From the IMG/VR virus record IMGVR_UViG_3300017971_000439, positions 1 to 42,822 of that record: DNA of 42,822 nucleotides, one strand, 5' to 3'. The DNA is from a virus. The notes beneath the pieces are model-generated. The model saw only the letters and a list, made by a program, of their open reading frames with translations. It had not been told where the DNA came from and did not search any database. Both the position numbers and the translations under genes were made by a program. Shown here in pieces: positions 1-42,822 of the stretch; the stretch's first letter is position 1, and each line of letters starts with the position of its first letter.

Positions 1-11
1 CGTTAGCGACC
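1..11. repeat. Left copy of 11-bp terminal identity
   Basis: The sequence CGTTAGCGACC opens the window and also closes it at 42812-42822. This is either the overlap left when a circular molecule was linearised or a cohesive-end (cos) sequence of about the lambda size (12 nt). Its place about 1.2 kb upstream of the small terminase gene, reading leftward, is compatible with cos. Confidence 0.6.
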
Positions 12-60
12 CGTGTTGGAATTGCCTTTAGGAAGGACCCACGATTTAAATTATATCTAA

Positions 61-342
61 TCATTTCAGCACTTTCAACTTGTCACCGTTGTTACTCTCG
101 TTTCGCGGCCTGTCGTCCTGTATAACGAACTGGCATTTGGCGCAGTAGACAACCGGCAGGTTAACGAACAGATCGTTCGGCGATCCCACCAGAATCTTAG
201 AGACTCGCTTCAGCTTCATGCCGGTCAGGAACACCTCGCTACCGCATTTCTGGCACAGAACAGCCCGTGTTTGTTTTTCATCCAATAGCTTGGTCGTCGT
301 TCGCCCCATCGCGTCTTTAACGTCAACCCTGATCGTCGCCAT
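61..342 (-). CDS. Small zinc-ribbon protein, 93 aa
   Basis: No named family recognised. The protein carries two CxxC knuckles, LCQKC at about residues 29-33 and YCAKC at about 67-71, with a beta-rich stretch between them, which is the layout of a zinc ribbon. The start is supported by GGGAGG a few bases ahead of the ATG. It overlaps the end of the upstream zinc-knuckle gene by 20 bases, so the two are probably translationally coupled. It is the last gene of the leftward early operon before the genome end. Role in nucleic-acid or protein binding is only inferred from the zinc ligands. Confidence 0.65.
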   Translation of the reverse strand: MATIRVDVKDAMGRTTTKLLDEKQTRAVLCQKCGSEVFLTGMKLKRVSKILVGSPNDLFVNLPVVYCAKCQFVIQDDRPRNESNNGDKLKVLK

Positions 343-511
343 AATGCCTCCCTATCGCGTTTGTCGGTTCTCGCTTTTTTATCCAACAGGCCGGACAGAT
401 GCCCATGCAATCCGCCCAGACCTTGCCCACTGCTTTATTTTTGAGCGGTACGCTAAACGTCAGGCCGCACAATCGGCAGAAAACCTTTAATGTTTGCATG
501 GGTATCCCCAT
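323..511 (-). CDS. Tiny double-CxxC zinc-knuckle protein, up to 62 aa
   Basis: Two Cys pairs (CRLC near residue 12 and CPAC near residue 39) suggest a single zinc-binding knuckle. The first ATG (511) has no clear Shine-Dalgarno. The second Met, four codons on, follows GGGG at a workable distance and may be the true start. It overlaps the next gene by 20 bases. Com-like phage regulators have this size and composition, but I see no specific signature, so function is unknown. Confidence 0.5.
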   Translation of the reverse strand: MGIPMQTLKVFCRLCGLTFSVPLKNKAVGKVWADCMGICPACWIKKREPTNAIGRHYGDDQG

Positions 512-535
512 TTTTTTTCGCTCAAAATTCGGCCT

Positions 536-604
536 TTAGGTTATCGCGATCAAAATGAATGTAACCAACCATAGCAAGATAATAAAAAGCGCCGTGTCTC
601 CCAT
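536..604 (-). CDS. Possible 22-aa single-span membrane peptide
   Basis: This ORF begins MGDTALFII and continues as an almost uninterrupted hydrophobic helix to a TAA stop. It lies 4 bases after the stop of the 55-aa gene and before the zinc-knuckle gene, filling most of an otherwise empty gap in the operon. No strong ribosome site is visible (GGAA about 14 bases upstream), so expression by reinitiation is the likeliest route. It could also be chance. Confidence 0.35.
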   Translation of the reverse strand: MGDTALFIILLWLVTFILIAIT

Positions 605-608
605 TTTT

Positions 609-776
609 TCAGTTGCTTTCCATTTCGATAACATGGACAATCTCACCCAGGACGCTCTCACCCTTATGTGTAATCTTTCGCTCGGCGTCCTTGAGGCTGT
701 CGGCTTCGACGGTTCCGGCCATGGTTTTGCCGTTTAGCTCGTATTGCGTGGCGTACTGTTTCGGTTGATGTGCCAT
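609..776 (-). CDS. Small hypothetical protein, 55 aa
   Basis: The ORF starts MAHQPKQYATQYELNGKTM and ends VIEMESN before TGA at 609-611. A GGAGGGGG ribosome site lies about 12-19 bases upstream. The polar, charged sequence with one short beta-like segment (YELNGKTMAGTVEAD) resembles small single-domain phage proteins, but no family is recognised. The gene fills a gap in the leftward operon and its reading frame uses the same codon style as its neighbours. Confidence 0.6.
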   Translation of the reverse strand: MAHQPKQYATQYELNGKTMAGTVEADSLKDAERKITHKGESVLGEIVHVIEMESN

Positions 777-810
777 TTTGGAGACACCCCCTCCCGGTTG
801 TTTTTTTTTA

Positions 811-915
811 GAGTTGTCTTGTGTTGTCTTGTCTCGTCATGTCAAGTCGCGTCCTGTCCTGTCATGTCATGTCACGTCGAGTCACGTCTCGTCTAGTCAC
901 GTCTGGTCACGTTTT
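811..915. repeat. Pentanucleotide-phased GTCNN repeat tract
   Basis: From 816 to 910 the sequence can be cut into 19 consecutive 5-mers. Eighteen begin with GTC (the exception is GTGTT at 821) while the last two bases vary freely (TT, TC, AT, AA, GC, CT, AC, GA, TA, TG). It sits between the stop of the VRR-NUC gene and the start of the 55-aa gene. A period of five does not fit a coding repeat. No spacer/repeat structure of CRISPR type is present. Confidence 0.9.
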
Positions 916-917
916 CT

Positions 918-1259
918 TTAAACCACCCCCTTCTGGTAATTTTTCAGCGCTTGCCATGCCTCGTCACAGCTTCGGCAGACCTCCACCCTGTGATTCAATT
1001 TCCGTAATATTTCGATCATGCGTTTCTGATCTTTCGTCACTCTCCCGGTTTTGGTTTTCATCTCGATCCACAGGCCGTGATATTTACCATTTGCCACCGG
1101 GTAATGAATGTCAGGTATCCCACGCTTGACGCCTTCGGCTTTCAGTTTTGCGGCGACGGCGATATGACGATGGCCGCCGTTTGGTATGGCGTAGATCGGT
1201 TCAATGTTGTGTTTTTTACAACGGGCAAAAAACAACGCTTGTTCAAGGTGTTCGCTCAT
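918..1259 (-). CDS. VRR-NUC domain endonuclease, 113 aa
   Basis: A compact PD-(D/E)XK-type nuclease of the VRR-NUC family (stand-alone phage versions are thought to cut branched or flapped DNA such as Holliday junctions). Visible hallmarks are an N-terminal helix with Glu (SEHLEQALF), the PNGG element at about residues 26-29, GIPDI with the catalytic Asp at about 48-52, and WIEMKTKTGRVTKDQ carrying the E-x-K pair and the Gln. The length matches stand-alone viral members. It lies downstream of the primase-helicase in the same leftward operon, which fits resolution of replication or recombination intermediates before packaging. Confidence 0.85.
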   Translation of the reverse strand: MSEHLEQALFFARCKKHNIEPIYAIPNGGHRHIAVAAKLKAEGVKRGIPDIHYPVANGKYHGLWIEMKTKTGRVTKDQKRMIEILRKLNHRVEVCRSCDEAWQALKNYQKGVV

Positions 1260-1286
1260 AGTGTTGTAAAGTGCAGCATGGTTTTA

Positions 1287-1497
1287 CTACGCTATTGCTA
1301 CGCTATATTTGTAATAATATTATATATATATAGTATAGTGTAGTAGTGTAGTGTATATGTATATAAATATCCTAATTTATCTCGCGTATACCCCCATCTC
1401 TCTCTCCCCCTGGAAGGTGCTACGCTACGCTTCTGTTTTTTTGGCTTAAACATATGATTTTCTTATAAATATAGTATAGCAAGCGTTTGCTACACTA
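1287..1497. repeat. Cluster of TAGYRTAG octamers in AT-rich intergenic DNA
   Basis: CTACGCTA occurs at 1287-1294, 1298-1305 and 1420-1427 and CTACACTA at 1490-1497. In the other orientation, TAGTATAG occurs at 1331-1338 and 1472-1479 and TAGTGTAG at 1336-1343 and 1344-1351. The copies surround an alternating TA tract (1319-1332). Repeats beside a primase-helicase gene with easily melted DNA are what an origin with iterons looks like. Operator sites are the alternative. Confidence 0.55.
1472..1497 (-). terminator. Dyad at the 3' end of the primase gene
   Basis: Arms TAGTATAGCAA and TTGCTACACTA (one G-T pair) flank a 3-base loop and overlap the primase stop codon. On the minus strand the hairpin is followed by TATTTAT, a poor T-run, so it is either a weak terminator or two inverted copies of the local octamer. 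Confidence 0.35.
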
Positions 1498-3565
1498 TTT
1501 TGGCGACAAAATAGGAAATAATTTTCCTGCCGTTTTTTGCCGTCTCCTCTTTTGCGCCGATTTCTCCCGTTGAAATTAAATCCTTCAAGTATTGGTTTAA
1601 GTCTTTGGACGTCAGACCTCGGCATTCCCTTTGCATTAATTCGCGTTGCGAAATGGTATTTGTTATATTTCTTTGCATTCCTTTTCTAATACCTTTTACA
1701 ATTTTCTGTTTCCAGCGAACGATCTCATTGTCTGCAACATTTTCTTGAATCTGAATGATGGTATTTGTGATTAAATAATCAACGGTTTTACACGCCCACT
1801 CAATTGAATCCGTATCGACCTTTTTTACACCTACCCCACATTTAGAAAGCGCGTGAATAAGCGCCATTTTAGCGGCGTGTTCAGCCGCTCGTCCATAAAT
1901 GGATGATATGCCGTCACCGACTGTTTTGTGCCTGTTTTTAAGGCTGTGGTAGCCTCTGGCCCACGTTTCAAACATTTCCTGCGCTTCATTTGTGCGGGAT
2001 ATAATTTTAGGCACAGGAATAGCGGACAGGTTGCCGTTGGCTGTATCCATCTTTGTCTCAATCTGAAAAATATCCGAAATCTGTTTTTCAATGCTTGGAG
2101 ACGAATGGAAAGATATAACCGACTTCGGAAACGGTGCATCGTGATGCGACTCCCAGATAAGCACTCGCGCTAAAAAACCATCGGCCACCTCACCGCCGGT
2201 CAGCGACTCCCAGAACCGCTCCGGAGTGCTGGCACCGTACATAGCTAAGTGATGCCAGTTGACACGGATGGCATCCCCGTTTGCGTAATTTTTAATCTCA
2301 GGCCTGTCGGTGGCGCTGAACAGTTTTATAAATAAACGAGGAATATCAGACGCCGCTGAATCCGGTTTTTTAAGTCCTTTTAAAACAAGCCCGATTTCAT
2401 CGAGCATCATAAAAGTGACTTCGCTTCCGGGTTGACTGAGCCAGCGCAGAATCGCCGTTGAGCTTGTAAGCTCGGTCGGCCCTATCGTTCTGGCGGCGGC
2501 GGTGCGGGATAGAAGCTGCGGGAAGGTGGAAAACGGTGCGTTTTTACCGGCACCGGAATAACCCAAAGCGATTGAATAGATGTTTGTCCGGAGTCCGGTT
2601 TCGGTTTGGATCTTCTGACCGGCGACATTGCCAAGAAGCGTAACCGCTGCGGCGAGGCTGAAAAAAGGAACGGATACGGTGCTGTTTATTTCAATGTAAT
2701 CTATAAGCTCCTGCAGCAACCCGCCGGGATTTAAAACCTCACACGGTACATCGTTATTTTCGTACTGACAGACCTCCGGCTCGACCGTTTCGTCCGATAT
2801 GACAATCTGCGCTTCGTCGGGCTCGTATTTTAAAGCGGATTTAAAGGTGGGAAGGAGTTCTGACTCCGGATACGGCGGATCGCACCTATCGGCAAACGAT
2901 TTTAATAAAAGCCATATTTCGTCTTCGGTGAGGTTTTTGCCGCGCAACCGGCAAGCTTCTTTAAACAGTATGACGTTACGTTCGCCCTTGGATATGCCGG
3001 TGGACACTTTATCTGTATCGAGTTTCGCGGATATAGTGGACAAATCGACATTGAGATTCCCGCCTCCATTCGGCGGCACATATTCGGCCAAATCGTCCCA
3101 GCCATCCATGAGAAACTGCCACCGGTATTGATGCCCGGTTTCATGGATAGACGGCGGTGCGACGAAATAACCGCCCTCTCCACGAATATCGACCTCCGGT
3201 GCCAATCGGACGGAGTTTCTTATAACTGAATCTTTCGGGATTTTATAAATGGCATGGATGCCTTTTTTCGTAATCGAATACACTCCCGTTTTCGGAAGAT
3301 GCGTATTCATCCACTCGATTCCCTTTGGGCCATCAGCATCGACGCAGAATATACCGCTTATTTTACCGCAAATGATGGCAATGTTCGCATGTGGCCACGA
3401 ATTCCACCAACGAATTATATCATCATCGGTCGGGTGGCTCTTTTGGTACTTTTCCCATTTTATGTACGGCCTTTTATCTGATCGTTTAACAGGAAGGATC
3501 GAAAACCCCATGTCGAGCAACTCAAGCGCTGCATTTACCATCTCCTCTGACGGGCACTCTTTCAT
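1490..3565 (-). CDS. Primase-polymerase / DUF3987-type helicase fusion
   Basis: Replication initiator enzyme combining primer synthesis and an ATPase. The N-terminal part has the bifunctional primase/polymerase (Prim-Pol) pattern: GFSILPVKRSDKRP, then FCVDADG with the metal-binding acidic pair near residue 85, and VDIRGEGGYFVAPPS near 140. The C-terminal part is a DUF3987-like P-loop ATPase with Walker A GYSGAGKN near residue 345 and Walker B FMMLDEIG near 390. The ORF is open from 3595, but the Met at 3565 follows AGGGA and is the better start; both overlap the upstream nuclease gene. The C-terminal 80 residues are basic and helical. The last gene base pairs form part of a dyad. Confidence 0.85.
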   Translation of the reverse strand: MKECPSEEMVNAALELLDMGFSILPVKRSDKRPYIKWEKYQKSHPTDDDIIRWWNSWPHANIAIICGKISGIFCVDADGPKGIEWMNTHLPKTGVYSITKKGIHAIYKIPKDSVIRNSVRLAPEVDIRGEGGYFVAPPSIHETGHQYRWQFLMDGWDDLAEYVPPNGGGNLNVDLSTISAKLDTDKVSTGISKGERNVILFKEACRLRGKNLTEDEIWLLLKSFADRCDPPYPESELLPTFKSALKYEPDEAQIVISDETVEPEVCQYENNDVPCEVLNPGGLLQELIDYIEINSTVSVPFFSLAAAVTLLGNVAGQKIQTETGLRTNIYSIALGYSGAGKNAPFSTFPQLLSRTAAARTIGPTELTSSTAILRWLSQPGSEVTFMMLDEIGLVLKGLKKPDSAASDIPRLFIKLFSATDRPEIKNYANGDAIRVNWHHLAMYGASTPERFWESLTGGEVADGFLARVLIWESHHDAPFPKSVISFHSSPSIEKQISDIFQIETKMDTANGNLSAIPVPKIISRTNEAQEMFETWARGYHSLKNRHKTVGDGISSIYGRAAEHAAKMALIHALSKCGVGVKKVDTDSIEWACKTVDYLITNTIIQIQENVADNEIVRWKQKIVKGIRKGMQRNITNTISQRELMQRECRGLTSKDLNQYLKDLISTGEIGAKEETAKNGRKIISYFVAKIV

Positions 3566-4442
3566 AGCTTTTCCCTGATTTTTCAAATCGATCATTCCAA
3601 TCCGGGCACCCCGTACCCCATGTTTTTATCTCGAACGGATGTTTAGGATGAGAACACCACGGCTTGCACGTTCCCGCTGGGAACACGCAAAAATGACATG
3701 TTCCGCAAACTTGATTCGTCACTATGGTTTCCTCCGGATACCAGCAGGCTTGACGATGATCACACCACTGGCAATAGAAGCTGTCGATTTCAAACGGCCT
3801 GGGCGGTATTTCGTTTGATACGATTATTCTTTTGGCTCTGGATATAAGCGCCTGGGCGTCGGTTTGGTTATAATAAAACCGCTCGGCGTACCACTCGGAA
3901 TTATCTTTGCAGACGAACGTATAAATCGCCCGATCCGTGCCGGAATAATGCATCATCATCTGCGCCTGACAGTAATATCCCGGATAAACGTGCTTAACGC
4001 CGAACTGCTTTATCGCTGAAAACTTTTTAAGATTGACGCTTTTAGCGTCCCATACATGCGGTGCCGATGTGACGCCGTGGATGATGCCGTCCGGATGACC
4101 TCTAAAAAAACCGTTGTGGTCTTTATACGATGCTTGCCGATCCGTGATTTTATACCCGGCAGTTTCGAGCCAGAATATCTGCATCTGTTCGATGTAATCA
4201 CCGACATTGAAAAGCTGCAGCATCCGTCCGTCTTTTGGCTTCGACGGCGCTCCACGAAAGCCGTACCATATATCCCGGTCGCACGGCTTTCCGATCTGGC
4301 TCATGCCGAGATAAAAGCCACGGTAATAGCGGTGCTTGACCGGTATAGTGAAAGAGCCTGTAAATCGAGCCGTCGCTTCGTAGACCTCGTTTATAAGGCG
4401 CTGCACCGGGCGGTCTTCAATTAGTTGGGGGAGTTTAGGCAC
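3522..4442 (-). CDS. RecB/Cas4-like PD-(D/E)XK nuclease with Cys cluster, 306 aa
   Basis: DNA exonuclease-type protein. The core motifs are GHPDGII (catalytic Asp, about residues 115-121) and VWDAKSV (Asp-x-Lys, about 130-136), followed by a Gln helix (YYCQAQMMMHY). One Cys near residue 53 (PCDRDIWYG) and CQWCDHRQACW near 225 give the four-cysteine arrangement that holds an iron-sulphur cluster in Cas4/AddB nucleases. An extra tail with six or more Cys (CGTCHFC and following) could bind zinc. Starts with GTG, overlapping the IbrA-like gene by 8 bases. No CRISPR array is present, so a role in phage recombination or end processing is inferred. Confidence 0.8.
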   Translation of the reverse strand: MPKLPQLIEDRPVQRLINEVYEATARFTGSFTIPVKHRYYRGFYLGMSQIGKPCDRDIWYGFRGAPSKPKDGRMLQLFNVGDYIEQMQIFWLETAGYKITDRQASYKDHNGFFRGHPDGIIHGVTSAPHVWDAKSVNLKKFSAIKQFGVKHVYPGYYCQAQMMMHYSGTDRAIYTFVCKDNSEWYAERFYYNQTDAQALISRAKRIIVSNEIPPRPFEIDSFYCQWCDHRQACWYPEETIVTNQVCGTCHFCVFPAGTCKPWCSHPKHPFEIKTWGTGCPDWNDRFEKSGKSYERVPVRGDGKCSA

Positions 4443-5676
4443 TAAATAGCTCCTGTTGCTTTTGCCTTGTTTTTTTCTTTGATTCGATTCTTCTTTTTTT
4501 AATTTCTTTATACATTTGATACGCTTCGCTTTTTGGTTGCGATTGCCCTAATCCTTTGCACCAATAATCATTACGCAATAAAACTTTACACATCCGTCTC
4601 CATGACGGAGCCCAACATTTATTTTCAAGCTCTGGTGGCGATTCATCCGGTATTTTAGAATATCCTCTCTGATGCCATCCATGAATAAACTTTTTAAATC
4701 GATACAAATAATGCTCTCTTGTTTTTTTCGGCATTGTTTGAAGAAGCAAATTACAAAAACTTTTCCAGGTATGATTTTCAGGTTTTGTTATTTTATTATA
4801 ACCGGTCATGTTGCCGTTTTCCTGTATATACAAAGCACCAGAATTGGCTCCGTTTACTCTTTCGACCAACTTATACCAAGTTTTAGGTTCTAATATATGA
4901 TAAAGCCATAATCCTCGCCGCTGGTCATCTCCGTATGGTTGACACAGCCTTTGCTGGCTTAACTTTACTCCAGCCTGATACATTTTATCGTATATTTTAT
5001 TGTATGGTTTTTTCGGATAATGGGCGTGATACGTCCAAATGTCTTCGGTTTTCCAATCGTAGATAGGATATACGTTATAGCAATTAGTGACGGTTTTAGT
5101 TGTCCACCGATAATCGTTAAACATTAAACCTTCTTTTCTCCAGGTTGCTATCGCGCAATGTCGGTGTAGGCTCTCATCCGCTCGTATGGCAATAAATCCG
5201 GCGGTCATCTTATTTTGCGAATACCACTCACCGAATAAAACAATAAATTCCTCAAACTCCATTTCCGGCAAACAAAAAGGGTAATCTTGTTCTGTTTTAC
5301 AGCTAAACGGTTTTTCTCTTATCCACATATCTTTCTTTGATTCGTCCCAACATACCCACTGTGGCTCAAAATTGGTAACAGCATTTCTTAGCCGCATAGG
5401 AACGCATATCCAGTGTGGGTCAATATATTCTTTATATAAAGAAAACATCTTATAAATGTGTTTTATTGTCTCCTGATATTGCGCTTCAAAATCAATAAAC
5501 ATTACCGCGACTTTCTTTTTTCTTTTTACCGCTTCTTCCATTATCAGGTGCATTAAAACGGTGCTATCCTTTCCACCGGAGAAAGCACAATAAATCCGTT
5601 CAAAATTATCAAATACAATTTTTATCCGGCTTCTGGCAGCAGTTAAAACATCGACGCTATTATATATTTTATCCAT
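4435..5676 (-). CDS. ibrA: IbrA-like PAPS-reductase-family protein (DUF3440), 413 aa
   Basis: Member of the phosphoadenylylsulphate-reductase / PP-loop ATPase superfamily. The PP-loop CAFSGGKDSTVL lies at about residues 30-41 and binds ATP or an adenylated sulphur compound. An aromatic region (YPIYDWKTEDIWTY) and LCQPYGDDQRRGLWLYH follow, as in the DUF3440/IbrA group. The C-terminus is very basic. It starts one base after the stop of the ParB-like gene, with no Shine-Dalgarno, so it is probably translationally coupled. The pair is clearly more AT-rich than the genes on both sides, suggesting recent acquisition. In E. coli, ibrA/ibrB were described as activators of immunoglobulin-binding protein genes. 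The biochemical activity is unknown; modification of a nucleic acid is an inference. Confidence 0.75.
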   Translation of the reverse strand: MDKIYNSVDVLTAARSRIKIVFDNFERIYCAFSGGKDSTVLMHLIMEEAVKRKKKVAVMFIDFEAQYQETIKHIYKMFSLYKEYIDPHWICVPMRLRNAVTNFEPQWVCWDESKKDMWIREKPFSCKTEQDYPFCLPEMEFEEFIVLFGEWYSQNKMTAGFIAIRADESLHRHCAIATWRKEGLMFNDYRWTTKTVTNCYNVYPIYDWKTEDIWTYHAHYPKKPYNKIYDKMYQAGVKLSQQRLCQPYGDDQRRGLWLYHILEPKTWYKLVERVNGANSGALYIQENGNMTGYNKITKPENHTWKSFCNLLLQTMPKKTREHYLYRFKKFIHGWHQRGYSKIPDESPPELENKCWAPSWRRMCKVLLRNDYWCKGLGQSQPKSEAYQMYKEIKKRRIESKKKTRQKQQELFSA

Positions 5677-5677
5677 A

Positions 5678-6817
5678 TCAATACAGGTCTACTTGACGAC
5701 CGCCTCCCAAAGCTTCTTCCATCGTTACTTTTTTCATCCCGTTTATTTTGAGCCATTTATTTAAATAAGTTAACGCTGTTTCGTTGGCTTTCTTTTGCTG
5801 TTCATCCGAAAGGAGATTGAATCCACTTCTATATTTTGATGGTATCCCTTTCGCATAACAACATGACGCTTGCCCAAGCCATGCAATACGGTTAAAAGAA
5901 ACATTGGTTAAATAATGCTCACAAGAATGTTTCCATTCTTTTATTACCTTCTCTAATGTTTCCGAAAACAATTTTATATCAGACAAAAAATCTCGATATA
6001 CAATTTCACACTGTTCTCTTGTCATCCCTGGTTTTTTGGTATCGTAGAATCCGGCCTTGTAGCACTCCCATTTATCCCATTTGTGAAATATCCTATTGCC
6101 GTCATTTGTATTTATTGTTCTGAAATCGTTTGTTTCGTCACCATAGGTTTCTATGTCATCCGAAAGCTGATCAAAATCATCATCGAAAGTATTATCTTCG
6201 ATATCCCACGACATAGAAAAATTTTTATCTTTAAACATTTCAGCCAAACCGGTTATCTGGCACAACCTTAATATTTCGTCAGGGTCCATCCCTAATTCAG
6301 TTGCTATTTTTTGATCTGTCCAATTCCTTCTTTTTAGCTCGACAACAATATCAGACATACCGTCTATGGTATGTTTTCCACGGGCTCGGTTATGCCTTAT
6401 GGTTGAAGCAATTCGATTATTTTTTTCTGTTCTATCTGAATTTACAATTGTTACCGGCAAATATCCTTTTACTCGGCTTCTAATATCGAGAATTTCTTTT
6501 CCGACTCTATTTCTATGGTATCCGTCAACAACCTCATATTTTGTGCAGTTTTTCCATGTAACGATTGGTTGTGTGTACCCATCTTCTCTGATTGAATGTT
6601 CCAGCAATTTCATTTCCGGTGGAGCCACTTTATTCGGATTATAGTCATTCGCCGTAACTTCACTTGACTTTATCCAAAGCACACAGTCAACCGGTTCTTT
6701 TTTAAATGGAGAATAATCTGACAACATTTTTTTTATTAAATTTATATGTTCTATTTTTTCCTCTGTATCCAACTTGTCTAAGAAACTTAGATCTTCTTTT
6801 ATTTTATCTAACATCAT
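5678..6817 (-). CDS. ibrB: IbrB-like ParB/sulfiredoxin-fold protein, 379 aa
   Basis: After a 50-residue helical lead, the ParB-type domain runs from about residue 50 to 150. It contains SEVTANDYNPN, then EHSIREDGYTQPIV, and the box VDGYHRNRVGKE, which matches the nucleotide-binding GxxR region of ParB/Srx proteins. A helical HTH-like stretch follows (WTDQKIATELGMDPDEIL). The C-terminal 180 residues are helical and specific to this group. It overlaps the helicase end by 14 bases and precedes the PAPS-reductase-like partner, reproducing the ibrB-ibrA gene order. It is not a partition protein in context, because no ParA or parS-like repeats are seen. Low GC compared with flanking genes. Confidence 0.75.
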   Translation of the reverse strand: MMLDKIKEDLSFLDKLDTEEKIEHINLIKKMLSDYSPFKKEPVDCVLWIKSSEVTANDYNPNKVAPPEMKLLEHSIREDGYTQPIVTWKNCTKYEVVDGYHRNRVGKEILDIRSRVKGYLPVTIVNSDRTEKNNRIASTIRHNRARGKHTIDGMSDIVVELKRRNWTDQKIATELGMDPDEILRLCQITGLAEMFKDKNFSMSWDIEDNTFDDDFDQLSDDIETYGDETNDFRTINTNDGNRIFHKWDKWECYKAGFYDTKKPGMTREQCEIVYRDFLSDIKLFSETLEKVIKEWKHSCEHYLTNVSFNRIAWLGQASCCYAKGIPSKYRSGFNLLSDEQQKKANETALTYLNKWLKINGMKKVTMEEALGGGRQVDLY

Positions 6818-8441
6818 TCCACGGCCTCACGCCCCAGTAGTTAACATTCATCCACTTACCTTTTTCGATAACCTCTATCTTGTCCGGAAGGCTCATAATC
6901 AATTCTCCTTGACGGTTCATCGCCTCGTCAACCGACTCCGGCGGCTCAGTTCCAACAAGCGCACCCCAAACGCGCCGCGCTTTGCCCTTCGTCCATCCGG
7001 AGGCGTTGCCTTCGAAGTCAAAAAACTCGTTCACCCAATTCGTCACCACACTGTCGGGCAACCGACACGCCAGCGACAGCTTCAACATCCGGTTCCCCTT
7101 TTTGCTGATAAAATCTTCGATGGTGGAGTGCTGAATTTCCATCACCATAGATTCGGGTTTGCGGTTGAAAATAACGTCCTTCATTTCCGGTGTGCCGTTC
7201 TGCTCTTTGACCTCAACCGGCCACTCGTAGCCGCAGGATTTGCATATTTTCGCCCCGACCGGATTCAATTCAAAGCACTGTGGGCAGCACTTGAATATCG
7301 GATCAGAATTGCCGTTCCGGTTTGGTATCGGCACATGCGGAGAATCCGGATCGCCGTGAACGCTGCAGTTGCTTGACAGATCGAGGATTAAAACATCGGT
7401 TTTATCCGGATGCGGACGCAAACCACGGCCGATCATCTGCACATACAGCGCCGCCGACTTCGTTGGTCGGCACATGACAACGCAGTCCACCGCCGGGGAA
7501 TCCCACCCTTCGGTAAGAACACCGACGTTACACAACACTCTGATACGACCGGCTTCAAACTGCCGCAGGATCATGTCCCGCTGCGCCAGCGGCATCTTTG
7601 AATGCACAGCCGCGGCCTGACCGCCGAATGCTTTTTTGACTTTTTCGGCATGATCTATTGTCACACAAAAAACGACGATTCTTTTTCTATCCGGAGCGTA
7701 TTTTTCAACGGCGCTTACCGCCGATCCGACATGCTCCTGCTTGCTCATTACATCGGACAGATCCCTGATGTTAAAGTCTCCGGACACGCGCACGGATTTT
7801 AGTTCCGATTGGATGTTTACGACTTCTTTGGCTCGATATTGGGTGAGATAATTTAGGTCCTGCAGCTTTTTAATCCCGATGCGGTAACTGAGCGATTGAA
7901 ACAGATTCTCGTTTTCCGGCTTTTTGATGTCACCGTAAATATAACCGTGACCGAGGCGGAAAGGTGTTGCCGTGAATCCTAAAACGCGCACATTCGGATT
8001 ATATTTCTTCATCGCAGACAGCCATATCTGATACTGGCTCTTTTTGTTCATCGGCGGTATCCGGTGCGCCTCATCGACAATAATGATGTCGAACGGCTCT
8101 GTCTCTTCGACACGCCTTACCAGTGTTTGTATTGATCCGATGACAACCGGCCTTTCCGTATCCACTGACACACCGGTTGACGCACACGCGATGCCAATCG
8201 GCGCTTGCGGCCATACTTTTATCAGCTTATCCTGCGCCTGACCGATTAACTCCCGGCGATGCGCCAGAATGCCAATCCTGATTTTTGGCCATTGGGAAAG
8301 AAGCGATTCAATCAGCTTGCAGAAAATGATAGTTTTACCTGCACCGGTCGCCGCCATTGTCAGGATATTGTTCTGCACAGGTATGGCGCTGATGATGGTA
8401 TCCAGCGCCTCCTGTTGATATTGCCGCAGGACTATTCCCAT
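6804..8441 (-). CDS. Superfamily 2 DEAD/DEAH-box helicase, 545 aa
   Basis: ATP-dependent nucleic-acid unwinding enzyme. Motifs in order: Q-like RQYQQEALDTI near the start, Walker A MAATGAGKT at about 29-37, motif Ia AHRRELIGQ, DEAH (IIIVDEAHRIPP) near 122-130, TATPFR near 158, and helicase C-terminal motif QMIGRGLRPHPDKTD near 330. A zinc ribbon (CPQC...CKSCGYEW) follows at about 390-410. The C-terminal 130 residues are typical of phage helicases of this type that sit beside AAA_24 and DUF669 genes. The start overlaps the last codons of the DUF669 gene, so coupling is likely. Predicted role: replication or recombination. Confidence 0.9.
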   Translation of the reverse strand: MGIVLRQYQQEALDTIISAIPVQNNILTMAATGAGKTIIFCKLIESLLSQWPKIRIGILAHRRELIGQAQDKLIKVWPQAPIGIACASTGVSVDTERPVVIGSIQTLVRRVEETEPFDIIIVDEAHRIPPMNKKSQYQIWLSAMKKYNPNVRVLGFTATPFRLGHGYIYGDIKKPENENLFQSLSYRIGIKKLQDLNYLTQYRAKEVVNIQSELKSVRVSGDFNIRDLSDVMSKQEHVGSAVSAVEKYAPDRKRIVVFCVTIDHAEKVKKAFGGQAAAVHSKMPLAQRDMILRQFEAGRIRVLCNVGVLTEGWDSPAVDCVVMCRPTKSAALYVQMIGRGLRPHPDKTDVLILDLSSNCSVHGDPDSPHVPIPNRNGNSDPIFKCCPQCFELNPVGAKICKSCGYEWPVEVKEQNGTPEMKDVIFNRKPESMVMEIQHSTIEDFISKKGNRMLKLSLACRLPDSVVTNWVNEFFDFEGNASGWTKGKARRVWGALVGTEPPESVDEAMNRQGELIMSLPDKIEVIEKGKWMNVNYWGVRPWNDVR

Positions 8442-8872
8442 GGCATTTTTTGTTGAGGTTGTGCGGTTGGCTTTTCAACCGGTGGCGGTTGCGGAGTCGT
8501 TGATTTCTCGATAGGTTTAAATGATGTGATTTTGTTCTTCGGCTCGTATCCCTCGTCTTTCTGAATTTTAAGCCGCAGAAGACACTTTTTGCCGTGCAGT
8601 TCCTCGGTATCTGCCAAAAAGTTTGAATTGGAATGACCGCAGCAAGCCGCCATTGTTTTCAACCGCTGCATGGCCACTTCATTTCCCAGGCTCATGTAAT
8701 CCCAAAGGCGATTGGGTTTCCCGACGACTTCCCATGTCCATTGGATGTAGCTGCCGTTTTTTCCATCTTTAATCTCTGAATCGGAGACGACGGCCTCGTA
8801 CCAACCGGGTTCCAAAACATCGAATCCTTCCTGTGTGTCGTAGTTAGATAGGTCTGCGTTCAATTGTGCCAT
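8432..8872 (-). CDS. DUF669-type phage protein, probable ssDNA-binding partner
   Basis: Matches the DUF669 pattern common in phage recombination modules: ADLSNYDTQEGFDVLEPGWY at the N-terminus, IQWTWEVVG in the middle, and a helix with LKTMAACCGH near residues 70-80. The last 35 residues are a Pro/Gln-rich flexible tail ending KMPWE, like the acidic protein-interaction tails of single-strand binding proteins. The start has GGGAGG upstream. It lies directly after the AAA_24 ATPase gene (4-base gap) and before the helicase, and these three normally travel together. Confidence 0.8.
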   Translation of the reverse strand: MAQLNADLSNYDTQEGFDVLEPGWYEAVVSDSEIKDGKNGSYIQWTWEVVGKPNRLWDYMSLGNEVAMQRLKTMAACCGHSNSNFLADTEELHGKKCLLRLKIQKDEGYEPKNKITSFKPIEKSTTPQPPPVEKPTAQPQQKMPWE

Positions 8873-8876
8873 GGTG

Positions 8877-9623
8877 TTAACCTCCCAAAATTTTGTTTTT
8901 TATGTATAAAAGATTCGGTTTTTCGATTGTGTTCAGTTTTCCGGAGCGATCCTTGGCCGGATACTCATTTATCGGCTGAGTGTAGAACACGCGGTATTCG
9001 TTGCCGTCATCGTCAGTTGTGGTCTGCATGTAAAACACTTCATCGAAAAACGACGGCAGCTTTTCTTTAAGGCCGCGTCCGACGACATCCGGAGCCGGAT
9101 ACCGCCGGTTGGATTCGTCCTTATTGATTGTCTCAAGGCATGTGAAAACAACGGAATAGTCCTTCAGATCCCGGAAGCCTTTAACCGTTAACTGAATGGT
9201 GGCATAGTAATCGTCCCACCGGTTAAACGATTTCGACCGGTCTGAATACTTCTCGCGCATAACCTGATCGCACCGGGCGGATATTTCGGTCAGGCTGTCA
9301 ATGAATATCCAGCCGTACCGGTCTTTCATTTCCTGCGTGGTCGCCAGAAGTTGATACGCTTCTTTAAATTCCTGCTGACTGCCGATTTCATATCCTTCGA
9401 CCAGTCCAGCCTTTACCAGATCACGGACGGCTAAAAGACCCGATTCGGCGGACAGGACGCACACCTTTTCTTCCGGCGGATCACTGACCTGTTTCCACCC
9501 CCCGCTGGTATACTCCTGACCAAGCATGGTCCGTAGAAGCGATGTTTTGCCGAGCCCATATTTGCCGATAACGAGCGCACAGATGCGATCTGCGCTCTCT
9601 TGTGTAATTGGATTAAGAGCCAT
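8877..9623 (-). CDS. AAA_24-type phage recombination ATPase, 248 aa
   Basis: RecA-fold nucleotide-binding protein. Walker A is GKYGLGKTSLL at about residues 20-30 and Walker B is WIFIDSLTEIS near 106-116. Both fit the AAA_24 (phage nucleotide-binding) family, whose members accompany DUF669 proteins. Sensor-like VFTCLETINKDE follows near 157. GGAGGTGG precedes the ATG. It overlaps the upstream gene by 11 bases. Probable role: loading or annealing step in phage DNA recombination, inferred from family and neighbours. Confidence 0.8.
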   Translation of the reverse strand: MALNPITQESADRICALVIGKYGLGKTSLLRTMLGQEYTSGGWKQVSDPPEEKVCVLSAESGLLAVRDLVKAGLVEGYEIGSQQEFKEAYQLLATTQEMKDRYGWIFIDSLTEISARCDQVMREKYSDRSKSFNRWDDYYATIQLTVKGFRDLKDYSVVFTCLETINKDESNRRYPAPDVVGRGLKEKLPSFFDEVFYMQTTTDDDGNEYRVFYTQPINEYPAKDRSGKLNTIEKPNLLYIKNKILGG

Positions 9624-10008
9624 CGCCCACCTCCTCGTATGTTATCGTCGGCGCTCCCGGTGTGACGGTCCTGGCCCAGTTGACCGCTTTTTCAAACTCC
9701 GCATCACGGAGCATCGCCTCTTTTAGATCCTTGAAAGATTTTGGTTTGAATTCAGATTTAAAAACCGAATCAAAGACCTTGAAGTGCTGACGAACCGTTT
9801 CTAAGCTCTTTTGGTTCCACTTCATATTTTCACGATTGACGACCTTAACCTTAAATCCACCGCCGACAAGATACCCGGTTTTGCTGCCGTCTTTAAATTC
9901 GGCTTTTGGTGCAATGGCTTGGTTAACCTCTTTTAGCCGCTGCGACATCGCGGCGATTTTCATCTTTAGTGATGCACCTTCCTGTATAAGTTGGTCTAAT
10001 TTTTCCAC
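9613..10008 (-). CDS. Hypothetical early protein with N-terminal coiled coil, 131 aa
   Basis: Starts with GTG at 10008, preceded by GGGAGGAGGG. The first 33 residues (EKLDQLIQEGASLKMKIAAM and on) form an amphipathic helix or coiled coil. A short beta segment and a charged helical half (SFKDLKEAMLRDAEFEKAVNW) follow. No catalytic motif is seen. It lies first in the recombination block, overlapping the AAA_24 gene, and similar small proteins are usually annotated as hypothetical. Confidence 0.7.
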   Translation of the reverse strand: MEKLDQLIQEGASLKMKIAAMSQRLKEVNQAIAPKAEFKDGSKTGYLVGGGFKVKVVNRENMKWNQKSLETVRQHFKVFDSVFKSEFKPKSFKDLKEAMLRDAEFEKAVNWARTVTPGAPTITYEEVGDGS

Positions 10009-10118
10009 GTTCCCTCCTCCCTAAACTCGCACCTGTCGCACCGCGCCACACTGCACAAGCCCAGGATGAATAGGCCTAAAAAAGTTCCGATGAATAATCC
10101 GACGATGAATGACAACAA
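9996..10118 (-). CDS. Short membrane protein (DUF3789-like), 40 aa, TTG start
   Basis: Begins at TTG 10118, six bases after a perfect AGGAGG, and reads MLSFIVGLFIGTFLGLFILG and on, a single transmembrane helix followed by a short Cys/Arg-rich cytoplasmic tail (CSVARCDRC). Stop TAG at 9996-9998 overlaps the start of the next gene. Tiny proteins of this exact layout are frequent in phage early regions and are often missed because of length and start codon. Function unknown. Confidence 0.7.
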   Translation of the reverse strand: MLSFIVGLFIGTFLGLFILGLCSVARCDRCEFREEGTWKN

Positions 10119-10142
10119 TGGTGGCCTCCTTTCGTAAGTCGG

Positions 10143-10193
10143 CCCGCCCCGGCGGTTTTTCATGGGGGTGAAACATTGAGCAACTACCGCCGG
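10143..10193. other. Large GC-rich dyad in early leader
   Basis: CCGGCGGT and ACCGCCGG form perfect 8-bp arms around a loop of about 30 bases, upstream of the leftward 40-aa gene. The 236-base gap from 10119 to 10354 holds this dyad and repeat copy 1 but no convincing gene. It could be an attenuator. Confidence 0.4.
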
Positions 10194-10224
10194 AGCGGAC
10201 CTTTTGGAGCTTGTGGTGAGGAAG

Positions 10225-10265
10225 GATTCGCTGCCACGCTAACCGACTTCACGCACCAAAGCCCA
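10225..10265. repeat. 41-base direct repeat, copy 1
   Basis: GATTCGCTGCCACGCTAACC followed by GACTTCACGCACCAAAGCCCA matches 11375-11415 in the same orientation with only a few differences. The two copies bracket the zinc-protein, HTH, repressor and membrane genes (about 1.15 kb). Confidence 0.8.
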
Positions 10266-10354
10266 GGTTTATGGTTGTTATGCCGCTGCCGCCGTTGACA
10301 TCGGGTAGCCTTAGAGCGTCCGATAGGGGAACGAGCGGTGCCGCCGCTGTTGCT

Positions 10355-10516
10355 TTATTGCTTGTCTTCCAAGGCTATGATCTGAACCGGATTGCCGTTT
10401 GTAGCAAACAGGCACCCGCAAAAATCGCATTTCCATTGGTGGTTGATGATCGATTTACATTCAAAATCAGATGACCGTCCGCAGGTTCCGCAGTGCGGGC
10501 ATTTAATCCGTTTCAT
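10355..10516 (-). CDS. Small zinc-ribbon protein, 53 aa
   Basis: ATG at 10516 follows AAGGA. The protein begins MKRIKCPHCGTCGRSSDF and has cysteines in CPHC-x2-C and CDFCGC patterns, then ends LEDKQ before TAA at 10355. This is a classical small zinc ribbon seen in phage early genes. It starts one base before the end of the HTH gene and so is the second gene of the leftward early transcript. Function unknown; nucleic-acid binding inferred. Confidence 0.7.
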   Translation of the reverse strand: MKRIKCPHCGTCGRSSDFECKSIINHQWKCDFCGCLFATNGNPVQIIALEDKQ

Positions 10517-10738
10517 TTATTTTCCTTGACAATCGTTATGTGAATGTTGCATATCTGAATCAAGGGCTTGTAATCTCAACAGAACTTCGGCTGAAAACAT
10601 AAACTCGCCTCGCTCATATCTTGAGACATAGCTTTGTGCTACTTGAGGGTTTTTATCGGGGAACAATAGTCGGGCAAAATCTGTTTGATTAATACCCAAT
10701 GATTTTCTGACGTGTTTTATGTATTCGTTCGGTTTCAT
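10517..10738 (-). CDS. Small XRE-family HTH regulator (Cro-like), 73 aa
   Basis: One helix-turn-helix domain fills the protein: NEYIKHVRKSLGINQTDFAR, then QSYVSRYERGEF as recognition helix and turn. It lacks any C-terminal dimerisation or cleavage domain, as in Cro proteins. It is the first gene of the leftward early operon and faces the plus-strand repressor across 47 bp. No Shine-Dalgarno precedes the ATG, and a -10 box ends only 7 bases upstream, so the mRNA may be leaderless. Likely function: repress the lysogeny promoter during lytic growth. Confidence 0.8.
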   Translation of the reverse strand: MKPNEYIKHVRKSLGINQTDFARLLFPDKNPQVAQSYVSRYERGEFMFSAEVLLRLQALDSDMQHSHNDCQGK

Positions 10739-10745
10739 AATTACT

Positions 10746-10775
10746 ACAATATCACATAGAATTTAAGCCTGTCAA
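10746..10775 (-). promoter_or_regulatory. Leftward early promoter
   Basis: On the minus strand a perfect TTGACA (10775-10770) is followed after 18 bases by TATTGT (10751-10746). Transcription would begin at about 10739, the base before the HTH start codon, giving a leaderless message. Confidence 0.65.
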
Positions 10776-10788
10776 CATATTAAATATG
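10776..10788. promoter_or_regulatory. Candidate operator dyad over repressor start
   Basis: CATATT-A-AATATG is a perfect 6-bp inverted repeat that includes the ATG of the plus-strand repressor and abuts the -35 box of the leftward promoter. This is a natural site for autoregulation by either HTH protein. Confidence 0.45.
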
Positions 10789-11190
10789 GATTTTCGTCAT
10801 AATTATATTACTGACCTAAGAAAGAAAAAGCGGATAAGCCAGACAAGGCTTGGAGATGCGGTTGGTATAGATCAGGGTCAAATAAGTAGATTTGAAACGG
10901 GAAAGGCCGTGCCAGATGCAGAACAGCTCGGAAGAATCGCTGGTTTTTTTGGTGTTGATGTAAGAAGGTTTTATGAAAATGAAAATGACAAGCACTTAGA
11001 ATCGTCAATCGGCTTCTCAGCCGATATCGACGCCGAGCACATACCGGGCCCATGTCGTGAGATTTTTACAGAGTACGGCAAAAAAAGGAATTTTGAACTC
11101 TATAAAATCATTGACGAAAAGAATAAAATTATTGAAGAATTAAAAGAACAAGTCGCATATTACAAGCGAAGGAGCGAAAAAGATGATTAA
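10786..11190 (+). CDS. XRE-family repressor with C-terminal coiled coil, 134 aa
   Basis: Probable lysogeny repressor. The N-terminal HTH (residues 7-62) has LRKKKRISQTRLGDAVGIDQ and recognition region GQISRFETG. The C-terminal third is a strongly charged helix (LYKIIDEKNKIIEELKEQV) that should dimerise as a coiled coil. There is no S24 LexA-like peptidase domain, so induction would not be by RecA-stimulated self-cleavage. No ribosome site is visible upstream of the ATG. It is divergent from the Cro-like gene and overlaps the following membrane gene by 8 bases. Confidence 0.8.
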   Translation: MDFRHNYITDLRKKKRISQTRLGDAVGIDQGQISRFETGKAVPDAEQLGRIAGFFGVDVRRFYENENDKHLESSIGFSADIDAEHIPGPCREIFTEYGKKRNFELYKIIDEKNKIIEELKEQVAYYKRRSEKDD

Positions 11191-11365
11191 AGCCATGCTT
11201 ATTATTGTCGCAGTCGCCATCGTTATCGCAATTATTCAGAACGCAATTAAAAAAAGCCAGATTAAATCTGGAGCTATCAAGCTTTGCCCACATTGCCGGG
11301 AGGAAATACCGGGCGATGCCTCCGTTTGTAAAACTTGTCATAGAGACTTGACACCAGCGGCCTAA
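11183..11365 (+). CDS. Membrane-anchored zinc-ribbon protein, 60 aa
   Basis: One N-terminal transmembrane helix (residues 4-20, rich in Ile/Val/Ala) followed by a basic linker and a zinc ribbon, CPHCREEIPGDASVCKTCHRD. The ATG overlaps the repressor stop and follows GAAGGAG at a good distance, so it is co-expressed with the repressor in lysogens. Position and topology would suit superinfection exclusion or another lysogen-specific membrane role, but that is inference. Confidence 0.75.
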   Translation: MIKAMLIIVAVAIVIAIIQNAIKKSQIKSGAIKLCPHCREEIPGDASVCKTCHRDLTPAA

Positions 11366-11374
11366 TTATGTAAC

Positions 11375-11415
11375 GATTCACCTGCCACGCTAATCGATTT
11401 CCGCACCAAAGCCCA
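11375..11415. repeat. 41-base direct repeat, copy 2
   Basis: GATTCACCTGCCACGCTAAT then CGATTTCCGCACCAAAGCCCA, nearly identical to 10225-10265 and in the same orientation. Its last bases form the left arm of the terminator at 11411. Confidence 0.8.
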
Positions 11416-11442
11416 ACCGGTTTATCCGGCTGGGCGTTTTTG
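11411..11442 (+). terminator. Rho-independent terminator after repressor genes
   Basis: GCCCA-A-CCGG pairs with CCGG-C-TGGGC around a TTTAT loop and is followed by GTTTTTG. It ends the repressor/membrane-protein transcript and separates it from the integrase unit. Confidence 0.85.
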
Positions 11443-11478
11443 TTTCCGCCTGCCGGACTCCGACGAAAGGAGTCCACA

Positions 11479-11715
11479 ATGGACCGCTTCTTAAATCCCG
11501 TATTCAAATATTTTTTTGTAACTTTGATCGGCATCGCCATCGGCTACGGCTGGGCATGGATGGCGATGAACAATCACATCACCGAATCAGCTACGCCTTG
11601 CCCTCCCTGCCAAGAGATAAAATTTCAGAAAGTTTTCTTTGACCACAACAGCCGGACTGCAGGATGGGATTACTGGCAATGCGTTGTCACTCCGCTGAAC
11701 GAGCTGGGCAGGTAA
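11479..11715 (+). CDS. Small membrane protein upstream of integrase, 78 aa
   Basis: The start at 11479 (MDRFLNPVFKYFFVTLIGIA) is preceded by AAAGGAG; the ORF is open further upstream but without a ribosome site. Residues 8-30 form a transmembrane helix containing GYGWAWM. The remainder is soluble, with a CPPC pair near residue 40 and an aromatic stretch (DYWQCVV). It ends just before the integrase reading frame. No family recognised. Confidence 0.65.
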   Translation: MDRFLNPVFKYFFVTLIGIAIGYGWAWMAMNNHITESATPCPPCQEIKFQKVFFDHNSRTAGWDYWQCVVTPLNELGR

Positions 11716-11788
11716 GTTGACAACCGCCACCCGCGCATATAAGAGCACCCCCAAGAAGGGCAACTATAACGAACACATGGGGGTGTGT

Positions 11789-12907
11789 ATGTCAGGATCG
11801 ATTCACCGTCGGCATGACGGCAGGGCATGGTATGTCAAATGGTATTTTCCGCACTTAAGAAAAGGCGTCAACGTTACCCGTTATCGCGGATTAATCTGCG
11901 AAACAAAAAACATGGCGTCAAAGCTTCTCAGCGCCATGCAGGGAGATGTCGAAAATGGAGTGTCAAGCAGGGGACTGTTTAGAAAATACAAGCTCGGAGA
12001 AACAGACACGATCCCTTATTTATGGGATTGGCTGGAGTCCGTCAGGGGAAATCTATCTCCGGCCACTTACAAGGATTACGCAAACTCGATCAAAAACCAT
12101 CTTGAACCATTTTTTAAACAAGCCGGATGCCAGCTCTCTGAAATTCAGTATGATACTCTCCAGCGATTGCAAAACTCTATTGATCGAACTCCAAAAGGAA
12201 TAAAAAACGTCATGTATTGCCTCCATACCTGTCTCGATTATGCCTGGAGGTCAAGCCGTATACCAGCCGTTCCGCCTTTCCCACGGATAAGGGTTCAAGA
12301 GCCAACCATCAAATGGCTGCCCGAACTCCGGCAGATCAAAATAATAAGCGCGATATCGGAGGAGCATCAGCCTATATTCTGGTGGTTGAAATACCACCTC
12401 AGACGGCCCTGTGAGGCGATGGCGTTACAATGGGAGGATTACGATGAGTCAACCGATTGTTTTATCATACGACGATCTGTGTCAGCTCGTAAGGTCGTAC
12501 AACGAACTAAAACGGGTAAAGAAAGCGTTATCCCTTGCCACAGCGAATTTAAACAATTTATGCACAGACTTAGACATGGTTTTAGCCCATTTATATTCAC
12601 TAACCCAAGGTCAAGGTATAAAGGACGCCGATATTCACACGGAGTTTTGTCTAAAATGTGGCAATCTGGCTGTAAAAGAGCTGGAGAATCAATTAGGATG
12701 TACGCAGGGCTCAAGCACTCGACCGCCAGCCAAATGATAAACGAGTCTGGCTATAGCCTCGATCAAGTGCAAAGAGCGGGAGATTGGAAAAGTTTTGAAG
12801 CGGTAAAGCGGTATGCGGCTACTGAGATTGAAGAAAGGCGAAGGTTGTTAGAGCGAAAGGTCGTATCTATTCAAAATATGTCCAAAGACGATTTAAAGAC
12901 CGGCTAA
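11789..12907 (+). CDS. int: Tyrosine recombinase (integrase), divergent active site
   Basis: Site-specific recombinase for integration and excision. An N-terminal beta region (GSIHRRHDGRAWYVKWYF) binds arm sites. A SAM-like core-binding domain follows (LSPATYKDYANSIKNHLEPF). The catalytic domain has the first Arg in YHLRRPCEAMAL and the nucleophile Tyr in VKRYAA near the end. The usual HxxR box is unorthodox, reading AGLKHSTASQ: Lys replaces Arg and no His precedes it. GDWKS replaces the later GH. The ORF is open from TTG 11717; ATG 11789 follows GGGGGTG and is preferred, with ATG 11777 the alternative. The attP core lies 40 bases downstream. Confidence 0.85.
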   Translation: MSGSIHRRHDGRAWYVKWYFPHLRKGVNVTRYRGLICETKNMASKLLSAMQGDVENGVSSRGLFRKYKLGETDTIPYLWDWLESVRGNLSPATYKDYANSIKNHLEPFFKQAGCQLSEIQYDTLQRLQNSIDRTPKGIKNVMYCLHTCLDYAWRSSRIPAVPPFPRIRVQEPTIKWLPELRQIKIISAISEEHQPIFWWLKYHLRRPCEAMALQWEDYDESTDCFIIRRSVSARKVVQRTKTGKESVIPCHSEFKQFMHRLRHGFSPFIFTNPRSRYKGRRYSHGVLSKMWQSGCKRAGESIRMYAGLKHSTASQMINESGYSLDQVQRAGDWKSFEAVKRYAATEIEERRRLLERKVVSIQNMSKDDLKTG

Positions 12908-12946
12908 CCAATTAAAATAATAAGGCAAAAATTTTAACTGTATGTA

Positions 12947-12970
12947 TTCGATTCCCATGCACTTCCGCCA
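12947..12970 (+). other. Probable attP core: 3' end of a tRNA-Sec gene
   Basis: The 24 bases parse as T-loop TTCGATT, T-stem strand CCCAT, an eight-base acceptor strand GCACTTCC, discriminator G and CCA. Only selenocysteine tRNA has an 8-bp acceptor arm in bacteria, and E. coli selC ends in the same ATCTTCCGCCA style. The 5' T-stem strand is only half complementary (ATGTA against the needed ATGGG), so this is a tRNA fragment, as expected for attP, not a gene. selC is a well-known integration hotspot. Confidence 0.7.
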
Positions 12971-12988
12971 TAACAAGTTGATATTATT

Positions 12989-13044
12989 AAAAGCCATTGG
13001 GCGAACAGTATATTCAAGAACTGTTCAAAGCACAATGGCTTTTT
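12989..13044 (+). terminator. Integrase terminator with nested hairpins
   Basis: Outer arms AAAAGCCATTG (12989-12999) and CAATGGCTTTTT (13033-13044) enclose an inner hairpin GAACAGT/ACTGTTC (13003-13026). The T-run continues into TTTTGTTTTG. It ends integrase transcription and could work on both strands. Confidence 0.8.
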
Positions 13045-13168
13045 GTTTTGGCAAGGCGGCACCCGGAGTCGAAGCAGGGGTATATAGTGTTAAGATATTG
13101 ATTTGATTAATGGTTATATCACCCGAATATCAAATGAATGACACCGGCGGGGAGGGGGAAGAGGAGCG

Positions 13169-13429
13169 ATGATTGATTTATCAGGTCATACGAACCAACT
13201 TTTATTAGATCGTGATGCTTTAAAAGACCGCCTCGCCGCCGTTGAACGAGAGAGGGATCTATACAAAGAACTCGTCAAGGCAAAAGATATGTTGTTATCT
13301 GCTTATCGTCTTGGCGGAAACCACAATTTAGCGGATAAGGCATTAGATAAAATTTATAAGATAAAAGCCGCCCTACGTAAGGCGGCTAAATACCAACGCA
13401 TAACAAAGGAGAATGAAAATGAAAAATGA
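13169..13429 (+). CDS. Coiled-coil hypothetical protein, 86 aa
   Basis: Starts after GAGGAG with good spacing. Residues 12-45 form a heptad-like charged helix (DALKDRLAAVERERDLYKEL), and the C-terminal half is a second basic helix. No enzyme motif. It overlaps the following DUF6948 gene by about 11-17 bases and heads a three-gene plus-strand unit that begins after the integrase terminator. The 120-base gap upstream is AT-rich and may hold its promoter, but I see no clear -35/-10 pair. Confidence 0.7.
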   Translation: MIDLSGHTNQLLLDRDALKDRLAAVERERDLYKELVKAKDMLLSAYRLGGNHNLADKALDKIYKIKAALRKAAKYQRITKENENEK

Positions 13430-13763
13430 GGTTATCATTGACGGAGAAGTTTATGTGAAAAAAGAAAAGATGACAGATAACATCGTTTTAGTTCGCACAC
13501 ACAGTGCGGGAGTGCATTTTGGAGAGTTGGCATATCAAAGCAATGATGGGAAGTTGGTTACATTAAAAAATGCAAAGCGTTTATGGAAATGGGTCGGTGC
13601 TGCATCGTTATCTCAAGTGGCGATTGATGGGGTTACAGATAAAAAGCAGACCATGATCCCACCTGCCGTACCCGAAATCACACTAACAGAAGCAATTGAA
13701 ATAATACCGATGACGGAAAAAGCCGTTAAAAATTTATCAGAGGTGCCAGTATGGAAAAAATAA
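13419..13763 (+). CDS. DUF6948-like phage protein, 114 aa
   Basis: Start at 13419 (MKNEVIIDGEVYVKK) is seven bases from AAAGGAG; an in-frame ATG two codons upstream is less well spaced. The core IVLVRTHSAGVHFGEL, then TLKNAKRLWKWVGAASLSQV, is the conserved signature of DUF6948, a small phage/mobile-element family of unknown function. Genes of this family are often followed by low-complexity Gly-rich repeat genes, as here. Its stop overlaps the start of the repeat gene. Confidence 0.7.
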   Translation: MKNEVIIDGEVYVKKEKMTDNIVLVRTHSAGVHFGELAYQSNDGKLVTLKNAKRLWKWVGAASLSQVAIDGVTDKKQTMIPPAVPEITLTEAIEIIPMTEKAVKNLSEVPVWKK

Positions 13764-14008
13764 ACCATGGAGTCGGCTATGGCTATGGCTATGGCTATGG
13801 CTCTGGCAATGGCTCTGGCTCTGGCTATGGCTATGGCTATGGCTATGGCTCTGGCTATGGCTATGGCTATGGCGATGGCTATGGCTCTGGCTATGGCGAT
13901 GGCGATGGCTATGGCGATGGCTCTGGCTATGGCGATGGCTATGGCTATGGCGATGGCTGTGGCTATGGCGATGGCGATGGCTATGGCTATGGCGATGGCA
14001 ATGGTTAA
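13751..14008 (+). CDS. Gly-Tyr/Ser/Asp repeat protein, 85 aa
   Basis: ATG 13751 follows AGAGGTG by five bases and overlaps the DUF6948 stop. After a short leader (MEKINHGV) the protein is 38 dipeptides of Gly-X with X = Tyr (20), Asp (9), Ser (6), Asn (2) and Cys (1), then a final Gly. Such a chain should be disordered and sticky. All three plus frames are nearly open through the repeat. The frame shown is chosen because of the ribosome site. Function unknown. Confidence 0.6.
   Translation: MEKINHGVGYGYGYGYGSGNGSGSGYGYGYGYGSGYGYGYGDGYGSGYGDGDGYGDGSGYGDGYGYGDGCGYGDGDGYGYGDGNG
13775..14002. repeat. 38-unit GGCNNT hexanucleotide repeat
   Basis: Every unit keeps GGC and a final T. The fourth base is T, G or A and the fifth A, C or G. 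The tract is exactly 228 bp without a single phase break. The minus strand and the two other plus frames are also long and open. Confidence 0.95.
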
Positions 14009-14015
14009 ATAACAG

Positions 14016-14029
14016 CCGCCGACCGGCGG
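14016..14029. other. GC-rich stem-loop between convergent operons
   Basis: CCGCCG-AC-CGGCGG sits where the plus-strand lysogeny block meets the end of the minus-strand late operon. No T-run follows, so it is at most a weak or factor-dependent terminator. Confidence 0.4.
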
Positions 14030-14065
14030 GAGGCGGGGGAATAACCCACCGCCCCTCATCCACCA

Positions 14066-14236
14066 TCAAACATCCGGCAGAGTTTCCGGCGGGTGATCCT
14101 CGAAATATTTTTTCTGCTCCGCGTAATGAGCCTCGATGTCCTCCGGTGACATCCCCGCCATTTGCATCAAACGAAAATATCCCTGGATGAAAACTTTTGC
14201 GACCTCGACCAGACCAACGACGATTGAAGCTTCCAT
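14066..14236 (-). CDS. Small hypothetical late protein, 56 aa
   Basis: ATG 14236 follows AAAAGGAGA. The protein begins MEASIVVGLVEVAKVFIQGY, an amphipathic or weakly hydrophobic helix, and continues with MSPEDIEAHYAEQKKYFEDH. It ends ETLPDV. It is the last gene of the late operon, just after a lipoprotein gene. It is not long enough for a confident family call; the N-terminal helix could associate with membranes or a partner lysis protein. Confidence 0.65.
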   Translation of the reverse strand: MEASIVVGLVEVAKVFIQGYFRLMQMAGMSPEDIEAHYAEQKKYFEDHPPETLPDV

Positions 14237-14268
14237 TTCCCTGTCTCCTTTTCATCCTCCATAAACGG

Positions 14269-14619
14269 TTATTGGTTAACGACCATGGCCGCGGCCCGGT
14301 CGAGGTTCTCAACGATCAGCCTTTCGGTTTCCGGCGACGGAGCCGCCCCCTGATCGACATACGACACATAAACCGAAATCAACGGATATACCTGAGTAAG
14401 CACCATCTTTTTCTCGCGCATCATTTCTTTTTGCGGTTCCGTCAAATTCGGCATCGCCGCCATCGTCCGGTAGTTTATATCCTGCGCGTTATACATCGCC
14501 ATGAAAAACGCCGCCTTTTCCTTCGGCGTCATCTCCGATACCGGTTTCAGGTTATCGAACGTGCACGCCCCGATCACCATTAAAGCTATCAGCCCTATGG
14601 GTATAAATTTCCTTATCAT
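14269..14619 (-). CDS. Predicted lipoprotein, 116 aa
   Basis: The N-terminus MIRKFIPIGLIALMVIGAC is a lipoprotein signal with lipobox VIGAC, so Cys 19 should be lipidated and the mature protein anchored in a membrane facing the periplasm. The mature part is helical and Met-rich (KAAFFMAMYNAQDINYRTMA). It lies directly downstream of a small membrane protein and the endolysin, a position used by outer-membrane spanin subunits, but it is larger and less Pro-rich than Rz1-type spanins. Function otherwise unknown. Confidence 0.7.
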   Translation of the reverse strand: MIRKFIPIGLIALMVIGACTFDNLKPVSEMTPKEKAAFFMAMYNAQDINYRTMAAMPNLTEPQKEMMREKKMVLTQVYPLISVYVSYVDQGAAPSPETERLIVENLDRAAAMVVNQ

Positions 14620-14822
14620 TTGTTGGTATCCTCCCTTGTCGTGTCAGCGGTTCCGGCGAATTTGACCCTCGTGAGCGCCGCCCCGACGATTAAAAAGGCG
14701 ATATCGCCGACCTTATCCTGCGGCCCCCAGACCATTAAAAGCACCATCACCAGCACCGCCAGCAGAATAAAAATCACCGGTCCAAGCGCAGGCCACGGCA
14801 ACCGATCAATAATAGATTCCAT
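14616..14822 (-). CDS. Small membrane protein, holin candidate, 68 aa
   Basis: A strong hydrophobic helix at residues 13-33 (GPVIFILLAVLVMVLLMVWG) and a second, weaker one at 40-52 (DIAFLIVGAALTRV) are followed by a short polar tail. Size, two-span topology and position between the endolysin and the lipoprotein fit a holin. Other small membrane genes at 15829 and 16379 are rival candidates. The start lies two bases after the endolysin stop. Confidence 0.6.
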   Translation of the reverse strand: MESIIDRLPWPALGPVIFILLAVLVMVLLMVWGPQDKVGDIAFLIVGAALTRVKFAGTADTTREDTNK

Positions 14823-14824
14823 GT

Positions 14825-15229
14825 TTAGCCTCCGTTCGTTTTAACGATTTCAAAATGCGGCATATCGATCAGCCGGTGATCCGTGGTGAAAGTATCCCGA
14901 TCCCAATCACCGCCCCACCTAATATCGATGTGCATCGCCCTGGCCTTCGCCATCACATAACCCGCGAACCATGCGAACCGCGCCGTGTCATTCCAGTCGA
15001 TGGGATACGGGGCCAGATCCACCGCCCAGGACGGTTCCCCATTGTGTTTTGAATACGGCCACCGCTTACTTGATCGCCCCGTACGATACGCTTCGTTCTG
15101 CTCGGCCTCTCCTCGATGACCGCATAAAACGCTGAAGTCGATCTCCCTTATCACAACCTCACACAGGCAGATCAGCGATGTGTCGCAAGTGTACAGCCTG
15201 TCATGGCTAATTCTGGAGAACTTCGGCAT
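14825..15229 (-). CDS. Endolysin, M15-type peptidoglycan endopeptidase, 134 aa
   Basis: Zinc peptidase that cuts peptide cross-links of the cell wall. The metal-binding pattern is SKHNGEPSWAVDLAPYP (His and Asp, about residues 60-76) with the second His in MPHFEI near the end, as in the VanY / L-alanyl-D-glutamate endopeptidase group. AFAWFAGYV-like helices between these are typical of phage M15 lysins. GGGAG precedes the ATG. There is no signal peptide, so a holin is needed for release. It overlaps the upstream gene by 23 bases. Confidence 0.85.
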   Translation of the reverse strand: MPKFSRISHDRLYTCDTSLICLCEVVIREIDFSVLCGHRGEAEQNEAYRTGRSSKRWPYSKHNGEPSWAVDLAPYPIDWNDTARFAWFAGYVMAKARAMHIDIRWGGDWDRDTFTTDHRLIDMPHFEIVKTNGG

Positions 15230-15404
15230 AATGCTCCCTCACTAATTCTGCGATTTCCTGATGCTGGTCGTCATCGATATGCCCCGTAACGACAGACGCC
15301 CACCCCACCATATGGCACAACCGCGTGACAATTTCGTCCAATTCCCCGAAATAATACATCCGCACAATCAAACGCCGGATGTATCTTTTTTCGGCCTTCG
15401 TCAT
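15207..15404 (-). CDS. Hypothetical protein, about 65 aa
   Basis: Preferred start is ATG 15404, one base overlapping the stop of the fibronectin-like gene. The sequence is all helical and amphipathic (TKAEKRYIRRLIVRMYYFGE, then a His/Asp-rich loop GHIDDDQHQEI). No transmembrane span. It is coupled to the endolysin on its downstream side. No family recognised. Confidence 0.6.
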   Translation of the reverse strand: MTKAEKRYIRRLIVRMYYFGELDEIVTRLCHMVGWASVVTGHIDDDQHQEIAELVREHYAEVLQN

Positions 15405-15832
15405 CACTGAGGACGCAGGCCAGTTGGCGCTGCAGGAGGCAAAAAATACTGAACCCCGAATTCATTTGCCGCCCCGACATATAAGGGATTATCCGACCAT
15501 GCGATAGCAGATTCCGCGACCACTTCTCCGCCGACCGTCCGGATAGCCTTGACCCCGACAAAATATTTGCCCTCCGTGTTCAGCGTGATCGTCGATACCG
15601 TGTTGGTAGATTGATCGACCTCCACCGGATTCGCCTTTTCAGGATCTGTTGTCGCGTTCGACATATACACCACATAAGACACCTCGGCAGGGTCTATCTG
15701 ATCCCCGCTTTCGTTGGTCGTGACTTCGTTCCACGCGATTTGTACCGAGTTGGCGGTATGCCAATTCTGAGCAAAAACAAAACCGGCAGCACTAAAAAAA
15801 ATAATCAACGTGACAAACAATATTTTTTTCAT
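15404..15832 (-). CDS. Secreted fibronectin type III-like protein, 142 aa
   Basis: The start at 15832 gives a typical Sec signal, MKKILFVTLIIFFSAAGFVF with cleavage after FAQ or nearby, preceded by GGAGG. The mature part looks like one FN3 beta-sandwich: VQIAWNEVTTNE, YVVYMSNATTDP, then TLNTEGKYFVGVKAIRTVGG. FN3 domains are common in phage surface proteins, but a cleavable signal is unusual for a virion part. It sits in the lysis region. Confidence 0.7.
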   Translation of the reverse strand: MKKILFVTLIIFFSAAGFVFAQNWHTANSVQIAWNEVTTNESGDQIDPAEVSYVVYMSNATTDPEKANPVEVDQSTNTVSTITLNTEGKYFVGVKAIRTVGGEVVAESAIAWSDNPLYVGAANEFGVQYFLPPAAPTGLRPQ

Positions 15833-16161
15833 TTTTTTGGCCTCCACAATTTGTTTTCTTTAATCCGCATCGTCATGCGTACCACTATAACGGTCAGTAT
15901 GATCGCCATCGGGAATAGCCGGTATTCCCATAATCGACTATCCAAAAGCCTATGCACAGCATTATAATCACCACCTAGAAAAAAAACCCTGGACACACCA
16001 GCCATCGAGGTCGCGTAGCCTATCCCCGCCAAAAGGAAGGTCATGTAAACATAGACTTTGCTTGCCTTTTTTTGTCTTATCCACCACCACAAAAAAAGTC
16101 CGAACCCATACCAGCAAGCAAGGCTTGTCCAGATATAGACGAACAGTGCAACGTCAAACAT
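15829..16161 (-). CDS. Multi-span membrane protein, 110 aa
   Basis: The start at 16161 (MFDVALFVYIWTSLACWYGF) is supported by GGAG upstream; the ORF extends eight codons further. Three hydrophobic segments are seen, at about residues 4-26, 36-60 and 80-100, separated by basic loops (RQKKASK). It may be an alternative holin or an accessory lysis-timing protein. No family recognised. Confidence 0.6.
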   Translation of the reverse strand: MFDVALFVYIWTSLACWYGFGLFLWWWIRQKKASKVYVYMTFLLAGIGYATSMAGVSRVFFLGGDYNAVHRLLDSRLWEYRLFPMAIILTVIVVRMTMRIKENKLWRPKK

Positions 16162-16163
16162 GA

Positions 16164-16382
16164 TTACCGCTCCTCCCGAAACCATTTGTCTTCTCCGTCC
16201 AAGGTCGCCATGAGCCGGTCCATGCGCTTGTCCATGTCTTTTAGCTCCATGCTAATCGAGTCGATATTCTTCTGGGCTTTATTTAAGTTGTTTTTCACTT
16301 TTCGGGGCAACAAACAATGTTCTATATCGCACTCCGCAATTCCTTTAATTTTTTTTATAAACTTACCCCAAAATCGTGTCAT
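16164..16382 (-). CDS. Small coiled-coil protein, 72 aa
   Basis: The start at 16382 (MTRFWGKFIKKIKGIAE) follows GGAAGGAAAA and forms an ATGA overlap with the previous stop. A longer ORF from 16460 would overlap that gene by 82 bases and is less likely. The N-terminus is a basic amphipathic helix, and the C-terminal half is a coiled coil with regular Met/Asp/Leu spacing (ISMELKDMDKRMDRLMATL). Probably acts with the neighbouring membrane protein. Confidence 0.6.
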   Translation of the reverse strand: MTRFWGKFIKKIKGIAECDIEHCLLPRKVKNNLNKAQKNIDSISMELKDMDKRMDRLMATLDGEDKWFREER

Positions 16383-16621
16383 TTTCGGTTTTCCTTCCCA
16401 TGACCGAAAATTGTCACTTCCAACAATGTCACCTGTTTTGATAATATTTTCGTAACGCATGACATCTCCCTCGTAAGTCTTTCGCTCATCTTTTCAAGCT
16501 CCTTGGTGACACATCTTTCCTTGTGCCATAGCAGATACACAAGCGCCACGATTATAAACAGCAGAACCGGATCTTTAACTATCTTTATGACCTCGACAGC
16601 CAATTTAATTAGCGATTCCAT
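16379..16621 (-). CDS. Membrane protein with coiled coil, 80 aa
   Basis: A transmembrane helix at about residues 17-33 (VLLFIIVALVYLLW) is followed by a charged coiled coil (CVTKELEKMSERLTREMSCV). This topology is seen in i-spanin or holin-associated proteins as well as in hypothetical phage membrane genes. It directly abuts the zinc-finger gene upstream and is coupled to the 72-aa gene downstream. Confidence 0.65.
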   Translation of the reverse strand: MESLIKLAVEVIKIVKDPVLLFIIVALVYLLWHKERCVTKELEKMSERLTREMSCVTKILSKQVTLLEVTIFGHGKENRK

Positions 16622-16822
16622 CTAATTTTCCAGGTAGCATTCGTTATCATCGCCCACCGCTTTCATGTATGCTTCGAACTCAGACAGGCTGCAAAGCTTT
16701 TTTCCGTTGCATACCGGACAGTGCTTGAAATCAGGGTCACGATAACTGTTCCGCGCTAACGGTAGAACTCCTCGACCATTGCAACATGGACACATCACGC
16801 AAGTGTTCGGCCTTTGTTCCAT
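16622..16822 (-). CDS. DnaJ-type zinc-finger protein, 66 aa
   Basis: Two CxxCxGxx motifs, CPCCNGRG at about residues 11-18 and CPVCNGKK at about 35-42, are the repeats of DnaJ/HSP40 cysteine-rich domains, here without a J domain. Such stand-alone fingers occur in phage genomes. It lies in the gap between a HemP-like gene and the lysis block. Role unknown. Confidence 0.65.
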   Translation of the reverse strand: MEQRPNTCVMCPCCNGRGVLPLARNSYRDPDFKHCPVCNGKKLCSLSEFEAYMKAVGDDNECYLEN

Positions 16823-16826
16823 TTCA

Positions 16827-17141
16827 TCACTTCGTCAGAACCAGATTATTGTTGTGTGTGATCCGTAAGAAATAATTTTCGCCATTGAACTCTATTCGCA
16901 CCGGAAAGACATCCCGTGCCAGCCGCTTTGAACTCACCACCCGAAACTCATGCTTAAAATGCGTCTTTTCCTCCAAACTGAAATTGTGCTCCCTGACCAA
17001 GCCATGGCACCTTGTCTTGATCGTCTTTTCTTTAGGGTCGATCTCAATCACCGCTTTGGCCTCACCGGAGAACTGCACCGTCTGACGGTGATCCCTGAAT
17101 ATGCCGTCATATATCTCAAGGTTGAATTGGTCTTCGATCAT
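16827..17141 (-). CDS. Hypothetical protein with HemP-like C-terminus, 104 aa
   Basis: The last 35 residues (SSKRLARDVFPVRIEFNGEN, YFLRITHNNNLVLTK) resemble the hemin-uptake HemP fold: a Ser/Leu start, a beta-hairpin with I-E-F-N-G, then YxLRxTxxxxLxLTK. The first 65 residues are beta-rich and Lys/His-rich (EKTIKTRCHGLVREHNFSLE). It overlaps the tail-spike gene by 4 bases and has GGTGAAG before its ATG. The HemP resemblance may only reflect a short beta fold, so a function in haem handling is not claimed. Confidence 0.55.
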   Translation of the reverse strand: MIEDQFNLEIYDGIFRDHRQTVQFSGEAKAVIEIDPKEKTIKTRCHGLVREHNFSLEEKTHFKHEFRVVSSKRLARDVFPVRIEFNGENYFLRITHNNNLVLTK

Positions 17142-19654
17142 TTCTTCACCAGATTAAAAACACGGTAATAAGTAGCCCCAACCTCGGTTCTTTTGGCTTC
17201 CATAGCTGCCGCATACGCCGCCGCGTCAAAATATTCTTCGTTAAAAATGTATTTCCCTTGGTCGGTTATATCCATCCCACCACTAGACTGCCCCGTGTAA
17301 ACATTGCTGTCCAAAATTTCTCCTGTTGACCGATCTATAACGGCAATCAGATATTTGTTGTCGTATGTAGTTAACGGATACGGGAAAGTGTTGCCATCCA
17401 TCGATGTCTGAATAAAATCCACCCAAAGTATGAGCATGGTTGGCTCTGCATCTGGGTTTTCAGGGTCGATATATAATTCCCACGCAACCCTGGTTATTCT
17501 TTCGCCATAATCTCCGACGAATTCAGGATTATACGTTTCTAGTTCGATAAAAATTTCATTGTCCGAATCATAGTTATCGACCTCCACCGGAAAATCAGAC
17601 GATTGCTTTGTATATTCTTCTCCTTGTGACACCGCTCTTTCATTTTCCCACCTGACAAAACAGGTTGGAGGATTAACGACCGTCTGAACGCTTTCTCCGA
17701 AATAACCACGTGGAGAAGAAAAACCGATTGACTCAGGCGCCCAACCGTCCTGGCTGTCATCATGTAAAAGGCCCTCAGAATCGTAATATCCTGCCGGTGT
17801 TTGATATACCAGATAAGGACTGGGCCCAATTATAGCCCCGACCGAGTTTCCTTCCGTATCGATTGAACAGGCCTTTTCGTATGAATTCGTTTCTGTACCA
17901 GCCGTCAATCCGCACGGGCCTTCGTCCCAATCCCAGGAGGAATTGTTAACCAGAACGGTTTCAGTTGCCCCCACTTGCTCAAACATTGGATTTCCATCAG
18001 GATAGAAGCCAACTTGAATTTCGGCAAAATAGACGACATGGTCAGGCCACCATGTATCATGTTCCTCTTTGTCAAGGTTAAAAAAATCTATATAATAGGC
18101 AATGTCAGGGTTTTCATAGGCATCATAGGGCGGTGATGTGTGGTAATGAATCAGATTATATGGCCCTGAAGTTCCTCCAAATTCACCGTCCGGTCCATAA
18201 CTGTGTGAATAGGGCCAAAGAAGGTAAGGTACATACACCTGGGCAAAATTGTTTACAAACCCGCCCACGCGACGAGGAATTGCCAGCGGCTCCTGAGACC
18301 TGTATGTGACAGAATAACTTCCAACTCGCTTGTCGGTATAAACTTCGGTTTGAACCTTGCGGACATTATTTTTAATGAAGGACTTGGTGTGGTATCGAGT
18401 ACACAACCCAACCGCCAACAGGCTCGACCAGATCAAAAAAACTTCGCCATCAATTTCATAACGGTAATAAAAATCCGGTGCGCCTGAATGCACGCCATCC
18501 CCCATCCATGGGTAAGCCTTGGAATGATCCGGATATTGCAGGTCAAAAACTCCCAAGTTATCCGGAGGGTTTGGCTCCGACAAATAATCTTTTTCGTGTA
18601 GGGACCCTTCACAAATAAATTGTCCGGCCTGTCCTTGCACTTTCCATCCCTCGCCAGCATCGTGAAACCACCGGAACAGCGTTCCATATGACCGAATCGA
18701 AGTAGAGTTCCAGCAATCATCCGAATTGCATTGGGATGCAGCTTCGCCTTCCGTCACCCACACAATATCGCCCGTTGATATAATCTTAAAAAAGTACTTT
18801 TCGCCCGATACCTGAAAAACCGTGTCGGGTAAATCTGAACTGCCCCAAGATGGTTTAAAAAACATGACCGAATAGTATCTCGTCTCCGAACACTCCTGCG
18901 GTGGCCCGACAAACCCGATCACCCTCGGCTGATTCCAATCGTTATTTTGAAATTCTATAACGACTTCGTCTCCGTCCTCAAAGGCCAGCCCGTTGCAGTC
19001 CATATAAGAAATCGGAACCGACTCAAGCTCCAATTTCGTGGTATCGTCAATGTCTACCCTCGGCGAATCGGCGTCCGCCAGATAAACGTAATCCTCTAAA
19101 TTCACATCGGCATAATCGCCATTGACAGATTGAATTGTGCCCACCCTGTAGCGCGGTTTCCAGCGCATCGCCCCCGGCGACATCGCCATGTTGTAGAACA
19201 AACCGGAAGGAGACATTGAAAAGGCGTAACCTAAAATGCCATCACGCTCCGAACTGTACGCCGCATTGCCGCCGTACCCTGGCTGAATTACGAAAAGTTG
19301 ACGGTAGCGAACCTCACCGCCAACCAATAAAGCATAACGATACTGCCTCGAAATTTCTATCAGCCCGACTACCGCATCTATCGCCAAGTCGCTTGTAAAG
19401 TCGGCGCAATACATCGACAATTGAACATTCTGAGGACAATTTTCGGTCAGAAATGCGGTACGCTTATCGATAGACAAAATCTGTAGATTAATACTTTTAA
19501 GTTCTTCCTCCGACGCACCGGCTTTTTTTCCTTCAAGGTTTGTCTTTTTGGTCGCCAGCGCAGTCAGCTCGGCATCGATTTTTGTACGGTCATAAACGAC
19601 CTCAACAATATATTGTCCACCGCCAACATTGGCTTTTATGATACCCTTGCCCAC
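17138..19654 (-). CDS. Large tail-tip / spike-like structural protein, about 838 aa
   Basis: GTG 19654 (MGKGIIKANVGGGQYIVEVV) follows TGAGGTG and is the likely start; the ORF is open nine codons further. Residues 40-75 form a coiled coil with paired loops (KKTNLEGKKAGASEEELKSI). An OB-like segment near 190-260 (YVYLADADS, then GDEVVIEFQNNDWNQPRVIG) resembles the beta-barrel of phage spike and baseplate hub proteins. The remaining 550 residues are Tyr/Asp/Gly-rich and beta-type, as in host-range proteins. It is the last of the tail genes in the operon. Confidence 0.65.
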   Translation of the reverse strand: MGKGIIKANVGGGQYIVEVVYDRTKIDAELTALATKKTNLEGKKAGASEEELKSINLQILSIDKRTAFLTENCPQNVQLSMYCADFTSDLAIDAVVGLIEISRQYRYALLVGGEVRYRQLFVIQPGYGGNAAYSSERDGILGYAFSMSPSGLFYNMAMSPGAMRWKPRYRVGTIQSVNGDYADVNLEDYVYLADADSPRVDIDDTTKLELESVPISYMDCNGLAFEDGDEVVIEFQNNDWNQPRVIGFVGPPQECSETRYYSVMFFKPSWGSSDLPDTVFQVSGEKYFFKIISTGDIVWVTEGEAASQCNSDDCWNSTSIRSYGTLFRWFHDAGEGWKVQGQAGQFICEGSLHEKDYLSEPNPPDNLGVFDLQYPDHSKAYPWMGDGVHSGAPDFYYRYEIDGEVFLIWSSLLAVGLCTRYHTKSFIKNNVRKVQTEVYTDKRVGSYSVTYRSQEPLAIPRRVGGFVNNFAQVYVPYLLWPYSHSYGPDGEFGGTSGPYNLIHYHTSPPYDAYENPDIAYYIDFFNLDKEEHDTWWPDHVVYFAEIQVGFYPDGNPMFEQVGATETVLVNNSSWDWDEGPCGLTAGTETNSYEKACSIDTEGNSVGAIIGPSPYLVYQTPAGYYDSEGLLHDDSQDGWAPESIGFSSPRGYFGESVQTVVNPPTCFVRWENERAVSQGEEYTKQSSDFPVEVDNYDSDNEIFIELETYNPEFVGDYGERITRVAWELYIDPENPDAEPTMLILWVDFIQTSMDGNTFPYPLTTYDNKYLIAVIDRSTGEILDSNVYTGQSSGGMDITDQGKYIFNEEYFDAAAYAAAMEAKRTEVGATYYRVFNLVKK

Positions 19655-19658
19655 TCCG

Positions 19659-21266
19659 CTACACCTCAGCCTCAAAGACATCCATCTGCGCCCGATTCGG
19701 ATTGATATAATATGTGATGTTACCCACCGTGAAAGTATCTGTGCCCACAGTTAGCGAATCGCCAGGATTTAAAAACAGATCGACATCAACAAACCGATAC
19801 TGCAAAAGCCCCTGCGATACCCTCCGATAATTGGGTTTTGTCAGCGTAACATCCTTCGGCCCGAAAGAAGCTGTTTTGTATCCGGTCAACGTAATCGACC
19901 TATTACGCGCCCCCTTGTTATCGTCCACATTATCAATGGTGGCCCTTAAAATTTCTTCGCGCAACGACTCCACGCCACCGACCATGTAAACCGCCTCGAC
20001 AACCATTTCGCCATTCGGCCTCGCGGTGATATCACCCACATATTCGTATGGCACCACCGCCCCGATGTATGTTTTGGCGTCCGTTCTTTTCCTCCCGCTG
20101 AGAGTAATGATTTTCACTTCCGTGTCCGCGACGCCATCCGGTGTGCCGGTGATCGTCAGCGCAAACCGCTTCGTGGCGCGGCTGAGATTTTCCTTAATCC
20201 ATAACGAATAATTGTAAGCGTCCGCGACGGCATTAAGACCGACCTCCGCGCTTACTTCGCGCGGATATTCCCTATGCGCGTCAGCCCCGCTTTTAAAACC
20301 GATACCCGCCGCCATCCACTTGGTCTGATAATCCGCATCCACCGCGCCATTTAAACCTAATCCGGCATCGGCAAAAACATTGACCACAAACGCATCCACC
20401 GTGGCTTTAAACCCGACATAATTCAGGGCATTGTTGACGTTATAAATACTTCCGTTCGGCTCGACGGTTGCGTTGAGCCCTAAGTCTTCTTGAATATCGG
20501 CCCAATCGGTCTGGGCATCCACCGTGGCATTGAAGCCCATCTCGGCCTCAACATTGCCATTTTCATTAAAACCGTCTACCACGGCATTGAAGCCAACCCC
20601 CGCGTCAACCGAACCATAATAAGGCAGGGCATAAGCCGTACCGCTATTCACAAGAAAATTGTCGAAAGCACAATGTACGGTTACACCGCCCGATACCCTC
20701 CGACCGGCCAAATAGATAAATGGGCGAATCGTGTAATCGTCTTCTATCCCTGTGAACGTGTACCCATCGGTCCCTCCGTCCCACTCCCATTGTGATTCGC
20801 CGCTGTCCCACAAAAAACCCTTTACCACAGACCCGCTGCGGGTAAACCGGATCTTTGTAAATCCCAAGGTGGCCCCTGTATCAATTAGCTTTTCAGGGCT
20901 TCCGCTGGCATACGACCCAAACACAGACGGTTGATAGGAATAACCGCTATAATGTCTCAACCCGATAGTTTCCCAGATATCAAGTTCAGCCGTTGCAATC
21001 CCGAAGCTGTAAATCTGCCAGCTGCCATTTGTATACGAGCAATACTTCGAAGGAAAATCTATCTGGATGTCAAAATCACCATCGAATGCGCAGCGGCCGG
21101 CGGTCATCCAGCGTAAGATTTCATCCGTACCGTTGAGGCTTACATCGAGCCGGTAAGTGTTGCTCGATATATCAAACGCACTTTCATCATCCTGAATCAC
21201 TTCCCACTTGGAAGAATCCGGCGGATCACCGTCAGAACCGGTAAAATCATCATCCCAAATGCCCAT
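19659..21266 (-). CDS. Tail protein with lectin-like domain and G-F-N-A-x-V-D-A repeats, 535 aa
   Basis: The N-terminal 200 residues look like a concanavalin/LamG-type sandwich (DDDFTGSDGDPPDSSKWEV, CAFDNFLVN), suggesting glycan binding. From about 215 to 350 a short motif close to GFNATVDA recurs about seven times at 15-25-residue spacing, also as GLNGAVDA, GFKSGADA and GLNAVADA. The C-terminal 180 residues are beta-rich and end where the next tail gene begins. Start ATG one base after the upstream stop. Likely part of the tail tip or a fibre. Confidence 0.65.
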   Translation of the reverse strand: MGIWDDDFTGSDGDPPDSSKWEVIQDDESAFDISSNTYRLDVSLNGTDEILRWMTAGRCAFDGDFDIQIDFPSKYCSYTNGSWQIYSFGIATAELDIWETIGLRHYSGYSYQPSVFGSYASGSPEKLIDTGATLGFTKIRFTRSGSVVKGFLWDSGESQWEWDGGTDGYTFTGIEDDYTIRPFIYLAGRRVSGGVTVHCAFDNFLVNSGTAYALPYYGSVDAGVGFNAVVDGFNENGNVEAEMGFNATVDAQTDWADIQEDLGLNATVEPNGSIYNVNNALNYVGFKATVDAFVVNVFADAGLGLNGAVDADYQTKWMAAGIGFKSGADAHREYPREVSAEVGLNAVADAYNYSLWIKENLSRATKRFALTITGTPDGVADTEVKIITLSGRKRTDAKTYIGAVVPYEYVGDITARPNGEMVVEAVYMVGGVESLREEILRATIDNVDDNKGARNRSITLTGYKTASFGPKDVTLTKPNYRRVSQGLLQYRFVDVDLFLNPGDSLTVGTDTFTVGNITYYINPNRAQMDVFEAEV

Positions 21267-21267
21267 T

Positions 21268-21852
21268 TTAAGTCACATTCGATCCGGTTACGGTTACGGT
21301 TACTTTGAGCACATCCGTGGAGACAACCGACTTGCTCCCGCTGGTAAACTGCACCGAACAAATTAGCTTGCCGCCGCCCGCCGTGTCGGCTTTCGTGGTC
21401 GGTGCCGATCCGCCGCCGACCAATGCGCCGCCGTAGATTGTCTTCGTGGCGTTAAATGTGAACGTGGCTTTGCTTGCGCTGTTGGTAATGACCTTCGATG
21501 ATACCCCCGCCTCGCTCCATTGCGGCCTTGTCGCTTCATCATACGCCGTACACTCCGTGTACCCAGGGGTTGCATATGTGTTGGTGGCAAGTGGCGTGTA
21601 ATCGTTCTCAAATACCGTGCAATACCATGTAGTGATGGGAGTCAACCCCGACAACGCCGCATCAAGGATGTAATTGATCCCCTCATCGGTCATGATATTC
21701 GGCACTTCCCACTCATCGATTTTGCAATGAACGCCATTAAATTTGCGAAAATGCTCCCACCGCCAAACCGACCCCAGAGCCATTTTGCCAACCAAGTTGC
21801 TGTGCCGAATGACTTCCGCATCGGCTATTGCGCTAAAACCCGCTTTTTCCAT
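21268..21852 (-). CDS. Tail-associated structural protein, 194 aa
   Basis: GGAGG precedes the ATG. The N-terminus (KAGFSAIADAEV) carries one copy of the same G-F-x-A-x-x-D-A motif that is repeated in the next protein. The middle contains NIMTDEGINYILDAALSG and ITTWYCTVFENDYTPLA, a pattern typical of short phage structural proteins. The C-terminal half is a Thr/Ser-rich beta domain (KATFTFNATKTIYGGALVG). Probably a virion component assembling with the 535-aa protein. Confidence 0.6.
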   Translation of the reverse strand: MEKAGFSAIADAEVIRHSNLVGKMALGSVWRWEHFRKFNGVHCKIDEWEVPNIMTDEGINYILDAALSGLTPITTWYCTVFENDYTPLATNTYATPGYTECTAYDEATRPQWSEAGVSSKVITNSASKATFTFNATKTIYGGALVGGGSAPTTKADTAGGGKLICSVQFTSGSKSVVSTDVLKVTVTVTGSNVT

Positions 21853-21867
21853 TTTTTCCTCCGTTCG

Positions 21868-22212
21868 TTATGCGTACTTTTCCTCGATCAATATTGTCAT
21901 TTCGACCAGACCATCATTGGGAAATAAGCGACTAATAGCACCCTTAAAAATTCCCTTGCTGGTACTGATATTCAAATAGGTATAAGTCTTGAAAATCGCC
22001 TTGAGCTTTTCAATTTCAGCCGTATTTAGGTCGGCCTTGATCTCAAGCCGGTTATCACTTTCCGAAAAGCCATAATGCGATATGATCCCGCCGCCGTCGA
22101 GAGTTGCCGACACCGACACCCGCGCTTCAAAATCTTCAAGAATCGATTCGGAAGACTCCATTAAAATCATATCCCCCGCCGTGTCAGCCGTTATCGTTGA
22201 TATGCCGATCAT
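21868..22212 (-). CDS. Hypothetical tail protein, 114 aa
   Basis: A small beta-rich protein (LEDFEARVSVSATLDGGGII, then LEIKADLNTAEIEKLKAIFK) directly after the tape measure gene with one base between. In siphoviruses this slot holds distal tail or tail-completion proteins. No motif is strong enough for a specific name. Confidence 0.6.
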   Translation of the reverse strand: MIGISTITADTAGDMILMESSESILEDFEARVSVSATLDGGGIISHYGFSESDNRLEIKADLNTAEIEKLKAIFKTYTYLNISTSKGIFKGAISRLFPNDGLVEMTILIEEKYA

Positions 22213-22213
22213 T

Positions 22214-24958
22214 TTATCCGACTCCTAAAAGAAAAGACGCGGAATCCTCCGCGACCCTAAGTTGAATTTTTTGAAGGATTTTCCACATAAAAGCTTCTAA
22301 TTCCGGCTCCAAACCCTCACCGGTCACTTGAATTAAAGCATCACCTTTTTCAAGTGCCTTTGCCCTGGCATTAAGTATATCGACCTGGGCTTGCGTCAAT
22401 TCCTTTTCAAGCGTCAATATTTCATCGCGGCGTCGGCTTTCCTCCTCGATCCATTTTGAGATTTGTACACCCTCTAAAGCTGAAGAATCCGCATAGACAT
22501 CAAAAAGAGACGTCAGAACCTCTCCTGTATTAACAAATGTCTCCGAAATCGTCTGCGCCAGCGCTTCGAATTTCTTCGCGTCGGCCTCGGCTTCAGCGAT
22601 ATCAAGTTTCGCCTTCCACTCGACCGCCGTTTGAATAATCTCGGCCTGTGTCTCTATCCGTGCTAGCTCTTTATCGATCTCGCCCTGCAATTTTATCTCG
22701 AGCATTTTCTCCGTGGGGATCTCATCGATCGCTTTTTTTGCATCTGCGATCCCCGCAGAATCCGCACCCGGGATGATTTTCAATTCCATTATCGGGTTGC
22801 CAGCCGCGTCATACTTTCCCGAAAACTGGTAAATAATTTCATCCGCCGCAGCCTTGGCCTTGTTTACATCGGCATCGGCCCCGACAATGATGTTTTTTTC
22901 ATCCGGTATCGCCCCGATTGACTTTTCATACTCGTTGATTTTCACCAACGCCGTTGCGGTTTCACTCTCTATTTTTGTATAAACCGCCGCAGGGATCCCC
23001 TTATATGTGTTGCTCAAGGCCGCCGCTTTTAACCGCGACACCTCGAGTTCGTCATTCAGATATCCCTGCGACAGCCACCACGCCCGCGACCGTCCATCAA
23101 GGTTAAGAACCTCATTTGCTGCATCTTTTAAATTGTTGGCGAAAATCGTCAGCCCTACGCTGAATTCATTTTTGATCTGCGATATCGTTTCTGCGATGCC
23201 CTGCCCACCGCCGAACAATGACTCCCAATTCGCCGCGAACGCCGCAAAAGACAGCCCCGCCGACGCCATTACCGCCGGTATGCCAGCAACCGCCGCCGCC
23301 AAACTTTGAAACCCTCCCACGGCCCCCAGCAACGCTTTACCGGCAAGAACGCTCAGAGCCCCGGCAATCACGTTCAAAGAGCCGGTCAATAGGCCGATAT
23401 TATCCAAAACTTTATCGACGGCCTGACCCAAGCCAAGAATATTCCCTGCGAATTCCTGAGTGCCCTCGTCGGTTTCGAGAATCGCATCAAGCGCACTTCC
23501 CAAAGCAGATAAGAAAGGCTTCCACGCATCGACAATCCCCGAAGTGACATTTGTTAAAAGCGTCAACCCCGCAACAATCTTGTCTATCGCAGAGGCAAGT
23601 CCCTCCGGTGTGGTCAGGTCAAGATCACCGAACAACGCAACGAACGCCCCGCGCAACGATTCTCCCAGACTTTTTATAGAATCCACCAGCGGCCCGAAAT
23701 CGACGCCTTCCCAGAAATTCGGGTCGTTTAACAGCCCCGCGATCTCCGACATAAAACCGGCAATTTCAACCCCTGCACTTTCGAGCAGATCATAAACCGG
23801 TCTGAACGCCTCAGAGTCGACCCCTACAGATACGCCCTTGAATACTTCCCCGATCCCAACCGCTATCCCACGGTATTCATCCAGCAACGGCAAACCGACT
23901 TCTATCAGCGTGGCTTTGAGGTTATTTATCAACGTCTGGTTGACGTTATTGAAATCGAAAGCGACCTTTTCCAATGCGGTAGCCGTTGCTTCAGAACTGT
24001 TCGCCATCGCTTCCAATGACTTGACAAACACACCCGCTTCATCGGCCCCCAGCGTCAACGCCCCGCCCAAGGCCCGAACATTACCGAAAAGCTCCGCCAT
24101 CTTTTCGGTATTCCCGCCGGTGGCCTCATACGCCTGCCACAAAATCTTTTCCAAGCCCTGCGTTTCTAATGCCGTCGCGCCGAACTCAAGCCCCAATTCT
24201 TTTGCCGCCGCTTCTGCTTCGCTTGTCGGCTTTATGATAGATGTAATAATTCCTTTTAGCTGTGTGACCGCCATCGCCGTGTCAGCGCCACCAGCCGTTA
24301 TTGCCGCAAGTCCCGACATAAGCGTTTCAAGAGGAACGCCCGACGCGGCTGCAATTGACGTAACCTGGGCCATCGACGCCGCCAGTTCAGGAATGGTCGT
24401 CTGACCCAACTTGACAGTGGTAAAGAATATATCCGAAACCTCACTCGCCGCGTATGTCTCCTTCCCATAGGCGTTCATGGTTGACGCCAACAGCCGCGTT
24501 GTCTCATTCAACGGGGCCAATCCCGCCGTGGACAACGCCTCTGCAACCGGAATAAATTCGGATATAGAATCCTTCCAATCGACCCCCGCCGAAATCGCCG
24601 TGTAAACACTTCCGTTAATGTCTTCTATGGCTGCCGTCGACACCCGTGCATAATCGATAATAGATTGTCGAAAAGAATCGAGCTTGTCTCTCGGAATGTC
24701 GATAAGGGTCGATATCTCCCCAAACTGCGAATTGAATTCACCCGCCGACTTGACAGCAAGCGTCAAACCGCCAACAGCTAAAGCCGCCAGCGCCGCCTCG
24801 ACTTGCAAGACTTTTGTAGCCATATCCGCCAGCGGCCCCGTGACGTTCTGCACCTTCCCCGCGAAGTTGTCCAAACCGCCCGAAAGCGACTTCACGGTGC
24901 CGCTCATTTCATCCACACCGCGAAAAATTACGGCAACTGTTTTTTCAAGATCAGCCAC
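22214..24958 (-). CDS. Tape measure protein, 914 aa
   Basis: Sets tail length; expected to line the tail tube. The N-terminal half carries the TP901-type core: EFNSQFGEISTLIDIPRDKL, then TRLLASTMNAYGKE and ELAASMAQVTSIAAASGVPL. A hydrophobic Ala/Gly-rich stretch near 515-590 could form membrane-interacting helices. The C-terminal 200 residues are charged helices. Starts at GTG 24958 after AGGAGA. It follows the tail assembly chaperone genes in the canonical order. Confidence 0.9.
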   Translation of the reverse strand: MADLEKTVAVIFRGVDEMSGTVKSLSGGLDNFAGKVQNVTGPLADMATKVLQVEAALAALAVGGLTLAVKSAGEFNSQFGEISTLIDIPRDKLDSFRQSIIDYARVSTAAIEDINGSVYTAISAGVDWKDSISEFIPVAEALSTAGLAPLNETTRLLASTMNAYGKETYAASEVSDIFFTTVKLGQTTIPELAASMAQVTSIAAASGVPLETLMSGLAAITAGGADTAMAVTQLKGIITSIIKPTSEAEAAAKELGLEFGATALETQGLEKILWQAYEATGGNTEKMAELFGNVRALGGALTLGADEAGVFVKSLEAMANSSEATATALEKVAFDFNNVNQTLINNLKATLIEVGLPLLDEYRGIAVGIGEVFKGVSVGVDSEAFRPVYDLLESAGVEIAGFMSEIAGLLNDPNFWEGVDFGPLVDSIKSLGESLRGAFVALFGDLDLTTPEGLASAIDKIVAGLTLLTNVTSGIVDAWKPFLSALGSALDAILETDEGTQEFAGNILGLGQAVDKVLDNIGLLTGSLNVIAGALSVLAGKALLGAVGGFQSLAAAVAGIPAVMASAGLSFAAFAANWESLFGGGQGIAETISQIKNEFSVGLTIFANNLKDAANEVLNLDGRSRAWWLSQGYLNDELEVSRLKAAALSNTYKGIPAAVYTKIESETATALVKINEYEKSIGAIPDEKNIIVGADADVNKAKAAADEIIYQFSGKYDAAGNPIMELKIIPGADSAGIADAKKAIDEIPTEKMLEIKLQGEIDKELARIETQAEIIQTAVEWKAKLDIAEAEADAKKFEALAQTISETFVNTGEVLTSLFDVYADSSALEGVQISKWIEEESRRRDEILTLEKELTQAQVDILNARAKALEKGDALIQVTGEGLEPELEAFMWKILQKIQLRVAEDSASFLLGVG

Positions 24959-24973
24959 TTGTCTTTTCTCCTA

Positions 24974-25007
24974 AAAATAAAGGGCTCTGATTATTATCAG
25001 GCCCTTT
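24974..25007 (-). terminator. Hairpin between tail chaperone and tape measure
   Basis: On the minus strand AAAGGGC-CTGAT, loop AATA, ATCAG-A-GCCCTTT, then ATTTTT. This has the full shape of a rho-independent terminator. It overlaps the stop codon of the frameshift product and ends 16 bases before the tape measure start, so it may lower tape measure expression. Confidence 0.7.
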
Positions 25008-25589
25008 TCTTCGCTCTGTACCATCGATCCCAGAGTGCCAACTCGGTACGGGTCAGAAAGTCATACGGCAATATGTCCGGCCTGATCTCATAAAGAAAAC
25101 GCCCCCTGGCCTCACACAACGCTAAGCAACTTCTGACTTCGTTGTCGTTCCAGAGGGCTTCGGTTCCCCCGGCTCGTGACCCTTGCCGGTCAACGCCAGT
25201 ATACGGTTAGTGATCAGCCGAAACTCAACCGGAAAGGCCGTCCAGACTTTAACCGCCAATTCCTCCGACCCTTCCGGCTCAACCGATCCATATTGAAAGT
25301 AAGCGATCCTTTTCGCGTCCTCCTCGGTCACATCCGGCTGAATCATCTTTTCAATCGCCTTCGTGATCCGCTTCGAATTCTTGCTCATCAAACCGTCGAG
25401 GACCGCCTTTAACTCCTTATTTTTGACCGCCGCGACATCGGCACGGCCCAGTTCTTTGCCGGTTAAACCCCTGACCTTCCAGACCGGCTTGTCTCCGTCA
25501 CCGAACCACTCCGCCATGTCGGGAACGTCAACCTCCTCCGTCCTGGGAACCATTCTTGACGCCATGAACTCCTCGGACTTAAATCCCAT
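24997..25589 (-). CDS. Tail assembly chaperone GT, made by -1 frameshift, about 197 aa
   Basis: The same start as the short chaperone, but ribosomes slipping -1 at 25164-25170 avoid the TAG at 25122 and read 55 further codons. The extension begins TEALWNDNEVRSCLALCEAR and ends ALWDRWYRAKKRA before TGA at 24997-24999. That extension has no start codon of its own, is highly protein-like, and fills exactly the gap to the tape measure gene, as lambda gpGT and its analogues do. Confidence 0.8.
25122..25589 (-). CDS. Tail assembly chaperone G-type, 155 aa
   Basis: Small acidic/helical protein (KPVWKVRGLTGKELGRADVA, then VTEEDAKRIAYFQYGS) located between the tail tube and tape measure genes, where gpG-type chaperones are found. 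Met 25589 is preceded by AGGAGGTGA. It is not part of the virion in known systems; it coats the tape measure protein before tube assembly. Its reading frame stops shortly after the slippery sequence. Confidence 0.8.
   Translation of the reverse strand: MGFKSEEFMASRMVPRTEEVDVPDMAEWFGDGDKPVWKVRGLTGKELGRADVAAVKNKELKAVLDGLMSKNSKRITKAIEKMIQPDVTEEDAKRIAYFQYGSVEPEGSEELAVKVWTAFPVEFRLITNRILALTGKGHEPGEPKPSGTTTKSEVA
25164..25170 (-). promoter_or_regulatory. Slippery heptamer G GGG GAA for -1 frameshift
   Basis: Read in the zero frame as CCG-GGG-GAA. The P-site tRNA can re-pair with GGG, and the A-site Glu tRNA can re-pair with GGA through one G-U pair. It is the best in-frame slip site before the zero-frame stop. 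Confidence 0.6.
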
Positions 25590-25604
25590 CACCTCACCTC
25601 CTGG

Positions 25605-26609
25605 TTATGCGGTCACTCTCAAAGCTGCCGTTTCAGCCGACACGGTACAAGCCGCCGTTATGCTGTCACCCGCCGGAAAACTCTGCTGAATGCCGAGGTA
25701 TCCCTGTGACAGAATATACGGGGAGTTGAGCCGGTTCTGGTAGAACTTAAACCACAAATTGGAGTCAACATACTGCAGAATATTGTCGCTGATGCCGTCC
25801 TGCATGTCGAACGAGAACGACCCCTGGTTCAGGCTGGAAGATTTCGCGCCCTTCGTTCGTCCATAAACCTGCTTGGACGATATCGAATGAGAATTGTTCG
25901 GCGGTACGAAGTCATACGCATCAACCAACTCGGCGAAATCGGGCGTGTAATATGAGGCATAAACACCCTTGCCGACACTTCCGGTATGAATCGCCGCCAA
26001 CGCGGAATGAAACGTGACCCCCGCATAGCCGAGCACCCCATTTGAAACGGTTCCGTAAACGACATCCCATGTCGGATAATTATACATTTCTCGATATACG
26101 CCAGGAGTCTGCTTGATCTCGCTTGCCGTAATTGGCGCGGACGATTGAGATGACAACCAAACCTGTGCGATCTCGATAGAGGTCGTCGGGATCAACGGAG
26201 GCCCGCCCGCGGCATCCCTTGTGTCAGAAAAGCTCGTTCCTTCGGTGCCATCAACAACCGCGATCGCTCCGCCGGATGTCACAGTAATGGAAAACTTTTG
26301 ATAATCGTTTGCAGCCGGCCTTGAAATTGCCTCGTCGGTTGACGCACTAACAGAAGTCAGCGTTCCCGCCAAATAGCAAGTCAGCGCCGCGATGTCTATG
26401 ACGTCATTTGATCCGCTTGCCGCCACAGAAACCAGACCGCCGGTAGCGACACCGTTCGGCAACACGCTCGGCACATAACCGCTTCGCGCACTCCATAAAG
26501 TTGCCGTGGATTTAAAGGTTTTAAAATCACCCTGATCGGTCAGCGCGGTCATGGCAACCGGAGTCTGACCGGCCTCGTACATCAACTTTGCATTTTCAGC
26601 ATTCGGCAT
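25605..26609 (-). CDS. Major tail tube protein candidate, 334 aa
   Basis: GGAGG lies upstream. The sequence is Ser/Thr/Ala-rich and beta-type, with repeated strands such as FKSTATLWSARSGYVPS and a C-terminal Ig-like ending (DSITAACTVSAETAALRVTA). It precedes the tail chaperone and tape measure genes, the standard place of the tube gene. The segment TYGRTKGAKSSSLNQGSFSF-like (residues about 255-275) fits a tube hairpin. Identification rests mainly on position and composition. Confidence 0.7.
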   Translation of the reverse strand: MPNAENAKLMYEAGQTPVAMTALTDQGDFKTFKSTATLWSARSGYVPSVLPNGVATGGLVSVAASGSNDVIDIAALTCYLAGTLTSVSASTDEAISRPAANDYQKFSITVTSGGAIAVVDGTEGTSFSDTRDAAGGPPLIPTTSIEIAQVWLSSQSSAPITASEIKQTPGVYREMYNYPTWDVVYGTVSNGVLGYAGVTFHSALAAIHTGSVGKGVYASYYTPDFAELVDAYDFVPPNNSHSISSKQVYGRTKGAKSSSLNQGSFSFDMQDGISDNILQYVDSNLWFKFYQNRLNSPYILSQGYLGIQQSFPAGDSITAACTVSAETAALRVTA

Positions 26610-26627
26610 TTTTCTTTCCTCCTGTTT

Positions 26628-27086
26628 TTAGGATTGCGAGAAAGGGTCTCCCGCGACAGTTTTATAAACGATATTAAAAACGGCAGAGCACACGACCGCC
26701 GCGTCTCCCGGCTCTGGATATTCATCGACACCGCCGGATTGATACTCGATGCGATCCGCAAGTCCACTGGTCACATCGTCGGATAGATCTTCCATCCTTT
26801 TGCGAATGTCTCCCAGAATGTCTTCTGCAAGATCAGAAAGGTCATCACCTTGCGTAAAAGCGAGAATTCCTTCAATACGGATAGGCATGGTTGACCGGTT
26901 CTTGCCGTGTATTTTTTCGTTATCCTCCGACTGAGGCCAAACGGTAATCGCCGGTAATTTCGATGACGATAAATTCTTTCGCACCTTGAAAACATTTGTG
27001 CCGATCTCGGTCACATACCCATTAGCGGTCCTGATATCCGCGAGACTGGTCACAATGTTGGCGATGATTTCTTTTCTGATCGTCAT
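26628..27086 (-). CDS. Tail terminator-type protein, 152 aa
   Basis: The start at 27086 (MTIRKEIIANIVTSLADIRT) follows GAAGGA; an upstream in-frame start at 27119 would lie inside the terminator hairpin. The pattern of an N-terminal helix, VFKVRKNLSSSKLPAITVWP, then RIEGILAFTQGDDLSDLAED and a long helix, is that of Gp22/gpU-like tail completion proteins that end the tail tube. It precedes the tube gene. Confidence 0.65.
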   Translation of the reverse strand: MTIRKEIIANIVTSLADIRTANGYVTEIGTNVFKVRKNLSSSKLPAITVWPQSEDNEKIHGKNRSTMPIRIEGILAFTQGDDLSDLAEDILGDIRKRMEDLSDDVTSGLADRIEYQSGGVDEYPEPGDAAVVCSAVFNIVYKTVAGDPFSQS

Positions 27087-27106
27087 TGTCTTTTCCTTCG
27101 GGCAAA

Positions 27107-27148
27107 CAAAAAAGGGCATGAGTGAAGGAGTGGCCCCACTCAGCCCTT
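27107..27148 (-). terminator. Strong terminator inside the late operon
   Basis: On the minus strand AAGGGC-TGAGTG pairs with CACTCA-T-GCCCTT and is followed by TTTTTTG. It lies between the gpZ-like gene and the tail terminator gene. A second perfect hairpin, TCCGAA/TTCGGA, is just upstream at 27161-27179. Confidence 0.8.
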
Positions 27149-27197
27149 GATTGCTCTTAGTCCGAATGATCAGTTCGGAGTTAGCCCGAAATTTTAA

Positions 27198-27830
27198 TTA
27201 AGCGAATTTTCTCAACTCATAAGCGAGTTCGTCATCAAATGTTTTTAAATAAAATTCATCGCCCGATTTTATAACAGCATTTAGAACTTTCGGTTTTGCC
27301 AATTCGTCTTCGATCCTAACATTGTCTAACACCTTCAACGGCAGCCGGTATTTTTTCGGCAGCATCCCATATGGGAAATCGGGCCGAAACTTTTTAGCCG
27401 GTGATTTGTATTCTTGACGCTCAAACATCGTTTTTGCAATTACCTCTTTACCTTTTTTTGTCACCGGCCTTTCCCAAATAAACGCATGCCTGAATTTGTA
27501 CCTCGTTCCGCCTTTTCTAAACTGAATCGAATATCCGTATTTTAACTTCCTAACTCCGGTAAATGACGCGAAATTAACCGGCGTTCCAGTTGACTTCACC
27601 CACATAGACAGGCTTGACCAATTCGCTTTTTTATAGGTGATGTTTTCTTTAATTCTCTTTTGGCTGATATTTAAAACGGCGTTTACCTGTTTTGCTGTTT
27701 GAGAAATGACATGAGTCATCGTCTTATTTAGCGCCCTTGTCTGCACCTTCGGGTATCCGTTTTTAATCCCTGACAAAACCAATTTGACGCCGGTTAGATC
27801 TCCCTGATCCATTTCGACTTGAAGGCCCAT
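27198..27830 (-). CDS. Minor tail protein Z-like, 210 aa
   Basis: Resembles lambda gpZ / prophage minor tail protein Z: YPKVQTRALNKTMTHVISQTA at the N-terminus, a basic middle (ISQKRIKENITYKKANWSSL), GYSIQFRKGGTRYKFRHAFI, and a hydrophilic C-terminus with FDDELAYELRKFA. gpZ acts in connecting tail to head. Its reading frame is followed by a terminator, so it closes a transcription unit. Confidence 0.7.
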   Translation of the reverse strand: MGLQVEMDQGDLTGVKLVLSGIKNGYPKVQTRALNKTMTHVISQTAKQVNAVLNISQKRIKENITYKKANWSSLSMWVKSTGTPVNFASFTGVRKLKYGYSIQFRKGGTRYKFRHAFIWERPVTKKGKEVIAKTMFERQEYKSPAKKFRPDFPYGMLPKKYRLPLKVLDNVRIEDELAKPKVLNAVIKSGDEFYLKTFDDELAYELRKFA

Positions 27831-28114
27831 TATGAATGCACCGGATTTTTAACGGTTATATAAGCGATGTCTCCATGCCATATGCCGTTCGGCGTTTCGA
27901 CATACGCTTGCAAGGCCCACCTTCCAATTACTGCCATGTCTCCGGATTGCAAAGTATACTCCACGCTGGTATTATCAGACCCCAGAGAACCGACCCACTC
28001 TCCGGTCGCGCTCGAATTACTATACAAAATATTGGTGATCGTCGCATCCGAAATATCCGAACCCACCGAAAGCTTGATCAATGTTCCCTCATCCCCGACA
28101 AATACGGTAGACAT
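27830..28114 (-). CDS. Small beta-rich structural protein, 94 aa
   Basis: Immunoglobulin-like or BppU-type strand pattern: GTLIKLSVGSDISDATITNI, then YTLQSGDMAVIGRWALQAYV and GDIAYITVKNP. Similar domains are found in phage receptor-binding and adaptor proteins. GAGGAA precedes the ATG, and the stop overlaps the gpZ-like start. It follows a tiny gene and the lipoprotein gene of the exported block. Confidence 0.6.
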   Translation of the reverse strand: MSTVFVGDEGTLIKLSVGSDISDATITNILYSNSSATGEWVGSLGSDNTSVEYTLQSGDMAVIGRWALQAYVETPNGIWHGDIAYITVKNPVHS

Positions 28115-28115
28115 T

Positions 28116-28286
28116 TTACAATTCCTCTAAGGTTATCTGAGAGCCTTTGTTTTCAACTTTCACCAAATCTCCGACCAAACCCACCAACGGCCCGATAAAC
28201 GACGAAGCCTCAACCTCTCCGGTGATGCGCGAATCCTTTTCAACCGGATCAATAAAACTATTCAGCTTGACCACCTCCCCGCTCAT
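28116..28286 (-). CDS. Small hypothetical protein, 56 aa
   Basis: ATG 28286 forms an ATGA overlap with the stop of the lipoprotein gene, and the stop TAA lies one base before the next start. The sequence starts MSGEVVKLNSFIDPVEKDSR and contains a Gly/Val-rich stretch SSFIGPLVGLVGDLVKV. Tight coupling on both sides and absence of rare codons support a real gene. No family recognised. Confidence 0.65.
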   Translation of the reverse strand: MSGEVVKLNSFIDPVEKDSRITGEVEASSFIGPLVGLVGDLVKVENKGSQITLEEL

Positions 28287-29044
28287 TGAATCGCACCCTC
28301 TTTTCGGATCGTCTGCCGAATACGGCTGTTTTTCCTGACAACTTCTTTGCGAACGACCATCGGAACGCCGTTTATAATGAAATCATCGATCAGAACATTG
28401 TCAGCCGCCGCCATTTCGCTTTTAATATCTATGATAAACGCAGTAACGTCAGAACTGCTTGAAACCGGAGGCGTCGGGCCGGACAGAACCGTCTTTGACA
28501 TCTCAACCCACGGGGCGCTCAACGCCTGACGCCAATGTGCACCAATATGTCGCGTTACGGCATCTCTAATAATTTTAACATAAATCGGCTTGTCCATCTC
28601 GACGGCTACAGCATCATAATATCCGACCCCGCCAAACGTAGCCCAATATCCCGATATTTCCCCCGTATCGTAATTGGCACCATCATAATTGATATAAACG
28701 TGATGCCCTAAAAGCGCATCATTTTCTTCGACAATACGAAAATATCCAGCAACGTATGTGTCGAAAAGATTCGGGTTCGGTAAAACCGTCCATTCAATTT
28801 GATACCCATCCATCCCATACCCGTCAGCGGAAAGCTGATACACTTCTGCACCTGAGTTTTGACCGGGGCTTACCACTAACCGCCCCTCAACCTCCGTAAC
28901 ACTCGCCGCCACAGTAGGAGGACCGGTTCCGAGGTCATAATAATTTATATTCCAAAAACCCTCAATTGATCCATTATCGAAATTATCAGATTGCAAGCAA
29001 CCTCCTCCGATTACTACCGCTATTAGCAAAACAAACCATTTCAA
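28283..29044 (-). CDS. Predicted lipoprotein with lectin-like domain, 253 aa
   Basis: TTG 29044 overlaps the TGA of the upstream gene and follows GGGAG. It yields MKWFVLLIAVVIGGGCLQ, a lipoprotein signal with Cys near residue 16. The mature part resembles a concanavalin-like sandwich: DNFDNGSIEGFWNINYYDLG, YQIEWTVLPNP, ALLGHHVYINYDG, then ADNVLIDDFIING, as in LamG/laminin-like glycan binders. Membrane anchoring of such a domain in a phage late operon is unusual. Confidence 0.65.
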   Translation of the reverse strand: MKWFVLLIAVVIGGGCLQSDNFDNGSIEGFWNINYYDLGTGPPTVAASVTEVEGRLVVSPGQNSGAEVYQLSADGYGMDGYQIEWTVLPNPNLFDTYVAGYFRIVEENDALLGHHVYINYDGANYDTGEISGYWATFGGVGYYDAVAVEMDKPIYVKIIRDAVTRHIGAHWRQALSAPWVEMSKTVLSGPTPPVSSSSDVTAFIIDIKSEMAAADNVLIDDFIINGVPMVVRKEVVRKNSRIRQTIRKEGAIQ

Positions 29045-31644
29045 TTCGCCAACTCCCGCAAGATACCCCCACACAATGCAGTTGGGTCCCAAACAATATC
29101 AGAAACGACGCCGCACCCAGATGTCAGCCAGCCCGATTCCTCAAGCCAAGTATCGGCTTGATACTCGTCATAAATATAGACGTTCTTAATATGAAACGGG
29201 TACTCGTTGCCGTAGGCGAGCCAGAGTTCGTTGCCAAGAGGAAAACTACCGTCATATGAATCTGACGAATGTTCCCAATCTCCGTCATTATTAGATACCG
29301 ATAAAGCGTTGCTACTTTTTGACCATCTAATTGAATAAACAAGCTCACTTCCGTTTGCCAACACAGTTGGGGATTCTGTCACAGAATTGGTTGCGTCTGA
29401 CGAATACATATTGCCAGCACCGTTCATCTTCAATATCCCTGCATCAGAATTTGTAACCGATAGAATTCCTCCGGCTGCAGATACATCAGCCTCGTCAAAT
29501 AAAGGAATCAGATCAAATATAAACGTCCCCTCACTTGTCGCCCCTCCCACGGCATCACTTAAGGCCGCCTTGACCGCACTCCCCATCGTCCACCGATAGC
29601 CGGTGTCATCACTGGCGTTCCCCGCCTCTGTCGTCCTCCACGCTGGGGAACCGTCTGTGGGGATGTAGCTGTCTATATACGGCGCTTCACGCAAATCCGC
29701 GCCGAAGATACCAATGGCATCCGTATCGGTGACTATTCTTATACCAACTACCGGATTGGTTTCTGTACCGCTGACGCTGAATCTCTGCCATGATGTCGTC
29801 AGCGTCTTGGTTGTCCATGTCGAGCCGTCATCGTCCGTCAGGTCGATATTGCCGGTGCCTGTTACCCGCTTCATCCAGATGGCGAAAGTGTCTGCCGTCC
29901 CGCCAAGTGGTGACGATACGGTATACTTCAGTGTACCGTTTGCATCGGTTGCTGTCAGCGTGTAAGCGGAGTTGGTTTCGCCGTCTGGTCCGGTAAGGTT
30001 GGCAACCGGCGTGACGTTGCTTGCCGTCCACTCGCTAAAATCCTCCGAATAATCCAGCAAATTCACCCCTTCTCCGTTGATGCTAAGTCCTTCGGCTTCA
30101 AAGCAGGGCTGTGCGGGGATGGTGCCGGTTGCGAAGTCGGATGGTTCTAGCAGGGCAAGGGGCGGGATTTCTTTGATTGAGAGGTTGCGGATATAAGCAA
30201 CCTCAGTCGCCGCCATATTATCGAACTGTATCTTGTCCGTAGCGACATTAGTGCATTTAAATACAAGGCTGTAATCAGCCCATGAGGTTGTCAGGGTTGC
30301 ACTTGCAAGCTCCGTATCATCGCTTTGAGCGATTTCAACGTCAACTGCACCGTTCGCGTACTTTCCTTGGAAATCAACCTGATACCATTGACCGGCTGTA
30401 AGATTGCTCGATAGGTCAGCGGCATCTGCTAAAGCTAATGACGCGCCTTGGTCTGTACTGCCATACGTCACCTTCACCGCTTCTTCAGTCTCGTCAATCT
30501 CAATCGTGTTGGTGCTGTAGGGTATCCATGAGACTTGTACGGGACGGAGTTTATCACCACTATCAAGCGTCACGCCTGTTCCGTCTGAATAGAAATAAGT
30601 CCCAACATCATTATCCGGTGCGCCTATTGTCGTAAAATCGGCATCGTCACGGGCCATAATGCGGTAAAAGGTGTTGTCTGTCGGGTTGCCGCTTGCTTCT
30701 TCACTTCCCGCCAACCCAGGCCATGCCTGACCGCTTGTGTTGGCATCGTAGGGGATGCCTTTGGCGGGGGCATCTATTTGCGCTAATTCGTCACCACTAC
30801 CAAGGGTGTCAGCGGATGTGGCAATAAAATAAGTGCCGGTGTCATTTGACGGTGCTCCAACAGTTGTAAAATCGAGTGTTGAACGAGATACAATGCGATA
30901 AATATTCCCCGTTACAGTATCGCTGCCGCTCGTAACTGAAGTTGTTTCCTCCTGATCGAACAGGTCGCTACCGATTGTGTTACCGGAGGGGAGTTCCTCA
31001 AGTTGAGCATGTGAGAAATAGACGTCACATGTCCCAGTATCAACATAAAGATGCATACCGCTGTTGCCAGATGAATTGTTGGTGAACTCATTAACAATAT
31101 TAGTTGGGGTATTTCTTGAAATTCTTGTCCACGCGCTACTGCTTAAACTTGATATTGGGTAAATATATCTTCCGTATTCACCGCTTATCGAACTATAAAT
31201 TCTAAGGTTTGTTGCTGTGCATGTACCGCCTTCAACCAATCTAACATATATAGACGGAATTATAGAAGCGTCAGCAGTATTCCCACTAGTGCCTTGATAA
31301 ATATCATTCAAAATAACCCCAAGGTTTACTACTTTTTCAGCAAGATTCCCTCCGAAAGGGTCAGTTACTTCGGTAGTGTTAACAGTTACGGTTGCCGTTC
31401 CTCTCACCGTCCACTGGTCAAAAGCAGTCGGGTCAGTAAGCAAGTTCTCCCGATTCCCATGCTTGGTCGTCAAAATACCGCTTGTCTCAACGCATGTCCG
31501 TCCCGATACCCTGCCGCACTCACCGGCGGTCAGACCGCCTTTGGAGTCAACTAGATTGCCTTTCAATGGAAGCCGGACAATTTCTCCCGCAAGAGACGGA
31601 ACTGATAAAAGTAAAAGCGACAATATAAGAGCAAGTCTTTTCAT
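29041..31644 (-). CDS. Secreted multi-domain carbohydrate-binding-like protein, 867 aa
   Basis: Start at 31644 gives MKRLALILSLLLLSVPSLAG, a clear Sec signal; AGGGA lies upstream. The mature chain is a string of beta-sandwich units. A CBM-like unit begins ENLLTDPTAFDQWTV; two copies of a unit with DFTTVGAP or DFTTIGAP and GTYF follow near 255-375; another CBM-like unit lies near 430-500 and one near 540-640. The C-terminal 160 residues look LamG-like (EGTFIFDLIPLFDEADVS). Sequence type resembles phage tail fibres, but the signal peptide argues for export. Confidence 0.65.
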   Translation of the reverse strand: MKRLALILSLLLLSVPSLAGEIVRLPLKGNLVDSKGGLTAGECGRVSGRTCVETSGILTTKHGNRENLLTDPTAFDQWTVRGTATVTVNTTEVTDPFGGNLAEKVVNLGVILNDIYQGTSGNTADASIIPSIYVRLVEGGTCTATNLRIYSSISGEYGRYIYPISSLSSSAWTRISRNTPTNIVNEFTNNSSGNSGMHLYVDTGTCDVYFSHAQLEELPSGNTIGSDLFDQEETTSVTSGSDTVTGNIYRIVSRSTLDFTTVGAPSNDTGTYFIATSADTLGSGDELAQIDAPAKGIPYDANTSGQAWPGLAGSEEASGNPTDNTFYRIMARDDADFTTIGAPDNDVGTYFYSDGTGVTLDSGDKLRPVQVSWIPYSTNTIEIDETEEAVKVTYGSTDQGASLALADAADLSSNLTAGQWYQVDFQGKYANGAVDVEIAQSDDTELASATLTTSWADYSLVFKCTNVATDKIQFDNMAATEVAYIRNLSIKEIPPLALLEPSDFATGTIPAQPCFEAEGLSINGEGVNLLDYSEDFSEWTASNVTPVANLTGPDGETNSAYTLTATDANGTLKYTVSSPLGGTADTFAIWMKRVTGTGNIDLTDDDGSTWTTKTLTTSWQRFSVSGTETNPVVGIRIVTDTDAIGIFGADLREAPYIDSYIPTDGSPAWRTTEAGNASDDTGYRWTMGSAVKAALSDAVGGATSEGTFIFDLIPLFDEADVSAAGGILSVTNSDAGILKMNGAGNMYSSDATNSVTESPTVLANGSELVYSIRWSKSSNALSVSNNDGDWEHSSDSYDGSFPLGNELWLAYGNEYPFHIKNVYIYDEYQADTWLEESGWLTSGCGVVSDIVWDPTALCGGILRELAN

Positions 31645-31645
31645 G

Positions 31646-32407
31646 TTATCCCTCAAACAATTTGATTGGCACACCGTACTCTTGAAGAACGCCAGCGTCT
31701 ATCGTCACTCCGTTGGCAATCGCTTCTTCAACCGTGCCCATACGCGGTTGCGTGTCGGTGAAATAGCCCTGGTCTAATCCGTATTGATATTGTTCTCCCA
31801 GGCTTGCACTTTGAAACGCTTGACTCGCCAGCACGCCCCCAGGTACAAGATGGTAAAACGCCGGATACCTTAACGTCTTCCCGGCTATTGTCTGGGCAAT
31901 GCTCATTTCGTCGTCATAAAGATCGGCAAAGGCTTTCTTTTCGGTGTCACCGTACCAATAAAGAATCTTATCGACATCGGCCTTGCCGACATTGTAGGCA
32001 TCTATCCAACCCTTGACCGCTGAAAGTTTGCCTGTCCTCTCCATCAAGCAAAAGAACACATGCCGGTTGCCCTGAGATACAAGCCGAACATAATTTTGCA
32101 ACACATCGTATTTATCGGTCAGAATAGAGCCGACCAGCGGGACCAGCCCTTTTTTAATCATGTAAGGCGTCACATAGCCATTGTCCCTTGCATACTGAAT
32201 CTTCTCCGCTAAAGTCGCGTTTTGATACGCCTGGGAGTTGACCACATTGTCAGGTAGCAACCCTGCAAGAAACAACTCCTTGTCGGCATCGCTTGAAGCG
32301 GAGAGGTCTACTGCCGGTGTGTAAAGGATGACTCTCAGGTTTTCAGCATACGCCGAATAAGCATACAGCAAAAGCACCACTATCGAAGCTATCCTGAAAT
32401 ACTTCAT
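31646..32407 (-). CDS. Exported protein with internal duplication, 253 aa
   Basis: N-terminal Sec signal MKYFRIASIVVLLLYAYSAYA with cleavage after AYA, preceded by GAGAGGG. Two stretches about 130 residues apart are similar: VVNSQAYQNATLAEKIQYAR, then DNGYVT, and VLASQAFQSASLGEQYQYGL, then DQGYFT. This points to an ancient domain duplication. The middle has aromatic helices (KILYWYGDTEKKAFADLYDD). No catalytic signature and no known family recognised. The next gene starts two bases after its stop. Confidence 0.7.
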   Translation of the reverse strand: MKYFRIASIVVLLLYAYSAYAENLRVILYTPAVDLSASSDADKELFLAGLLPDNVVNSQAYQNATLAEKIQYARDNGYVTPYMIKKGLVPLVGSILTDKYDVLQNYVRLVSQGNRHVFFCLMERTGKLSAVKGWIDAYNVGKADVDKILYWYGDTEKKAFADLYDDEMSIAQTIAGKTLRYPAFYHLVPGGVLASQAFQSASLGEQYQYGLDQGYFTDTQPRMGTVEEAIANGVTIDAGVLQEYGVPIKLFEG

Positions 32408-32519
32408 TATCTACCCTCTCGCAATTGCTTTCGTAAATATCAATCGCTAATGCCAACTCATTCAACGCCCTTAAAATATCAGGAATTAAAACCTTCTCCG
32501 TTGAGTCCTCTTTCGACAT
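32343..32519 (-). CDS. Small overlapping protein, 58 aa
   Basis: Bridges the lipase and the exported 253-aa gene, overlapping both. It starts MSKEDSTEKVLIPDILRALN and forms an amphipathic helix. Its last 21 codons share DNA with the signal peptide of the next gene. TGAGGT lies about nine bases before the ATG. The 70 bases not shared with other genes are otherwise unexplained, which favours a real gene, but the C-terminus (CLFGVC) is set by the overlapping frame. Confidence 0.4.
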   Translation of the reverse strand: MSKEDSTEKVLIPDILRALNELALAIDIYESNCERVDNEVFQDSFDSGAFAVCLFGVC

Positions 32520-33123
32520 GAGCAAAGACCTCACTGCTGTTCCATACCGCCAGGTGGTTCATCGGTTCATCCACATTATAGGCACCGTCAAGCTCGGCCA
32601 AAGAACCCAAAGAACAGTCGATACAATAGTACTTCACATCACCAGGAGTTTGGTCACCTTCGGGCTTAACCGGCATGTACCCATCCATCCCCACGAAGTT
32701 TCTGACCTTATCCACCCCGCCATAATTCATGATGTAGTCGAGGCTCGACCCTGCGCCCTTGCTGTACCCCACAAGATCCACCTTGCTGTACTGCCCGTTG
32801 AACCGCGCCAGCATGTTGTCCACCGCCGTTTTCACCATGTCACCGCTGAACTGCGTCAGGCCTGTAGAGTTGCTTAAGGCCGGTGTGATGATCATGTCTT
32901 CGGGCCAGCCCTTGTCAACCAGATAGCTTTTGAGCGGACTCATGTTAGACGGGTTCCCCAGATACCCATGGAAAAGTAGAACAGGGACTTTGCCTGTCGG
33001 CTGCGGTTCCGGCTCTGGCTCTGGCTCTGGTTCCGGCTCCGGTTCTGGTTCCGGTTCTGGTTTAGGCTCGGGATCCCATCCGAAGGCTTTTTTCCACCAC
33101 CATGTAATAAATCGCTTAAACAT
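32479..33123 (-). CDS. LipA-like alpha/beta-hydrolase (lipase) with Pro-Glu linker, 214 aa
   Basis: Predicted carboxylic-ester hydrolase. After a membrane-active looking N-terminus (FITWWWKKAFGWD) comes a linker of about a dozen Pro-Glu pairs, then a compact alpha/beta hydrolase. Oxyanion element LLFHGYLG is near 50-57, nucleophile elbow VGYSKGAG near 118-125, and the catalytic His in MNHLAVWNSSEVFAHVE, followed by GLNGEG. The last block closely resembles the C-terminus of Bacillus LipA (lipase class 2). The linker keeps Pro-Glu while its codons vary at third positions. No classical signal peptide. Confidence 0.8.
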   Translation of the reverse strand: MFKRFITWWWKKAFGWDPEPKPEPEPEPEPEPEPEPEPEPQPTGKVPVLLFHGYLGNPSNMSPLKSYLVDKGWPEDMIITPALSNSTGLTQFSGDMVKTAVDNMLARFNGQYSKVDLVGYSKGAGSSLDYIMNYGGVDKVRNFVGMDGYMPVKPEGDQTPGDVKYYCIDCSLGSLAELDGAYNVDEPMNHLAVWNSSEVFAHVERGLNGEGFNS

Positions 33124-33137
33124 AAGTTCTCCTTTAT

Positions 33138-33488
33138 TTACTCCGCTATCGTGATCACTACCGTTCCAGAGGAATAATCACCGGTTTTGACTCCCGCTCG
33201 GTACTGCACTTGATTAACTAGCATGGGATTGGCGATAATCTTTTCAGTATTTGCGGAAAATGTCTCCACGTCCATCCAACTGCCCCACGTTCCCGATATG
33301 TTAAACCGTCTTTGCAGCGTCACCGTTGCCGACCATGTTCCTGAAATGCTCAAACTTAAATAACCGGTATCGGGAACCAAAATTCCCGTGGTAAATGTAT
33401 TCTGCGCCCCTATAGATGCCGACTGCGCCGCACCGATAGGCATCGAAAACAATAGAATAATTACAAATGCCAGCAAAATTTTTTTCAT
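33138..33488 (-). CDS. Exported small beta protein, 116 aa
   Basis: Start at 33488 (MKKILLAFVIILLFSMPIGA, cleavage near AAQS) with GGGAGG upstream. The mature domain reads LSLSISGTWSATVTLQRRFN, then SGTWGSWMDVETFSANTEKI and QYRAGVKTGDYSSGTVVIT, a pattern seen in small phage decoration or fibre-tip proteins without a signal. The combination of virion-type domain and Sec signal is notable. First gene of the exported block, overlapping the connector gene by 4 bases. Confidence 0.7.
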   Translation of the reverse strand: MKKILLAFVIILLFSMPIGAAQSASIGAQNTFTTGILVPDTGYLSLSISGTWSATVTLQRRFNISGTWGSWMDVETFSANTEKIIANPMLVNQVQYRAGVKTGDYSSGTVVITIAE

Positions 33489-33829
33489 GTCGCTACCTCC
33501 CTCACAATACACACCGCCCATGTGTCATCGGTTTCGGTGGCTTCCGGTGAATCGACATAATACCGAAACCCGCTCTTTTCATTTATTTCGAAATAATCCC
33601 CGTATTCCGGTATTTTTCCCAGCGTGGTTAACTTCGCCCGAATTGTCGGTTTGTGGGCCATCATCCCCGATTCAAAAACAACGGGCATATGCTCGACTTC
33701 ACGCGAAAAAATCACGTTGCAACTCACCGGATCACCCGATATTGGCGTGTAAATAGCACTCAGGCCGGCGACGCTATCCTCTAAAATGTCGTCGGCGGCC
33801 TGAGATAAAGTGTCATAAAACTCGGTCAT
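33485..33829 (-). CDS. Head-tail joining protein (gpFII-like), 114 aa
   Basis: Pattern of lambda gpFII-type connectors: N-terminal helix (FYDTLSQAADDILEDSVAGL), a beta region with CNVIFSREVEHMPVV, and a C-terminal hairpin (EKSGFRYYVDSPEATETDDT). It directly follows the decoration and capsid genes in transcription order, the correct place for the tail-attachment protein. No enzyme motif. Confidence 0.6.
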   Translation of the reverse strand: MTEFYDTLSQAADDILEDSVAGLSAIYTPISGDPVSCNVIFSREVEHMPVVFESGMMAHKPTIRAKLTTLGKIPEYGDYFEINEKSGFRYYVDSPEATETDDTWAVCIVREVAT

Positions 33830-33831
33830 TG

Positions 33832-34230
33832 TTAAATGCTCATGTAATAATCGAGATAAACGACAAATTTACCGGCGGTCAGAGCGGCGGTAGCCACCGT
33901 CATGGTTAGGCTTTTTTTGGCAGCAGTCTTGATCGACGTTGCCGCCGTCCGAACCGGCACGACATCCAAAATGGCACCAGCGGTGAAACTTGTGATTGCG
34001 GTGGCCGCGAGTATGTCTTCGCTGGTATTGACGGTCAACGCGATTGTTGCATTGGTTCCGGTGCAAGCCGTTTTTACAAAAATCATGCCTTGGGTAATAA
34101 CTGCATCATCGGGCAGATAATCATTATCAAGCGTAATATCGCCGATTGACCCTCCCTCCACGGCAAAATCATAAACGAATGCGGCGGTGCGTCTGACAGC
34201 CCCACCTTCAAGCGGAAAATTCTGTGCCAT
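33832..34230 (-). CDS. Capsid decoration or head fibre protein, 132 aa
   Basis: GGAGG precedes the ATG. The protein is Ala/Thr-rich and beta-type (VITQGMIFVKTACTGTNATI, then SLTMTVATAALTAGKFVVYL). It follows the capsid gene in transcription order, where gpD-like stabilising proteins lie. Name is based on size, composition and position. Confidence 0.6.
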   Translation of the reverse strand: MAQNFPLEGGAVRRTAAFVYDFAVEGGSIGDITLDNDYLPDDAVITQGMIFVKTACTGTNATIALTVNTSEDILAATAITSFTAGAILDVVPVRTAATSIKTAAKKSLTMTVATAALTAGKFVVYLDYYMSI

Positions 34231-34266
34231 GATACTTACCTCCTATTTGATAAAAAGATCGAAGCT

Positions 34267-34291
34267 GGCCCTCCAGCTTTATCGGAGGGCC
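34267..34291 (-). terminator. Stem-loop after the capsid gene
   Basis: GGCCCTCC and GGAGGGCC form a perfect 8-bp stem around a 9-base loop just after the capsid stop. On the minus strand the T-run (CTTTTT) comes about ten bases later, so it may protect the mRNA 3' end more than terminate. Confidence 0.5.
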
Positions 34292-34306
34292 GTATTTTAA
34301 GCCCTA

Positions 34307-36388
34307 TTAGGCACCATAATTGAAATACAAAGCAACCCAATCGACGGCCTTTGCCGCGACATCGATCCGCACCTTGTACTCGACACCATCCACGGTCCAC
34401 CCCTGACGCTGCTCCATATACGGTTGGGACTGACCGTTAAGGAAAATCACATCCACGGTCATGCCTTTCGGCCCCGCAAGATACCATCCTGTGGCAAGCG
34501 CCGTGTCGAGCCGCGAATCATAGACCCGTGTGAAATAAGATCCGGCATACGGGTTCCGGCGCGTAGCCGCGAGGCTTGAATCCGTTGCGATAGTGTCAGA
34601 ATCAGCATATTGAAAGCTATTAAAAAACACTTCCATTCCGCCTTCAAGCGCCTTGGGCGCGATGATGTATTCAGGCCTGATGTTCATATTCGACACGCCA
34701 TTGATGTCTTTTTGAATACCCATCGCAAGAATGCCAGCGGCGATGGTGGCCTGACCTGGGGCCGCGCCAGACCCGGACGCAACGTAGTTGCTATGGTTCG
34801 TGGCATCAAACAGGTTATTGCCGTCACCCATCGCACCATTGGCGGTCAGAACCGCGTAAGCGACATCACCGATTTTTCGAGCCGCCGCCCGACCATGTTT
34901 GGCGGGTATATCAGTCAGCGCACCCAGATCGTCATTGATAATAACCTGTCTGGTAATGGCGAAAATCTTGCCATAGGTCGCCAACTGAAAAGTTTCCTTT
35001 TTCTCAGACAGGGAACCGTATTGGTAATCTCCATGTTCCGGCACTTCCTCCAAGGCCTCGGCCTCAGACACGCGGTGCAACGTATTCGACTTGAAATCCG
35101 TGACCGATCTCGTCCCGCACCAGACCCCGTAGGTTTCGTTCGCCATCTCGAAACCCCTGAGAAGGGCCTTGTTCGCCGATGCCGCCAGAACGTAGGGCAA
35201 CTCTCCGGTTGTCAGCGCACGTCCGACCATTTCAACCGGATGGCTCGGAATTCTCTCCCCCGCGATCCGCAGGCTTTCCCGCGCCAATTCCCTCAGAGTC
35301 ATGCCCTGCAATTCGGTGGCCCCCGCCGCCGGTTTTTCCACCGGCAAAGCCGCCCTGAGCATGACACCATCAACCGCCGCCTCTCTGAATTTTTCCCGTT
35401 CGTCCTTTTCGACGGTCATCTGCCCGACCGGTTCCTGCCGCGTTCTCTCAATCTCTTTTAAAACGAGCTCTCGCGCCTTGTCCACCGGCGTGCCGTCCTT
35501 GATCATCCGCTCCTGGACAGATTCATCCACATCGAACTTGCGGCACATGGCCCCGATCTCTGCAATTCTCTCCCGCTCGATCCTCTGGGCTTCGGCCCTG
35601 ACCTTGTCTTCGTCCACCGGCTCGGCACTTGCATCCGGTTCCGGATCCTGTCTCCGGTCATCCCCAAAGGTGAATCCGGAATTAAAAAAGAAGGCCCACG
35701 CCTCATCGTCGGAGGCATCCTTTGAAAGGCCGCGCTTTTCCAGCAATTTTCTTAACTTTTTATTCATGGTATCAACTCCATCCGTTTTTTCAGGTTGCTT
35801 GTTATTATGAGCCCCTCTTGCCTTTGCCAACTCGTCCGCGCCGATCGTCACCGCCGACAGTTCCTTCGGTCTCCATCGCGTGGCCACCTTCACCGGCCCC
35901 ACAAAGCTGCGCCCCTTGATGGTTGTCTTTTCCCCATCCGGCACCCATTGTGCCTCAATCACGCGATAGCCAACGCTGAAATCCGTTAAGTGACCTTCCC
36001 GTACCTTTGTCCACGGCCCCTCGGCCTCCGGTACACTCGAAAAATGCACCCGCCCTATCAGCTGACCGTTATCGGTCTTCATACCCCGAAACGACCCCAG
36101 AACGCTGCTGGTGCTGTACCGTGAGTGCGAGTCTAAAAGCGGCACTTGCCGCGACCCAGGCAACTCGACCCCATCCATCAAAAGAACTTCCGGTATAATC
36201 TCGTACCGATCATAATCAAAAACCTCCACCGGCTCTTCGGTGGCCCCGATCACCTCAACGCTTCGGCTCTTTTCGTCAACGGTAGACGGCGCTCCATCCC
36301 CTCTTGTCTGAATCGACATCGAGCGGTAATTCAACTTGTCAGCCGGATCTTTTCTTTTCCCGAAATATCCGTTTTTGCCATATCTCAT
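34307..36388 (-). CDS. Prohead protease - major capsid protein fusion, 693 aa
   Basis: Residues 1-200 are a prohead protease-like domain: LPLLDSHSRYSTSSVLGSFR-like segment (DSH near 87), GRVHFSSVPEAEG, and GHLTDFSVGYRVIEAQWV. Residues 210-330 are a charged, helical scaffold or delta region with MNKKLRKLLEKRGL, where an internal start may exist. Residues 340-693 are the capsid domain, gpT/HK97 type: DFKSNTLHRVSEAEALEEVP, TYGKIFAITRQVIINDDLGA, and YKVRIDVAAKAVDWVALYFN. Processing of the shell precursor by its own protease domain is inferred. Confidence 0.85.
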   Translation of the reverse strand: MRYGKNGYFGKRKDPADKLNYRSMSIQTRGDGAPSTVDEKSRSVEVIGATEEPVEVFDYDRYEIIPEVLLMDGVELPGSRQVPLLDSHSRYSTSSVLGSFRGMKTDNGQLIGRVHFSSVPEAEGPWTKVREGHLTDFSVGYRVIEAQWVPDGEKTTIKGRSFVGPVKVATRWRPKELSAVTIGADELAKARGAHNNKQPEKTDGVDTMNKKLRKLLEKRGLSKDASDDEAWAFFFNSGFTFGDDRRQDPEPDASAEPVDEDKVRAEAQRIERERIAEIGAMCRKFDVDESVQERMIKDGTPVDKARELVLKEIERTRQEPVGQMTVEKDEREKFREAAVDGVMLRAALPVEKPAAGATELQGMTLRELARESLRIAGERIPSHPVEMVGRALTTGELPYVLAASANKALLRGFEMANETYGVWCGTRSVTDFKSNTLHRVSEAEALEEVPEHGDYQYGSLSEKKETFQLATYGKIFAITRQVIINDDLGALTDIPAKHGRAAARKIGDVAYAVLTANGAMGDGNNLFDATNHSNYVASGSGAAPGQATIAAGILAMGIQKDINGVSNMNIRPEYIIAPKALEGGMEVFFNSFQYADSDTIATDSSLAATRRNPYAGSYFTRVYDSRLDTALATGWYLAGPKGMTVDVIFLNGQSQPYMEQRQGWTVDGVEYKVRIDVAAKAVDWVALYFNYGA

Positions 36389-37953
36389 TGCCTGATCTCC
36401 CTGAAAAGATTAACGACGCGGTCAATTTTTTCTTCCTGATCATTCATCACCGCATCGGGATTGTTCGCCGTCGCCGTAGAAATGTTACCCGAAATAATGT
36501 TGTTAAAAATATCCCCCAGACCATACTCGTCGGCCATTTCCCTGAATTGCTTGAAGTCCTTTAAGACCTCTTCGGGATCTTTCCCCCTGCCGCGCATGAT
36601 CTCCTGAGGAGACTTTTGCAACGTCTTGATCATATCAACCGCCGCCTTGGTTTCCTTCAGCGGGTCAATCGGGGCCATCCCTGGCGGTTGCCATTCGTTC
36701 CGCATCCACTTCCACGGAGAATTGAAGAATCCAGGGTAATCCAATTTCCCCGACATTACCCCTTCGTTATAGAAATCACCGACCACAGGCAGACAAAAAT
36801 GCCGCACATGCCTTGACGATATCGGCCTCAACTGCTGTTCGTAATCGTTCCTAGATATCCGGCCCGTAGAATAAGAAAAACCGGTGTAATCACCGGCCAA
36901 TAATTCGAACGGACACGGTATCGTAATCGATATCATCCGAATCAATAAAGACATGGCGGGGTCGAAATTGGCCCCCTGTTGAGCCGCCGACGCGAACGTG
37001 ATGTCCTCCCCAGGCCGCAGATATTCAATAATCGCGTTCTGCAATTCATCGATCTTCTGCGATGTCTCCGTATCGGTAATGACATTCCCCTGTCTTTCAA
37101 TCGGGTTCTCGGCATGCACAATGGCAAGATACTTCGACTGCATCTTGGCCCGATCAATTTCCGCATCGAGATATTCACCGACATCCCGCGCAATCAAAAC
37201 CGCCGGCGTGAAAGGAGATATGCCGCGCCTCTGCCCGGGCCGAAGAACTTCGAACTTGTGACGCACATTCTCGGCCTTAATCCTCACAATCGATCCATAA
37301 GAATCCGGCTCATACAGGTGATACGCCACGACCCTTCCGGTCTTCGGGTCATACTCCATGCCCTGATCGAACGCATACGCCTTGCCAACCGGACGGTACG
37401 GTTGATCCGCTAACTGTTCCGGTTCAAAAATCTGATACGCGAAAGGCAGAAAAGAATTGCGCTTTCTCGACTTGACCTTGACGAAAAGAAACTCCCCATT
37501 TTCAAGATCCTGTCGCTTCGAAAGCCGCATCATCTCATAAAGATGCAAATTCCCCGACACATCCGCTTCGTCGGCAAAAAACCGAAAAGCGTCCTCGGTC
37601 TGGGTATTCTTTACCTTATCCAGCTTGCCATCCGGCTTCAAAATCCGCGACTGAAACATGATCCCATCGCCAACGGTATAATCCAGTGTGATTTGCACCG
37701 CCCTTTTGAAGTACGGAAAATCCCTGACAAGCTGACGGATCCTGTTTCGAACGGTCTGCCCCGAATTGCGGATAAGATCATTGACCGAAATCGATGTCGG
37801 AGACCACGCACCGGTCATCCGATCGGTTTTCGCCGCCGCGTAAGTCTCCGATCTCTTGGCCTTGGATAGACAATCACGGTAATATTTGCGTTTTAATGCG
37901 GACTGTGGAAAAAATACGGAAATGATCGAATCGAGAGCGGTTGAAATTTTCAT
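36385..37953 (-). CDS. Portal protein, lambda gpB family, 522 aa
   Basis: Twelve-fold vertex through which DNA enters. Typical lambda-family features: YAAAKTDRMTGAWSPTSISV near the N-terminus, RDFPYFKRAVQITLDYTVGD, IFEPEQLADQPYRPVGKAYA, GQRRGISPFTPAVLIARDVG, and TGFSYSTGRISRNDYEQQLR. The start at 37953 overlaps the gpW stop by one base; an ORF two codons longer is possible. Ends inside the protease-capsid gene. Confidence 0.9.
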   Translation of the reverse strand: MKISTALDSIISVFFPQSALKRKYYRDCLSKAKRSETYAAAKTDRMTGAWSPTSISVNDLIRNSGQTVRNRIRQLVRDFPYFKRAVQITLDYTVGDGIMFQSRILKPDGKLDKVKNTQTEDAFRFFADEADVSGNLHLYEMMRLSKRQDLENGEFLFVKVKSRKRNSFLPFAYQIFEPEQLADQPYRPVGKAYAFDQGMEYDPKTGRVVAYHLYEPDSYGSIVRIKAENVRHKFEVLRPGQRRGISPFTPAVLIARDVGEYLDAEIDRAKMQSKYLAIVHAENPIERQGNVITDTETSQKIDELQNAIIEYLRPGEDITFASAAQQGANFDPAMSLLIRMISITIPCPFELLAGDYTGFSYSTGRISRNDYEQQLRPISSRHVRHFCLPVVGDFYNEGVMSGKLDYPGFFNSPWKWMRNEWQPPGMAPIDPLKETKAAVDMIKTLQKSPQEIMRGRGKDPEEVLKDFKQFREMADEYGLGDIFNNIISGNISTATANNPDAVMNDQEEKIDRVVNLFREIRQ

Positions 37954-38174
37954 CAGCACCGCCCCCCATTCTTTGCGTAGACTCGTGGAGCGAAAGTACC
38001 GCCCTCAACCGCGGCCTTCCGCTCCACGTAAGAAAGGAGAAGGAGAAAATCTTTGTGGGATTTATAGGTTATCGTTTGACCCCCAACAGTAACCGAACCC
38101 ACGCGAGCATTTCCACTCGCAAGCTGATTCAACATCGATGTGTAGGCCGCAGCCCAAGTGGTAAATGTCGCCAT
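37953..38174 (-). CDS. gpW-like head-tail joining protein, 73 aa
   Basis: Fits the gpW family by size, position between terminase and portal, and sequence: TTWAAAYTSMLNQLASGNAR, then VTVGGQTITYKSHKDFLLLL. gpW plugs the portal after packaging. There is no Shine-Dalgarno, and a TATAAT box ends only nine bases upstream of the ATG, so a leaderless mRNA is possible. Confidence 0.7.
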   Translation of the reverse strand: MATFTTWAAAYTSMLNQLASGNARVGSVTVGGQTITYKSHKDFLLLLSYVERKAAVEGGTFAPRVYAKNGGRC

Positions 38175-38188
38175 AATGCGGCATTATA
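38173..38188 (-). promoter_or_regulatory. Extended -10 promoter and dyad at gpW start
   Basis: On the minus strand TG-G-TATAAT (TATAAT at 38188-38183) is an extended -10 box. The sequence ATAATGC-G-GCATTAT is also a perfect 7-bp dyad at 38173-38187 covering the likely transcription start. No good -35 is present. Confidence 0.55.
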
Positions 38189-38212
38189 CCACGGGGTTTT
38201 TGGCCCACCCTT

Positions 38213-38247
38213 GAACTTTAGCGAACTCTATCGAACTTTAGCGAACT
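38213..38247 (-). promoter_or_regulatory. Four AGTTC boxes phased at 10 bp
   Basis: GAACT (AGTTC on the minus strand) occurs at 38213, 38223, 38233 and 38243, exactly one helical turn apart. The linkers alternate TTAGC, CTATC, TTAGC. Relative to the start predicted from the nearby TATAAT box the boxes lie at about -37 to -71, where an activator would bind. Confidence 0.65.
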
Positions 38248-38498
38248 GTGACCGATCTTTGTGGACGTTTACCCATCTTTTTGCTTGACAGGCTCGGAGG
38301 ACGCCCGATTTCACCCTTGCAGAACATGACAAACCATTCATCGGCAAGCTCGGTGGTGCAGATCCAGATCCCGCCCCTTTTATCCTCCGGCGATGTCTTC
38401 TTGGCGGGAAAATCGTAGCTTCTGATCCATTCCAGAACGGTAGACGGTGAACGGTTCACATAATCGCAAATTGCCGCCATGCCTTCGAGTTTTCCCAT
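38238..38498 (-). CDS. Small HTH DNA-binding protein, 86 aa
   Basis: A MerR/excisionase or Nu1-like winged helix: GMAAICDYVNRSPSTVLEWI, then RSYDFPAKK as the strand or wing. GGGGG precedes the ATG. The C-terminus is basic (SKKMGKRPQRSVTVR). It is a paralogue of the next HTH protein upstream (38510). Placed after the large terminase, it could be an extra terminase-associated protein or a late regulator. Confidence 0.65.
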   Translation of the reverse strand: MGKLEGMAAICDYVNRSPSTVLEWIRSYDFPAKKTSPEDKRGGIWICTTELADEWFVMFCKGEIGRPPSLSSKKMGKRPQRSVTVR

Positions 38499-38509
38499 AC
38501 TCGGCCCCC

Positions 38510-38767
38510 TTATTCACCACCGGCTGACACGGCAGTTTTTTTCTTTTTTCCTCCATACTTTTTCGCCCTGGCCTTTTTCTCTGGCTTTTTCGGTTCCTCC
38601 CTCACCGGCCCTGCCAAAAAACGGTCGATCTCCTCCGACTCGGCGAAATAGCTCGATGTCTCCGCATCGAACTTGGCGGGAAGCCCCGATTTCAAAATTT
38701 TGTCCATTACCGTTGACTCGCTCAAACCCATGTAGCCGCTGATTGCATTAACGCCATTCAACTTCAT
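38510..38767 (-). CDS. Small HTH DNA-binding protein, 85 aa
   Basis: Residues 1-35 (LNGVNAISGYMGLSESTVMD, then KILKSGLPAKF) align with the neighbouring 86-aa protein, indicating tandem duplication. The C-terminal 30 residues are Lys/Arg-rich (EPKKPEKKARAKKYGGKKKK), a non-specific DNA-binding tail. GGGAGATGG precedes the ATG. Two bases separate the terminase stop from its start region. Confidence 0.65.
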   Translation of the reverse strand: MKLNGVNAISGYMGLSESTVMDKILKSGLPAKFDAETSSYFAESEEIDRFLAGPVREEPKKPEKKARAKKYGGKKKKTAVSAGGE

Positions 38768-38768
38768 C

Positions 38769-40709
38769 TTACCATCTCCCTGTGCTTTTAGGTTGCGACG
38801 GCTTAACCGTCTTCTTTTCCGGCACCGGCTCTTTCCTCACCACCGGAGCCAATATATTCAATCCGCCACCATCCCACTCTGGTTCGGCACAAGCATGCGC
38901 CAAAACCTCACAATCGAGCAGATGGTTATCGGTTGCCACCTGTACCCAGACCGCACGGCCTTTATCATCAATTCTTTTTTCTTCCGCCGTGACCTGTTTG
39001 GCATAGATTTCATCAGTATCCTTGTGTAAATACGCCGCGTGATGCTCCCGATTCACCGCCTGATTTAACCGATAATGCACCATATCCTTGCACTTGTCCG
39101 TGTCGATCAGCATCAGCCTGAATCCTGACTTCAACGGCTTACCCTTCGGAGTCTTGTCGATAATACTTCCAGGCCTGACTTTTTGAGACAACGGAATTGC
39201 AGATCCCTTCGACCCCCAGACCCTGCACCCTCTCCCGACACCATTCTGCCGGATGAACCAATACGTCTGCTCGGTCATCGAAGCCATGTCTTCGTAAACA
39301 TCCCCGCCGCCGGTATCTATCGCCGCACGCCAGATCCCCGCCGTGGCACTTTTGCCATCTATCGGGTACCGCGTTCTAAATAATAAATTTTCGACGTCAT
39401 CCCATGCCCCCAGATGCCCGTAATGAATGAGCCAAGACGTGTAGCCCGACTCCCACGCCCTGACCACATACCAAAACCCATATTTCTGGACATCGATCCC
39501 GCATGTAAGAGCTATCGCCGTTTGCGGCACCGTTTGCGGTTCCAGATCACACTTCGCCTTCAAAATTTCATATATTTCCGGTTTTTTAACGGTTTCTCTC
39601 CACTCCTCCCCCAATGTAGAATTGACAAAGCCCTGCAGATTCTTCGGGTCGCCCGACTTCCGCGCATCGATGAACGCCCGAACCAATTTCGGTATGTCTC
39701 CCGACTTCCCTAGCAGAGAATACAGCCGGTTGCAGTGAAATCCGACCTTGCGAACGATCTCCAAAGGCTTCGACCTCGGCACCATCTCCCCGCGCTCGAC
39801 GGCGACGTTCTTTTGGGCCGTGTTCCAAACCTTCCCGCAATTCCCGCACTTATAACCGGCCCTCGCGATCTGCTTTTCCGTGGCCTTCCTTCCCCCCTTC
39901 CAGACCACTTCGCCCAACCGTCGCCACCTCCCATCATCCGAACGGTACAACCCCTTCGGAAACCCCGTAGAATACTTCCGCGACCACCGGAGCGGTTGCT
40001 TCTGGTGACAGAACGGGCACTCGGCATGCCAATCATAGACCACATCACAGGCCGACATCGACCGCACGATATTTCCGGTGTCGATGGTCGGCGTCGAACA
40101 CTTCATAATTTTAAACCTGAAAAATGTCTCTTTCCGCTCCTCCGCCAGACTCAGCGCCGACGCCTCTTTTGTGGTCACATAATACCCCGGCTTATCGATC
40201 TCGTCCATCATCAGCACCCGAAACGACTTGGAACCGAGTTTCATCACCGACGATGCCCACCCGAACGCCACATATGCCCCGTTGGTGGTCCTCATTTCAT
40301 CCCGATTCCACAGCCCCGACTTCAAGTGCGACAATTCCGGTGAATCATCGAAAATCGGCTGAAACCGCTCACGGCACATATATTCCGACGTTTCAGCGTC
40401 CGCGAGGACGAAATATATCGGGCAGGGCTCCTGGTGAGCGTAATACCCCCCGATTGCCAGCATAACCGTGGTCTTGCCTATCTGGGCCGATGCCTGGAAC
40501 ACCACTTCTTCGATGTTCGAATCATAAAATGCGTTCATGATCGGCCCCAGATACGGGGCGCGGCGGATCCGAAACGGCCCCTTTTCTTCCGCATAATCCC
40601 CCAGAACGATATATTTTTCAGCCCATTCGGAAGGGTAAATCCGGTCGGAGGGCTTCCACGACTGAAGCTCCTCCTTCCAGAACTCAATTTTTGGGTGGTT
40701 TTTGGTCAT
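38769..40709 (-). CDS. terL: Terminase large subunit, lambda gpA family, 646 aa
   Basis: Packaging motor and cos-cutting nuclease. ATPase: VVFQASAQIGKTTVML (Walker A, near residue 70) and RVLMMDEIDKPG (Walker B, near 165). A zinc ribbon lies near 230-310 (CPFCHQ, CGNCGKVW). Nuclease domain: TCGIDVQKYGFWYVV near 395 and RAAIDTGGGDVYED near 455. The first residues WKPSDRIYPSEWAEKYIVL are typical of the GpA family, which favours cohesive-end packaging. Confidence 0.95.
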   Translation of the reverse strand: MTKNHPKIEFWKEELQSWKPSDRIYPSEWAEKYIVLGDYAEEKGPFRIRRAPYLGPIMNAFYDSNIEEVVFQASAQIGKTTVMLAIGGYYAHQEPCPIYFVLADAETSEYMCRERFQPIFDDSPELSHLKSGLWNRDEMRTTNGAYVAFGWASSVMKLGSKSFRVLMMDEIDKPGYYVTTKEASALSLAEERKETFFRFKIMKCSTPTIDTGNIVRSMSACDVVYDWHAECPFCHQKQPLRWSRKYSTGFPKGLYRSDDGRWRRLGEVVWKGGRKATEKQIARAGYKCGNCGKVWNTAQKNVAVERGEMVPRSKPLEIVRKVGFHCNRLYSLLGKSGDIPKLVRAFIDARKSGDPKNLQGFVNSTLGEEWRETVKKPEIYEILKAKCDLEPQTVPQTAIALTCGIDVQKYGFWYVVRAWESGYTSWLIHYGHLGAWDDVENLLFRTRYPIDGKSATAGIWRAAIDTGGGDVYEDMASMTEQTYWFIRQNGVGRGCRVWGSKGSAIPLSQKVRPGSIIDKTPKGKPLKSGFRLMLIDTDKCKDMVHYRLNQAVNREHHAAYLHKDTDEIYAKQVTAEEKRIDDKGRAVWVQVATDNHLLDCEVLAHACAEPEWDGGGLNILAPVVRKEPVPEKKTVKPSQPKSTGRW

Positions 40710-41100
40710 TACAAAACATTTCGCGCAATTTTTCTATCGGACGTTGTGGTAATTCAAAAGTGATCGCATCGTATTTTAGGAGCGTATATGTTCGATTGAG
40801 CGGCATACAAATGACCGGCTTTTTGTCTCTGTCTTTAAAAAAACCGACACCCTTTGCGATAAAATTCCCCCGCGCCTCGAACTTATAAACGACAGGCCCA
40901 AGATATTCTAATTTTGGGCACATTCGCTCTGGCACCGGTTTGTCAAAGCTGTTCATCAAACCTAAAAATATTTTCATTTCTCGCCATTCCCCGCCTCGCC
41001 TTCCGGCGGCGTTTATCGGATCATTATTCGCTTCGCGAACCAATTTTTCTGCCAGCGAAAACATATTTTGATAAGAAAACACAATACGTCCGACCCTCAT
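40684..41100 (-). CDS. Hypothetical protein between terminase subunits, 138 aa
   Basis: The start at 41100 (MRVGRIVFSYQNMFSLAEKL) overlaps the small terminase stop as ATGA and follows GGGGGAG. The protein has a Trp/Arg-rich middle (GGEWREMKIFLGLMNSFDKP) and beta-rich C-terminus (YEFEARGNFIAKGVGFFKD-like, VICMPLNRTYTLLKYDAITF). No family recognised. Its position suggests a packaging accessory. Confidence 0.6.
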   Translation of the reverse strand: MRVGRIVFSYQNMFSLAEKLVREANNDPINAAGRRGGEWREMKIFLGLMNSFDKPVPERMCPKLEYLGPVVYKFEARGNFIAKGVGFFKDRDKKPVICMPLNRTYTLLKYDAITFELPQRPIEKLREMFCNDQKPPKN

Positions 41101-41606
41101 TTCTCCCCCTTCGGACAATACCTTCCATCCCTGCAATATGCGTTCCGCAACTCCCAGACTTCCTGCCTGATAATTTCGAACATATCAATACGCCGCTTGC
41201 CGTCCAGTAGTGGTGGAAGGCGATCAGCAAACAATTCCAAACCGCTGCACACCAGCTGCACCCGCTCGGACCACGCTTTCGAAATTTCAACTTTACTGAA
41301 TAGCGTTTCCTCCAACTTTTCACGCTCGATCCTGGCGATCAGCGCCCGCTCCTTACGAAACTCAGTCAGCCACTTCTGAGCCTCAGCAGTTTCAATCTCG
41401 ACCCCGCCACGGTCTTCAAATCTTGCTTCAAGCCACTTGATACAAGCTGGACCAGGATACGAGCCATCAACATTTCTTGGGAATGCTTCCTCTTTTTGCC
41501 AATTGGTAATTGTCCGAACAGAAACGCCGAAAAGCAGGGCAACTTCCTTTTTCGTAAGAGCGTTGACTGATAAAACTTTTATATTTTTTTTTCTTGACAA
41601 TCTCAA
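41097..41606 (-). CDS. terS: Terminase small subunit, Nu1-like, up to 169 aa
   Basis: N-terminal winged helix: LTKKEVALLFGVSVRTITNW followed by GPACIKWLEARFEDRGG, as in Nu1-type subunits that recognise cos. A helical region (KWLTEFRKERALIARIEREK) mediates assembly, and the C-terminus (QEVWELRNAYCRDGRYCPKG) should contact the large subunit. The proposed start is TTG 41606 without a ribosome site; a slightly later start is possible. Transcribed away from the ligase gene. Confidence 0.75.
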   Translation of the reverse strand: MRLSRKKNIKVLSVNALTKKEVALLFGVSVRTITNWQKEEAFPRNVDGSYPGPACIKWLEARFEDRGGVEIETAEAQKWLTEFRKERALIARIEREKLEETLFSKVEISKAWSERVQLVCSGLELFADRLPPLLDGKRRIDMFEIIRQEVWELRNAYCRDGRYCPKGEK

Positions 41607-41623
41607 CCCACTGGGTATATGTT
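41594..41623 (+). promoter_or_regulatory. Ligase promoter with operator-like dyad
   Basis: TTGACA (41594-41599) is followed by TATATG (16-bp spacing, 41616-41621) or TATGTT (18-bp, 41618-41623). ACCCA-C-TGGGT at 41606-41616 is a perfect dyad in the spacer and could be an operator controlling the ligase and the divergent terminase gene. Confidence 0.6.
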
Positions 41624-41630
41624 AATGGCC

Positions 41631-42257
41631 ATGAAACGATTCACAAACCAAAGCATCGAATACGCAACCATGAGCGAAAAACACGACGGCGTTCAAGCCC
41701 GATGGGATGGACGCAAACTCAAAACCCGGACCGGCGGCACTATCCACGCGCCGAAATGGTGGCTGGCCGATCTTCCGCGCCGGAAACTCACCGGCGAGCT
41801 GTGGATCAAACGAGACGCTTTCGACCAAGCCCGCGCCATTGTGATGAGCAAGTCCGCCGGTAACGAGTGGAAAAAAATTAAATTCATGATCTTTGACGGC
41901 GAGTTTTCCGGCAAATACGCCAAGACCGTCAAACAGGTTCGCGTAATATCGATTGAACAGCTCGAAAAGTTTTACCAGAAGATTATATCTGCCGGTGGCG
42001 AAGGTGTCGTCATTACAACCGGCGGCATTCAGTACAAGAAAAAGCCGATCAGTGACGACGATGGCATCTTTATCGGCTTTGGGTCTGACAGCATCGAGCT
42101 TAAACTCAGAAGTGGTCGCGTTGTTTCCATGAAATCGGCCATCAAGCCCAAAATCGGCCAGGTCGTTAAGTTCGCCTATGAAGGGCTGACATCGACCGGC
42201 CTTCCCCGCTTTCCCCGCGTCATTGGCATCCGAGCGGAGGCCAACCTTGCCTTTTGA
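41631..42257 (+). CDS. Minimal ATP-dependent DNA ligase, about 208 aa
   Basis: Nick-joining enzyme. Motif I is SEKHDGVQARWDG near residue 15 (Lys is adenylated); TRTGG near 35; motif III is altered to LTGELW (usual DGELW); IIIa is FMIFDGEFSG; motif IV is GGEGVVI; motif V region is YKKKPISDDDGIFIGF, then an OB domain. It resembles the short Haemophilus-type (Lig E) ligases but has no signal peptide. Three ATGs (41619, 41625, 41631) are in frame; 41631 lies at the predicted transcription start, so a leaderless mRNA is likely. Confidence 0.8.
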   Translation: MKRFTNQSIEYATMSEKHDGVQARWDGRKLKTRTGGTIHAPKWWLADLPRRKLTGELWIKRDAFDQARAIVMSKSAGNEWKKIKFMIFDGEFSGKYAKTVKQVRVISIEQLEKFYQKIISAGGEGVVITTGGIQYKKKPISDDDGIFIGFGSDSIELKLRSGRVVSMKSAIKPKIGQVVKFAYEGLTSTGLPRFPRVIGIRAEANLAF

Positions 42258-42453
42258 CGTCAAATCCGCAAGACTCGACCTTGAACTCACCATAAACCAA
42301 ATGGCCGCAGCGTGTAATATCCACCGCCAGACCCTGGTCAAGTGGGAACGCAACGAGCGCAAGCCTGACAAAGCGGCAATCCGCCTTATCGAAACCTTCC
42401 TATGGCTCAAATCTAAAAACCTCTTAGAATCATTCATTAAATCGTTCGCCTAA
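42247..42453 (+). CDS. XRE-family HTH regulator, about 68 aa
   Basis: TTG 42247 overlaps the ligase stop and follows GGAGG by six bases; an in-frame TTG at 42223 lacks a site. One HTH domain is seen: LTINQMAAACNIHRQTLVKW, then ERNERKPDKAAIRLIETFLW. Co-transcribed with the ligase; may act on the dyads on either side (41606 and 42469). Confidence 0.7.
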   Translation: MPFDVKSARLDLELTINQMAAACNIHRQTLVKWERNERKPDKAAIRLIETFLWLKSKNLLESFIKSFA

Positions 42454-42468
42454 TTTTTTTTGCCCATA

Positions 42469-42489
42469 ACTATTAAATTGTTTAATAGT
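42469..42489. promoter_or_regulatory. Perfect 9-bp inverted repeat
   Basis: ACTATTAAA-TTG-TTTAATAGT lies 16 bases after the HTH stop. No T-run follows, so an operator is more likely than a terminator. The arm ACTATTAAA recurs near 42702. Confidence 0.55.
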
Positions 42490-42524
42490 GTTAAATTATT
42501 ATACATCTGCGTAATTTGAATTAC

Positions 42525-42551
42525 AAACCCTTTGTTTATAGGCATCCACAA
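42525..42551. repeat. 27-base direct repeat, copy A
   Basis: AAACCCTTT, four variable bases, then ATAGGCATC-C-ACAA. It matches 42564-42590 at 22 of 27 positions; the repeat period is 39 bases. Confidence 0.7.
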
Positions 42552-42563
42552 AGACCTTTTCGA

Positions 42564-42590
42564 AAACCCTTTATCCATAGGCATCTACAA
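42564..42590. repeat. 27-base direct repeat, copy B
   Basis: AAACCCTTT, ATCC, ATAGGCATC-T-ACAA; see copy A. Repeats of this kind near genome ends could be terminase-binding (cosB-like) or iteron sites. Confidence 0.7.
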
Positions 42591-42687
42591 CGTTTTTTTA
42601 CTTCCTCGTAAACCCTCATAAACACTGACTCCTTGATGAAAAATCGTCACAAAAAGGCTTTGTTTTACTTCTCATGGTGTTTTTGCT

Positions 42688-42767
42688 TTCCTCACTTACG
42701 TACTATTAAATATTTTTATAGCCGCTTAAACCCAGTGTTTACAATGGTTTGCAGCAGTAGTGAGGAA
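42688..42767. repeat. Inverted repeat TTCCTCACT / AGTGAGGAA
   Basis: Perfect 9-bp arms at 42688-42696 and 42759-42767 with 62 bases between. Possible protein-binding pair near the presumed cos. Confidence 0.5.
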
Positions 42768-42811
42768 GGAAATCGTAAAATTATAAAACCAAAAATGAGT
42801 GAAAAAAAGCG

Positions 42812-42822
42812 CGTTAGCGACC
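42812..42822. repeat. Right copy of 11-bp terminal identity
   Basis: CGTTAGCGACC, same as positions 1-11. Confidence 0.6.

Follow-up and report, generated by a model that had tools for sequence, protein, structure and literature searches.

Exclusion lipoproteins of the T5 Llp and Cor type are phage-encoded exported proteins whose genes lie in or near the tail and receptor-binding genes, and they are proposed to block the receptor against secondary adsorption (PMC9586334). Llp and similar exclusion proteins are considered to keep phages from adsorbing non-productively to lysed fragments, and soluble purified pb5, the receptor-binding protein of T5, blocks T5 infection when added to cells (PMC9586334). 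Llp itself is a small lipoprotein that acts on FhuA and is made early. Exported accessory proteins are also present among the late genes of lambda, where Lom and Bor are known as morons. Morons possess a promoter and terminator of their own, and lysogens express them. Lom forms a beta-barrel in the outer membrane, and lambda lom is an established case of an exported moron in a late region. Carbohydrate-binding modules tied to the portal or neck are found in the NPS of TP901-1 and in the neck/collar fibres gp80-82 of A-1(L), which are made in the cytoplasm as parts of the virion.

The window analysed here, the whole stretch of 42,822 nucleotides of viral DNA, contains a block of genes, named g1 to g8, inside a lambda-type head-tail operon. 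All the genes of the operon and the block described below are on the minus strand. The upstream border of the block is an FII-like head closure/connector gene (33485..33829), which matched Pfam PF05354 (Phage_attach, 1.3e-7) and phrog_82 (head closure, 8.7e-6). The downstream border is a gpZ-like tail completion/Neck1 gene (27198..27830; PF06763, Minor_tail_Z, 1.7e-6; phrog_27, 4.1e-17). Both flanking genes named in the original prediction were recovered by profile matches. Next come the tail terminator gene (26628..27086; phrog_4204, 8.8e-10; start adjusted to ATGACG) and a conserved gene taken as the tail tube (25605..26609; phrog_30644, 5.5e-98), which served as the anchor for gathering relatives. 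Related prophages are present in Marinobacterium litorale and Methylobacter marinus, both hosts in culture. The FII-like and gpZ-like genes are not adjacent in the window and are separated by 5655 bp. Among the 66 relatives carrying both genes, this distance is 128 bp or less in 60 and 495 bp in one, and five are ambiguous. The block is exceptional for its lambda-type head-tail operon. Its genes are tightly packed or overlap their neighbours and share the strand of the late head-tail genes, and the promoter and terminator scan gave no convincing promoter or terminator belonging to the block. Promoter-like sites numbered 22 against 13.7 expected, and none has a suitable position ahead of g1. 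This arrangement is most naturally read as late lytic expression. A terminator-like hairpin was also seen after the gpZ-like gene (27142-27119); such sites are only mildly enriched, with 21 against 14 expected.

The original prediction placed consecutive genes with export signals between the two borders, and putative Sec-type N-termini were indeed found on four genes: g1 (MKKILLAFVIILLFSMPIGAAQSA), g4 (MKYFRIASIVVLLLYAYSAYA), g5 (MKRLALILSLLLLSVPSLAG) and g6 (LKWFVLLIAVVIGGGC). The signals were called by a simple home-made rule for n-, h- and c-regions, which passed all four; shuffled N-termini were positive in 1.0%, and homologues of portal, capsid, connector, tube and terminase proteins in only 4 of 537 cases, even with alternative starts allowed. 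In g1, g4 and g5 the n-region, hydrophobic h-region and A-X-A-type cleavage site begin at the translated start, the start of g5 being 31644 and not 31674. A good Shine-Dalgarno sequence is present at the given starts of g1, g2, g4 and g5. There is no signal in g3, g7 or g8. In g6 the candidate lipobox is I-G-G-G-C with Gly at position -3; the lipobox rule rejected it while the signal peptidase I rule accepted it, and its designation as a lipoprotein is uncertain because G-G-G-C is non-canonical. Export of g1, g4, g5 and probably g6 is well supported as a prediction from the N-termini. Cysteine content and even parity were also considered as independent evidence of export and rejected, as 10 of 20 counts were even and the content was not clearly different.

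The first gene, g1 (33138..33488), overlaps the FII stop and codes for a Sec signal (cleavage near residue 21-24) followed by a jelly-roll domain of about 93 aa. It matched a family profile with 336 relatives, a large family of small phage proteins which almost always have no signal, and in alignments these signal-less members start at the cleavage point of g1. Rhizobiophage homologues are 87 aa long. Lo5R7ANS_61 and RHph_I20 EVC11_051 of podovirus-like phages share the domain with 37-44% identity and have no signal, while g1 carries an added signal directly in front of it. The AlphaFold model has a mean pLDDT of 89.6, with low values in residues 1-20. Fold search returned generic jelly-roll or beta-sandwich matches only, with TM about 0.5 or less, so no function was read from the fold. 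Signal calls in two other family members (L126 and L127) looked false by eye and were left out of the counts.

The largest gene, g5 (29041..31644), codes for a Sec signal and 848 aa of repeated carbohydrate-binding/LamG-type modules. The protein itself gave no Pfam match. In several segments it is 40-45% identical to a 2,499-aa protein without signal from contig L223, which matched CBM_4_9 (2.4e-10) and whose gene, together with a neighbouring g1 homologue, occupies the interval from head closure to Neck1. The C-terminus of g5 was modelled from a two-row alignment and is unusable, as its pLDDT is 40. By sequence comparison, g1 and g5 are predicted signal-tagged versions of proteins which other phages make without a signal, and the slot between the head-closure and neck genes is one where other phages have like genes without signals.

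The g2 product (32479..33123) is predicted to be an alpha/beta hydrolase resembling lipase A of B. subtilis (PDB 1t2n, 3.1e-17). It aligned with lipase A (1t2n, 1i6w) over 167 residues, with the nucleophile Ser and the His of the triad aligned. It differs in the loop of the catalytic Asp (Asp133 region), which falls within a 5-residue alignment gap, in the lack of a Sec signal, and in an added N-terminus, MFKRFITWWWKKAFGW, where a Pro-Glu repeat linker comes after an amphipathic helix (hydrophobic moment 0.69). The 58 aa g3 (32343..32519) bridges the end of the lipase gene and the start of g4, and may be only a translational coupler. The g4 gene (31646..32407) codes for a Sec signal and an orphan mature protein of 232 aa, for which viral contigs, phages and a set of 297 genomes yielded no relatives. 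With its TTG start overlapping the g5 stop, g6 (28283..29044) combines the Sec-type signal and weak lipobox with an orphan domain of about 235 aa. It is followed by g7 (28116..28286; 56 aa) and the beta-rich g8 (27830..28114; 94 aa). No relatives of g3, g4, g6, g7, g8 or the lipase were found among the fetched loci, and a further search with the lipase likewise gave none.

No second phage with the exact gene set of the block was found, nor any paper describing such modules. The original prediction knew of no described system with this gene set; the block is nevertheless not isolated, as its type, a signal-tagged fibre with a small beta-protein placed among head, neck or tail genes, recurs independently in other phages. 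In L240 the exact slot between the genes for head closure Hc1 and Neck1 is taken by a signal-bearing tail-fibre homologue of 1,005 aa (phrog_4492, 1.2e-25). Together with the g1 family and the CBM_4_9 match in the g5 homologue, this equivalent bears out the fibre- or decoration-like nature predicted for the mature domains. Signal-tagged pairs of a small protein and a fibre were seen in L012, L034, L190, L264 and L305. A signal was called on 13 of 69 sampled fibre ORFs, and a signal-bearing neighbour was present for 4 of these 13 against 3 of the 56 without signal (p=0.02). In 97 non-redundant loci, picked irrespective of signals, nine adjacent pairs of signal genes were counted against 2.0 expected. 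Two of the nine are in the window, and the pairs in L015/L017 (tape-measure-adjacent) and in L114 (lysis-type) do not represent fibre modules; L012, L021, L034 and L110 are the genuine pairs outside the window. The occurrence of similar tagged fibre genes in many environmental phages suggests that decoy or surface-coating versions of fibres may be sent outside the host before lysis. We propose, at close to an even balance of belief, that tailed phages repeatedly add Sec signals to fibre or decoration modules, often as a small beta-protein with a neighbouring fibre, and that these form an undescribed class of extracellular adhesins acting around lysis in receptor masking, exclusion or virion attachment after release.

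For the block itself, we tentatively favour, at somewhat less than an even balance, a set of late Sec-exported fibre or decoration proteins with an extracellular action, most probably the masking of glycan receptors around lysis. The proteins would leave the cytoplasm in the late phase, which would bar them from virions assembling there, fold in the periplasm and arrive at the surface or in the medium by the time of lysis. They might then bind glycans of the host envelope and mask receptors of the dying cell as well as those of its debris and of neighbouring cells, so that progeny would be spared non-productive adsorption and competing phages excluded. The lipase, freed at lysis, may attack membrane lipids or acylated polymers. 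The logic would be that of T5 Llp with soluble fibre-type binders, and the block differs from Llp in having several large fibre- or carbohydrate-binding-type proteins in a late operon. It also falls outside the Llp/Cor class in the large size of g4 and g5 and in its signals, which are of the signal peptidase I type except perhaps in g6. No outer-membrane anchor was found in g1, g4 or g5, which counts against masking. No domain common to the block and the receptor-binding candidates of the virion was detected, and none of the similarity sought between g6 and the tail protein of this phage (19659-21266) was found, so that competition for a common receptor is only a proposal.

Exported proteins might instead wait in the periplasm and bind virions as they exit at lysis, for example at the portal vertex or neck, giving accessory neck or head fibres assembled outside the cytoplasm. 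The position of the signal-less g1 and g5 homologues in L223 agrees with this, as do the many podovirus-like contigs in which g1-family genes adjoin portal/terminase-like genes and probably serve in the virion. Accessory neck fibres have been described in A-1(L) (PMC10966104) and TP901-1 (NPS, PMC4493119). The block proteins differ from these in having export signals, and are likened to them by the type of module and by the gene position of their signal-less homologues. Tagged modules occur at head, neck, tail-tip and lysis side, which does not point to a single docking site on the virion. To our knowledge, assembly of tailed-phage fibres outside the cytoplasm is without precedent, and we consider this reading unlikely, if the least unlikely of the alternatives. 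Moron cargo, in which lysogens make and display adhesins or an exclusion system on their surface like lambda Lom or Bor, comes next and is likewise improbable. The phage is temperate, as an integrase is present at 11717-12907, but the block differs from morons in the lack of an evident promoter or terminator and in its overlapping genes, and its recognisable domains are of phage-fibre types, neither beta-barrels nor host genes. Expression in lysogens, which the original prediction had offered, is disfavoured by the packed layout on the late strand. Remodelling of the host surface, blocking of superinfection and attachment to virions may be alternatives.

An envelope- or polysaccharide-degrading set delivered before lysis, in which exported binding modules together with the lipase weaken the capsule, the LPS or the outer membrane for release or spread, would account for the lipase adjoining g1 and the CBM modules of the g5 homologue. 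In two rhizobiophages the gene after the g1 homologue codes for a protein in which SGNH-esterase-like motifs were recognised by eye. The lipase, however, has neither a Sec signal nor an aligned catalytic Asp, and Pfam detected no catalytic family in g1, g4 or g5, so we regard this as quite improbable, below both readings above. Least probable of all, with a low probability, is that the hydrophobic N-termini are uncleaved parts of virion proteins assembled in the cytoplasm, such as trimer anchors or membrane-penetrating peptides. In its favour, the other products of the operon are virion parts, and the domains have homologues in proteins that lack a signal and probably belong to virions. However, cytoplasmic virion proteins almost never score, and the diverged copies (g1 of the window, L012, L190) retain the three signal regions and their A-X-A-type sites while the letters differ.

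Annotation routinely treats fibre-type proteins of phage genomes as parts of the virion, and host-range prediction makes use of them. Should an export signal be present on about one in five, many would be absent from the particle, and phages would have a general and unstudied means of manipulating the host exterior at lysis. Homologous copies of one module with and without signal in the same operon slot provide natural experiments.

Another Sec-signal protein is encoded near the lysis genes (15404..15835, minus strand), with an FnIII-like domain assigned by eye. No relatives of this gene were found among the fetched loci, and elsewhere only one identical contig was recovered. Its product possibly belongs to the same functional class as the block proteins.

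The phage of the window, an IMG/VR virus record of 42,822 bases, is temperate and tailed, and possesses an integrase (11717-12907), a primase, a Cas4-type exonuclease and a helicase along with a lambda-like head-tail operon on the minus strand. In this operon, a block of eight ORFs is bordered by the FII-like head closure gene (33485-33829) and the gpZ-like tail completion gene (27198-27830), each confirmed by Pfam and PHROGs. Relatives were gathered through the conserved gene at 25605-26609, taken as the tail tube, which gave 80 viral contigs and 23 host-genome contigs, many of the latter from Desulfobacterota/Deltaproteobacteria and Gammaproteobacteria. The FII-gpZ distance is at most 128 bp in 60 of the 66 relatives having both genes, compared with 5,655 bp in the window. 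The 5-prime half of the block, which runs from FII up to where g5 starts, is represented by a single assembly; an identical contig (L004/L003) begins within g5. Many relatives (L004-L019, L022-L114) carry about 1.6-8 kb of cargo between the tail terminator and tube genes, within the structural operon and encoding glycosyltransferase-, methyltransferase- and fibre-like proteins assigned by eye. This hot spot is separate from the FII-gpZ slot.

Export signals were scored with a self-written rule, not SignalP, combining the charge of the n-region, the hydropathy of the h-region and the cleavage site. The rule errs on the conservative side, missing PhoA and MalE. Sec-type signal starts were found in g1 (33138-33488), g4 (31646-32407), g5 (29041-31644) and g6 (28283-29044). 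The other ORFs, a lipase (g2, 32479-33123) and three small ones (g3, 32343-32519; g7, 28116-28286; g8, 27830-28114), are signal-less. The original observation of consecutive export signals holds for four genes; the lipase has none. Since the rule was positive for 1.0% of shuffled N-termini and, with alternative starts up to 60 codons away permitted, for only 4 of 537 homologues of terminase, portal, capsid, FII, gpZ, terminator, tube and the gene after it, four positives in one eight-ORF run are not chance. For g1, g4 and g5, the start that includes the signal has a ribosome-binding site. g6, earlier called a lipoprotein, retains its Sec-type signal but has a non-canonical lipobox.

g2 is a hydrolase resembling Bacillus lipase-A (E 3e-17); the Ser and His of the triad are aligned while the Asp loop falls in a gap, and its N-terminus forms an amphipathic helix followed by a Pro-Glu linker. 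Sequence comparison detected no relatives of g4 and g6. In two rhizobiophages (L115, 4998-6511; L116, 4998-6909), SGNH/GDSL-esterase-like motifs were seen by eye in the protein after a signal-less g1 homologue; in the window the lipase comes after g1.

In Mesorhizobium phage Lo5R7ANS and Rhizobium phage RHph_I20, g1 matches signal-less proteins of 87 aa; the alignment starts at residue 24-25, where the g1 signal ends. Residues 21-116 were modelled confidently as a jelly-roll by AlphaFold, the signal part with low confidence. The scan found 336 relatives; 77 of the 83 examined loci lack a signal, and many adjoin portal- or terminase-like genes. Signal-bearing g1 genes occur independently three times, in the window, in locus L012 and in the L186/L190/L191 group; those of L012 and L190 are each followed immediately by a gene for a fibre that also carries a signal. 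Neighbours of signal-less g1 genes are also signal-less, save one membrane-protein-like exception. The g1 domain is also fused inside phage proteins of 485-1137 aa of the 'FNRGIVSP..ALAR' type (L148, L157, L172, L187, L231), which are probably virion proteins.

Besides the identical contig, the sole relative of g5 is a 2,499-aa protein on contig L223 (the contig of L175), sharing five stretches of about 40-45% identity. It is signal-less, contains a Pfam CBM_4_9 domain and is followed by a g1 homologue. This pair sits between head closure Hc1 (phrog_25, 9e-16) and Neck1 (phrog_5, 3e-12); thus both families recur in signal-less form, at the equivalent place in the operon, in a phage whose head-tail system is different.

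Generality was assessed in 97 non-redundant loci picked regardless of signals, where 54 of 1,290 operon-strand genes were signal-positive. Nine adjacent signal-gene pairs, some of them not fibre modules, were observed. Global shuffling predicts 2.0 such pairs, with 1 of 5,000 shuffles reaching the observed number, and within-locus shuffling 3.1, with 5 of 5,000 doing so. Several clear cases lie outside the window. L012 combines its signal-bearing g1 homologue with a fibre having phage-type repeats, and L034 a small beta-protein with a fibre, both signal-tagged. Two signal-bearing genes follow a portal-like gene in L110 and lie between portal and capsid genes in L021 (MW202621); signal genes of L190 lie between portal and head genes. 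A Thiohalocapsa prophage (L101) has a fibre-like signal gene one gene downstream of FII. Among 69 distinct ORFs sharing a common fibre repeat, a separate sample, 13 bear a signal, and a signal-bearing neighbour was found for 4 of these 13 versus 3 of the 56 without (Fisher p=0.02). One of them, in L240, encodes exactly between Hc1 and Neck1 a signal-bearing protein of 1,005 aa that matches a tail-fibre family of PHROGs (1.2e-25). L231, a genome contig belonging to the same phylum as the Desulfobulbales MAG L098, has two signal-bearing genes behind a large virion-type gene. On the contig of L190, signal-bearing genes for a g1-like protein, a 1246-aa fibre, a small lipoprotein and an FnIII protein (L224/L225) are interspersed among genes of portal, gpF-like, protease and capsid type.

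At the level of sequence, export signals appear repeatedly, and often paired, on homologues of phage fibre and decoration proteins in late operons. The block is probably expressed together with the late operon, because its genes overlap and no promoter of their own is evident, and its proteins would be exported and act outside the cytoplasm. The favoured role is that they may mask glycan receptors around lysis. T5 lends support in principle on two counts: its receptor-binding protein, purified in soluble form, blocks infection, and exclusion proteins such as Llp are regarded as preventing adsorption to debris (PMC9586334). The main rival is that the exported proteins attach to virions after lysis; it is favoured by the position of the signal-less forms in the slot of the neck genes and by precedents for neck fibres (PMC10966104, PMC4493119). 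Less likely than either masking or such attachment are lysogenic conversion by the block, degradation of the envelope, and service of the uncleaved proteins as virion anchors. The genome reports consulted give 0-2 signal-peptide genes per phage, and no description of signal-tagged fibre modules was found in the literature searched, which covers only a minority of subscription journals. Proteins that phages export are already known as a class, within which exported fibre modules look like a new type.

Elsewhere, two further exported-type genes lie on the minus strand near lysis-like genes, one for a Sec-signal FnIII-like protein (15404-15835, MKKILFVTLIIFFSAAGFVFAQ) and one for a lipoprotein with a VIGAC lipobox (14269-14619); they adjoin an endolysin-like ORF recognised by eye (14825-15229). 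A 693 aa ORF (34307-36388, minus strand) resembles a fusion of prohead protease and major capsid protein; L007 and L009 are among the relatives that have one too. PAPS-reductase-like and ParB-like genes (4435-6817, minus strand) have a G+C of 0.36-0.37 against about 0.5 elsewhere and are probably recent acquisitions. At 13750-14010 a hexamer-type low-complexity repeat leaves several frames open (MAMAMA, GYGYGS). Both ends of the window, 1-11 and 42812-42822, share the 11-mer CGTTAGCGACC, which may stem from overlap in the assembly or represent a short terminal repeat.
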